Assembly: GCA_903920145.1 (NCBI GenBank)
Contig: CAIXKV010000140.1
Location: 1 to 46,387, forward strand
Direction of reading: 5' to 3'
DNA: 46,387 nucleotides
Source: an uncultured Rhodospirillales bacterium
GTDB lineage: Bacteria > Pseudomonadota > Alphaproteobacteria > Azospirillales > Azospirillaceae
In this document: piece after piece, positions 1 through 46,387 of the stretch
How the letters are laid out: the number at the start of each line of letters is the position of its first letter
Position numbering within the stretch: position 1 is the first letter of the stretch
Position numbers and translations under genes: made by a program
Notes under the pieces: generated by a model
Database searches by the model: none
What the model saw: the letters and a program-made list of their open reading frames with translations, nothing else
What the model was told of the DNA's origin: nothing

Positions 1-70
1 AGGGCGCGGATGCGCCCGCCCGGCGTCTGAGGGCAGCCTTGATGAGTCACCATCAAGGCTCGATGGTATG
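1..70 (-). repeat. Dispersed hairpin-chain repeat, partial copy at left window edge
   Basis: This is the H1 end of the repeat family described at 46250-46387, cut by the window edge. Bases 1-59 are identical to 46329-46387 and in the same direction. It carries the H2 stem and the H1 stem (arms GCCTTGATG and CATCAAGGC, six-base loop), then the outer part CGATGGTATG. Just beyond it, at 69-90, the motif ATGAGGGCAGCC recurs, so a second degenerate fragment probably abuts it. It lies directly downstream of pgm. Confidence 0.85.
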
Positions 71-89
71 AGGGCAGCCCTTATGGTAT

Positions 90-1730
<1,641 letters not shown>

Positions 1731-1778
1731 TTAAGGGGTGGGATCTTGAAAGGGCGGGCAAGGGTGCGAGCACCACCG

Positions 1779-3131
1779 TTAGCGGGTATCAACGATGGCT
1801 CGAATGTCTTGGGCCCGCAGCCAGCCGGGAGAGCCGGCGGGCAGCAATCGCTCGGCGCGGTCGGACTGGCTGCGAGCCGTAGCCCGATCGCCTTTTGCCA
1901 CAGCCTCTTCGGCCAAGGCGTAGGCCACCATGCCTTCGTTGTTTTTGCGGCCCCAGCCGGTGGCCACCAGCCGCCACAGGAAAGGCGAGTTACGCTCTTG
2001 TCGAGTGGCAAACTGGAGATGGTGTAAGGCTTCATCGATCACACGGGGATTATTGCTTTCCAACAGGGCTTGGGCCAACGCTCCCCGCAACAACCCCGAG
2101 TCCGGCATCAGGTCAACCGAGCGCCGGTAGGGTGCTAAAGACTCGGCAACCCTTTGATTTTCCATCAAGACCTGGCCCTTGAGTTCATAGAAAAAGGGAT
2201 TCTTGGGCTCTCGGGCGATCAGCGCGTCGATCTGGGGTAATGCTTCGGTTAGATTCCCTTGGCGGTAGAGGGCGATGGCGCGGGCGTAGCGGGCCGGGAT
2301 CGAGGCATCGTTGGGGGAGTAGCGGCGCAACGCCAGAGCTGGGTGGAGAAAACCAACCAGTTTAGCCTTAAGGCGCTGGAATTGCTCCGTCGCCACCGGC
2401 CCGAGCATGGCATTTTTCCAGGGCGAGTTTTCCAGATGGTCGGCTACCGCGTCGATGCGATCTTGGGTCAAGGGGTGGGTGCGGGTATAGGCCACTTGAC
2501 GGTTAGCCGGCAGCAATTCCTGTCCGGCGAGCTTTTGGAGAAAATCGCGGAACCCCTGGGTCGTGATGTGGGCGGTATCGAGAAAGCGCATACCGGCGGC
2601 GTCGGCGGATCCCTCCTGGGTCCGTGAGAACGCCAGCAGATTATTTTCGGCCATCCCGGTTCCGCCGGTGATCACCGTGGCAGCGGCGCCAGGTTGACCG
2701 GAGGCGATGGCGGCGCCCACCCCTAGGATCATGGCCAACAAGGCTTCCGCCGAAGCGTTCTCCATGGCATCGCGGCCCCGGATCAGGTGACCGCCGGCAA
2801 TGTGGCCAGTTTCGTGGGCCATGACTCCGACCAACTGCTCGGGATTGTCGCACTCCTGGAGCAAGCCGGTATAGATAAACATATTCTGGCCGCCGGCCAC
2901 GAAGGCGTTGATCACGTCCTCTTGGACCAGGATGATATCCACAGCCTCGGAGTCGACGCCGGCAGCTTGGAAGATTGGCTGTGCGTAACCCCGAATGATA
3001 TGCTCAATCTCGGCGTCGCGGATGAACTCCATCTGTTGGCCACGGCTGCCGCTTTCCTGGGCGGTGGCGGCGGCCATGGGGACCAACGGCAACGCCAGCG
3101 CCAGCAGCGCGCTCGCCCACCGTCGTACCAC
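1779..3131 (-). CDS. Periplasmic M48 family metalloprotease with TPR repeats (BepA/YfgC-like)
   Basis: Zinc metalloprotease expected in the periplasm, where BepA-type proteins oversee outer-membrane protein assembly. I choose the GTG at 3131 because it gives a clean signal peptide (MVRRW, then a hydrophobic stretch, cleavage near ATAQE) and has AGGAG 13 bases upstream; the open frame continues to 3251 but into the divergent neighbour. Numbering from this start, the HETGH zinc site is at residues 106-110 and the third-ligand motif EGSAD begins at residue 173. The C-terminal half contains TPR-like helices (ALYRQGNLTEALPQIDALIA, PFFYELKGQVLMENQRVAES). At 450 residues it fits the M48-TPR subfamily. 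pgm follows 57 bases downstream. The start is less certain than the identity. Confidence 0.9.
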   Translation of the reverse strand: MVRRWASALLALALPLVPMAAATAQESGSRGQQMEFIRDAEIEHIIRGYAQPIFQAAGVDSEAVDIILVQEDVINAFVAGGQNMFIYTGLLQECDNPEQLVGVMAHETGHIAGGHLIRGRDAMENASAEALLAMILGVGAAIASGQPGAAATVITGGTGMAENNLLAFSRTQEGSADAAGMRFLDTAHITTQGFRDFLQKLAGQELLPANRQVAYTRTHPLTQDRIDAVADHLENSPWKNAMLGPVATEQFQRLKAKLVGFLHPALALRRYSPNDASIPARYARAIALYRQGNLTEALPQIDALIAREPKNPFFYELKGQVLMENQRVAESLAPYRRSVDLMPDSGLLRGALAQALLESNNPRVIDEALHHLQFATRQERNSPFLWRLVATGWGRKNNEGMVAYALAEEAVAKGDRATARSQSDRAERLLPAGSPGWLRAQDIRAIVDTR

Positions 3132-3207
3132 CTCATTCCCGCCTCTCCTGAAAAGCGAGTTCGCCTTGACCACATCCCTTCGCTCTAGCACTGCCTGTCT
3201 CCCGCCA

Positions 3208-4623
3208 GTGGGCTGGAGGCTATGGTTCCCGTCCGTTCGGGCCGATGTCAACTGTGCTGATGCCGGCTCTGCGCTTCGGAGCCGTCAACCATGGCGTTTG
3301 ACCCTGCTGGCCGCCGTGGCGGTGGTCGCCACGGGGTGTCATCCCGATCAGGCGACACTAGGCCTCAGTAGCTACGGCGCTGCCGACGATCCCCGAGCGG
3401 TGGAGATTGGGCGGGCCGTGATTGAAACCGGAGGCAACGCTGTTGACGCGGCGGTGGCCATGGCTTTAACCATGGCGGTGACATTGCCGTCTCGAGTGGG
3501 GTTGGGCGGCGGCGGGCTGTGCCTTGTGCATGATCCTGCAACCAAGTCTGTTCGGACTCTCGACTTCCTGCCCGAGTCGGCCCCCGCAAGCGGCAGTGCG
3601 CCGGTTCCTGGCTTCCTGCGGGGCCTGTACACCCTGCATGCCGCCTATGGCCGTCGCCATTGGGAGGAGGCGCTGGGAGCGCCGGAATCCCTGGCCGGAT
3701 TGGGAACGCCCGTTTCGCGGCAACTGTCCGCCGATCTGCGAGCCGGAGCCGATCGGCTGTCACGCGATCCGGGGGCCCGGCGGCTGTTTCTGTCCACCAA
3801 CAACCGTCCCTTGGCCGAAGGCGAAATGCTGGTTCAGCCTGAACTGGCCACAACCTTGGGATTGGTGCGTCAACGCGGGATTGCGGCTTTTTACGGTGCC
3901 AGTTACGGCGCCACCGACTCCAGTTTGGCCGGAACACTGGCCCACGGTTTAGGGATAGACGGCGGGGCGCTGTCCAGTCTTCGGGCTCGATGGGGTGAAA
4001 CCGTTCAGGTGGCTAACGACAATGACGTGATCCATTTCCCCGATCGCTCTGGGGCTGATCTGGCGATGGCTTGGCAAGCCGGTTTGGCGGTCGGGGAAGG
4101 GGGCGACTGGTTGGGCGCGATGATGAATGCACTGCGGGCGAACGCCGGAAGCGTCGGCTCGGCGGTGCCCACGGCGGCGTTGGCGGTGGTGGATGGTCGG
4201 GAACAGGGTGTGGCCTGCGTCTTCACCATGGGCGGGCTATTCGGCAATGATCGAGTGATCCCCGAGCTGGGTTTGTTGGCTGGTGGCGGTGGCGGGGCGT
4301 CTGGTGTTGGCGGGCCGGTACTGGTGGTCAATCCCTATCAGGAGACCACTCTGCTTGCAGCCAGCGGATCGGCAACTGGGGCCGAGCCGTCCAATCGGGC
4401 GGCGGCAGCGGCGGTGTTGTCGATTCTGCATACCTCAGCGATTGAGCATCAGCCTTTGGGAGCCAGCAGCCCGATCATGGCACCATCGGCGGCGCTGGGC
4501 GTGGCCGAAGCGGTGGCGTGTCTCTATGATCACCAGCACGGCGGCAAGAGCTGCGGTGCGGTGACGGATGCTCGTGGATTGGGACGGACATTCTCGGTGC
4601 TCATAACTTCGGGGCTGAAATAG
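3208..4623 (+). CDS. Divergent gamma-glutamyltransferase-like lipoprotein
   Basis: Ntn-hydrolase fold protein related to gamma-glutamyltranspeptidase. The N-terminus has a charged segment, a hydrophobic stretch and a lipobox ending VATGC, so membrane anchoring is likely. The opening SSYGAADDPRAVEIGRAVIE and the GLGGGGLCLVHDP segment match the family. The nucleophile region reads PTAALAVVD where the family has TTHFSVVD, so one Thr is kept but the following Thr-His is not. The substrate-binding Arg of the usual LDGRE motif is replaced (LDFLPESAP). About 471 residues is shorter than the usual 560-580. The start is uncertain: GTG at 3208 is given; a TTG at 3298 would leave a very short signal. 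It is divergent from the M48 gene. Catalytic activity is doubtful. Confidence 0.72.
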   Translation: MGWRLWFPSVRADVNCADAGSALRSRQPWRLTLLAAVAVVATGCHPDQATLGLSSYGAADDPRAVEIGRAVIETGGNAVDAAVAMALTMAVTLPSRVGLGGGGLCLVHDPATKSVRTLDFLPESAPASGSAPVPGFLRGLYTLHAAYGRRHWEEALGAPESLAGLGTPVSRQLSADLRAGADRLSRDPGARRLFLSTNNRPLAEGEMLVQPELATTLGLVRQRGIAAFYGASYGATDSSLAGTLAHGLGIDGGALSSLRARWGETVQVANDNDVIHFPDRSGADLAMAWQAGLAVGEGGDWLGAMMNALRANAGSVGSAVPTAALAVVDGREQGVACVFTMGGLFGNDRVIPELGLLAGGGGGASGVGGPVLVVNPYQETTLLAASGSATGAEPSNRAAAAAVLSILHTSAIEHQPLGASSPIMAPSAALGVAEAVACLYDHQHGGKSCGAVTDARGLGRTFSVLITSGLK

Positions 4624-4676
4624 GCCCGAGGACCGCTGCCAAAGGGGGCAATACGGAGCAGGAAGAGGGTTAGACG

Positions 4677-5816
4677 ATGATGAAGCAGGCGCGCCGGGGC
4701 GCAATCCCGCCGTTTTTCGTAATGGAGGTGATGCGCGCCGCCGCCGAGCGTGAGCGGGCCGGCGGAGAGGTGCTGCACCTGGAAGTTGGGCAGCCTGCCA
4801 CTTCGGCCCCGGCTGGGGTGGTGGCGGCGGCTCGGGCGGCTCTCGATGAGCAGTTGGGGTATGTCGATGCGTTGGGAACACCGGCTCTGCGCGCCGCCAT
4901 TGCTCGTCATTATCGGGATGCCTATCGGTTAGATCTCCCGGCTCATCGGGTGGTGGTCACCACGGGTTCGTCAGGTGGTTTTGTCCTGGCGTTTCTGGCA
5001 GCCTTTGACGCCGGGGATCGGGTTGCTATGGTCACTCCCGGTTATCCCTGTTACCGCAACATCCTGACGGCGTTGGGGGTGGTGCCGGTGGAAATCCCGG
5101 TGGGGCCAGAGACCGGGTTTCAGCCAACCCCGGCTTTATTGGATGCCGTGGGGCCGCTTGACGGGTTGGTGGTGGCCAGCCCGGCTAATCCCACCGGCTC
5201 GATGATCGGTCGAGATGCCCTGCGCGACTTGGCCCGCGCCTGTGCCGACCGGGGTATTCGATTGATATCCGACGAAATCTATCATGGCATCACCTACGGC
5301 GAACCGGCGGTGACCGCCCTGGAGATGTCCGACGACGTGATTGTGCTGAACAGCTTTTCCAAGTATTTTTCCATGACCGGCTGGCGGTTGGGCTGGTTGG
5401 TGGTGCCGGAGTCGCTGTTACGCTCCATCGAATGTTTGGCCCAGAACCTGTTCATTTCGGCGCCGTCCCTGTCGCAATTGGCGGCCTGTGCGGCGTTCGA
5501 GTGTCGCGCCGAGCTGGATGGTCATGTGGCGCGTTATGCCCGCAATCGGGCCCTGCTGCTGGAAGAGCTGCCCAAGGCCGGACTCGACCGTTTGGCGCCG
5601 GCTGAAGGCGCGTTCTATCTCTACGCCGATGTTTCGGATCGAACCGACGACAGCGAAGCCTGGTGCCGGCGGCTGTTGGCCGAAACCGGCGTGGCAATCA
5701 CCCCCGGCATCGATTTTGACCCAGAGCGAGGCCGGCGGTTTGTACGCATTTCCTTTTCAGGCGCCACAGACAGCATCGCCGAAGCTGCCCGGCGGCTGCG
5801 GGCGTGGCGAGGGTAG
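4677..5816 (+). CDS. Pyridoxal-phosphate-dependent aminotransferase, class I/II
   Basis: Fold-type I aminotransferase of the aspartate aminotransferase superfamily, cytoplasmic. Seen directly: the GYVDALGTPALR substrate-domain motif (61-72), SPANPTG with Asn171, the cofactor-binding SDEIYHG (Asp199, Tyr202), the Schiff-base lysine in NSFSKYFSMTGWRLGW (Lys229), and RFVRISFSG near the end with the carboxylate-binding Arg. The 379-residue length is normal. The start ATGATG has an AGGAAGAGGG ribosome site just upstream. It lies 53 bases after the GGT-like gene on the same strand and may be in its operon. The amino-acid substrate cannot be read from sequence. Confidence 0.93.
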   Translation: MMKQARRGAIPPFFVMEVMRAAAERERAGGEVLHLEVGQPATSAPAGVVAAARAALDEQLGYVDALGTPALRAAIARHYRDAYRLDLPAHRVVVTTGSSGGFVLAFLAAFDAGDRVAMVTPGYPCYRNILTALGVVPVEIPVGPETGFQPTPALLDAVGPLDGLVVASPANPTGSMIGRDALRDLARACADRGIRLISDEIYHGITYGEPAVTALEMSDDVIVLNSFSKYFSMTGWRLGWLVVPESLLRSIECLAQNLFISAPSLSQLAACAAFECRAELDGHVARYARNRALLLEELPKAGLDRLAPAEGAFYLYADVSDRTDDSEAWCRRLLAETGVAITPGIDFDPERGRRFVRISFSGATDSIAEAARRLRAWRG

Positions 5817-5892
5817 GGAGCTGCCTGTCTATCCAGATGGGCAAATGGGGTTATGGGCAATGGGGTGTTTTCCCCCCTCCCGCACATTCCCC

Positions 5893-7980
5893 CTACGGAG
5901 CAACCGGCCTCGCCGCAGCTCCGTTGGACAGTCGGGAAATCAGGTCTTGTAGGCCTGTGTCTGGGGGCGGGGCGGGGGTCGTGGGGGTGATGCTCGGGGC
6001 CGCAACGGCGACCGAAGCGGCGGGGCTGTCCGAAGCGTAGGGCAGGGGCCGGGGCGGTAGCCCGACGTGGGCGTCCATCATGAAGTCATGCCATAGTTTG
6101 GCCGGGAGGCTACCGCCTGTGACCCGTTTCATCTCGTCATTGTTGTCATTGCCGAGCCAAACCGCCGTGACATAATCGGCAGTGAAGCCTGCGAACCAGG
6201 CATCCCGGTAATCGCTGCTGGTGCCGGTCTTGCCGGCTGCCGGGCGGTCGAGCCGGGCGGCTTTGCCGGTGCCGTAGGCCAAAACGCCGGTCATCATGCT
6301 GGTCAGTGCTGACACTGCTCCGGGTTCGGCCACGGCGTCCGCCACGGATCCGTGGCGCTGGTACAGCACGGTCCCGTGACTATCGCGAATTTCCTGGATG
6401 GCATGGGGGATGACCGGATGGCCGCCATTCGCGATTCCGGCATAAGCAGCGGTCAATTCAAGAGGCGTCACTTCGCTGGTGCCAAGCGCCAAGCTTAGGT
6501 CACGGCCAAGCGAGGAGGTGATGCCAAGGCGCTGGGCTAGGGTGCGCACAGGCTCCACTCCCACCTGTTCCAAAACCCGCACTGCACAGGTGTTGATGGA
6601 ATGAGCCAAGGCATCCCGCAACGGAACCGGCCCCCGGAACCCTTTTTCATAGTTGACCGGCTGCCAATGGCCGATGCGCAACGGCCCGTCTTCCACCGTC
6701 GTTTCCGGCGTGAAACCGGCCTCAAGAGCCGCAAGATAAATAAAGGGCTTGAACGAGGATCCAGGCTGCCGCAACGCCTGGGTGGCTCGATTGAACGGGC
6801 TTTCGGCGTAGCTACGTCCTCCCACCAGGGCGCGCACGGCGCCATCGGGGGTCATGGTGACCAGCGCCCCTTGGCTGACCTGATATTGCGGTCCCTGGCT
6901 GGCCAGCAGTTCGGTCAAGTGACGTTCAGCAGCCTGTTGCAGGTGAAGGTCAAGAGTGGTGTAGACCACGAGGTCTTCGTGGTCGTATCCGACGTAACTC
7001 CCGATATGGTCTGAAATCCAGTCGGCAAAGTAGCGGCCAAGGCCGGTGGGAACAGACGGGCGGGCCGAAGGCGGGGCTAGGGTGGCGCTGGCGGCGTCGG
7101 CAGGGGTGATGAAGCCGGCCTCGATCATGGTCGACAGCACCACCTGGGCGCGTTGGCTGGCTTCATTCGGGTTGCTGATCGGTGAATAGTGCGACGGTGC
7201 CTTGAGCAGACCGGCGATCTCTGCGCATTCATAGAGGGAAAGCTGGCTAACGGGTTTGCCGAAATAGGTCTGCGCGGCAGCATCGACGCCATAGGCTCCG
7301 GCGCCCAAATAGACTCGGTTGAGATAGGCAGTGAGAATCTGTTCCTTAGTATAGACATGCTCCAGCCACAAGGCCAGTAAGGCTTCCTGAACCTTTCGGC
7401 GCAAGGTCCGATCCGGGGATAGAAACAAATTCTTGGCCAATTGTTGAGTCAAGGTCGAACCGCCCTGGCTCATATGCCCACGCCGGATATTGACCCACAC
7501 GGCCCGCCCCAATCCTACCGGGTCGATGCCGAAGTGATTGAAGAAACGGCGGTCTTCAACAGCAATAACCGCTTTGACCAAATAGGGCGGTAATTGGTTG
7601 GCCTCGATAATCGCGCCCTGGATATCGCCGGTTCGGGAAAAGCGGGTGCCATCAACCGCAACCAAGGTGACGGTGGGGCGGCGGGTGTGCTGGGCCACTT
7701 GATGAACATCGGGTAGGTCGTAGCCGTAATAAAATACCAGGGCCACTATCGCTAGCGCCCCCCAAATGGCCGCCAGCACCGTCCATTTGGCCATGACGGC
7801 CAAGACGTGAAAGGGGGAAAAGCCGTCGAACTTGGCCGACCGGGGGCGAGGCCGCGATTGTGAGCCGCGACGGGCAACGTTGTTGCTGCTGGGTGGCGGT
7901 GGACGCCACGGTGCAGCATCCAACGGCGACAAAGGCGGCGGCGGCGGAGCGTGATCAGACGGGGGGCGCTTGGGGGGCAA
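5893..7980 (-). CDS. Class A penicillin-binding protein (PBP1A-type transglycosylase/transpeptidase)
   Basis: Bifunctional peptidoglycan synthase anchored in the inner membrane. A proline- and arginine-rich cytoplasmic tail (1-55) precedes one membrane segment (about 64-86). The GT51 domain has the catalytic motif EDRRFFNHFG (Glu142) and GGSTLTQQLAKNLF (173-186). The transpeptidase domain has SSFK (Ser408, Lys411), SIN (461-463) and KTG (584-586). The 695-residue length suits the compact PBP1A forms that lack a large OB insertion. The start appears to be TTG at 7980 with a weak ribosome site; an internal ATG at residue 63 would remove the tail but also leave a poor signal anchor. It converges on the aminotransferase gene. 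A Pro/Thr-rich tail follows the catalytic domain. Confidence 0.93.
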   Translation of the reverse strand: MPPKRPPSDHAPPPPPLSPLDAAPWRPPPPSSNNVARRGSQSRPRPRSAKFDGFSPFHVLAVMAKWTVLAAIWGALAIVALVFYYGYDLPDVHQVAQHTRRPTVTLVAVDGTRFSRTGDIQGAIIEANQLPPYLVKAVIAVEDRRFFNHFGIDPVGLGRAVWVNIRRGHMSQGGSTLTQQLAKNLFLSPDRTLRRKVQEALLALWLEHVYTKEQILTAYLNRVYLGAGAYGVDAAAQTYFGKPVSQLSLYECAEIAGLLKAPSHYSPISNPNEASQRAQVVLSTMIEAGFITPADAASATLAPPSARPSVPTGLGRYFADWISDHIGSYVGYDHEDLVVYTTLDLHLQQAAERHLTELLASQGPQYQVSQGALVTMTPDGAVRALVGGRSYAESPFNRATQALRQPGSSFKPFIYLAALEAGFTPETTVEDGPLRIGHWQPVNYEKGFRGPVPLRDALAHSINTCAVRVLEQVGVEPVRTLAQRLGITSSLGRDLSLALGTSEVTPLELTAAYAGIANGGHPVIPHAIQEIRDSHGTVLYQRHGSVADAVAEPGAVSALTSMMTGVLAYGTGKAARLDRPAAGKTGTSSDYRDAWFAGFTADYVTAVWLGNDNNDEMKRVTGGSLPAKLWHDFMMDAHVGLPPRPLPYASDSPAASVAVAAPSITPTTPAPPPDTGLQDLISRLSNGAAARPVAP

Positions 7981-8079
7981 ACCGCGATACCAACTTCAGG
8001 TGTTTTCATTCCGGGGAAAGGCGGCCGGGTATTGGCTGCTGGGCGTTATACGAGAGTGACGCGCCGAATAGAACCCGCC

Positions 8080-8601
8080 TTAGGCTCCGACCACCCCAGT
8101 TTGAGCATAAAGCACCGATAACGGCAGGTCCAGGTCGGCGCCTTCGAGATGGAGTCGGGAGTCGCGGTCCAAGAGCAGGTCGGTGATCCATCGGCCTCCG
8201 CCCAGCCGGCGATGCACTTCACAATAGATACGGCGGTCCTGAATCAGCACGATTTCCCGACATCCCGGCAAAGATCGAAAAGCGGGCAGTTTGACCTTGC
8301 GCAACGCCTCTTCCTCTCCCGAATCCAGCACTTCAAGAATTGTCAGGGCATCGGCGTTCAAGCTGCGTCCCAGCAGAGGCGGGCAGGCCGCGATGACCAA
8401 CTCGGCGCGCAACACGCTGCCCAGGACCGGATCCGTCATGGCGGCATTGATCCGCAAAGTGCGCGGCGGTTTGCGGGCCAGCGCCCCGAACAAATGCCCA
8501 GCGGCATTTCCCAACAGCACAGAACGCGACCCGCCACTCTCTAGAAGCAAGGTCGGCGCCGGGTCAGGTCGGCGGGCTGGGGGTGGGGCTGGCTGGGTCA
8601 T
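8080..8601 (-). CDS. Uma2-like (PD-(D/E)XK fold) family protein, probably degenerate
   Basis: Protein of 173 residues resembling the Uma2/DUF820 group, whose members have a restriction-endonuclease-like fold but mostly unknown roles. The central segment DALTILEVLDSGEEEALRK and the following REIVLIQDRRIYCEVHRR match the family pattern in which an acidic residue, ExK and a 'xxYWLVD' strand follow one another. The C-terminal LDLPLSVLYAQTGV also fits the family ending. The N-terminus is proline-rich. The catalytic Glu-x-Lys is not clearly intact, so nuclease activity is doubtful. It sits between the bacteriohemerythrin and PBP genes on the same strand. The family assignment is an inference from motif spacing. 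Confidence 0.55.
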   Translation of the reverse strand: MTQPAPPPARRPDPAPTLLLESGGSRSVLLGNAAGHLFGALARKPPRTLRINAAMTDPVLGSVLRAELVIAACPPLLGRSLNADALTILEVLDSGEEEALRKVKLPAFRSLPGCREIVLIQDRRIYCEVHRRLGGGRWITDLLLDRDSRLHLEGADLDLPLSVLYAQTGVVGA

Positions 8602-8671
8602 GACTCATCGGCTTTGGAAACGCAGCGCGCGACAGTCATTCCATCAAATTCAGAGCCAATACGAGGGCCGA

Positions 8672-9058
8672 TTACGAAGCTTGACCCAAATAGGCGGCAA
8701 AATCAGCGTCATATCGCTGCAAATGGGTATCTAGAGTCTTTTGCAAATGAGGCCAGAGATCGGCGGTAGTGCTTTCTCGTCCGACGGCAAAGGCTGAAAT
8801 AAACTCCGAAAGAATACTCATAATATAATCGTGACTGCGTTTATGATGAAATAAATTCGGATAATTATTCTGCTTCATCATTGCTTCCTCATGGGAGAAG
8901 TGCAGAAGCATCGATGCCTTTAACATATTCAACGCATAGGCGACCCGATTTCGGTCCAAGGCCTGGCCACTTAAGAGCTGGCCCAGTTCATCCCCAATCG
9001 TTGCGATGGTCTTATGGTCTTCATCGTTGCTGGTTTCATAAACCTGGATGGATGCCAT
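8672..9058 (-). CDS. Bacteriohemerythrin
   Basis: Four-helix-bundle diiron protein that binds O2 reversibly; bacterial single-domain forms are thought to deliver or sense oxygen, or to protect against nitric oxide. All expected iron ligands are visible in order: His in NDEDHKT, HxxxE in HFSHEEAMM, HxxxH in HHKRSHDY, and HxxxxD in THLQRYDADF. At 128 residues it is a normal single-domain form. It starts at ATG 9058. It lies in an accessory stretch between the Uma2-like gene and the divergent DUF2076 gene. Spirilla often carry many such proteins; a role in microaerobic life is an inference. Confidence 0.92.
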   Translation of the reverse strand: MASIQVYETSNDEDHKTIATIGDELGQLLSGQALDRNRVAYALNMLKASMLLHFSHEEAMMKQNNYPNLFHHKRSHDYIMSILSEFISAFAVGRESTTADLWPHLQKTLDTHLQRYDADFAAYLGQAS

Positions 9059-9188
9059 TTTATCACACTCCCTGCCTGTGGCGGTTCATGCCGCTGCCCA
9101 GCAAGTATGGAGCAATCGCGGATACTACCAAGCCCATCCTGGCTTATTGCGTCGCAATGCGCAAGACTGGAGCGATGTTCCTGCAAGA

Positions 9189-9212
9189 AAGGTCAAAAAA
9201 TGGCCTTTTTTT
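9189..9212 (+). terminator. Possible weak terminator-like hairpin
   Basis: AAGGTC and GGCCTT can pair around an A-rich loop, followed on the + strand by a run of seven T. No + strand gene ends just upstream, so its purpose is unclear; it may mark a small transcript antisense to the hemerythrin leader. Confidence 0.3.
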
Positions 9213-9282
9213 CGCCATCGAATGGCGCCAGGTCGATAGGTAGAGTCATGCCGACTCATCGGTCTTACAAAGGAGTGTTTTC

Positions 9283-9849
9283 ATGAGCGACGGAGTAGCG
9301 ACCGCGAACCCAGTTCAGGGGCAAGGCGCCGTTCCCCCGGTACCACAGCCCAATGACGAAGATCGACGGGCCATTACCGATTTTTTTGATCGTTTGCGGG
9401 CGGTGGACGTGCCACGGGATCCCGGATCCGAAGCCCTCATTGCCGAGCTGATCGCTCGGGAGCCGAAGCTACGCTATGTTTTAACCCAACTGGCTTTCTT
9501 CCAAGAGCATGCGCTGGCCGCAGCCCAGAATCGCATTCAGGAGCTGGAATACCAGTTGGAACAAAAGCAGGGTTTCCTGGCCTCGCTGTTCGGATCCAGG
9601 TCAGGACCGCCGCCACAACCGATTCGCCCACCCGGTGGGGCCGCGCCGGGCCTTTTCAACCCTTCACGTGGCGGCTTTCTTGGCGGCGCTGGCGGTATGG
9701 CGGTGGGGGTGTTGGGCGGGGCTTTGTTGGGGGCGGCGGTCATGTCGGCCTTGACCGATGAACCGGCCGCCGCCGCTCCGGCTCCGGCCTATTCGCCTTC
9801 CGACAATGATGGCGATGACGGCAATTTCGATATCGATGATGACTATTGA
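9283..9849 (+). CDS. DUF2076 family protein with acidic C-terminus
   Basis: Matches the DUF2076 family, annotated in databases as uncharacterised or as periplasmic ligand-binding sensor-like. The N-terminal part (DEDRRAITDFFDRLRAV, EPKLRYVLTQLAFFQEHALAAAQNRI) is the family signature helix pair; a coiled coil (ELEYQLEQKQGF) follows. Then a Pro/Gly-rich linker, a hydrophobic glycine-zipper segment (GGAGGMAVGVLGGALLGAAVMSAL) and a strongly acidic tail (DNDGDDGNFDIDDDY). The start has a good ribosome site, AAAGGAG, nine bases upstream of ATG. It converges on pspF with only eight bases between the stop codons. The function is unknown. Confidence 0.82.
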   Translation: MSDGVATANPVQGQGAVPPVPQPNDEDRRAITDFFDRLRAVDVPRDPGSEALIAELIAREPKLRYVLTQLAFFQEHALAAAQNRIQELEYQLEQKQGFLASLFGSRSGPPPQPIRPPGGAAPGLFNPSRGGFLGGAGGMAVGVLGGALLGAAVMSALTDEPAAAAPAPAYSPSDNDGDDGNFDIDDDY

Positions 9850-9857
9850 TTGAGACC

Positions 9858-10901
9858 TCAAGAGGAAACCTCACCTGATCCCAGCCTGTGCTTGTAAAGC
9901 AGGCGGCGAAACTGGTGATAGCCTAGGCCCAGGCCGGCTGCCGCTTGCTTTTGGTTGAAGCGGTGGTCGGCTAAGGCTGTTTCCAGAAGCCTGCGCTCGA
10001 AGGCTCGCACTTGGCTTTCGAAATCGTTGGTGCTCGTGGCTGGGGACACTGCCGATTGGGGGGGAGTCGAGTTGGCAAGGGCTGGCGTGATGGCGTCGGC
10101 GAGAAGGGGCTGCGGTCGAAATGGTGAGGCAAACGGGTCAAACGTAATTTCGCTGACCGGCCCGGCGAGGTCGCGGCGACGGTGGACTGAGCGCTCTACG
10201 ACATTTTTCAGCTCTCGGATATTGCCCGGCCAGGGATAAGCCTGGAGTTGGGCCAGCGCCTCGGTGGTAAAACCGGGAAAGAAGGGGTGTTCTAACCGCC
10301 GGCTCATGCTCACCGCGAAATGATTCGCCAGAACCGGGATATCTTCGGGTCGGCAACGGAGCGGTGGCAGAGTCACGACTTCGAAGGCCAGTCGATCGAG
10401 CAGATCGGCTCGGAACCGGCCCGCAGAGGATAGGCTTGGTAAATCGGCGTTGGTGGCACCGATCACTCGAACGTCGCAAGCGAGGGTTTGACTCCCGCCA
10501 ACCCGTTCAAATTCCCCATATTCCACAGCCCGCAACAGCTTTTCCTGAACCGCCAGCGAACAATGGGCGATTTCGTCGAGAAACAAACTGCCGCCCTGGG
10601 CCAGCTCAAAGCGGCCAAGGCGGCGGCGCGTGGCGCCGGTAAAAGCTCCGGCCTCGTGACCGAAGAGTTCGGACTCCAACAGGCTTTCAGCCAGAGCTGC
10701 GCAGTTCAGTTTAACCAAAGGCCGATCCCAGCGCCGGGAGAGAAAATGCAGCCGGGCCGCCACCAGTTCTTTGCCGGTGCCGCGCTCGCCGATCACCAAC
10801 ACGGGCCGATCCAGGGGGGCCAATCGCGACACCATGTCCAGCATGCCCAGGAATGAGGGCGATTCTCCGACCAGGGGGGGCAAAACTCCGGCTTCAGGCA
10901 T
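9858..10901 (-). CDS. pspF: Psp operon transcriptional activator PspF (sigma-54-dependent)
   Basis: AAA+ enhancer-binding protein that activates the phage-shock operon with sigma-54 and is held inactive by PspA. Like classical PspF it lacks an N-terminal receiver domain: the AAA+ domain begins almost at the N-terminus. Visible: Walker A GERGTGKE, the sigma-54-contacting loop GAFTGA, Walker B GGSLFLDEI, and a C-terminal Fis-type helix-turn-helix (NQKQAAAGLGLGYHQFRRLL). I take ATG 10901 (347 residues, GGAA eleven bases upstream) over a TTG at 10928. It is divergent from pspABC, the usual arrangement, and shares the 302-base control region with it. Confidence 0.94.
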   Translation of the reverse strand: MPEAGVLPPLVGESPSFLGMLDMVSRLAPLDRPVLVIGERGTGKELVAARLHFLSRRWDRPLVKLNCAALAESLLESELFGHEAGAFTGATRRRLGRFELAQGGSLFLDEIAHCSLAVQEKLLRAVEYGEFERVGGSQTLACDVRVIGATNADLPSLSSAGRFRADLLDRLAFEVVTLPPLRCRPEDIPVLANHFAVSMSRRLEHPFFPGFTTEALAQLQAYPWPGNIRELKNVVERSVHRRRDLAGPVSEITFDPFASPFRPQPLLADAITPALANSTPPQSAVSPATSTNDFESQVRAFERRLLETALADHRFNQKQAAAGLGLGYHQFRRLLYKHRLGSGEVSS

Positions 10902-11037
10902 CAGAGCAATTCCATATCCGCGAGACAATAGCGATAAACGCTAAAGATAGCCTAAAATCGCTATCAAGCGGGAAGGGGGACGTCAATCCCATTCGGAAAA
11001 ATCTTTTCATATCATAATATTAGCCGATGCTATGCTG

Positions 11038-11054
11038 TTGGCATAACCATTGCG
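11038..11054 (+). promoter_or_regulatory. Sigma-54 (-24/-12) promoter of pspABC
   Basis: TTGGCATAACCATTGCG matches the sigma-54 consensus (TGGCAC-N5-TTGC) with the GG and GC doublets exactly 12 bases apart. Transcription would start near 11065, about 140 bases before pspA. The flanking 10902-11037 region is AT-rich and should hold the PspF enhancer sites, but I could not define them. Confidence 0.8.
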
Positions 11055-11203
11055 ATATCATTGCAATTGTCTGATCTAAGCGTCTGGTGGGTTGCGTCAG
11101 GCTGTTTGACAGGAATGCAGGCCTCTCTTGCCCGTGCTTCCACTTTTCAATTTAGCCGATGCGGCCCACGAGAGTTCATCACCGCACCTTCAGGGGGACC
11201 ATC

Positions 11204-11881
11204 ATGGGTATCTTTTCTCGTCTATCGGACATCATCAACGCGAACTTTAATGCGTTGCTGGACCGGGCCGAAGACCCGCATAAGCTGATTCGCCTGATCA
11301 TTCAGGAAATGGAAGACACGTTGGTTGAGGTTCGCTCGTCCACGGTCCAGATCATCGCGGAAAAGAAGGAGATCGAACGCAAGATCGCCAATGTTCGCCG
11401 AGACTGCGACGATTGGGCTGGAAAAGCCGAGGTTGCGCTGATTCGTGGGCGTGAGGATTTGGCCAAAGCCGCATTGGCTGCTAAAAATAAGGCTGCCGAG
11501 GTCGCCGAGGCTATGGAAGCCGATTTAGCGCCCTTGAACGAGGCGTTGGCTAAGGCCGATGCCGATATTCGAAGCCTGCAAACGAAACTGACCGATGCCC
11601 GAAATCGCGAGCAGACTATTGCCGCCCGTCAGCAATCGGCGGTTAATCGGATCAAGGTTCGGGATAAGCTCCATGATAGCCGGATCACCAACGCGTTCCA
11701 GAGATTCGAACAGGTCGAACGCGGTCTTGACGAATTGGAAGGCAAAGCCGACTCCTATGATATGGGTCGGGGGAAGTCCTTGACCGACCAGATCAACGAG
11801 CTGGTCACAGATGACAAAGTAGATCGCGAACTGGCCGAGATGAAGGCTCGGTTGGCTGCCAGAGGCTTGGGCAGCAAATAA
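11204..11881 (+). CDS. pspA: Phage shock protein A (PspA/IM30 family)
   Basis: Peripheral inner-membrane protein of the ESCRT-III-like PspA/Vipp1 family; it binds stressed membranes and, when free, inhibits PspF. The first residues MGIFSRLSDIINANFNALLD form the family's amphipathic membrane helix, followed by AEDPHKLIRLIIQEMEDTL. The rest is a long coiled coil (residues about 25-185). At 225 residues it equals typical PspA. The start ATG at 11204 has GGGGGA just upstream; an in-frame extension to 11159 is not needed. It is the first gene after the sigma-54 promoter and is followed 27 bases later by pspB. Confidence 0.95.
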   Translation: MGIFSRLSDIINANFNALLDRAEDPHKLIRLIIQEMEDTLVEVRSSTVQIIAEKKEIERKIANVRRDCDDWAGKAEVALIRGREDLAKAALAAKNKAAEVAEAMEADLAPLNEALAKADADIRSLQTKLTDARNREQTIAARQQSAVNRIKVRDKLHDSRITNAFQRFEQVERGLDELEGKADSYDMGRGKSLTDQINELVTDDKVDRELAEMKARLAARGLGSK

Positions 11882-11908
11882 CGGCAGCATGAGGAGGGGG
11901 AGGGGGGG

Positions 11909-12136
11909 ATGAACGAGGTTGGTGTCGTTATTGTGGTGCTGGTTCTGGTCTTCGTTCTGCCATTGTGGATTGTGCTCCACTATGTTACCCGTTGGAGGAG
12001 CAATCGCTCTTTGTCAGCAGAAGATGGGCGCATGCTGGGAGAGTTATGGGAAAATGCCGAGCGCATGGAAAGTAGAATTCATGCTCTTGAGCGTATTTTA
12101 GACAATGAAGCGCCTGGATGGCGTAATAAGCGTTGA
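11909..12136 (+). CDS. pspB: Phage shock protein B
   Basis: Small inner-membrane protein that works with PspC to sense envelope stress and release PspA from PspF. One membrane segment (VGVVIVVLVLVFVLPLWIVL, residues 4-23) is followed by HYVTRW and a cytoplasmic helix ending ESRIHALERILDNEAPGWRN, which closely parallels enterobacterial PspB. Its 75 residues match the family. A strong GAGGAGGGGGAGG ribosome site precedes ATG. Its stop codon overlaps the first hairpin of the dispersed repeat copy that separates it from pspC. Confidence 0.93.
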   Translation: MNEVGVVIVVLVLVFVLPLWIVLHYVTRWRSNRSLSAEDGRMLGELWENAERMESRIHALERILDNEAPGWRNKR

Positions 12137-12267
12137 TGTTAACATATCAAGATTGCCTTCAGACGCTAGGCGGGCGCATCCGCGCCCTTGGCTTCGCGTC
12201 CACGAGGACGCGGGGCCGCCGTCGCGGCCCGATACCGGCGATGTGTCAGTATCAGGGCTCGCCGGTA
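12133..12267 (+). repeat. Dispersed hairpin-chain repeat, full copy inside the psp operon
   Basis: From about 12155 to 12267 this copy is nearly identical to the inverse complement of 46250-46366, with two or three base changes in the first 20 bases. Hairpins in order: a decayed H1 (TTGAT at 12133-12137 with ATCAA at 12146-12150, overlapping the pspB stop), H2 (GGGCGC/GCGCCC), H3 (CGCGTCC/GGACGCG), H4 (GGGCCGC/GCGGCCC) and H5 (TACCGGCGA/TCGCCGGTA with a 17-base loop). It would be transcribed between pspB and pspC, and ends 51 bases before pspC. Confidence 0.88.
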
Positions 12268-12318
12268 CATCGTTACGACTTGCCGGTATCGTATTGTCTT
12301 TGAGAGAGAGCCCCCGAG

Positions 12319-12714
12319 ATGCGTCCACGCCCCTCCTTTAGCGCTTCCCCTCCGCGTCGGCTTTATCGTGATCCGGCGGCGGGAAAACTGTTTGGCGTTT
12401 GCGCTGGCCTCGCCAGTTTCCTGGGAGTTGATCCAGGATTGGTGCGGATCGCCATGGTGGTTGGCTTAATCTTCTTATCCGCCCCGGTTTTGATCGGCTA
12501 TGGGCTGGCGGCTTTGATTTTGCCTGCCCGGCCTCCGGAGTCGTACCCGTCGATCCATGACGAAGAGTTTCGGCGCCATGCCGCCGACCAGCCTCGGGTT
12601 ACGTTGGATGGGGTTCGGCAACGGTTCGGGGACTTGGAACAGCGGGTGCGCGCTTTGGAATCCCATGTCAGTGGCCAGGAATTTCTTCTGAGCCGGGAGA
12701 TTCGTAATCTTTAA
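12319..12714 (+). CDS. pspC: Phage shock protein C (PspC domain)
   Basis: Inner-membrane partner of PspB in the stress-sensing complex. The PspC domain is clear: RRLYRDPAAGKLFGVCAGLA (13-32), SFLGVDPGLVRIAMVVGLIF, then a hydrophobic segment (SAPVLIGYGLAALILP). The C-terminal half is a predicted coiled coil (GVRQRFGDLEQRVRALESHV). Its 131 residues match the family. It starts at ATG 12319 with a GAGAG ribosome site. The 182-base distance from pspB, caused by the repeat copy, is unusual for this operon. It converges on the chemoreceptor gene. Confidence 0.92.
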   Translation: MRPRPSFSASPPRRLYRDPAAGKLFGVCAGLASFLGVDPGLVRIAMVVGLIFLSAPVLIGYGLAALILPARPPESYPSIHDEEFRRHAADQPRVTLDGVRQRFGDLEQRVRALESHVSGQEFLLSREIRNL

Positions 12715-12766
12715 TCCGCCGTTTTTTGGCTTTCGCGGGGCCAATTGGTTCTTTACATGGTGTGGT

Positions 12767-15349
12767 TTAATAATGTTGATCAAGCTTAAACGCCGTCATC
12801 AAGGTCCGCAATCCTGCAGCCTGGTTGTCTAGCTCGCCTGCTGCCGCTGTGGTTTGTTCGACCAAGGCCGCATTTTTCTGAGTCACTTCGTCCATTTGCG
12901 CCACCATCTTATTAATTTCGTCCAGAGCGATGGTCTGTTCGCGACTGGCACCGGCGATGTCGGTGATCAAGGCAGCCACGTCGCGCACTCCGTTGACAAT
13001 CCCGGTCAAGGCTTCTCCGGCTTCACGAACCAAAGTCACCCCATCGCGCACATGATCGTCGCTCTGGAGGATTAACCCTTTGATTTCCTTGCTGGCTTCG
13101 GCAGAACGGCGAGCCAGCAAGCGGACTTCCTGCGCCACCACCGCAAATCCTTTGCCGGCATCACCGGCTCGAGCCGCCTCAATCGCTGCATTTAAGGCCA
13201 ATAGATTGGTCTGGAAGGCAATTTCATCGATAACCGAGATGATGTCGATGATTCGTCGGGATGAAGTCTCGATTCGCCGCATGGCTTCGACGGCAGCTTC
13301 GGCAACCGTGCCGCCATTCTGGGCCGCCGTTTGGGCGGTGATGGCCACCTCGCGGGCGTGGATGGCGTTCTCGGCATTGGAGCGAACCGTGCCAGCCAAT
13401 TGCTCCATGGCTGCTGCCGTTTGTTCCAAGCTGGACGCCTGCTGTTCGGTGCGCTCGGCCAAATCTCCCGACCCCGCCGAAATCTCCGCCGAAGCCGTTC
13501 CGATATCATGAGCAGCGGCCATGATGCGCCCCACCACGTCGGTTAATTGTCCAGCAGTGTGGTTGGCATCATCCTTGATTTGACCGAATTTACCTTGAAA
13601 ATCCCCAACGATACGTGCGCTGAGGGTTCCTGCGGCCAGTAGCTCTAGAAAGGTTGCGATTTCATCAAGTGATTGACTCACGGTTGCGCTTAATGTATTG
13701 ACGCCTTCGGCAACGCGCTGGGCAAAGCCTTCTTTATCCGTTAAATCGATGCGCCGCGACAGATCACCCGCTACAGCGCAATCAACCATCGAGGTTATTT
13801 CCTCTTGGATGGTAAGCTCTTGGGTAATATCGCGCCACTCAACGACAGTTCCCAGCCGGATGACTTCACGATTGATAACGGGCGTGGCTACTAGGGAGAA
13901 GTTGCGCACACCGATTTGAACCCGGCTGTGATAGGGCTCCCGAATGGTGGCGAGGCGCTGCCGAATAGCCTGGGGATCCCGATGAAAGCGGTCGATGCTG
14001 CCTCCCAAAAGGGCATCAACGCTGAATCCGGGCATTTGGCGGCGGATATCCGCCTCGGCGCGCCGGAACATGGTTCGGACGGCTTCATTCATATAGATAA
14101 TGGTACCCTCAGGATCGGCCATCATTGCGTTGGCCGATACGCTATCGAGAGCGGTTTTGATCCGGGTGGCGGAAACTCCGGCTTCGTGAATCAGCTTGAT
14201 GGCCCGCGCCAAGTCGCCAATCTGGTCGTGTCGCTCCAGACCCGGTATCGTCATGGACGTATCCCCCGCCGCGATGCGGGTGGTGGCTTCGGTTAAACCG
14301 CCAATAATACGCATCATCATCCGCATAACCACCCCGCCGATTAGCAGCGCCACCAGCGCCACCAGGATGGTTAGAATTGTAACCGCCAGAAATTGCTCTT
14401 GGGCGTGCGTTGCCCGGCTCTGCGCTTGGGCCATCAGGTTGGCAGCCAAGCCGTCTTCCACTTGCTTCATCTGTTCGATGCGATTGGTGGTCGCCTGGAA
14501 CCAAGTCGCCGCCGACACGCCTTCGGATATTCCCCCAACACCAGCCGCGTAGGCGACCTTTCGGAGTTTTTGGACCTCTTGCAGCGCGAGCCCCTCAGGG
14601 CCCTGATCCAGTTTTGCGATAACCTCTGGGGACGCGATTCCACGTAAGATTGAGAAAAACGTGTCTTGGGCTGCGGCTAGGGCAATAAACCGTTGGTATA
14701 ATCCGTCATCGAATTTTCCGACCGCAAAGCCCGCCGAACCGATGGCTCGTTCCTGGCCAGCTCGCTCTTTGCCCTGCATTAAGGCAATATAGGCCGAGAG
14801 TGTGGCCTCAATCGCTGCGTCATTGGTGGCGTGAGCGATCTCGTAAGAGGAGTCAAGCAAACCGCCAATCATGTCAGTGAAGATTTGAATAACCTGCGCC
14901 CTGTCAGGTGATGTGGCGGTCACCCCGCCCAAAGTCAGACGATCGATGCCGTGTCGAGTTTCATCGAGCTGATCCAAGGCCGCAACTGCCGTGCCAATTT
15001 GGGCCAGGAAGCCGGAAAAGCGGGGATTTTGGCCCAGATCCCGAAGCGCCGAAATCAGGGCCTCGGTTGCCGCCTTGGATCGTTGCCGCTGTTCCATCAC
15101 ATTTTGGCGAGCCTGTTGACGGCCATTGGCCAGAAACAAAGACGACAGGCCGCGTTCCTTCTGGAGTTCATGGACCAGCGTGCTGACTTTGGTGGTGGCC
15201 GTCGCGACGGCCACCAATTCGGCGTTTTCTCGCATGACCTGCCAGCGTTCGGTCACCATCAGGCTCGAGATACCAATCAAAGCCGCTATCGATACCAAAA
15301 TAGCGGTGAAGACCTGCTGGCGAATCGGCCATTGCGATATCAAAGACAT
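12767..15349 (-). CDS. Methyl-accepting chemotaxis protein with NIT sensor, HAMP and PAS domains
   Basis: Chemoreceptor of 860 residues. A first membrane helix (about 12-32) precedes a periplasmic NIT (nitrate/nitrite-sensing) domain with the family signature [17 protein letters not shown] (56-72); a second membrane helix ([20 protein letters not shown]) follows near residue 330. Then come HAMP, a PAS domain ([20 protein letters not shown], '[17 protein letters not shown]'), a second HAMP-like linker ([14 protein letters not shown]) and a C-terminal signalling domain with the hairpin tip [33 protein letters not shown]. No C-terminal CheR-binding pentapeptide is seen. Nitrate or nitrite as ligand is inferred from the domain, and fits the hcp locus in the same window. 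Confidence 0.92.
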
Positions 15350-15394
15350 GAGCCTCTCCTGCTAATAATTTTCTTTTCAGAATTTTTATATTAT

Positions 15395-16417
15395 TTATCT
15401 GTTATTTACATTAAGACTTAGTATCTCATCATGCTGGCGCGGCGATAGCGACCAGGCTACAGCGTCGGCCAAAGCGTCGTGAGCTGGGCGGTGATGGTAG
15501 CCAAGCTCGCGCTCGGCTTTGGCTGTACTGAAGAACATCTTCTTGCGGGCCATTTTGGCGCCGTCCACCGTCAGCTGAGGATCCGTAGCGCCGGTCAGAC
15601 GGGTCCAGGCTTCCATGATATAGGCCAGCGGCAGAATCAGGTTGTGAGGCAGGCTGATGGAAGGCGGGCGACGGTTCGTCAAGGCGGCTATGGTTGCGAG
15701 AATCTCCCGAAGCGTGAGGTCATCCCCTCCCAGAATATAACGCTCGCCAATCCGGCCCCGATGAAACGCCAGCAAATGCCCTGCGGCCACGTCGTCCACA
15801 TGAACGATGTTCAAGCCGGTATCGACATAGGCTGGCATGCGTCCCGTGGCCGCATCGGCAATCAACCGGCCTGTTGGAGTGGGTTTAATGTCGCGCGGGC
15901 CAACGGGTGTCGAAGGATTGACGATCACGACGGGGAGTCCTTGTTCCTCCACCAATCGTCGAACCTCGGCTTCGGCCAGGAACTTAGACCGCTTGTAGTG
16001 GCCTACCATGTCGTCCAGCGTGACCGGAGTTGCCTCGTCAGAGGGAAGGCCGTCAGACCGGATGCCAAGAGTGGCGACGCTGCTGGTGTAAACAATCCGC
16101 TGAATCCCAGCCTCCAGGGCGGCCAGCATCAAGTCGCGGGTGCCTTCGACATTGACCCGGTAGATGCTATCGGGATTGGGAATCCAGATGCGATAATCGG
16201 CTGCGACGTGAAAGAGCGCCTGACAACCAGCCAGTGCCGAGGCCAAAGAGGCCCGATCAGTGAGATCACCTTCGGCGATTTCAACCGCCAAGCCGGTTAT
16301 GTTGCTCCGGTCGCTTGAAGGGCGCGCCAATACACGCACCGTATCGCCCGCCGCCAATAGATGACGAACGACGGCAGCCCCGACAAAGCCAGTGGCACCC
16401 GTAACCAGCGTGGTCAA
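15395..16417 (-). CDS. hpnA: Hopanoid-associated sugar epimerase HpnA
   Basis: NAD-dependent extended SDR of the HpnA family, placed with hopanoid gene sets in many alphaproteobacteria and thought to act on hopanoid head-group sugars. Seen: the Rossmann motif GATGFVG (7-13), the FHVAADYRIW signature typical of HpnA and dihydroflavonol-reductase-like proteins, and the catalytic YKRSK (YxxxK). Its 340 residues are normal. The ATG at 16417 overlaps the cheW stop by four bases (ATGA), so it is translationally coupled to cheW, an odd pairing of a lipid-sugar enzyme with a chemotaxis adaptor. No other hopanoid genes are nearby. Confidence 0.88.
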   Translation of the reverse strand: MTTLVTGATGFVGAAVVRHLLAAGDTVRVLARPSSDRSNITGLAVEIAEGDLTDRASLASALAGCQALFHVAADYRIWIPNPDSIYRVNVEGTRDLMLAALEAGIQRIVYTSSVATLGIRSDGLPSDEATPVTLDDMVGHYKRSKFLAEAEVRRLVEEQGLPVVIVNPSTPVGPRDIKPTPTGRLIADAATGRMPAYVDTGLNIVHVDDVAAGHLLAFHRGRIGERYILGGDDLTLREILATIAALTNRRPPSISLPHNLILPLAYIMEAWTRLTGATDPQLTVDGAKMARKKMFFSTAKAERELGYHHRPAHDALADAVAWSLSPRQHDEILSLNVNNR

Positions 16418-16974
16418 GACTCGCTCCTTTTTGGTGGTAAAGCCGATGCGTCGTTGATCAGGCTACTCGTCCTATAAGCCGATGGGCCCAAGAGCGCGAT
16501 CATCCGATCCTCGGGAGTATAGAGGCTATCAATATAGCCACTATTGAGGGCATTATGCAATATTTCTGGGGCATGTTTGATTTCATGATGAGAAATCAAA
16601 ACAATGTCCGAAATGGCATCAACCAAAATTCCCCTGAGATCGTGGTTGCTGCCGACGATGATCACCACATGCGTCGGTGTGGCTTGAGTCCTAGTCCCAC
16701 CGAAGCGAATCCGCAGATCAACAATCGGAATCACCGCCCCTCGTAGATTAATCATACCGCGAATATCTAGGGGAAGGTTAGGAATTTTACTTTCCTGAGT
16801 CCAACCGCGAATGTCCCGGACATTGGTGATTTTGAGCCCGTATTCCTGCTCGTCGATGGTAAAGATAATATATTCACCGATATTTGAGTCGGCTAAATCT
16901 AGATTAGTAGTAGGTGGATGGAGAATTGTGCTGGCGCGCAAAGCCGGAATGTCAGCGGATATCAGACTAGCCAA
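16414..16974 (-). CDS. cheW: Chemotaxis coupling protein CheW
   Basis: Scaffold linking chemoreceptors to CheA. The domain begins at EYIIFTIDEQEYGLKITNVRDI and includes the receptor-binding signature LPLDIRGMINLRGAVIPIVDLRIRFG, then VVIIVGSNHDLRGILVDAISDI. At 186 residues it is longer than a minimal CheW owing to a 33-residue N-terminal extension and a short tail. It is isolated from a main che operon but sits between two chemoreceptor genes on the same strand, which suggests it serves them. It overlaps hpnA by four bases. Confidence 0.9.
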   Translation of the reverse strand: MASLISADIPALRASTILHPPTTNLDLADSNIGEYIIFTIDEQEYGLKITNVRDIRGWTQESKIPNLPLDIRGMINLRGAVIPIVDLRIRFGGTRTQATPTHVVIIVGSNHDLRGILVDAISDIVLISHHEIKHAPEILHNALNSGYIDSLYTPEDRMIALLGPSAYRTSSLINDASALPPKRSES

Positions 16975-17069
16975 GACAAAGATACCTTTCGCAGAGTGAA
17001 AATGAGGATCAAAAAATCTCTATTTAGTTTATAGTACCCATTTATTCCATGCTTACTGACGCGTAAGAT

Positions 17070-17095
17070 AGGATAAATCCTTCAGGATTTATCCT
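17070..17095. terminator. Perfect 11-bp hairpin downstream of the second chemoreceptor
   Basis: AGGATAAATCC and GGATTTATCCT pair around TTCA. It lies about 100 bases past the 17199 stop on the minus strand and has no T-run, so a terminator role is only likely. The 16975-17198 gap otherwise holds a second imperfect inverted repeat at 17126-17144 and the cheW leader. Confidence 0.45.
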
Positions 17096-17198
17096 GACTT
17101 CGCGAAAAATCTGCTACCCTTTCAAACCCAGAAAATTTCCGGGTGAAGAATCTGAACTATATCTAGGCTTAGGCTAAATCATACTCTTTCATAATAAA

Positions 17199-19295
17199 TC
17201 ATTTTTCAAGAATGAAAAACATTATCCTTTGCTCGACATCGGAAGTTTGTTCAGCCATAGACTGTGCAGCAGCAGTCGTTTCTTCCACCAATGCTGCATT
17301 TTTTTGAGTGGTTTCATCCATCGAAGAAACCGCAGCATTGATTTCTTCAAGGGCGCTAGCCTGCTCGATACTGCTATTGGCAATCTCGCCAACCAGAACT
17401 GAGACCTGCTGGACTCCTTGAACAATCCCGGTCAGAGAGGTGCCGGCTTTTTTAACCAGTTCGACGCCATGTTGAACTTGATTGTCGCTATTAAGAATAA
17501 GTGTTTTGATCTCTTTAGATGCTTGGGCCGAGCGTTGGGCCAATACACGCACTTCTTGCGCCACCACGGCAAACCCTTTTCCGGCTTCGCCGGCGCGTGC
17601 CGCCTCGACAGCCGCGTTCAGGGCTAATAGGTTGGTTTGAAACGCAATTTCGTCGATAACGCCGATAATATCGGTGATCTTGCGACTGGCCTCGGCAATC
17701 CTCTTCATGGCATCAATCGCTGAATGTGCCACTACGCCGCCTTGTTCCGCCGCCTTTCGGGCGTCTAGGACCATGGCGTTAGCCCGCTGGGCGTTGTTGG
17801 CACTGGTGCGAACCGTGGCACCCAATTCTTCCAATGAAGCCGCCGTTTGCTCTAGACTCGAGGTTTGTTCTTCCGTGCGTTCGGACAAATCGACACTGCC
17901 AGCCGAGACCTGATTCGCGGCTGCGGAAATTTGTTCGATAGCTTCGCGAATCCCGCCAACCAGATCTGCCAGCGTATCACTGGTGGTATTAAACTCATTT
18001 TTTAATTTTTGATAGGCACCCTGGTAATTCTGATCGATGCGTTGGGTCAGATCACCATTCGCCAATGCCGTTGCCATGATCGTCAAGTCACCAATAATCG
18101 CTTCCACGGTTTCAGCCAACCGATTGATATGTTGACTCATAGATAACAAAATTCCGTCGCGGCCTTCTGTGTTCATCCGCCGGGATAGATCACCAGCAAT
18201 AAAAGATTCGACTAAATCAGAGATTTCTTGGCCGACCTCGTGTTCGCGTTCGCGCACGGCCTGTTCCATACGTCGTTGATTCTCAATACGCCCTTGCTCC
18301 TGTGCCAAAGTTAGGCGGCGCCCTTCCAAGGCATTGTCTTTAAAAACGACTAAGGCTTCGGCCATCAAACCGATCTCATCACCGCGCTTGAGCACCGGCA
18401 CATCGGCTTCCAAATCTCCACCGGCAAGCTTTTGCATGGCATAGATCATGCGGCGCAAAGGGCGGGCCAAGCCCGCAACCGCAAACCAAAGAGCCAGTGC
18501 AATCAAGCCCAAGAGGCCAACCGCCAAAATAAGATAAGTTTGATGCAGCATTTCTGTAATGGCTTGAAAAGTATGGCGAGTCAGTTGAGCTTTATCAGCT
18601 TTCTGCTTTTTCAGAACCTTATCAGCGAGATCTGAGGCTGCAACCGAAGTTTTTTTCAAGGCTTCATTGAAAGCATGAATGCGCTCTAATTCCTCATAGA
18701 TATAATTAGACGTGGCCTCGGTGAATTGTGATTTTCGAATTAATTGAATGGTCGCGTCATTCGCGGTACTAAATAATTTATAAACATTAGCCAAGCTTTG
18801 TCCTGAGCGGACCATAATATTAAAAATTTTAGTGCTGGATGTAATCAATGATCCATCATCAGCTTGGATTCCTGTAGTCGTGTTGGTTTGGCTTTCTGAA
18901 ATAAATCCACCGGCAAGTAATGCAACTTTTAAGGCCTCCAAATGGCTGGAAAACTGCCCTAGATTGATACGAATTTTCTCCCGCGCAGCCAGTGTTTTTG
19001 CTGCACCTTCTGGGTCTTCGGCTAAAATAGAAGCTTGATGGCTTTCCATCACAGCATTAGTGGCTAGAATAATGTCCATAATATCGCCTTGAATATCGGC
19101 ATTAGCCTGTCCAACAGCATTTATTTTCTCCGAAAGTTGATCTCGAATATCAGACGTACTTTTGAATAAATCAGATATACTATTCAAATTAAATAGACTC
19201 ACGAATCCTAAAATGATCAACGGCGTTACCGCGACGGCAATAACTTTGATACCGATACCGATGCCGAGTCCTTGGGCGCGTTGCGTATTGGCCAT
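17199..19295 (-). CDS. Methyl-accepting chemotaxis protein with helical-bundle sensor
   Basis: Chemoreceptor of 698 residues from ATG 19295 (GGAGATAGAATAACG upstream gives a good ribosome site; an in-frame extension to 19334 is weaker and runs into a terminator). A membrane helix near the N-terminus ([20 protein letters not shown]) precedes a periplasmic helical domain, and a second membrane helix ([20 protein letters not shown]) precedes HAMP. The signalling tip [33 protein letters not shown] is intact. The sensor region is visibly more AT-rich than the signalling domain. The ligand is unknown. It is preceded on the same strand by the secreted tandem-module protein, with a strong terminator between. 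Confidence 0.9.
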
Positions 19296-19332
19296 CGTTA
19301 TTCTATCTCCACTATGGGCATCAAAACATAAC

Positions 19333-19368
19333 AAAGGCCCGAATCGGGTCAGGACGATTCGGGCCTTT
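19333..19368 (-). terminator. Strong hairpin terminator between module protein and chemoreceptor
   Basis: A perfect 14-bp stem, AAAGGCCCGAATCG paired with CGATTCGGGCCTTT around an eight-base loop, lies four bases past the 19373 stop codon. The stem's A/T ends let it act in either direction. It should isolate the 19373-20326 gene from the receptor gene. Confidence 0.75.
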
Positions 19369-19372
19369 GAGA

Positions 19373-20326
19373 TTACAAGCTGGTGGCCAGGGCCAAGGCT
19401 TTGGTCAGAATATCGTAAGTATCAGAAGGATTTTTACCCTGGGGTTCGGGCGGGAGCAGGCTTGGGCTGGTAACACCAAACGCAAACTTAAGAGAACCCA
19501 ATTCCGCCAATAGATTATTTTCAAGGTCGGCGACGTGGGCGGGGATAATCGCCCCTGTTCGTCGATTCGGCAACACGATCCCGCCTGCCAATTTAATCGA
19601 CGGATCCGCTTCGATTTTGCTCTTAAGCTGCTCTAGGACCGCAAAGGCTTGATTATAGGTGTCGAGCGGCTTTTTGCCGGTTGCACCAGTTGGGGCCTCT
19701 ATCACGTCGGTTTTACCGCGAGCCGCGCGAATTTTCTCCAGGTCATCGACCATCACCAATGCCAGTCGGTAGACATCGTTGGGGACGATTTTGGGGATTC
19801 CCAGTCCGTCCAAAGACTCGCTAGCCTTTTGCAGATCGGCGTAGTTATCGGTCGGGGTTTTTCCCATGACCAATGGTACCGCCGAGACAGGCTTAGTGAC
19901 GTTAAATTTCGCCCGAAGGTCCAGCAAGTCGGCCAACGCCTGATCAACCAACACTTTCACATGGCCGGGAGTGATTTCCGCAACCGGGAAGGGCGGCACC
20001 GGGTGCTCGGGCAATCCGTTGAGTGTCCGTAGCAATTCAACCTTCAGAAGGACTTCACGAGCCTTTTGGACCACATGGCGGGGGGCGCGCGGTGTTAAAG
20101 TCGGTGCGTTTTGATCGACCGAAGGTTGAGATGAATTCGCTTCATGCATGGCTGCCAGTTCAGCATTAATGTTCTCGATAACCTGGAACACGTGAGATGG
20201 CGTAATGCTTTGGGCGTTAGCCTGATTCGGTTGAGTGGAGGCCATGACCAACAGTATAAAACTTGTAGCAACCCGGATTGACCGTGGTGTTTTCTGGAAT
20301 AACTCGGCGTACTTGCGCATAAACAT
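19373..20326 (-). CDS. Secreted protein of alternating helical modules (uncharacterised family, paralogue 1)
   Basis: I do not recognise a named family. The 317-residue protein has a signal peptide (about 1-39, cleavage near ANAQS). After it, two kinds of module alternate. Type A has P-x-[HD]-V, then a helix ending near L-x-x-[LI]: residues about 41-63, 118-142, 181-204 and 261-285. Type B has GKxPxDxY then a helix: about 154-176, 217-239 and 297-317. Between the first two A modules lies [20 protein letters not shown] (83-102) plus NGLPE. A paralogue at 35767-36756 shows the same order. It starts at ATG 20326 (GGGAG upstream). It lies upstream of a chemoreceptor gene, and the paralogue beside a CHASE kinase, so a role in extracytoplasmic sensing is a guess. 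Confidence 0.75.
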
Positions 20327-20458
20327 GTAACGCTCCCTCGGTTTTTAAAGAATTCCAGGACAGCTTTTAGAGATAAAACGGTGCTGGCGCGAACAGCCTT
20401 GTTGTTTACATACAGTCTTTTCAATTACCGACTTTTATAAAATAACAACAGAAAAATC

Positions 20459-20986
20459 TTAAGTGGGGCGGGCAAAATTTAGCATGGTTGGTGCTTTCTC
20501 AATAATTTCTTCTAAAATTAAGGAAGCCGTCTCTAAATCTTTTTCAAGATGCCCGGCGATTTTTTCAGCATAAGCTGGACGCATCAATTTTTCATGGGCA
20601 TCGTGAAGGCTTCGCAGTTCAGTCACAAAAACCTCTCGAGCGCCTAACGGTAAGATTGGATTGGCCGAGAGCACAAAGAAAAAGCGCATACTCGCCCGCA
20701 CCAACACGGACAGCATCATCATATCCAATTGCTCGAATTCTTGGCGCAGATCGTCGATTCGGGTGCCTTGGACGTTCTTCAATCGGCCTTCAATCAAGAT
20801 AACGAGGGCTTGGAATTCACCCACTTTGTCCCGAAAGCTGCGATAAGCGCCGAAGCTGTGCTTTCCGGCTTCAATTTCCGCAGTTTTGGCCAGCACCATG
20901 GCTTCACGGCACTGACGTTCCAGGGCGCCGAGTAACTCTTTGACTTCGGCACGGGTGTAGGATCGGGTTTGAGGCCGTCTCGCCAT
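20459..20986 (-). CDS. Hypothetical helical protein
   Basis: Not recognised. From ATG 20986 it has 175 residues (MARRPQTRSYTRAEVKELL...), mostly helical and charged, with no signal peptide or membrane segment. Notable stretches are SFGAYRSFRDKVGEFQALVI, FEQLDMMMLSVLVRASMRFF and LSANPILPLGAREVFVTELR. The open frame extends to 21169, but that would overlap the 3' end of the efflux pump gene and its extra residues look like non-coding translation. It is 132 bases upstream of the tandem-module gene on the same strand. Base composition shifts at its boundary with the efflux gene. Confidence 0.65.
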   Translation of the reverse strand: MARRPQTRSYTRAEVKELLGALERQCREAMVLAKTAEIEAGKHSFGAYRSFRDKVGEFQALVILIEGRLKNVQGTRIDDLRQEFEQLDMMMLSVLVRASMRFFFVLSANPILPLGAREVFVTELRSLHDAHEKLMRPAYAEKIAGHLEKDLETASLILEEIIEKAPTMLNFARPT

Positions 20987-21090
20987 AAAGCCATTCGTCC
21001 AACAAATGATCGACAACGGCTCTATAGCACGAACGCATAAAGGAGGCAGTAGCCTTTGGCAAAAAAGGGCCCGTGCTTTGTCTCTCCGAA

Positions 21091-22656
21091 CTATCGCTGG
21101 GCCGGGCGCCGCAGAAGGGGCATGCACAGAACCCCGAAGGCAAAAACGCCGGCCATGGCCTGAAGGCAATCGCTGTAAGTCAGAACCTCAACTTCTCGTG
21201 TCACTATTCGCATGATAACAGCCATCGCGGCGCTATCGGGAGCATTGGCAACCAAGCCATCAAAATGGGCGCTTAAATTATCGATAAAAAGTTGCACTTC
21301 AGGTCTGGATAGATTAATTTGATCGCCCAAGCGATCAAGATGGAGAGTTGCGCGATCTTGAATCATCGTATTAATCCAAGCCATGCCAATGGCACCACCA
21401 AGATTCCGCATTAAATTATAAAGGCCACTGGCATTTTTAAGCTTATCTGGCGGCAATAAGCCTAAAGCTAATGTATTGATTGGAATAAAACATAACATTA
21501 ATGAAAATCCTCGCAATGCCTGAGGCAATAGTAGTTCATTAAAATCAGAGTCCGCAGTCAAAAGAGAATTTTCCCATAACCCTAAAGCAAATAAACTTAG
21601 CCCAAAAAACATCACAATACGTAAATCGACATGCTTTGATAAAGCCCCGGCAATAGGTGCAGACATAAATTGGAATGCGCCTGTAACAAACATAATCTCA
21701 CCAATTTGAAAAGCATCTAGATTCCTGACTTGCGATAAAAAAAGCGGTAAAATATAAACAGATCCATAAAGTCCAATACCAAGAATAAAGCTATAGAAAC
21801 TACCAAGAGCAAAATTTCTATTGGTAAATGCTCGTAGCTCGACAATTGGATTGACCGCCACTAAAACTCTCCAAGTAAATAATAATGATGATATTGCACT
21901 AATAATCGCAAACGTAAAAATACTATCATCGGAAAACCAATCATTGTGCGGCCCTTGTTCGACCACATACTCAAGCCCACCCAAAAATAAAGCCATTAAA
22001 AGCAAACCAATCCAATCAAAACCTTTAGCAAGAGTCCGATCTCCTTTATCAACATTGACGAGCAACCACACTGCAATGGTAACGAATAAACCAGGGGCGA
22101 CATTAATTAAGAACAGCCAATGCCATGAGAAATTATCGGTAATCCAACCGCCCAGAGTGGGGCCAAGAGTGGGCGCCATAGTTGCCACCAATCCAATCAT
22201 GACCGACACGACTGGCCGTTTATCCATAGGAAAAATCATGAAGCTGGTGGCAAAGACCGTGGGGATCATGGCGCCTCCAATAAAACCCTGGAGTGCCCGG
22301 AAAAATACCATGCTACCCATGGAGTCAGCAAACGAGCAAGCCAGACTCATAAGAGTAAATCCGGCTGCTGACAAAGTAAAAAGAACTCTTGTTGATAAGA
22401 GGCGTGATAAAAATCCCGACAATGGGATCATAATCACTTCTGCAATGAGGTATGATGTTTGAACCCAACTAATTTCATCAGAGCTTGCGGAAAGACCAGC
22501 CTGAATTTCAGAGAGTGAACTGGAGACAATTTGAATATCCAGGATGGCCATGAACATCCCAACGACCATGACCATAAACCCGGCCCATTCGCGCACCCCA
22601 ACATGCTTGACGGGGGGGTGATGTGCCGGTGATTGAGGCGCCGTTGATGCGCTCAT
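21091..22656 (-). CDS. emrB: DHA2-family drug efflux MFS permease (EmrB-type)
   Basis: Inner-membrane proton antiporter of the 14-TMS DHA2 family, expected to form a tripartite pump with the adjacent HlyD-type protein. N-terminal helix GFMVMVVGMFMAILDIQIVS has the D-x-x-I/V motif of the family; WVQTSYLIAEVIMIPLSGFL and the motif-C-like stretch ATMAPTLGPTLGGWI are clear. Its 521 residues are normal. Its ATG overlaps the emrA stop by four bases, so emrA is first and emrB second. Much of the gene is strikingly AT-rich compared with emrA, which suggests either recombination or relaxed composition. Substrate unknown. Confidence 0.92.
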   Translation of the reverse strand: MSASTAPQSPAHHPPVKHVGVREWAGFMVMVVGMFMAILDIQIVSSSLSEIQAGLSASSDEISWVQTSYLIAEVIMIPLSGFLSRLLSTRVLFTLSAAGFTLMSLACSFADSMGSMVFFRALQGFIGGAMIPTVFATSFMIFPMDKRPVVSVMIGLVATMAPTLGPTLGGWITDNFSWHWLFLINVAPGLFVTIAVWLLVNVDKGDRTLAKGFDWIGLLLMALFLGGLEYVVEQGPHNDWFSDDSIFTFAIISAISSLLFTWRVLVAVNPIVELRAFTNRNFALGSFYSFILGIGLYGSVYILPLFLSQVRNLDAFQIGEIMFVTGAFQFMSAPIAGALSKHVDLRIVMFFGLSLFALGLWENSLLTADSDFNELLLPQALRGFSLMLCFIPINTLALGLLPPDKLKNASGLYNLMRNLGGAIGMAWINTMIQDRATLHLDRLGDQINLSRPEVQLFIDNLSAHFDGLVANAPDSAAMAVIMRIVTREVEVLTYSDCLQAMAGVFAFGVLCMPLLRRPAQR

Positions 22657-23696
22657 GGCGTTCCTCCTTTGGTATCAACCGAAACCACCACCGATAGACC
22701 TGGACGCAACAGCCCGCTTAAGGGTGTCCCGCTCGGCAGGTTGATTCGAACCGGAACCCGTTGAACAATTTTGGTGAAATTGCCCGTGGCATTTTCCGGC
22801 GGTAGCAGGCTGAACCGCGAACCACTGGCCGGCGAAAGACTATCGATTTGTGCCATTAAAGGATGGTTGGGGAAAGCATCTACCCAGATTTTAACAGGTT
22901 GTTTGGGGCGCATTCGCCGTAACTGGGTTTCTTTGAAATTGGCGTCAACATGAAGGGTATCAAGAGGGACAATGGCCATCAATTGAACGCCAGGGCGAGC
23001 CAAAAGGCCGAGCTGAACGCTGCGATTGCCGATAACGCCAGCCACCGGAGAGCGAATCACAGTGTTATCCAGATCGACTTGAGCCAAAGCCAATTGGGCT
23101 GCTGCTTGGTGCAATTGAGCATCGATTTCATGACGAGAAGCCTGAAGCACCGCAACCTGATTTCGTTCAGCCACAAGCGCGGCTCGTGCCTTTGCTAAAG
23201 CGGCAACGGCTTTGGCTTGATCGGCTTCGGTTGTTTCCAGTCGTTCGCGCGTGGCCCAAGCGCCGGTACTCAAAGAACGGACCCGTTCCAATTCCAAGTC
23301 GGCTCGGTGCTGTTCGGCCAAGGCCGCCGCAACAGAAGCTTCGGCCTGGGCAATCATTGCATTTTGAAGCTCCAATCGGGCGCTGTTACTGACCAAGGCA
23401 GCTTGTTGGGATTCCACTGTTGCCGTCGCCTGATCTACATGAGCCCGGTAATCCTGGTCATCAAGAATAACGAGGATATCCCCCGCCTGGACCGCTTGAT
23501 TATCGGTTACGCGCAAATCTCGGACATAGCCAACCACCTTGGCGCTGATCAACGAGATGTCGGCCTGGATGTAAGCGTCATCAGTGGATTCGATGAATCG
23601 CCAATCGGTCCACCAAAACCACCCAGACGTTCCGCCGCCGCCCAAAATGGCTATTACAGCGAAGCCCCACACCCACGCGCGCCGTCCTTTGGCCAT
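22653..23696 (-). CDS. emrA: HlyD-family membrane fusion protein (EmrA-type)
   Basis: Periplasmic adaptor of a tripartite efflux pump. One N-terminal membrane segment (VWGFAVIAILGGGGTSGWFWW) is followed by a biotinyl-lipoyl-like half-motif (STDDAYIQADISLISAKVVG), a long helical hairpin (about 85-200) and the second half (VIRSPVAGVIGNRSVQLGLL), then the beta-barrel (LRPGLSVVVSVDTKG). 347 residues, normal for EmrA. It is the first gene of emrAB, transcribed away from the TetR gene; the 160-base gap holds two matching palindromes, so repression by that TetR is likely. Confidence 0.93.
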   Translation of the reverse strand: MAKGRRAWVWGFAVIAILGGGGTSGWFWWTDWRFIESTDDAYIQADISLISAKVVGYVRDLRVTDNQAVQAGDILVILDDQDYRAHVDQATATVESQQAALVSNSARLELQNAMIAQAEASVAAALAEQHRADLELERVRSLSTGAWATRERLETTEADQAKAVAALAKARAALVAERNQVAVLQASRHEIDAQLHQAAAQLALAQVDLDNTVIRSPVAGVIGNRSVQLGLLARPGVQLMAIVPLDTLHVDANFKETQLRRMRPKQPVKIWVDAFPNHPLMAQIDSLSPASGSRFSLLPPENATGNFTKIVQRVPVRINLPSGTPLSGLLRPGLSVVVSVDTKGGTP

Positions 23697-23718
23697 ACCG
23701 CCCCCCCCATCCCCTGCG

Positions 23719-23743
23719 GCAAAACTGAACGGTTCAGTTTTGC
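23719..23743. promoter_or_regulatory. TetR-type operator 1
   Basis: A perfect 25-base palindrome: arms GCAAAACTGAAC and GTTCAGTTTTGC with one central G, 22 bases upstream of emrA. Its core AACTGAAC-G-GTTCAGTT matches operator 2 with consensus AACTRAAC-S-GTTYAGTT. Confidence 0.8.
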
Positions 23744-23786
23744 CGTTCGAGTGAGGGTGGGGGGTGGCGCTTGACTTGTCAAGTTG

Positions 23787-23803
23787 AACTAAACCGTTTA
23801 GTT
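23787..23803. promoter_or_regulatory. TetR-type operator 2
   Basis: A perfect 17-base palindrome: AACTAAAC-C-GTTTAGTT, 54 bases before the tetR start and the same consensus as operator 1. A third palindrome, CTTGACTTGTCAAG, at 23770-23783 lies between them and includes a TTGACT that could be a -35 element. Confidence 0.78.
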
Positions 23804-23856
23804 TAGTTTTAGGGGCGTGTTTCCGCTTCTCCCCAAATTATGCTGTGAGGTGTTCA

Positions 23857-24498
23857 ATGGCATCATCTGAACCGTTTGTCATACCGGCGACGGCAGCGAT
23901 AGCATCGCCATCCAAAACCACCCAAATTTTAGAAGCCGCAGGACGGTTGTTCCTGGAAGGCGGTTACGGTGCAACCAGTATGGACGCCGTGGCACGGGCT
24001 GCCGGGGTGTCCAAGGCTACGCTCTACGCTTATTTTACCAACAAAGCAGAGCTGTTTTCAGCCATTGTGGCGGCTGAGTGCGCTCGTGCCGTGCCGATGG
24101 TGGTCTGCAATAACGTAGATGGTTTACCTGTTCATGAAGGATTGTTGAAAATTGGTCGGACCTTGCTAGACTTGCTATTATCGCCAGCAGCCTTAGGAGT
24201 CTACCGTGTCGTCGTCGCTGAATCTCCCCGTTTTCCTGAACTAGGACGCGCTTTTTACCATGCTGGCCCCGCTCGGACTCTGGGGGCTATTTCGGCTTAT
24301 TTGCAGGCCGCTAGAGATCGGGGAGAGCTAACGATCACCGAGCCAACCATTGCTGCCGAGTTGTTTTGGGGCATGATTCGCGGTCATGCTCATTTGCGTT
24401 GCTTGTTGTTGGATGATAAAGCTCCAGATGCAGCGCAACGTGACTGTTATGTTCAAACTGTGGTCACAGTCTTTATCCGTAGTTTTGGAGTTTCTTAA
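23857..24498 (+). CDS. TetR/AcrR family transcriptional regulator
   Basis: Likely repressor of the divergent emrAB pump and of itself. The N-terminal helix-turn-helix is typical: AAGRLFLEGGYGATSMDAVA followed by RAAGVSKATLYAYFTNKAEL. The C-terminal ligand domain (AefR-like) is divergent; it includes LGVYRVVVAESPRFPELGRA. ATG 23857 has GAGGTG upstream and gives 213 residues; a GTG at 23845 is possible but coincides with the ribosome site. The two matching palindromes in the shared promoter region are the evidence for local regulation; the inducer is unknown. Confidence 0.92.
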   Translation: MASSEPFVIPATAAIASPSKTTQILEAAGRLFLEGGYGATSMDAVARAAGVSKATLYAYFTNKAELFSAIVAAECARAVPMVVCNNVDGLPVHEGLLKIGRTLLDLLLSPAALGVYRVVVAESPRFPELGRAFYHAGPARTLGAISAYLQAARDRGELTITEPTIAAELFWGMIRGHAHLRCLLLDDKAPDAAQRDCYVQTVVTVFIRSFGVS

Positions 24499-24911
24499 TT
24501 TATTAAATAATATTCGTCGTGCCTTTTTATGTTAATAAATGATGTAAAAATATTGTTTCATAACGATTGTAGATCATTGCAGATAATATTATTTAATGAA
24601 GTTAAACCTGTAACAGTGAGGATGGTGTGTGCGATTTGTGAAAATTCTATTTTTGCCCATAATGATTCTAAATTAAATTGGAGTCATTATAATTATGGGT
24701 ACCCGCTTGATTGTGTCCGTCACGAAGTTTAAGATCGAAGATGAGGTGACGGTTGCGGTCACTCGGTTCGTCGCGGTCGTCCGCCGGTGAGCGTGTGCCT
24801 GTGCGGTCAGGGCTACGGCTTGGTCGTGGGGGGTACGTCATCGCCGTCGCTATCTGGGTTTTTTGTGTAGGCGCGCGCTCAATCATCCGCACAGAACAAG
24901 AGGGTTATGAG
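24499..24911. other. Gene-free stretch with abrupt composition change
   Basis: From 24499 to about 24730 the sequence is very AT-rich with no convincing coding frame; a 67-codon frame at 24529 lacks a ribosome site. From about 24745 to 24850 it becomes GC-rich with repeated CGGT/GGTC words, then leads to the FlaF-like gene. I see no RNA gene or terminator that I can defend. Confidence 0.5.
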
Positions 24912-25274
24912 ATGTCCGACAGTCTTTCGCCGCAAGAACAGGTTGCATTTCCGTTTCTCGAAGCCGCCGTCCGTATCGATACGGCCAAACAAAACCTCTC
25001 GGATAAGGATCTACTGATACAGGTTCTTGACGATAATGTTGCTCTTTGGCTCTATTTTAAGAACCTGTTGTTGGGCACAGACCAAGAGATTGCCGAAGAG
25101 ACGAAGAATTTTTTAATACAAGCTTCAGAATTCATGGTTAAGTCGGCCCAGTTACTCCAACGCGAAGTCGATGAAGATTTAATATCCCGCTTGGTAACAA
25201 TTAACCTGAATATGTCTGAGCTTCTGCTTCAAGCCCCAACAGTTCCAACAATTCCTTCAAGCCACTGCGGCTGA
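24912..25274 (+). CDS. FlaF-like flagellar biosynthesis regulator
   Basis: A 120-residue helical protein that fits the FlaF pattern, whose members regulate flagellin translation in alphaproteobacteria. Matching points: an AL/VLDxNxxLW segment (VLDDNVALWLYFKNLLL), a second helix of the EETKNFLIQASEFMVKSAQL type, and a C-terminal LIxxLVxINLNMSELLL that parallels the family's LIxINRxIMxGL. The N-terminus SPQEQVAFPFLEAAVRI corresponds to the family's SPRETEYRLFxxVxxAL. ATG 24912 has GAGG upstream; the upstream extension in frame is not coding-like. No flagellin or FlbT gene is adjacent, so the assignment rests on motif spacing alone. Confidence 0.6.
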   Translation: MSDSLSPQEQVAFPFLEAAVRIDTAKQNLSDKDLLIQVLDDNVALWLYFKNLLLGTDQEIAEETKNFLIQASEFMVKSAQLLQREVDEDLISRLVTINLNMSELLLQAPTVPTIPSSHCG

Positions 25275-25317
25275 CCACTTTCAAGTCCGTTGACTGGATT
25301 CCAGTGGTTTTGCGGGG

Positions 25318-25347
25318 CCGGTGACTGGGAACAGCCCTAGTCACCGG
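25318..25347. terminator. Hairpin between convergent genes
   Basis: CCGGTGACT pairs with AGTCACCGG, extended by GGG/CCC with a bulged T around AACAG. It lies between the 25274 and 25356 stop codons of convergent genes and probably ends both transcripts, though no T-run is present. Confidence 0.55.
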
Positions 25348-25355
25348 AGGTTCCG

Positions 25356-26438
25356 TCATGGGGCAGGCAAGGGCGGAAAATGAAGAGTAAAGGTTGATCC
25401 TTGGCCAACCGCGCTCTCAATGGTGAGTTGTCCGTGATGGAGTTCCATCAGACCCTTAACCAGGGACAGACCGAGGCCGCTGCCCTTTTCGGTGACGGCG
25501 AATCGATTGTCAGCTTGTTCGAAGGGGCGCATCAGCCGACCGATCGTTTCTTGTGACATGCCGATACCAGTATCCTGAAAAGCCAGGATTATTCCACCAT
25601 CTACAGCAGCCGCCGCCGTCACGGCGATGTGGCCGCCGGTTGGCGTAAATTTGATTGCATTCGAGAGTAGATTGAAAGCCATTTGTTTAACTGCACGGAC
25701 ATCAGCATGAAGTTGTAACGATTCTGCACCATCTACGCTCAGAGTCAGTCCTTTTTCAGAAACTCGGTTCGAGCTAAGGTCTGTAATATATTCAAGTAAT
25801 GTTTGAACATTAATAAGCTCTTGATCCAGCTCCATACGACCGGCTTCAATTTTAGCAATATCAAGAATATCATTAATTAAAGAGAGCATATGCTCTCCGC
25901 TCTGGTGAATATAACCAGCATACTCGACATATCGTCTGTTTGTGATTGTACCCAGCATTTCACTTTTGATAATTTCAGAAAATCCAAGAATGCCGGTTAG
26001 AGGTGAGCGCAATTCATGACTCATAGATGCCAGAAATTGAGATTTTGAGTGTGAGGCTAATTGGCTGGTCTCAAGAGACTTAAGCAAAGCGGCCTCGGCT
26101 TTGGTTCTATAATGAACCAGATAGGCAATTAACCAAACGGATAGGATCGCCAGAGAACGATTGGCGAAAAAGACTGGGGCTTCATTCCATTCGGGGAGTG
26201 GAAAAAAGCACCCCATTAAAATTAAGATGGTCGCAATCGTGGCATAGAAAAAATGAAAATTGCCCTGGCGAATCAGAAACGTAAGAAAAATTACGCTATC
26301 ATAAACAAAGCCAATCGATACGTCATCGGCAGGAGTTTCCAGATCAAAACAAAAAATAGCCAGCGTCATCATACCACAGGCAAAAATGACGATGTTATCG
26401 CGAAGGCTGAAGTTTTGGCCGAACCATAGCGGCATCAT
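25356..26438 (-). CDS. Membrane sensor histidine kinase
   Basis: Histidine kinase with four predicted membrane helices (NIVIFACGMMTLAIFCF; GFVYDSVIFLTFLI; FYATIATILILMGCFF; SLAILSVWLIAYLVHY) and almost no extracytoplasmic domain, so the signal is probably sensed in the membrane. HisKA has the phospho-His in SHELRSPLTGILGFSEII; HATPase_c has NLLSNAIKFTPTGG, DTGIGM and GSGLGLSLV. No receiver domain. I place the start at 26438, where AATGAGGATT gives a ribosome site (360 residues); the frame is open to 26477. No cognate response regulator is adjacent. The membrane part is AT-rich compared with the catalytic domain. Confidence 0.9.
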   Translation of the reverse strand: MMPLWFGQNFSLRDNIVIFACGMMTLAIFCFDLETPADDVSIGFVYDSVIFLTFLIRQGNFHFFYATIATILILMGCFFPLPEWNEAPVFFANRSLAILSVWLIAYLVHYRTKAEAALLKSLETSQLASHSKSQFLASMSHELRSPLTGILGFSEIIKSEMLGTITNRRYVEYAGYIHQSGEHMLSLINDILDIAKIEAGRMELDQELINVQTLLEYITDLSSNRVSEKGLTLSVDGAESLQLHADVRAVKQMAFNLLSNAIKFTPTGGHIAVTAAAAVDGGIILAFQDTGIGMSQETIGRLMRPFEQADNRFAVTEKGSGLGLSLVKGLMELHHGQLTIESAVGQGSTFTLHFPPLPAP

Positions 26439-26549
26439 AATCCTCATTACCGGCATTCGGACCACCATTGCAGTCAATTAAAATTACTGCAAATTAGCCG
26501 AATGCCGTTCTTAATTTGACTAATAATAAAGTGTAATCTTCAGTTTAGT

Positions 26550-26996
26550 TTAGTGAGTGGTTCCAGAGCCAACAATAAATTGATCACTGTTTTCAATGTC
26601 AGACTCTAAGGCCCGCTTAACTTCCAAGAAAATGTCTCGCAAAGAAACAATACCGATAACACGTCCGTCCTGTTCAATCGGCACGTGGCGGTAGGCCCGT
26701 TTTTGCATGGTTTCTAAGGCGGTCATAACAGGTGTGTCCGGAGAAAAAGTCTTGGGATTGGGTGTCATGATTTCAGTGAGTTTGGTTGTTGTGGGGTCCA
26801 ACCCGGCAGCCACCAGCCTGAAATTGAAGTCGCGTTCGGTGACGATGCCAACCATGGCTTCACCCTTCATGACCACCACGGCGCCGACTTGGCGCTCCAA
26901 CATTTTTTTGGCGGCGGCGGCAGCCGTAGCATCTTCCGGAAGAGCCACAAACTTCTTAGCGTTCATAACGTCGGAGAGTTTTTTGCGGTTGCTCAT
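26550..26996 (-). CDS. CBS-domain pair protein
   Basis: Stand-alone Bateman module of 148 residues, expected to bind adenosyl nucleotides or NAD and act as an energy or redox sensor. CBS1 spans about 10-63 (FVALPEDATAAAAAKKMLER, VGIVTERDFNFRLV) and CBS2 about 73-132 (MTPNPKTFSPDTPVMTALET, GIVSLRDIFLEV). The start at ATG 26996 has GGAG upstream. It is divergent from hcp; the 256-base gap holds the hcp control site. Function beyond nucleotide binding is not known. Confidence 0.9.
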   Translation of the reverse strand: MSNRKKLSDVMNAKKFVALPEDATAAAAAKKMLERQVGAVVVMKGEAMVGIVTERDFNFRLVAAGLDPTTTKLTEIMTPNPKTFSPDTPVMTALETMQKRAYRHVPIEQDGRVIGIVSLRDIFLEVKRALESDIENSDQFIVGSGTTH

Positions 26997-27172
26997 GAAT
27001 CGTCACTCCATCGCGGGGCTGATTCTGGTCGCCAGCCTCCCCCAGGGGATTTTAGCGCATATTACGACCGACCCGACACCATAAAGGAAGCAAGGTTCCG
27101 AACAAGGAGACTTTTTTCACACCGTCAAGGTTCGCTGATATCACAAACCCCAATTGCAGGATATTCGCTGTG

Positions 27173-27190
27173 CCTTGACCAACGTCAAGG
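27173..27190 (+). promoter_or_regulatory. CRP/FNR-family box (Dnr/NnrR type) upstream of hcp
   Basis: A perfect 18-base palindrome, CCTTGAC-CAAC-GTCAAGG, containing TTGAC-N4-GTCAA, the half-sites of nitric-oxide-responsive Dnr/NnrR-type regulators. If centred at -41.5, transcription starts near 27223, 30 bases before hcp, and TTGAAT at 27211-27216 would be the -10 element. A lone half-site GTCAAGG lies at 27124-27130. Confidence 0.75.
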
Positions 27191-27252
27191 AGAGCGGAAC
27201 GTCCTTGGTCTTGAATGGGTACCGAGAACGCCTCGAACCACAAGGGTCACCC

Positions 27253-28917
27253 ATGTTTTGCTATCAATGTGAACAAACCGATCGGTCGTCAAGTGTAGCC
27301 GGATGCTCTGACGCCAAAGGCATGTGCGGCAAAGATACCGTGACCGCCGATTTGCAAGATTTGTTGGTGTATGCCGTTAAAGGCATCGGTCAGTATGCTC
27401 GACGGGCGCGAGCACTAGGGGTTCCTGATCGTGAGGCTGGCGGTTTTGTGCTGTACGCGCTGTTCACCACCCTGACCAATGTCAACTTCAATCCAGCCCG
27501 ATTCGTCTCGCTGCTTCAGGAAGCGGCCCAAGTGCGCGATCGGGTCAAGGCAGCCTATGAAGCTGCGGCTAGTGCTCAGGGCGTAACCCCCGAGACATTG
27601 TTCGGCCCGGCGGCTTGGCAGCCCGTGGCGGATATGGATGGCTTGGTGGCTCAGGCGAGTGTTGCCGCCATCACCAGTGATCGTGACCGGGTTGGTGATG
27701 ATGTCATTGGCCTGCGGTCAATGGTTCTGTATGGCATCAAGGGGGTTGCAGCCTACGCTCATCATGCGCATGTTCTGGGCTACGAAAAAGATGAAATCTA
27801 CGCCGGTCTTGAAGATTTATTGGATTTTCTAGCCAGTGATCCAGTCGATCTCGAAGGATTGTTGGAACAATCCATGGCGGTTGGCCGATTAAATTTAACC
27901 GTGATGGAAGTTCTGGATGCTGCCAATACCGGAAATTTTGGTGCCCAGCAGCCGACCTCCGTGCGGGTCACGCCGGTTAAGGGTAAGGCGATCCTGGTCA
28001 GCGGCCATGATCTGAAGGATCTGTCGTTGATCTTGGAGCAGACCAAGGACAAAGGAATCAATGTTTATACCCATGGCGAAGTTCTGCCGGCCCACGCCTA
28101 TCCAAAATTGAAAGCTTACCCGCATCTAGTGGGCAATTATGGCTCGGCTTGGCAGAATCAGATAACCGAGTTTGCCGATTTTCCGGGGCCGATCGTCATC
28201 ACCTCTAATTGCCTGATTGAGCCGGCGCCCCGTTACCGTCAGCGAATTTTCACGTCGGGTCCGGTGGGCTGGCCGGGGATTCGCCATATCGCCAATGGTG
28301 ATTTTTCGCCCGTGATTCAGGCTGCATTAGCCTTGCCAGGCTTTATCAACGACGTTCCAGAAAAAACCATTACCGTTGGTTTTGGCCGGGATGCCGTATT
28401 GGGGGTTGCCGGTGCCGTGATTGATGCCGTTAAGAGTGGTGCGATCAGCCATTTCTTCCTGATCGGCGGGTGTGATGGTGCCGCGCCTGGACGGAATTAT
28501 TATACTGAATTTGCCGAACAGGTTCCCAGCGATGGCGTTGTTCTTACTCTGGGCTGTGCAAAATATCGGTTCAACCAGCATGATTTTGGTGATATCGGCG
28601 GCATCCCTCGGTTGCTCGATATCGGCCAATGCAATGACACCTATTCGGCAATCAAAATCGCCAGCGCCTTAGCCGAAGCGTTTGGCTGTGGTGTCAATGA
28701 TCTGCCTTTGTCTCTGGTGGTTTCGTGGTTCGAGCAAAAAGCTGTGGCGGTGCTGCTGACTTTGTTGGCGCTTGGTATCCGTGACATCCGCCTGGGGCCG
28801 AGCCTGCCGGCGTTCCTAACCCCGGCACTGTTGGAACAAGTGGTTGCGCGGTTCGCTGTAAAGCCGATCACGACGCCAACGGCAGACATCGCCGCGTCCT
28901 TACGTCAGGCTGCTTAG
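27253..28917 (+). CDS. hcp: Hybrid cluster protein (hydroxylamine reductase / NO reductase)
   Basis: Iron-sulfur-oxygen hybrid-cluster enzyme of the cytoplasm; Hcp proteins reduce NO or hydroxylamine and promote protein S-nitrosylation in E. coli. The N-terminal cysteines Cys3, Cys6, Cys18 and Cys25 have the CX2CX11CX6C spacing of enterobacterial-type [2Fe-2S] Hcp. Hybrid-cluster ligand regions are present: [32 protein letters not shown] and the late Glu in [12 protein letters not shown]. 554 residues, normal. The start MFCYQCEQT fits the family exactly; upstream in-frame codons are leader. A nitric-oxide-type box precedes it and an intrinsic terminator follows, before a reductase gene that is its likely electron donor. 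Confidence 0.96.
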
Positions 28918-28932
28918 GCCTTAAAACTGAAG

Positions 28933-28964
28933 GGGGCGGGCCCATGCGACCCGCCCCTTTTTTT
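28933..28964 (+). terminator. Intrinsic terminator after hcp
   Basis: Perfect 8-bp GC stem (GGGGCGGG/CCCGCCCC, nine-base loop) followed by seven T. It is a textbook rho-independent terminator 16 bases past the hcp stop and only 15 bases before the next start codon. Confidence 0.9.
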
Positions 28965-28978
28965 CCGCCATTTCTGCC

Positions 28979-30040
28979 ATGAATGATGCTCGCCCCATGA
29001 CCGACACGCACACCATTCGTCTTGCGACCAAGGACGGACAGGATTTTGTTTTTGAGTGCGCCGCCACCGAAGACATCGTGGCGGCTGCGGCCAACGCTCA
29101 TATCTTTTTGCCGGTTCAGTGTCGGGCAGGGGCCTGCGGAACCTGCCGGGCGACCTGCGAAGACGGCGCCTATGATCTGGGCGCATACAGCCCTGGCGCT
29201 TTGCCCGAGGACGCGGCAGCTCGTCGCGAGGTGCTGTTGTGCCGAACATTTCCGCGCGGCTCTTTGTCTTTGGTTCTGCCCTACGAGTCGACCCGGATCG
29301 CAACCGAAAACGCGGTGCCGCGTTTGGCCAACATTACCGATGTGGTCGAAATTGGCGAGAAAACCCTTAGGTTGGCTTTGACCCTGGTACCGGATGAACG
29401 GTTGGGAACCGGAGTCGAATTCGAACCCGGTCAATATATGGAATTGAAGGTGCCGGAAACCGGCGTGACCCGCGCATATTCGTTGGCCAATACGCCCAAT
29501 TGGGATGGGCAGCTCGAATTCCTGATTCGGCTTCAGCCGGGTGGTCAGTTTTCCTCTTGGCTATCGAGCGATGCCAAACCGGGCGGTCAGCTTCAGGTGC
29601 GCGGGCCGTTTGGCTGTTTTGTTTTGAATCAAGGCAGTTCACGTCCCCGAGTCTTTGTGGGCGGTGGAACAGGCTTGGCCCCGTTGCTGTCGATGCTGCG
29701 TCGGATGGCCGACTGGCAGGAGCCCCATCAGGCTCACCTTTATTTTGGCGTCAATCGCGAGGCCGAAATGTTTTCGCGGCCGGATTTGGAGCGTTTGGCG
29801 GTAGAAATGCCGAATCTACGGATCACGCTGTGCGTCTGGCGTCCTGAAGGCGACTGGAATGGCTTTGTCGGTTCGCCGATTGAGGCCTTGAAGCAAGATT
29901 TCGAGGCCGGAAACCTGTCCTCCCCAGAACTGTATGTCTGCGGCCCCCCCGGTCTGGTGGATGCGACGGACAGCCTCGCTCGCCAGTTTGGAATCAGTGG
30001 GGATCGGGTTTTTAGTGAGAAATTCTTGCCGGCTTCGTGA
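28979..30040 (+). CDS. 2Fe-2S ferredoxin-FAD/NAD(P)H oxidoreductase, probable Hcp reductase
   Basis: Electron-transfer flavoprotein. An N-terminal plant-type [2Fe-2S] ferredoxin domain (CRAGACGTC, CX4CX2C, then LLCRTFP) is followed by a ferredoxin-reductase-like FAD domain (FEPGQYMELKVP, RAYSLANTP, the FAD-binding RxYS motif) and an NAD(P)-binding domain (FVGGGTGLAPLLSMLRRM, LYVCGPPGLVDA). This order matches MmoC or benzoate-dioxygenase reductases; E. coli Hcr has the ferredoxin at the C-terminus. Being next to hcp suggests it reduces Hcp, but aromatic-oxygenase-type partners cannot be excluded. Start 28979 is given; ATG 28997 is equally possible and neither has a clear ribosome site. A strong terminator stands just upstream. 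Confidence 0.85.
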   Translation: MNDARPMTDTHTIRLATKDGQDFVFECAATEDIVAAAANAHIFLPVQCRAGACGTCRATCEDGAYDLGAYSPGALPEDAAARREVLLCRTFPRGSLSLVLPYESTRIATENAVPRLANITDVVEIGEKTLRLALTLVPDERLGTGVEFEPGQYMELKVPETGVTRAYSLANTPNWDGQLEFLIRLQPGGQFSSWLSSDAKPGGQLQVRGPFGCFVLNQGSSRPRVFVGGGTGLAPLLSMLRRMADWQEPHQAHLYFGVNREAEMFSRPDLERLAVEMPNLRITLCVWRPEGDWNGFVGSPIEALKQDFEAGNLSSPELYVCGPPGLVDATDSLARQFGISGDRVFSEKFLPAS

Positions 30041-30178
30041 GTTCTGAGTATTCGGATACTAACTCTTCATCCCACCAAGCGCCAGAGGCAAAGCTCCTGT
30101 TTTTAAAACGCTGTCGCCCTGCCGGATGGTTACGGCAAGAGGAGTGTGCTATGCTCCCCAGCAGGGGCAAGCGCCGAT

Positions 30179-31168
30179 ATGGCGACGACGGTCGGAAGCC
30201 GGTTTTCGGTTGGTTCCGGTGGCGTCGAGGCGAGGGGCAGGTTAAGCATCTCCATGGAAATCGACCTAGCTATTCTGTTCGCCGACGTTTGTGACAGCAC
30301 GCGTCTCTATGAGACGGTGGGCAATGTCCGCGCTACGCAGATCATTCAGGGGATTCTGCGACGGCTCGAGTCGGTGGTGGTCGAGGGAGGCGGTCGCGTG
30401 GTCAAAAGCCTCGGCGACGGCTTGATGTGCGCTTTTCCTGACCCCGTTGGCGCCTGCATCACCGCCGAGGCCGTGGTCGAAACCGTAGCGTCGGCTTCGC
30501 TGGCGGCGGCCCAAGTGGGCGGTGTCCATGTCCGGGTCGGATTGCATTATGGCAGTGCCGTAGACGCCGACGGGGATGTTTTCGGCGATGCCGTCAATGT
30601 CGCAGCCCGGATTCAAAATTTAGCCAGCCCTCAAGAAATATTATTAACAGACGAGATTGCGCGTCAAGTTCCCGAGTCTTTGCGCGGTCGTATGGCTTTG
30701 GTAGATACCACGACGGTTAAAGGTAAGACTGTTCCAACACGGATTTATAGACTGCGAAAACAAGGTGGAACCGAAGATAGTGTTGATAGTACGATCATCG
30801 GTTTTTCTGCTGCCCAAATGATTAAGGAAGCTTTACTGACTCTTAAGCTGACATATTTGGGTCGTGAGTTTGTAGTTGACTTGGTTCATCCCAAACTAAC
30901 TATTGGTCGTAGCGAAACCAGCGATATTATGATTTTATCACGCCAAGCCTCACGGCAGCATGGCGCGATTGAGTTCAGTCGGGAGAGTTTCATGCTCACC
31001 GATCACAGTTCGAACGGAACCTTCATTCGAACCGGCGATGAGCCGCCGATTCTGGTTCGACGGGATTCGACTCGTTTGGTGGGGCGTGGTCAACTCGGGA
31101 TCGGGATGGCGCCCGAACGGGACGGGGATGACCATGTGATCCGATTCGTTTGTGATCTCGACTTGTGA
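30179..31168 (+). CDS. Class III adenylate cyclase fused to an FHA domain
   Basis: Cytoplasmic nucleotide cyclase joined to a phosphothreonine-binding domain. The cyclase has the two metal Asp residues (FADVCDSTRLYE and SLGDG), adenine-specifying Lys and Asp (VVKSLGDG; FGDAVN) and the catalytic Asn-Arg pair in VNVAARIQNL, so it should be active and make cAMP. The FHA domain near the C-terminus has GRS, RxxSRxH (RQASRQHGAI) and SSNGTFI. The link between the domains is AT-rich. Start is uncertain: ATG 30179 is given (329 residues); ATG 30254 would start just before the catalytic domain; GTG 30146 is too close to its Shine-Dalgarno. The best ribosome site (AGGAG) serves an out-of-frame ATG at 30151. 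Confidence 0.85.
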   Translation: MATTVGSRFSVGSGGVEARGRLSISMEIDLAILFADVCDSTRLYETVGNVRATQIIQGILRRLESVVVEGGGRVVKSLGDGLMCAFPDPVGACITAEAVVETVASASLAAAQVGGVHVRVGLHYGSAVDADGDVFGDAVNVAARIQNLASPQEILLTDEIARQVPESLRGRMALVDTTTVKGKTVPTRIYRLRKQGGTEDSVDSTIIGFSAAQMIKEALLTLKLTYLGREFVVDLVHPKLTIGRSETSDIMILSRQASRQHGAIEFSRESFMLTDHSSNGTFIRTGDEPPILVRRDSTRLVGRGQLGIGMAPERDGDDHVIRFVCDLDL

Positions 31169-31190
31169 TAGCTGAAGGAATGGGGCGGTG

Positions 31191-31784
31191 ATGCGGAATT
31201 GGGTCCGAGGGATACGGATGTGGCGCTTGGCGTTGCTGGTGGTTGTCGCTGGGTGCGCTACACCGCCGCCGGAGAGAATTCCTCCGCTGAATTTTTCGGG
31301 ACGCGGGGTGATTGCCCTGGATGTCGCCTCGATCCAGATTGTCGAAGAATATCAATCGCCGATGGCCCGCCCCCATGTGGACCATTTGGCGCCAACCCCG
31401 CCCCGGTTGGCCGTGCGGCGTTGGGTCGCTGATCGGCTGCGCGCGGTTGGTCGTCGCGGTTCGGTTGAGGTGATTATCAAGGATGCCAGCATCGTCGAGG
31501 TCGAGCTGCCTCGCACAGAGGGGGTGAAGGGTCTTTTCACCACCGACCAGAGTCAGCGATATGACGGTCGCATTGAAGTTAAAATTGTGGCCCAGGCACC
31601 CGATCGTTTGACGGCGGGATACGCCCAGGCGGCGGCCAGTCATTCGAACACCGTGCCCGAGGATATCTCGCTGGCCGGTCGGGAAGAGGTTTGGAATACC
31701 CAGGTCCGAGAGATGATGAACGATCTGGATGATCGCCTGGAACATGGGATATATGAGGGGTTGGGGCCGTTGGTGCGGCGTTGA
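31191..31784 (+). CDS. Uncharacterised lipoprotein
   Basis: I do not recognise a named family. The N-terminus is a lipoprotein signal (MWRLALLVVVAGCATPPP; lipobox VAGC). The mature part, about 175 residues, mixes strands and helices: PPLNFSGRGVIALDVASIQI, EYQSPMARPHVDHL, a segment RGSVEVIIKDASIVEVELPR, FTTDQSQRYDGRIEVKIVAQ, and a C-terminal amphipathic helix (TQVREMMNDLDDRLEHGIYE). No membrane segment follows the signal. It starts 22 bases after the cyclase-FHA stop on the same strand (AAGGAA upstream), so they are likely cotranscribed. Outer- versus inner-membrane sorting is unclear. Confidence 0.78.
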   Translation: MRNWVRGIRMWRLALLVVVAGCATPPPERIPPLNFSGRGVIALDVASIQIVEEYQSPMARPHVDHLAPTPPRLAVRRWVADRLRAVGRRGSVEVIIKDASIVEVELPRTEGVKGLFTTDQSQRYDGRIEVKIVAQAPDRLTAGYAQAAASHSNTVPEDISLAGREEVWNTQVREMMNDLDDRLEHGIYEGLGPLVRR

Positions 31785-31801
31785 TGGGAATTTTTGTGGA
31801 T

Positions 31802-31837
31802 CACGACACCAACGGCGTTACGTAATACGGTGTCGTG
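31802..31837. promoter_or_regulatory. Inverted repeat between lipoprotein and malate synthase genes
   Basis: CACGACACC and GGTGTCGTG are perfect 9-base arms separated by 18 bases. It sits 47 bases before the aceB start codon, where an operator or the lipoprotein gene's terminator could lie. No T-run follows. Confidence 0.45.
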
Positions 31838-31883
31838 TGGTATGGACACCGGGCGGCGGTTGTCGTGTCGCCAAGGAGAGACT

Positions 31884-33491
31884 ATGACCGGCACAATCAT
31901 TTCCGGCCTGACCATCCTGGCGCCGATTCAGCCGGGCTATGAGGTGGTCCTTACGCCCGATGCGTTGGATCTGGTGGTTGAACTCGAGCGGCGATTTGAC
32001 GACGAGCGTCAGCGTCTCTTGGATGTCCGTCGTCGGCGCCTGGTTTTAACCGATGCCGGTCGCCCCTTGGGCTTTCTGCCGGAAACGGTTGGCGTGCGGC
32101 AAGGTCATTGGACCGTCGCCCCCCCGCCTGCTGATCTGCGGGATCGACGGGTGGAAATCACCGGGCCAACCGATCGTAAGACCGTTATCAATGCCCTTAA
32201 TTCCGGGGCCAAGGTGTTTATGGCGGATTTCGAAGACGCCAATGCTCCGACCTGGGATGTTTTGATTCAAGGGCAGATCAACTTGCGGGATGCGGTGCGT
32301 CGCGTCATCACCTACGACGATCCTGATACGGGCCGACATTACCGGCTTTGTGATGATCCGGCGGTGCTGATGGTGCGGCCTCGGGGGTGGCATCTGCCCG
32401 AGCGTCATGTTCTGATGGAGGGCCAGCCGATTTCGGCCTGTCTGTTTGATCTGGCGTTGTTTTTCTATCACAACGTGTTGGCCTTACGAGAGCGGGGCAC
32501 CGCACCCTATTTTTACCTGCCAAAAATCGAATCTCATTACGAAGCGCGGCTGTGGCGCGAAATTTTTTTGGTGCTGGAGCAAGCGTTCGGTTTGGCCACT
32601 GGAACCATCAAAGCCACGGTACTGATCGAGACGCTGCCAGCGGCCTTTGAGATGGATGAGATTCTGTATGAATTACGGGATCACGTCGTCGGATTGAACT
32701 GTGGTCGATGGGATTACATTTTCAGTTTTATCAAGACTCGGCACGCGGATGCGACGGCACTATTGCCTGATCGTGGCAATCTTTCCATGGTGACACCTTT
32801 TCTTGATGCTTATAGCCGGTTGGTGATCGAAACCTGCCATCGGCGGCGAACTCACGCCATCGGCGGTATGGCGGCTTTCATCCCGGTCAAAGACGACGAG
32901 GCCGCCAATCAAGAGGCCCTGGCTCAGGTTCGAGTCGATAAGGAACGCGAAGTAACCAAAGGGCATGATGGAACCTGGGTCGCCCATCCGACGTTGGTGC
33001 CGGTGGCTCAGGAGGTCTTTGATCGCCTGATGCCTGGCCCCAACCAAATTGACCGCAAAGCAGAAAAAGTAGAGATTGCTGCCGCTGACTTGCTGCAAGT
33101 TCCAGCCGGCCTCCGAACCGGGGCTGGACTCAGCCACAATATCGCGGTTGGAATCGGCTATCTGGAGTCCTGGTTGCGGGGCATGGGGTGCGTGCCGCTG
33201 TTCAACATGATGGAGGATGCCGCCACCGCCGAAATCTCTCGTGCCCAGGTTTGGCAATGGCTGCATCACGGCTGCGAGTTGGACGACGGACAGGTCGTGA
33301 CGCGGGCTTTGGTGCGAGAGGTCATTTGGGCTGAGTTGGATGCTTGGCGTTTGCGGGTTGGGGCCGAGCGCTATCGGCTTGGCCGATTCGGCGACGCTGC
33401 GGACCTGTTCCGAGAACTGGTGGAATCGGAAAGCTTCGTTGAATTTTTGACGCTGCCGGCCTACGACAAGCTGGTGGCGAGCGGTGCCTGA
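31884..33491 (+). CDS. aceB: Malate synthase A
   Basis: Condenses glyoxylate with acetyl-CoA to malate, the second step of the glyoxylate cycle or the exit from other glyoxylate-forming routes. The 535-residue size equals E. coli AceB (533). Motifs: KVFMADFEDANAPTWDVLIQ, VRPRGWHLPERHV, IETLPAAFEMDEILYELRDH, GLNCGRWDYIFSFIKT, HPTLVPVA and the late MMEDAATAEISRAQVWQWLH with the catalytic Asp. ATG 31884 has an excellent ribosome site (AAGGAGAG). No isocitrate lyase gene is in the window; a malyl-CoA-lyase-like gene lies 400 bases further on, in the opposite direction. Confidence 0.96.
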   Translation: MTGTIISGLTILAPIQPGYEVVLTPDALDLVVELERRFDDERQRLLDVRRRRLVLTDAGRPLGFLPETVGVRQGHWTVAPPPADLRDRRVEITGPTDRKTVINALNSGAKVFMADFEDANAPTWDVLIQGQINLRDAVRRVITYDDPDTGRHYRLCDDPAVLMVRPRGWHLPERHVLMEGQPISACLFDLALFFYHNVLALRERGTAPYFYLPKIESHYEARLWREIFLVLEQAFGLATGTIKATVLIETLPAAFEMDEILYELRDHVVGLNCGRWDYIFSFIKTRHADATALLPDRGNLSMVTPFLDAYSRLVIETCHRRRTHAIGGMAAFIPVKDDEAANQEALAQVRVDKEREVTKGHDGTWVAHPTLVPVAQEVFDRLMPGPNQIDRKAEKVEIAAADLLQVPAGLRTGAGLSHNIAVGIGYLESWLRGMGCVPLFNMMEDAATAEISRAQVWQWLHHGCELDDGQVVTRALVREVIWAELDAWRLRVGAERYRLGRFGDAADLFRELVESESFVEFLTLPAYDKLVASGA

Positions 33492-33571
33492 GAGCCGGAA
33501 GCAAGACGCTTCCGGAGGTCGTGGGGGTGCGGGTGACGCGCTCCAGATTTTAGCCTTTGACGGGAATTCCC

Positions 33572-33802
33572 ATGGAAAACAAGCAGCTATTGCATTTGGT
33601 GTTTGGCGGCGAACTCAAGTCGCCGGAATCCACCGAGTTTGTCGATCCCTCAAAACTGCATGTAGTCGGGATTTACCCGAACTATGCCGAAGCGTTGAAG
33701 GCATGGCGCGGCGTCACTGGCGCCACTGTGGATAATGCCCATATGCGGTATTTCATTGTCCACATGCACCGTATGCTGGATCCGGCCAAGGGCGAGAAAT
33801 AA
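33572..33802 (+). CDS. DUF4170 family small protein
   Basis: Small soluble protein (76 residues) of the alphaproteobacterial DUF4170 family, function unknown. Family marks are LLHLVFGGEL at the N-terminus, VGIYPNYAEALKAWRG in the middle and the strongly conserved TVDNAHMRYFIVHMHRMLDP at the end. ATG 33572 has GGGAA six bases upstream. It follows malate synthase by 80 bases on the same strand and may be cotranscribed with it; a hairpin lies just after its stop. Confidence 0.85.
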   Translation: MENKQLLHLVFGGELKSPESTEFVDPSKLHVVGIYPNYAEALKAWRGVTGATVDNAHMRYFIVHMHRMLDPAKGEK

Positions 33803-33816
33803 GCGGAGACCCAGAA

Positions 33817-33847
33817 GATTCCAAGGGGGGCAATCCCTCTTGGAATC
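33817..33847. terminator. Hairpin after the DUF4170 gene
   Basis: GATTCCAAG and CTTGGAATC form a perfect 9-bp stem, with further G/C pairing inside the loop. It lies 15 bases after the stop codon and about 50 bases from the convergent lyase gene. No T-run, so the strength is uncertain. Confidence 0.55.
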
Positions 33848-33894
33848 CCGCTGGGGTGCGTTATGAAGGCGGCATCGTAACGGTGAAGCCTGTT

Positions 33895-34941
33895 TTATAG
33901 TCCGTACCGCTCGGCAAGATCAGGGTCTTTGGTAGCCACCAGTCGGGCCAAGTCGACCATGACCTTGGCCTGTTTCCAGGTGGCGTCGTCCTGCATTCGG
34001 CCATCGATCATCACTGCGCCGGTGCCGTCGGGCATGGCGTCGAGGATGCGTTTGGCAAATTTTATTTCGGCTACGTCCGGGCTAAATACTCTTTTGGCGA
34101 TAGTGATTTGGCTCGGGTGTAGGGACCAAGTCCCGACGCAGCCTTGGAGGAAGGCATTGCGGAACTGCGCTTCGCATGCAGCCTCATCTTGGAAATCACC
34201 GAACGGTCCGTAGAACGCTTTGATTCCAGCAGCCATGCAGGCATCAACCATTCGCCCGATGGTATAGTGCCATAAGTCTTGCTGAAAAAAAGCTCGTCCG
34301 GCGTTACCTTCGGCCCCAGCATCGGCCAACACGCCGTAGAAGGGATGCCCACCACCAACGCGAGTCGTCTTCATGCCCCGCGAAGCCGCAAGATCGGCTG
34401 GCCCTAGGCTCATGCCGTGCATGCGCGGGCTAGCGGCAGCGATCTCTTTTACATTATTGACCCCTTGAGCCGTTTCTAGAATGGCATGTATCAGGATCGG
34501 CTTGGTAATGCTATGGCGGGCTTCCAGTTGGGCTAACATTTGGTCAAGATAGTGAATATCCCAAGAACCTTCAACCTTGGGAAGCATAATCACATCTAGC
34601 TTATGGCCAACCGTGCCAACGATCTGAATCAGATCGTCTAGAACCCATGGGCTGTTCAGGGCGTTGATTCGAACCCAAAGGCCAGTTTGGCCAAAGTCGG
34701 TCTTGGCTGCGGCTTCGATGAAACCGGCGCGAGCCGCCTCTTTGGCGTCGGCAGGAATCGCATCTTCAAGATTGCCGACCACCACATCAACTTGGCGCGC
34801 GATTTCTGGCAGCTTGGCTCGCATTTTTTCCAGGTGGGGCGGGAAGAAATGCAGCATGCGCTCCAACCGCACCGGCAGCTCGCGTAATGGCTGGGGGGCG
34901 CCAATAGCGAGGGGCTTATAGAAATTGATGGGCAGCTTCAA
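33895..34941 (-). CDS. HpcH/HpaI aldolase/citrate lyase family protein (malyl-CoA lyase-like)
   Basis: TIM-barrel enzyme of the citrate lyase beta/malyl-CoA lyase group. Members cleave or form malyl-CoA, beta-methylmalyl-CoA or citramalyl-CoA. Signatures: [58 protein letters not shown] with the metal-binding Glu, [15 protein letters not shown] with the Asp, and [11 protein letters not shown] place the start at TTG 34941 because GGAGG lies seven bases upstream and [10 protein letters not shown] fits the family start (348 residues); the ORF is open to 35010. It converges on aceB-DUF4170; together they suggest glyoxylate assimilation. The exact substrate cannot be read. Confidence 0.85.
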
Positions 34942-35059
34942 GGATGGTCCTCCGGGGCTGGCTTTTTGCAAGGCTATCGGCGGCGGACATAAAATTATCA
35001 TGCCGACCAATAAACGTGACGGATCATTACAATATATGCCAGATTCTGGTCAAGAAAGA

Positions 35060-35205
35060 ACTGCCGAGGCGTGATGCCGGCAAGCCGCGACAATCCCTCA
35101 GGCCGCAACTGCGGCCCCACGCGCCCACACGCAGGCGAACCGAGGGCACGGATACGCTCACTCGGCATCTAGGGGTAAGCCTTGGGGGAGTCAGCATCAA
35201 AGTAT
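35060..35205 (-). repeat. Dispersed hairpin-chain repeat, decayed copy
   Basis: A diverged copy in the same direction as 46250-46387. Recognisable blocks are GCGGCCCCACGCGCCCACACG, CGAACCGAGGGCACGGATACG and AGCCTTGGGGGAGTCAGCATC. The H4 stem survives (GGCCGC at 35101-35106, GCGGCC at 35111-35116) with a different loop; H2 keeps pairing partly by G-U pairs. H1 is mostly lost. Confidence 0.6.
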
Positions 35206-35229
35206 CAAAGTTTGGTAGTATCGTTGGTA

Positions 35230-35667
35230 TTATTCAAAATATACTGAATAAGTTTGGCGTTCTTCCAGCTCTTTTTTCTCGCGCTTTTTTGCAATTTCTT
35301 CTAAGTGTTGTTCCCTCTCCATGGCGCGTTGCTCCTTGCGCTGAAGGCGTTCCATGAGGCGTTCCCGACTTTTAGTTACCACCTGCGGGGGAACAGTATC
35401 ATGTTCTTTCATCCACCTTCGAATATGTTTCGCCCGCGCCCTTAGTTTTTCAGGACGAAGAACCGTCGTAACCTGCTCTCGGAGCATCGGCCAATGGGTT
35501 CGCGCCAGTCCTTCAGCTTGGCTAAGGATATGAAGCAGCCAAGGGATGAGGTGTTCACGCCCATCCCTGATGATCGCGGTCAGCACATCCGGGATTCGCG
35601 TCATCCGCGTCCGCTGTTGAATGATCCATTCGCTCACTCTAGCGGTCATTCGATGGATGAAAAACAT
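35230..35667 (-). CDS. Hypothetical charged coiled-coil protein
   Basis: Not recognised. The 145-residue product is rich in Arg, Lys and Glu. The first 75 residues (MTRIPDVLTAIIRDGREHLI, WLLHILSQAEGLARTHWPML) look helical; the C-terminal 60 (SRERLMERLQRKEQRAMERE, HLEEIAKKREKKELEERQ) form a highly charged helix. No signal peptide or membrane segment. Start at ATG 35667 or 35649; ribosome sites are weak. It lies between a decayed repeat copy and the second tandem-module gene, on the same strand as the latter. It could be non-coding sequence with an open frame, but the periodic charge pattern favours a real protein. Confidence 0.5.
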   Translation of the reverse strand: MFFIHRMTARVSEWIIQQRTRMTRIPDVLTAIIRDGREHLIPWLLHILSQAEGLARTHWPMLREQVTTVLRPEKLRARAKHIRRWMKEHDTVPPQVVTKSRERLMERLQRKEQRAMEREQHLEEIAKKREKKELEERQTYSVYFE

Positions 35668-35766
35668 CGCCGGTAACGTCCCTGGTCATGGGGCTGGTGG
35701 GAGGGCGACGGAGGGGCGTCGTCTTGGATGGGGTACCCCTCCTGAAAAAAAGCTGAACGCAGTCTA

Positions 35767-36756
35767 TCATAAAGCGTCCACCAAAGCTTCTGCCCGAGTC
35801 ATCAGGTCAAAGACGTCCGATGGCGTTTTTCCGTGGATCAGAGGTGGAATCGTCGTTGGAGCGGTGACGCCAACTTTGGTTTTAATCGCTCCTAGTTCCG
35901 CAAGCATATTATTTTCCAGGTCCAGGACATCGCCGGGGGTCAAAGGAGGTTGAGGCCGATTGGGCAGAACGATTCCGCCCCGGATGGATAGATTTTTATC
36001 ATTGTTGAGTTTTGCGCGTAAGCGATCAAGGACTTGGTAGCCTTGCGCATAGGTATCGTCCGGCACCTTGCCACGGCTTGGCGATCCAAGCGTGGGTGGA
36101 AGTATGCGATGCCGCGCAATTAAAATGGTTTCCAGGTCGTGATTAATCATCACGGCCAAACGATAGACATCATTAGGCATAGTTTTAGGAAGCCCTAAGG
36201 CGTCAAGAAGGTCATTGGTATGTTGAAGATTAAGATAAATATCCATTGGCGTTTTATCTTTTGTAAAAGCCACGAAATTCGTTACTTTATTATCAATATT
36301 AATAATATTTTCTATTGATTCAGATTCGATAAATTTATGACGTAAATCAAGAACATCATGTAAAATTTGATCAAGTATCTTTTTCGAATCACCTAAAGTC
36401 GTTTCAGTTGTTGAAAAAAGCGGTAAAGGTGTTTCTGGCAAGCCATTCAAAGTTCGAAGACGTTGAAGTTTAAGCATAACTTCACGGGCTTTTTGGACTA
36501 CATGTCTTGGTTGCCGAGGTGCAGGCAAAGGACGGACAACGATACTGTTAGGATTGCCACCGCTGGTCGCCAGCATGAATGATAGTTGAGTATTGATGGC
36601 ATCAACGACGTGATAGACGTCGGAAGGCATCACCTCAGGATTGTCGGCAGGATGGCACGACCACGTCAAGAAAAAAACGATTCCAGTCATCAGTGGAAAG
36701 AAAAGTGGCCATCGATGGTACCGAACAGGTGTTAACGGCATGGCAGAGCGACTCAA
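35767..36756 (-). CDS. Secreted protein of alternating helical modules (uncharacterised family, paralogue 2)
   Basis: Paralogue of the 19373-20326 product, 329 residues. The N-terminus is a hydrophobic export signal (LFFPLMTGIVFFLTWSCHP; a Cys follows, but the lipobox is not canonical). The same module order is seen: type A at about 42-66 (VMPSDVYHVVDAINTQL), the [20 protein letters not shown] linker plus NGLPE, type A (TLGDSKKILDQIL), type B (KTPMDIYLNLQHTNDLLDAL), type A ([20 protein letters not shown]), type B (GKVPDDTYAQGYQVLDRL), type A (LTPGDVLDLENNMLAEL), type B (GKTPSDVFDLMTRAEAL). Its ATG overlaps the stop of the hybrid kinase by four bases, so the two are translationally coupled, which suggests a joint sensing role. 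Confidence 0.78.
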   Translation of the reverse strand: MSRSAMPLTPVRYHRWPLFFPLMTGIVFFLTWSCHPADNPEVMPSDVYHVVDAINTQLSFMLATSGGNPNSIVVRPLPAPRQPRHVVQKAREVMLKLQRLRTLNGLPETPLPLFSTTETTLGDSKKILDQILHDVLDLRHKFIESESIENIINIDNKVTNFVAFTKDKTPMDIYLNLQHTNDLLDALGLPKTMPNDVYRLAVMINHDLETILIARHRILPPTLGSPSRGKVPDDTYAQGYQVLDRLRAKLNNDKNLSIRGGIVLPNRPQPPLTPGDVLDLENNMLAELGAIKTKVGVTAPTTIPPLIHGKTPSDVFDLMTRAEALVDAL

Positions 36757-39485
36757 CGGGGTACTGGGGACTCTGGATGAGAACCAGGAGCCAGGAGCAT
36801 TGACAAAGCTTCAAGCAGGATGGCGTGAGTGAACGGCTTATGCAAGACAGTGAGTCCGCTAGCCGCAGCCTGGTGTAACCGTTCGCGGTCGGTATCACCC
36901 GTGATCAAAAGCGCAGGGACCGGCGGGCGCAGTTGGCGACGAAGATTGGTGATAACAGCCATTCCGTCCAAGGAGCCGGGCAGTTGCAGATCACTGATAA
37001 TTAAGGTTGGGAGCACTGTAGTTGCAGCAATCTGTTCAAGGGCTTGATCCAGAGAGGCGGCATCCATAACGGTATGTCCGGCGCTTTCCAATAAAAGCCG
37101 AATTGGATATCGTTGAGTCTCGTCATCTTCGATAATAAGAATATGCTGCGGTGTAATAATCTTGGATCGAAGAGAATCAAGCAAAGAAACATCCAAAATA
37201 GATTGACTCTCTAAGTTAGAATTTTCCACAATTGGCACCTTGACTGAGAACATCGAACCACGCCCCAACACCGAGCGCATGGCCATTGGGTGACCAAGCA
37301 AATGGGCAGTACGATAAACAATGCCCAGACCTAAGCCTAAACCCTGACTTTGCCGCCGTTCACTATTGCTAACTTGATAAAAATCCTCAAAAATTAATTT
37401 ATGATTATTCGTATCGATGCCAATACCTGTATCATATACTTGAATTTCGATTCCTGTTTTTCGGCGCCGACATCCCACGAGAATTCGACCATCCTCAGTA
37501 TATTTAATAGCATTTACGATCAAATTACGCAATATGCGCTCTAGCAAGACCCGATCGCTGCGTATATAGGCTGAAGTCTCAACCAATAAAAGTGCAATTC
37601 CACGGTTAGATGCTTGCTCCTGAAGCTCGGCGACCAAATGTGATAAGGAAGACTGAAGGCGAAATGTTGTTATTTTAGGAGTAATGGTTCCAGCATTCAG
37701 AACAGAGGCATCGAGTAAAGCAGTCAAAAGCTCTTGTCCAGAACGAATAGATTCTCCTAATTGGTAACAAAATTCCAATTGTCGAGAATCTGTTAATCTC
37801 AATGAAAGCAACTCTTGATAAAGCTGCATAGCTTGAAAGGGTTGTCTTAAATCATGACTAGCCGCAGCCAAAAATCGTGATTTAGCAGCATTAGCGCGTT
37901 CTGCTATAATTAGCGCTTGGCTAAGTTCTTCTTTTAATCGTTTTGATTCTGTAATATCAATTGACACACAAATAATTCCAATTACAATACGATTGTGATC
38001 GTAAATTGGTTCTATTCTTATATCTCGAAAATAACGACGATTATCTATTAAAAGTTGAAGTTCGCGCCGAACGCTAATACCAGTCTTAATAACTGATTGC
38101 TTAACGATTTCAACTTCATGATTAAATTCACCTGGAAAAATATCTTGATGACGTTTTCCAATCATATCTTGGGCATCTATACCAATATGTGGATTATAAA
38201 TCCAGGTATAGCGTAGTTCATGATCTTGGCTGAAAACAGAGACATTGGAATCTCGCAAGGCCAATCGGAATCGGTATTCGCTAGCTCGTAGCCTGCGCTC
38301 AACTTGTCGGCGACGGTAAACTTCGGTAGTCAGAAGAAGAGTTGCCGATCGTTGTTTTGTAAGAAAAATGGTCAAAGATAACGTTAAAAATAGGCTAGAA
38401 ATCAACATAAGCCAAGCTAATGGTGAGCTGTATTCAAACCAGGAACGAGATTGGGGTGAAAAAGCCAAGGTAAATTCCCGACCTCCAAGTTCCAGCCATT
38501 CGGTTCGAATACCAGGGGCCGAAAGTGAGGGCAGAGGGGGGTGATCTTGGGTGTGAATCGCCGGGTAGCTCCCGATGAATTGGGCTTGATGAGGCGTTGG
38601 GCCATCGAACAGAACGATATCAGCAGCAATCGGGGGCAGGGGGCGGAAGGATGTCGCCATTAGGACGTCTAAACGCAAAACCGCAGCAATGAACCCGACC
38701 AACTGGGAACAAGCCTGATAGGGATAGACGGTGGTCAGATCAGCATTGTAGACTGCAAGATACAAGACAAGGTCACCCCAACCAGAAGCTTGATTGAGCG
38801 TCGTCGAAAAAGTAGTGGCCAACATATCACCACTGGCGCAGGCTCGATCAAGAACAGGTCGTCGTCCAGGTGCTGATAAGACATTAATCCCAAGGGGTGA
38901 TAACCCGTGATCACGAAATCCAATGCCGATAATTCGGTAATAGATTGGAAAAACATCATCTTCGGGAGGCTGGCTGTCAGTTGGAAGAGATCCATCAGTA
39001 TTGATGATGCGAAAGCCGGTTGCCCCTTCAGCTTTGGCGATGCGTTCGGTGGCTGGAATATCACGAACCTTGATTCGTGGAATCCAGCTTACTAAGCGCA
39101 AACCAGGGAAGAAGCGACGAATATCCAGAGTTAAGGATTCGAAGTCTTTTCTCGATGGTGGCGCCGCACCGTGTAAAGTACTACGAATGGCGTGTAATAA
39201 TATTTCAGTATTTGACAGCGATTGCTGTAATGAATCTCGATAATTATGGGCCTGCGTTGCTTCAAGATCGTTATTTTCTCGTTTATATTGGATAGTCAAG
39301 ACAGTAAAAACGCTTAATGAGAGCGCAATGCCAAATAAAATACATATAATAATTAAATAAAGAGAAATTGGTTTTTTTATTATATTATCATTATCAACTT
39401 CCAGCGTCAGCGTCAGCGCCAGAGGATCTGGATCGGCAATATTATCGACAATTTGCTGGTCCTGTTCAATGTTTTGAGATGGCAT
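36753..39485 (-). CDS. Hybrid sensor histidine kinase: CHASE, PAS, HisKA, HATPase and receiver domains
   Basis: Membrane hybrid kinase. A membrane helix (PISLYLIIICILFGIALSLS) precedes an extracytoplasmic CHASE domain (FESLTLDIRRFFPGLRLVSW, IPATERIAKAEGATGFRIIN, FPIYYRIIGIGF, GFIAAVLRLDVLM), and a second helix follows (PLAWLMLISSLFLTLSLTIF). Then a PAS/PAC unit (LALRDSNVSVFSQDHELRYT; IGIICVSIDITESKRL), HisKA with ASHDLRQPFQAMQLYQELL, HATPase_c (NLIVNAIKYTEDGR, DTGIGI, GLGLGLGI) and a C-terminal receiver with phospho-Asp in LIISDLQLPG. The DLRQP H-box is of the HPK type typical of PAS-linked kinases. I use ATG 39485 (910 residues); the frame is open to 39539. The middle of the gene is AT-rich, the receiver GC-rich. 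It is coupled to the downstream module protein. Confidence 0.9.
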   Translation of the reverse strand: MPSQNIEQDQQIVDNIADPDPLALTLTLEVDNDNIIKKPISLYLIIICILFGIALSLSVFTVLTIQYKRENNDLEATQAHNYRDSLQQSLSNTEILLHAIRSTLHGAAPPSRKDFESLTLDIRRFFPGLRLVSWIPRIKVRDIPATERIAKAEGATGFRIINTDGSLPTDSQPPEDDVFPIYYRIIGIGFRDHGLSPLGINVLSAPGRRPVLDRACASGDMLATTFSTTLNQASGWGDLVLYLAVYNADLTTVYPYQACSQLVGFIAAVLRLDVLMATSFRPLPPIAADIVLFDGPTPHQAQFIGSYPAIHTQDHPPLPSLSAPGIRTEWLELGGREFTLAFSPQSRSWFEYSSPLAWLMLISSLFLTLSLTIFLTKQRSATLLLTTEVYRRRQVERRLRASEYRFRLALRDSNVSVFSQDHELRYTWIYNPHIGIDAQDMIGKRHQDIFPGEFNHEVEIVKQSVIKTGISVRRELQLLIDNRRYFRDIRIEPIYDHNRIVIGIICVSIDITESKRLKEELSQALIIAERANAAKSRFLAAASHDLRQPFQAMQLYQELLSLRLTDSRQLEFCYQLGESIRSGQELLTALLDASVLNAGTITPKITTFRLQSSLSHLVAELQEQASNRGIALLLVETSAYIRSDRVLLERILRNLIVNAIKYTEDGRILVGCRRRKTGIEIQVYDTGIGIDTNNHKLIFEDFYQVSNSERRQSQGLGLGLGIVYRTAHLLGHPMAMRSVLGRGSMFSVKVPIVENSNLESQSILDVSLLDSLRSKIITPQHILIIEDDETQRYPIRLLLESAGHTVMDAASLDQALEQIAATTVLPTLIISDLQLPGSLDGMAVITNLRRQLRPPVPALLITGDTDRERLHQAAASGLTVLHKPFTHAILLEALSMLLAPGSHPESPVPR

Positions 39486-39710
39486 TACATGAGGAACCAG
39501 ATAGATGGCGGAATTGCACCCATAGGATACCGAGAACACCGCTCCGTGCCAGCGCCTCTCATACCAGGGCCATGGCTAACCTTCGTTAAAACCATTCACT
39601 AAGTCAAGGGATCCATCTCGACTTATTGCGACTGGCTCGCGATCTCACCTTCCGCAGCCCTGCCACTTTGCAGTGTGGAGGCGTCGCCTGGTGTTGTTCT
39701 GGAGGCTGCA

Positions 39711-39738
39711 CCGACCTCGAAAAGAGGTTCGAGGTCGG
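39711..39738 (-). terminator. Hairpin after serC
   Basis: CCGACCTCGAA pairs perfectly with TTCGAGGTCGG over 11 bp around AAGAGG, 27 bases past the serC stop. No T-run. It probably ends serC transcription before the kinase gene. Confidence 0.6.
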
Positions 39739-39764
39739 CGGAGGCTCTTGTGCATCTGACGATA

Positions 39765-40907
39765 TCAGGAAACTTGCTTAAAGGCCCAATCCAACCAAGG
39801 CAATAATGCCTGAACATCACGGGTCTCAACCGTTGCGCCCGTCCAAAGACGGAGCCCTGGAGGAGCGTCCCGATAGGCGCCGATATCGTTGGCAACGCCT
39901 TCATTTTCCAAAAGAGCCGTGATTTTCTTAGCAATATCCGCTTGAGCTTCCGGGCCGCGCGCAACCACTGCGGGATCAGTGATCGTCAGACAGATGGAGG
40001 TGCAAGACCGAGTCGCCGGGTCTTTGGCAAGGAAACTCGCCCATCCTGTATCCGCCAGCCACGCGGTAACAACTGAAAGGTTGGCTTCGGAACGAGCGAT
40101 CAGTGTGGGCAATCCCCCCACGTCTTGTGCCCATTTCAGGCCATCAAGAGCATCTTCAACCGCCAGCATCGATGGTGTATTGATAGTTTCTCCAGTAAAT
40201 ATTCCTTCAACCAATCGCCCTCCCTTGGTCATGCGAAACAGTTTTGGCATGGGCCAAACGGGCGTTGTGCTCTCTAAACGCTCGACAGCTCTAGGGCTTA
40301 AGACCAACATACCATGCGCGGCTTCGCCACCGAGAACCTTTTGCCAGGACCATGTAGCGACATCAATTTTGGACCACGGAATATCCATGGCAAATGCCGC
40401 CGATGTGGCGTCACAGATCGTTAAACCCTTGCGGTCGTCGGCGATCCAATCGCCATTGGGAATCCGAACGCCAGACGTCGTTCCATTCCAGGTAAAAACA
40501 ACGTCATGATCAAAACGAATCTGTGTTAGGTCTGGTAAATATCCGTATTCTGCCTGAAATACCCTAGTTTTTTCTATTTTTAGTTGTTTTGTGATGTCTG
40601 TGACCCATTCTTTCCCAAAACTTTCCCAAGCCAAGACATCAACTGGCCGTGTTCCCAGCAAAGACCACAGCGCCATCTCAACGGCGCCGGTATCGGATCC
40701 GGCAACGATGCCTAGTCGGTAATCCGCTGGCAAGCCCAGCACTACCCGAGATAACTCGATGACCTCCAAGAGTTTGGCTTTGCCCGTTTTAGAGCGGTGA
40801 GAACGGCCAAGAAAAGCGTTCTCCAACGCAGCCAAGGACCATCCAGGACGTTTTGCACACGGTCCCGACGAAAAGTTAATGTTATTTGGCCGTATCGTGG
40901 GCTTCAT
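39765..40907 (-). CDS. serC: Phosphoserine aminotransferase, alphaproteobacterial type
   Basis: PLP enzyme of serine (and pyridoxal) synthesis, converting 3-phosphohydroxypyruvate and glutamate to phosphoserine. The N-terminus [20 protein letters not shown] is typical of the roughly 380-residue alphaproteobacterial and archaeal SerC type. [34 protein letters not shown] and [20 protein letters not shown] (PLP Lys) are clear; [20 protein letters not shown] lies in the small-domain region. ATG 40907 has AAAGGAA upstream. No serA is adjacent in the window on either side, which is unusual because serA commonly follows. Confidence 0.94.
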
Positions 40908-41499
40908 CGAAAACCATTCCTTTCAGAACAGACTGACTTGACGAAGATAATGAATGTATCTTCATCAACTTTGCTTCGAATTAAAGTGTGGTTAACCATT
41001 CTTTTTTGATGTGCAGCCTCCATGTGCTTCAAGCCAGTTCATGGAAGACGTGGGGGGTATCGATTGCAGCATTACCTAAGAGGCAGGGCCAGTGAATAAT
41101 AGCCCTGTAGCCAAGGCATTCGCAATGCTGATGAGGCAATAGCTGGTCATTTTGGTTAGAGCGATGCTGGCTAAATCTAATTGAGGGTTAAGACCAAAAT
41201 TTTCCTAAGCTATTTCATCAGGATTATAGATAGTCTTGGACATAATAGTATTGATAAAGCATTTCATTCCGTCCTCATCGGCTACCCATGTAGAGGTAGC
41301 GAATGGCCAGGGCCTCAGGAGAAGCTGTAATGCCGGCAAACCATAAAAAAACATGATGCATCGCCGTCTCGCTTTTTGCCCCGACGGCTGTGGAGTTTGG
41401 CGTTAACCCGTTTCATACCATCGAGCCTTGATGAAGTCACCATCAAGGCTCGATGGTATGAGAGAACAGCCAGTGATAAAGGGAGTCGGAATCGGCCAT
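40908..41499. other. Gene-free stretch of about 590 bases
   Basis: AT-rich sequence with no coding frame I can support: the minus-strand frames at 41315-41539 and 41403-41693 run through the palindrome at 41414-41460 and the 3' end of the glycosyltransferase gene. Close to serC are its leader and ribosome site. The distal part holds the palindromic repeat. The stretch 41090-41360 may be remnant sequence of a lost gene. Confidence 0.5.
41414..41460. repeat. Isolated H1 palindrome of the dispersed repeat
   Basis: A perfect 20-base inverted repeat (CATACCATCGAGCCTTGATG and its complement) around AAGTCAC, 39 bases past the glycosyltransferase stop. It is the H1 hairpin of the dispersed family with its outer flank doubled, and no H2-H5. 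It may serve as that gene's terminator. Confidence 0.8.
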
Positions 41500-42903
41500 C
41501 TATGGTCGAAATTCTCGTAGGAACAACTCGGCAGTCCAACCAACGGGCGATGGGTTATCCCGTGAAGAAGGCGCACCTGGATCGGGTCGCCGATCAGTAC
41601 AGCGCAATGTATAAATATGATCGTGAATTGGGAGTATGCCAACGCGCTCTCCCAGTAATTGCCCTCGACGAACCACCGATGCTTTGGTCGCACAGCCTAA
41701 ACCATATAAAGAGCGATACAAAGCTGGCTGATCTGGACCCGGACGAATACTTTCAGTGATACGCCGAAATGTCCCAGGATTGGTATTAGCCCAATGATCA
41801 TTATAATCAAGAAATCCAGGAAAAACTGTATCTAATCCTTTATATTGCTGTTCTGTCACCAATTCGTCAAATAGGCTCGGCGGCCGAAATGGGCACAGAT
41901 AGTTGACATAAAGGATAGTCTGAGGATAATCACCACCTTGTTCGATCTCGGTGAGAGCATACTGTAAAACTTCGCCTAATGTGCGATCTCTGGACTGCAA
42001 GGATTCAGGGCGACGAATAAACCGGGCTCCTGCGCGCTCGGTGGTGACGCGAACAGCATCGCTTTCTGAAAATGTGTAAACTGAGCGTACATAACCGGCT
42101 TTTTTGAGTTGGCGCAGCAAGCCAGCTAGCAAATCAATTCCTTGAAGATCTCGGGGCTCTCCTAAAACGGGTGCTACTGCGACGACATTACAGTTTTCAG
42201 GCTTGAGACTGTCGGGAAGCGCCGTGACCAGATCGCGTTCTAACAGGTCAAGCATAGCCGAGACACCACCCGCCCGTTCTCCATCATTGGCTTGATTAAT
42301 GCCATGATGGTGATAGACAGCAGCTTCAGGTTCATAGAGTAAGCGCCAATCAGCTTCGGTAACAGCCTTACCCCAATAGCGATCTTCGATATTGGTAAGC
42401 TGCTCATCGAATGGAAAAGCCTCCCAAACATCACGTCTGATCATACTATTGGCATTATGAAAGAAATAATCGCGCGTCTGAATTCGACGATCAAGGCCAA
42501 ATACGGTTAGGAGATCCCGCTTATCGACAGCGCCGCTAAACGCTAACGGTAATTGACGGCCATAAACTCCAGCAATACTGGGATCATCAAAGCCAGCAAC
42601 CAAAGTTGATAGCCAATCTGTTCGCTGCGGGATGCAGTGGGATGACAGGCAGGCGATCAAGGTGCCGCTGCCGGCTCGGATCCCCAGATTGAGGGAAAGG
42701 CCGGGCTTGTAGACGTCGATAGTCACGACCGCTTTAACGGGATAGCGCCGAACGACCTGAAGAGTATGATCGGTGCTGTTGTTGTCGACCAGAATCACCT
42801 CGAAATCGGGATAATCCTGGGCGAACACCATATCAAGGCAATGACCAACCCAGGACTCTTCATTTTTGGTTCGGATAACGACAGAAACACGAGGGGTGGT
42901 CAT
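41500..42903 (-). CDS. Family 2 glycosyltransferase fused to a cytidylyltransferase-like domain
   Basis: Two-domain protein of 467 residues. Residues 1-230 are a GT2 glycosyltransferase (GT-A fold): SVVIRTKNEESWVGHCLDMV, VILVDNNSTDHTLQVVRRY with the DNNSTD nucleotide site, and EDRYWGKAVTEADWRLLYEP with the catalytic ED. Residues about 235-450 resemble CMP-sugar synthetases of the NeuA/KdsB type: VAVAPVLGEPRDLQGIDLLA at the P-loop position, VYTFSESDAVRVTTERAGAR, RPESLQSRDRTLGEVLQYAL and YLCPFRPPSLFDELVT where NeuA has the TSPLR motif. The catalytic RxGSKxxxxKN loop is not kept, so this half may bind but not transfer CTP. It lies downstream of the aldolase and SDR genes, likely one operon for a surface sugar. 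Confidence 0.8.
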   Translation of the reverse strand: MTTPRVSVVIRTKNEESWVGHCLDMVFAQDYPDFEVILVDNNSTDHTLQVVRRYPVKAVVTIDVYKPGLSLNLGIRAGSGTLIACLSSHCIPQRTDWLSTLVAGFDDPSIAGVYGRQLPLAFSGAVDKRDLLTVFGLDRRIQTRDYFFHNANSMIRRDVWEAFPFDEQLTNIEDRYWGKAVTEADWRLLYEPEAAVYHHHGINQANDGERAGGVSAMLDLLERDLVTALPDSLKPENCNVVAVAPVLGEPRDLQGIDLLAGLLRQLKKAGYVRSVYTFSESDAVRVTTERAGARFIRRPESLQSRDRTLGEVLQYALTEIEQGGDYPQTILYVNYLCPFRPPSLFDELVTEQQYKGLDTVFPGFLDYNDHWANTNPGTFRRITESIRPGPDQPALYRSLYGLGCATKASVVRRGQLLGERVGILPIHDHIYTLRCTDRRPDPGAPSSRDNPSPVGWTAELFLREFRP

Positions 42904-42915
42904 TGGCTGGCACTT

Positions 42916-43689
42916 TCAGGTCAAAGACGCGAGTTCGGCCAAAGCCTGTTCATAAGAGCGGCGCAACATTGCACCATCTACGCACAGGGTGATGAATCCG
43001 ATGCCAAGATCAAGCAGGCGTTTAGCGGCAACCGGCGTAGCCGCATAGCAGCCGACGGTAACGCCATGATCCGTAATACGCCGAACAGCATCAGTAAATA
43101 TCCGTTGAAAGCCGGGATCATCAAGACTCCCTCGCAATCCTAGACTTTGTGATAAGTCATAGATGCCGATGAACAAAACATCCAGGCCGGGCAGCGTACA
43201 GATCGCGTCCAGGTCTTCCAGCGCTCCACCATCTTCGACCATTAGAATCGAGGTGATCAGGGCATTCTGGCCATCGAGATGGGCCCGCTCATTGCGGCCG
43301 TCAAACAGCGAAGACCGGGTCAGAGTCGCCACGCCGCGATTGCGCGAGGTTGGCCCATAGACCATGGAGTCTAGGGCGCGGGCCGCGGCCTGGGCATTCT
43401 CTACATGGGGAACCATCACGCCCTTGGTTCCAGAATCCAGACACCGCAGAATATTACTGTTGTCGGGCCCCGGAACCCTGGTAATCGGTACCATACCCTG
43501 GCTTTCGGCAGCCAGATATAGTGCGGGCAGATCACCAAAAGAATGAGGACCATGCTCCAGGTCAAATACGATAAAGTCGAGACCAGCAGCACCGATAATT
43601 TCGACCACAGTCGGATTGGGCAAGTGGCTCCAGGTTCCGATTACGGGTTCCCGGCATTGTAGTTTTTGTTTGAGTTTGCGCGCATTCAT
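42916..43689 (-). CDS. HpcH/HpaI family aldolase (2-oxo-acid aldolase)
   Basis: Class II aldolase of the HpaI/GarL group, cleaving or forming 4-hydroxy-2-oxo acids with a divalent metal. The 257-residue length is normal. Markers: IGAAGLDFIVFDLEHGPHSF with the catalytic His, VPITRVPGPD with the substrate Arg, LDSGTKGVMVPHVENAQAAA, ILMVEDGGALEDLDAI with the metal Glu, and VLFIGIYDLSQSLG with the metal Asp. It starts at ATG 43689; GGAG-like sequence is close upstream. It lies 31 bases after the SDR gene and 12 bases before the GT2 gene on the same strand. In this setting a role in making an unusual keto-sugar acid is plausible but unproven. Confidence 0.88.
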   Translation of the reverse strand: MNARKLKQKLQCREPVIGTWSHLPNPTVVEIIGAAGLDFIVFDLEHGPHSFGDLPALYLAAESQGMVPITRVPGPDNSNILRCLDSGTKGVMVPHVENAQAAARALDSMVYGPTSRNRGVATLTRSSLFDGRNERAHLDGQNALITSILMVEDGGALEDLDAICTLPGLDVLFIGIYDLSQSLGLRGSLDDPGFQRIFTDAVRRITDHGVTVGCYAATPVAAKRLLDLGIGFITLCVDGAMLRRSYEQALAELASLT

Positions 43690-43720
43690 GCCGTCTTAAT
43701 CTCCGAATTCTGGGCGGGGT

Positions 43721-44467
43721 CTAGAGAACGGCGCCGCCGCTCACGCTTAGAACCTGCCCAGTCATATAGTTCTGTTCATCTGAAGCCAGAAAGACGCAGG
43801 CTGAAGCGACATCGGCTAAGGTTCCAGCCCGCTTCAGTAAGGTCATCTCAACGATTCGGGCCCCCGCCGGCGAAGCCAGCTCATCAGCAGTCTGATCGGT
43901 CAGCATGATGCCCGGAGCCACGGCATTGACCAGGATATTATGTTCGGCGCCGTAACGAGCCACGACCTTGGTCAGGCTGTTCAGTCCAGCCTTAGAAACC
44001 GCATAATGAACCGTCTTGGGGCCGTGATATTCGCCGGCTACGGAACTAATATTGACGATGCGACCACCGCCCCGTTGGATCAGGTGCGGAAAGACTTCTT
44101 GGCAACAGATAAATGGCCCCTTGAGGTTGACCGTCATAATCCGGTCCCAACCATCGTCGGTGAGTTCCTGAAAGGTGCAGCGTTCGTTAATTCCAGCATT
44201 ATTGACCAGAATATCGATGCCGCCCAACAGGCGAACACAGTCAGCCAAACCGTCACGAACTTGATCCCGATGGCGAACGTCAAGAGCCACGGCGATGGCT
44301 CGCCCTCCCAAGGCCGCAATCTCGGCCACCACCTCTTGAGCCTTATCCTGCCGTTCGGCATATCCAATAGCCAATGCGGCACCCTGGCGGGCAAATTCAA
44401 GGGCGATTTCACGGCCAATGCCGCGACTGGCTCCGGTGACGACGGCGATCTTTCCGGCAAGGCGCAT
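43721..44467 (-). CDS. Short-chain dehydrogenase/reductase (FabG-like)
   Basis: NAD(P)-dependent classical SDR of 248 residues from ATG 44467. TGASRGIG (11-18) binds the cofactor, NNAGIN stabilises the fold, and the catalytic Ser and YAVSK (YxxxK) are in ISSVAGEYHGPKTVHYAVSK. The ending FLASDEQNYMTGQVLSVSGG is typical of FabG-like SDRs. An in-frame extension to 44524 is disfavoured by the family start MRLAGKIAVVTG. It heads the SDR, aldolase, GT2 series and may act on sugars rather than acyl carrier protein; the neighbours argue against a fatty acid role. Confidence 0.9.
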   Translation of the reverse strand: MRLAGKIAVVTGASRGIGREIALEFARQGAALAIGYAERQDKAQEVVAEIAALGGRAIAVALDVRHRDQVRDGLADCVRLLGGIDILVNNAGINERCTFQELTDDGWDRIMTVNLKGPFICCQEVFPHLIQRGGGRIVNISSVAGEYHGPKTVHYAVSKAGLNSLTKVVARYGAEHNILVNAVAPGIMLTDQTADELASPAGARIVEMTLLKRAGTLADVASACVFLASDEQNYMTGQVLSVSGGAVL

Positions 44468-44589
44468 GGGGTAAAAGTCCTCTGATCCTGAACTGTAGAA
44501 GCCAATGAGATATCGATGCCCCAACTTGGCACGGCACTACGGCGACCGTCCAGCCCTGGGATACAGGAATGCAGGGAATCGGATGGATG

Positions 44590-44691
44590 TTGGGGGAGGA
44601 TCCGCGTCCTTGGCTTCGCGTCCAACCAGGACGCAGGGCTGCCCGTGCGGCCCGAGGACCAGCACTCTGTCATTGTTGGGGTTCGCCGGTA
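44590..44691 (+). repeat. Dispersed hairpin-chain repeat, diverged copy
   Basis: Same direction as 12133-12267; H1 absent. The H3 arms are intact (GCGTCC at 44618-44623 and GGACGC at 44629-44634) although the loop changed from ACGA to AACCA. The H4 stem persists with one G-U pair (GGGCTGC/GCGGCCC). The GTTCGCCGGTATC block marks the H5 end. It abuts the stop codon of the 44692-45957 kinase gene. Confidence 0.8.
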
Positions 44692-45957
44692 TCAATCGTT
44701 TCGATTGAGCCGCCGCTCGGCAGGCAGGTGAACGCGAACGGTGGTGCCACATCCCAAGGTGCTTTCCAGTTCCACTCGACCGCCATGGAGCTGGGCGTAA
44801 CGCTGGACAATGGGTAAGCCGAGACCAATGCCTTCGTGGCGACGATCCAGAGATCCTTCGCCCTGGGTGAAGGGATCAAAAATGCGGGCCTGAATCTCTG
44901 CGGCAATGCCGGGACCGTTATCAGCAATGGTTACCATCGGCCCCATCGGACCATCGGCCAGTTCAACCTTAACCAAACCATTATCGGCGTTGAATTTGAT
45001 GGCGTTGTCCAGAATCGACAAGATCAGCTCGCGCAACCGGCGCTCGTCGCCGCGAATCCACAGGGCTGGCGACGGCTCCATGATTACCGATACTGCCTTG
45101 GGAGTGGCTTTGGGCATCAGCAGGGCGATACAGCGGCCTACCAAGTCTCGTAAGGCCACAGGCCGATCTTCCAAACTGACCGCACCCGTCGAGCCCTTCG
45201 TGTACTCCAGGATGCGGTTAACCATGTCCAGCAAATGCTTGCCGCTCTCTTCGATCAATCGGGCATAATCGAGATAATCAGCAGGAATCTGCGGCTTGGC
45301 GTCTTGGGTCGAAATCATCTCGGAGAAGCCAATGATGGCATTCAGTGGCGTTCGCAATTCGTGGCTCATGACCGACAGAAAGTCGAGCTTGGCGCGATCA
45401 GCCTTGCGGGTTGCGGCCAGGGCCTCGGTCAATTCCCGCGTCCGTTCGGTGACCCGCTGCTCTAACTCACGATTCTGTTCCCGAGTCTTTTTATAGAGCA
45501 TGCGAATCTGTAGCATATTGCGAACACGCTGGAGCAATTCCCAAGCAACAAAGGGCTTGGTGAGAAAGTCGGTGGCCCCAACCTCCAATGACTTGCGCCG
45601 GGTTTCCTGATCTGTCTGTGCGGTCAAAACGAGGATTGGAACATAGTCGTCGGCAAAAATCGGTTGCAGCATTTCGATTAACTGAAAACCGCTGATATGC
45701 GGCATCCGAATATCTAACAGCAAAATGTCATAACGGCTGGTTCGGCACAGATCAGGAATAAGCCGGGGGTCGGTTTCGCCTCGAATCTGAGTATAGCCTT
45801 GGTGCCGAAGAATCTCACGCAACAGGTCGACGTTGGAAGCGTTGTCGTCGACGATCAAGATCGCGGCGTCTTTGGTTTCGCGGTTGATTTCGTCGTTGAT
45901 CATCGGACGCTCATCCACCTTGGTCCGCCCGGCCAAACGTGACCGCGAGGTGCTCAT
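44692..45957 (-). CDS. Response-regulator-fused histidine kinase (REC-HisKA-HATPase)
   Basis: Soluble kinase of about 421 residues. The N-terminal receiver has acidic pocket VDDNASNVDLL, phospho-Asp in ILLLDIRMP and Lys in ATDFLTKPF. A coiled coil (EQNRELEQRVTERTRELTEA) leads to HisKA with SHELRTPLNAIIGFSEMI and HATPase_c (ILDNAIKFNADNG, DNGPGI, GIGLGLPIVQRYAQLHGG). There are no membrane segments. It may be a phospho-relay hub receiving phosphate on its receiver. Start: ATG 45957 is given, without a clear ribosome site; ATG 45903 and an upstream extension to 46050 are alternatives. Not in an operon with its neighbours. Confidence 0.88.
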   Translation of the reverse strand: MSTSRSRLAGRTKVDERPMINDEINRETKDAAILIVDDNASNVDLLREILRHQGYTQIRGETDPRLIPDLCRTSRYDILLLDIRMPHISGFQLIEMLQPIFADDYVPILVLTAQTDQETRRKSLEVGATDFLTKPFVAWELLQRVRNMLQIRMLYKKTREQNRELEQRVTERTRELTEALAATRKADRAKLDFLSVMSHELRTPLNAIIGFSEMISTQDAKPQIPADYLDYARLIEESGKHLLDMVNRILEYTKGSTGAVSLEDRPVALRDLVGRCIALLMPKATPKAVSVIMEPSPALWIRGDERRLRELILSILDNAIKFNADNGLVKVELADGPMGPMVTIADNGPGIAAEIQARIFDPFTQGEGSLDRRHEGIGLGLPIVQRYAQLHGGRVELESTLGCGTTVRVHLPAERRLNRND

Positions 45958-46107
45958 TTTTGCGAAAAATGAACAGGAACTCAAAAGCTTTATTGCCGCC
46001 CCCGAAAGTTTAGCACCAATTCGGTTTCGAATGGTCTCGTTTTTTATCATGACCCGTCATATGACCGAATCTTGGTGTTGGCATAACAAGGCAACTCAAC
46101 GCCGAGT

Positions 46108-46245
46108 GGGCGCAAGCGTGCGGGCGGCGGCCCCGCGTCCCCGTGGGCGCAAGAAGCCCCCGTTGTGACTTTAGAGGGGCGCGGGCACGCTCGCCCGGCA
46201 TTGAGGGCAGCTTCAAATGTGTCAACATGATAAAGCTCGATGGTA
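46108..46245 (-). repeat. Dispersed hairpin-chain repeat, diverged copy in tandem
   Basis: Same direction as the copy that follows at 46250. It keeps the H1 flank (CTCGATGGTA), an H1 region with AGCTT/AAGCT arms, TTGAGGGCAGC, CGCCCGGCATTG and the GGCGGCCCCGCGTCC block, while H2-H4 have drifted. Two copies head to tail occur only at this edge. Confidence 0.7.
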
Positions 46246-46249
46246 TTCA

Positions 46250-46387
46250 TACCGGCGAGCCCTGATACTGACACATCGCCGGTATCGGGCCGCGACGGCG
46301 GCCCCGCGTCCTCGTGGACGCGAAGCCAAGGGCGCGGATGCGCCCGCCCGGCGTCTGAGGGCAGCCTTGATGAGTCACCATCAAGGC
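46250..46387 (-). repeat. Dispersed hairpin-chain repeat, reference copy at right window edge
   Basis: Read on the minus strand the unit is: H1 (arms GCCTTGATG/CATCAAGGC, loop GTGACT), a GCCC..GGGC segment, H2 (GGGCGC-ATCC-GCGCCC), H3 (CGCGTCC-ACGA-GGACGCG) directly followed by H4 (GGGCCGC-CGTC-GCGGCCC), then H5 (TACCGGCGA/TCGCCGGTA, 17-base loop). In H5, CCCGATAC can also pair with GTATCAGGG, giving an alternative fold. The window edge cuts the outer flank, which continues as positions 60-70 of the window if joined. Confidence 0.9.

Follow-up and report, generated by a model that had tools for sequence, protein, structure and literature searches.

The window, a stretch of 46,387 nucleotides from an uncultured Rhodospirillales bacterium, carries two genes of one family, each of which lies beside the gene for a transmembrane receptor. 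The first, paralogue 1, is a minus-strand open reading frame of 317 amino acids (19373-20326); on the plus strand the corresponding frame is broken by stops. Its translation, read by eye, begins with a region of 39 residues ending ANAQ (20210-20326, minus strand), in which a hydrophobic stretch is followed by a signal-peptidase-like ANA-QS site, and the N-terminus thus reads as an ordinary signal peptide, as the first-pass annotation of this DNA had proposed. The second gene, paralogue 2, also anticipated in that annotation, was located by sequence search at 35767-36756 on the minus strand; its product is 44% identical to paralogue 1 and begins with a lipoprotein-like signal ending in LTWSC. 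A search of the genome from which the window comes returned these two family genes in total, both on the minus strand of the window.

The gene that follows paralogue 1 was correctly taken for a chemoreceptor gene: at 17199-19295 (minus strand), it encodes 698 amino acids from its ATG and matches HAMP and MCPsignal in Pfam. A chemoreceptor that is 77% identical occupies the same position beside the family gene of a sister genome (locus L009). Next in the cluster is CheW (16414-16974, minus strand; Pfam CheW, E 3e-26), and CheW is likewise next at L009 (E 3.9e-30). Paralogue 2 overlaps by 4 bp the gene for a hybrid histidine kinase with the Pfam order CHASE-PAS-HisKA-HATPase-REC (36753-39539, minus strand). 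At locus L011 a kinase that is 62% identical precedes the orthologue of paralogue 2, which itself carries a lipobox-like signal, IWSC.

Between paralogue 1 and its chemoreceptor is a terminator-like hairpin of 15 pairs (19332-19369, minus strand; folding z-score -5.6), after which comes an interrupted T run. The same intergenic gap at L009 contains a hairpin of different sequence (z -2.9). The strong terminator of the first-pass annotation is therefore real as a structure, but it need not be a sign that the two genes are unrelated; it may be an attenuator giving more partner than receptor, or it could be a full terminator. Elsewhere the family gene and the receptor gene mostly overlap or nearly touch, unlike this hairpin-separated pair.

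Two alternating helical motifs, joined by a single linker, had at first been read in paralogue 1. The sites themselves are present: P-x-H/D-V occurs at residues 43, 120, 182 and 262, GKxPxDxY at residues 155-162, 217-224 and 297-304, and the ten-residue linker sequence at 83-92. However, GKxPxDxY contains the same motif in the form P-x-D-[NT], and the RHV within the supposed linker belongs to a further copy, P82-R-H-V85, so that there is a single motif in eight copies. This helix-starting motif, P-x-[H/D/N]-V/T/N, begins at residues 43, 82, 120, 158, 182, 220, 262 and 300, and the spacings read from the sequence are 39, 38, 38, 24, 38, 42 and 38 residues. The pattern P.[HDN][VTN], which was composed post hoc after inspection of the sequence, matches eight times, whereas 20,000 shuffles gave 0.64 matches on average and never more than 6. 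The short 24-residue step divides the protein into two halves (residues 40-178 and 179-317), which hhalign aligns as homologues (probability 99.7, P 6e-26, against P 0.35 for a reversed control), and paralogue 1 is therefore a duplicated four-helix unit. Forms of about 600 amino acids, in which the whole protein has been doubled again, are found in Hydrogenimonas and certain others of its phylum, and in a single genus (L057-L061) of the phylum to which the window belongs.

The structure prediction and structure-similarity search that the first-pass annotation had suggested were both carried out. An AF2 model of paralogue 1, for which 17 homologues were supplied, has a mean pLDDT of 90.8 and a pTM of 0.83. 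The mature protein is modelled as a series of eight distinct helices, most of the linkers being about 17 residues long, with no strands, and each helix begins at or adjacent to a copy of the motif. These helices may be arranged as a rod or solenoid, as the first-pass annotation had suggested for about seven units, or as a globule. By DSSP of the model, the first half (residues 41-180; 19787-20206, minus strand) contains helices at residues 43-64, 82-102, 120-136 and 158-173, and the second half (residues 181-317; 19376-19786, minus strand) contains helices at 182-202, 220-240, 262-282 and 300-316. Comparison of the model with the PDB in Foldseek gave no fold match (best E 1.6). VIA-align reached at most Z 5.4, aligning about 100 residues, and its matches, chiefly portions of fumarase-type proteins, were treated as common helix packing. 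No fold was thus recognised for the model, which does not by itself prove that the predicted fold is new.

Conservation among the 60 family members collected is highest in helix 2 (residues 82-102; 20021-20083, minus strand), where P82 is kept in 59/60, R83 in 57/60, H84 in 50/60, K95 in 51/60 and R100 in 49/60; members without histidine at position 84 have mainly glutamate. Columns conserved in at least 45 of the 60 members number six in helix 2, one in its counterpart helix 6 and five in helix 7, and conserved charged residues beyond helix 2 are D160, E275 (53/60) and K298. From this pattern helix 2 is read as a putative binding site, either for a ligand or for the receptor.

The absence of a named domain, another point of the first-pass annotation, held: Pfam, NCBIfam and PHROGs yielded nothing credible for the family, and a clear match to a characterised domain family did not arise. 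No Pfam family matched paralogue 1 even at E 10, including helical repeat profiles such as TPR and HEAT. Among 17 members, Pfam matches were scattered (best E 0.045) and none was to a family named as a binding protein; nor, against some 45 Pfam profiles of solute-binding proteins, could the family be placed in that superfamily. The FtsL profile matched 2 of the 17 members (best E 0.0012), probably because of their N-terminal hydrophobic stretch. An unnamed PHROG match of paralogue 2 (E 0.012) and the best matches to PDB sequences (E 0.011 to RBL7_C2_3 in a single-sequence search, E 0.099 in a profile search) were taken as chance. A viral or plasmid origin was also considered and rejected: no relative of paralogue 1 was found in viral contigs (a scan for close relatives only) or, by tblastn, in a plasmid collection, and a viral structure library gave no match at E 0.001. 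In the literature the family is undescribed in the titles and abstracts among the matches listed, which does not exclude that such a paper exists.

A scan of species genomes returned 15 loci, in genomes, some of them MAGs, that include Rhodospirillales, Pelagibius, Oceanicola, Phaeospirillum, Magnetovibrio, Thiosymbion, Methylococcaceae, Cycloclasticus and Hydrogenimonas. The distribution is patchy. The family is present in 3/59 relatives, and profile searches found it in 3/82 genomes of the window's family, 2/385 of its class and 31/398 of its phylum, all four counts including the window's own genome, and in 6/298 genomes of the Hydrogenimonas phylum, a count that includes the genome of L023. 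It therefore spans two phyla, which we infer to be Pseudomonadota and Campylobacterota.

The gene neighbourhoods, which the first-pass annotation had likewise recommended for study, were compared for the 60 family genes in the window and the collected loci; several of these are near copies, so the 60 are not independent. In nearly all cases the family gene lies beside a receptor gene: 54/60 adjoin a chemoreceptor gene (17) or a histidine kinase gene (37) on the same strand, and the chemoreceptor beside paralogue 1 is an instance of this family-wide rule. In the main locus set, a receptor gene on the same strand lies no more than 200 bp away from 47/53 (a chemoreceptor for 17, a kinase for 30). 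The gap between the two genes is 20 bp or less, overlaps included, in 39 of these 47 pairs, single values being approximate because gene starts were set mechanically, and the receptor lies downstream of the family gene in 40 and upstream in seven. The kinase partners at L010, L020 and L023 were assigned by eye beyond the automatic search, and all 30 kinase partners match Pfam HisKA at E 0.01. Kinases also adjoin the family genes of L112-L116, and kinase fragments adjoin those of L061 and L071 at contig ends, the former fragment being 77% identical to the kinase beside L060 and the latter carrying HATPase and REC domains. As a control, 22/383 other genes in the same loci have a chemoreceptor or kinase neighbour, a figure that rises to 32/383 when all partners are counted; the control left out just the 47 partners of the main set, so genes beside the L112-L116 kinases were scored as control matches.

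Among the remaining family genes, those of L057 and L070 end at a contig edge, and two at L117 lie beside TM-PAS and PAS-GGDEF-EAL proteins, from which it is possible that c-di-GMP proteins are a third output class for the family. The L117 genes are located inside a c-di-GMP signalling cluster (4187-12266 of that locus, minus strand) that encodes TM-PAS, PAS-GGDEF-EAL and REC-PAS-GGDEF-EAL proteins. No signalling neighbour was found in the full loci L014 (Phaeospirillum) and L016 (Thiosymbion). The Phaeospirillum member (9797-11251 of its locus, plus strand) has a C-terminal cupin domain and is placed, by eye, after transporter-like and before oxidoreductase-like genes; this cupin fusion is perhaps a stand-alone sensor or enzyme version of the protein.

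The sensor domains of the adjacent receptors are diverse. Chemoreceptor partners carry 4HB_MCP_1 (5/17), TarH (3/17), CHASE3 (1/17) or sensors without a Pfam name, and kinase partners carry HK_sensor_dom_bact (22/30), dCache_1 (19/30), CHASE (3/30) or CHASE3 (2/30). Both output and sensor types vary beside the family gene, so the partner stays while the two of them change. For the chemoreceptor in the window, the periplasmic sensor domain (residues 45-255; 18531-19163, minus strand) has no Pfam name and was modelled with AF2 as an all-helix bundle (pLDDT 81.1, pTM 0.60). Receptor matches of this model in VIA-align range from Z 16.2 to 14.3, with the ligand-binding domain of PcaY_PP at 16.2 and TorS and Tar at 14.4; Tsr is also among them, and the XylFII-LytS complex is found among the four-helix sensors matched. 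The top rows are, however, designed helix bundles at Z 17.0, values of about 15 are also reached by FAT domains, and the best Foldseek match is to an unrelated rice protein (E 0.006), with receptors at E 0.026 and weaker; the four-helix assignment therefore rests on topology and is not proven kinship.

An N-terminal hydrophobic stretch is present in 58/60 members; of the other two, one has a weak stretch and one is truncated by a contig start. The strict lipobox pattern is matched by 1/60 and a looser pattern by 5/60, the latter in an earlier, poorly bounded count. Judged by these patterns, most N-termini look like ordinary signal peptides or anchors, and some members are probably lipid- or membrane-anchored.

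In the family tree the window paralogues and their orthologues form sister pairs (SH-aLRT 98), one pair with a chemoreceptor and the other with a kinase. On this quick tree, which has long branches, four changes of output type are needed, of which three are forced by starred branches. A protein that contacts its receptor in the periplasm would be expected to have distances that track those of the sensor more closely than those of the cytoplasmic domain. The chemoreceptor group comprised 11 of the 17 partners, chosen by eye as one sensor type, and here the correlation of family with sensor was 0.87 and that of family with signalling domain 0.61; with near copies removed (L009, L021 and L064 omitted, n=8) the values were 0.55 and -0.16, with a partial correlation of 0.62 (permutation p 0.008). 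The kinase group comprised 19 of the 37, most of them of one clade of the tree, with correlations of 0.88 to the sensor and 0.84 to the kinase domain; when near copies and one outlier were omitted (L069, L080, L082 and L090; n=15) these became 0.90 and 0.73, and the partial correlations were 0.80 and 0.35. In these exploratory tests, the divergence of the family appears to track the periplasmic domain of the receptor more than the cytoplasmic one. Faster evolution of sensor and family than of the cytoplasmic domains can inflate the partial correlations.

By predicted export (58/60) and receptor adjacency (54/60) the family would belong among receptor accessory proteins, a class defined by function and not by homology. 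Periplasmic binding proteins are built from alpha/beta lobes, whereas the family model is strandless and no Pfam binding-protein family matched, which sets it apart from TorT and LuxP; the likeness to TorT-TorS and LuxP-LuxQ is one of working principle, and the TorS sensor was one of the structures matched by the model of the partner sensor (Z 14.4). LuxP and TorT are described as periplasmic partners of the kinases LuxQ and TorS that dock on the sensor domain and join in sensing (PMC8534201, available text). More generally, solute-binding proteins activate chemoreceptors, kinases and c-di-GMP enzymes and have in common a topology of two lobes connected by a hinge (PMC9602780, available text). 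The family adjoins these same three receptor classes, but it is all-helix in the model, matches no solute-binding Pfam profile and is encoded beside the receptor itself. The system QseG-QseE, encoded in E. coli K-12 by qseG and glrK, is alike in having an exported accessory protein encoded beside its receptor and a four-helix sensor, as modelled for the window chemoreceptor. QseE has a four-helix-bundle sensor and QseG is its accessory lipoprotein, with a globular helical part and a C-terminal two-helix bundle (PMC12691602, available text). In contrast to this described architecture the family has an eightfold helix repeat, and it adjoins chemoreceptors, kinases and probably c-di-GMP proteins. 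Homology with QseG was considered and rejected (BLASTP of the pair gave E 0.17, and hhalign a probability of 0.7%). With the same receptor classes, no solute-binding profile, an all-helix model and no relation to QseG, the family appears co-receptor-like and outside every named family found.

We therefore consider it probable that the family protein is a periplasmic co-receptor for the adjacent transmembrane receptor. The support in hand is the export signal, the repeat architecture, the very strong conserved adjacency, the change of partner type and the co-divergence with the sensor. The eight-helix protein would be exported and would then dock on the periplasmic sensor domain of the receptor; for paralogue 1 this would be the helical bundle of its chemoreceptor (17199-19295), and for paralogue 2 the CHASE domain of its hybrid kinase (36753-39539). 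There it would set or modulate signalling, probably by binding a signal of its own and passing the change to the receptor, although both ligand and direction are conjectural. The putative signal would most likely bind at the P-R-H...K...R face of helix 2, which is conserved, the two homologous halves could serve as two lobes, and the hairpin at 19332-19369, if an attenuator, would leave this partner in excess over the receptor. Against the co-receptor stands the fact that the partner sensor domains are of unrelated fold, so that a single docking mode for all of them is hard to envisage. Also counting against it are the two full loci that lack a receptor neighbour (L014 and L016), the patchy distribution, the conserved charged residues beyond helix 2 (D160, E275 and K298) and the chance that the hairpin is a full terminator.

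A sub-form of the co-receptor, less likely though worth serious thought, is an envelope tether or stress gauge in the manner of QseG, which would bind no small ligand and would link the receptor with the cell wall or the outer membrane, activating it by contact. The lipoprotein-like signals of paralogue 2 and its orthologue fit such a tether, as do the tandem-doubled forms of about 600 amino acids and the precedent of QseG-QseE as an established accessory lipoprotein on a four-helix sensor (PMC12691602, available text). On the other hand, the lipobox is matched strictly in only 1/60 members, and in 5/60 by the looser, poorly bounded count, most N-termini looking like ordinary signal peptides or anchors, and no sequence relation to QseG was found. 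Alternatively, the protein may be a receptor-specific periplasmic chaperone or stabiliser, acting in folding, dimerisation or clustering and not in sensing. This would likewise yield tight adjacency and co-divergence with the sensor, and unrelated sensor folds are indeed served, but we judge it improbable: the contrast between helix 2 and its counterpart helix 6 (six conserved columns against one) looks like a specific binding site, and with two family genes against 69 MCP-domain matches in the genome, most receptors work without a family partner.

It is more improbable still that the protein acts independently in the periplasm or at the surface and has no closer tie to the adjacent signalling gene than co-transcription with it or regulation by it. 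The hairpin between the genes in the window genome and the two loci without a receptor neighbour (L014 and L016) would agree with this, but the adjacency has survived three or more changes of output and is seen in both phyla, and the family co-diverges with the periplasmic part of the receptor. Further, transcription is not itself regulated by chemoreceptors, which also counts against an independent protein.

Extending the co-receptor reading to the family as a whole, we suggest, with slightly less than even confidence, that it is an exchangeable periplasmic scaffold, with a fold unmatched in the PDB, built as twice four helices (four times in the forms of about 600 amino acids), which has more than once become the companion of chemoreceptors, hybrid kinases and c-di-GMP proteins whose sensor folds are unrelated, and which would constitute a second general signal route beside that of solute-binding proteins. 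The input signal of the great majority of bacterial signalling systems is unknown (PMC6321045, available text). If the co-receptor reading is true for a whole class of chemoreceptors and hybrid kinases, ligand screens on isolated sensor domains would miss the signal; the family supplies receptors together with their putative partners, and the two sister paralogues of this genome provide one case with a chemoreceptor and one with a kinase.

The surrounding genome of 4.26 Mb is rich in receptors, with 69 MCP-domain and 90 HATPase-domain matches. Upstream of paralogue 1, the gene at 20459-21169 (minus strand) is nearly identical, by eye, in the sister genome (L003/L009); it has no Pfam match at E 0.1 and a weak NCBIfam SiaB-kinase match (E 0.0079). 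Elsewhere in the window, sigma-54 activator, PspA and PspC domains at 9858-12714 mark a phage-shock-like envelope stress cluster, which adjoins a NIT-domain chemoreceptor at 12767-15349. At 27154-30040 (plus strand) are genes for a Prismane (hybrid cluster) protein and, after it, a ferredoxin-FAD-NAD reductase; such pairs of hybrid cluster protein and reductase are linked to nitrosative stress. Beyond these, a protein with adenylate/guanylate cyclase and FHA domains is encoded at 30146-31168 (plus strand).
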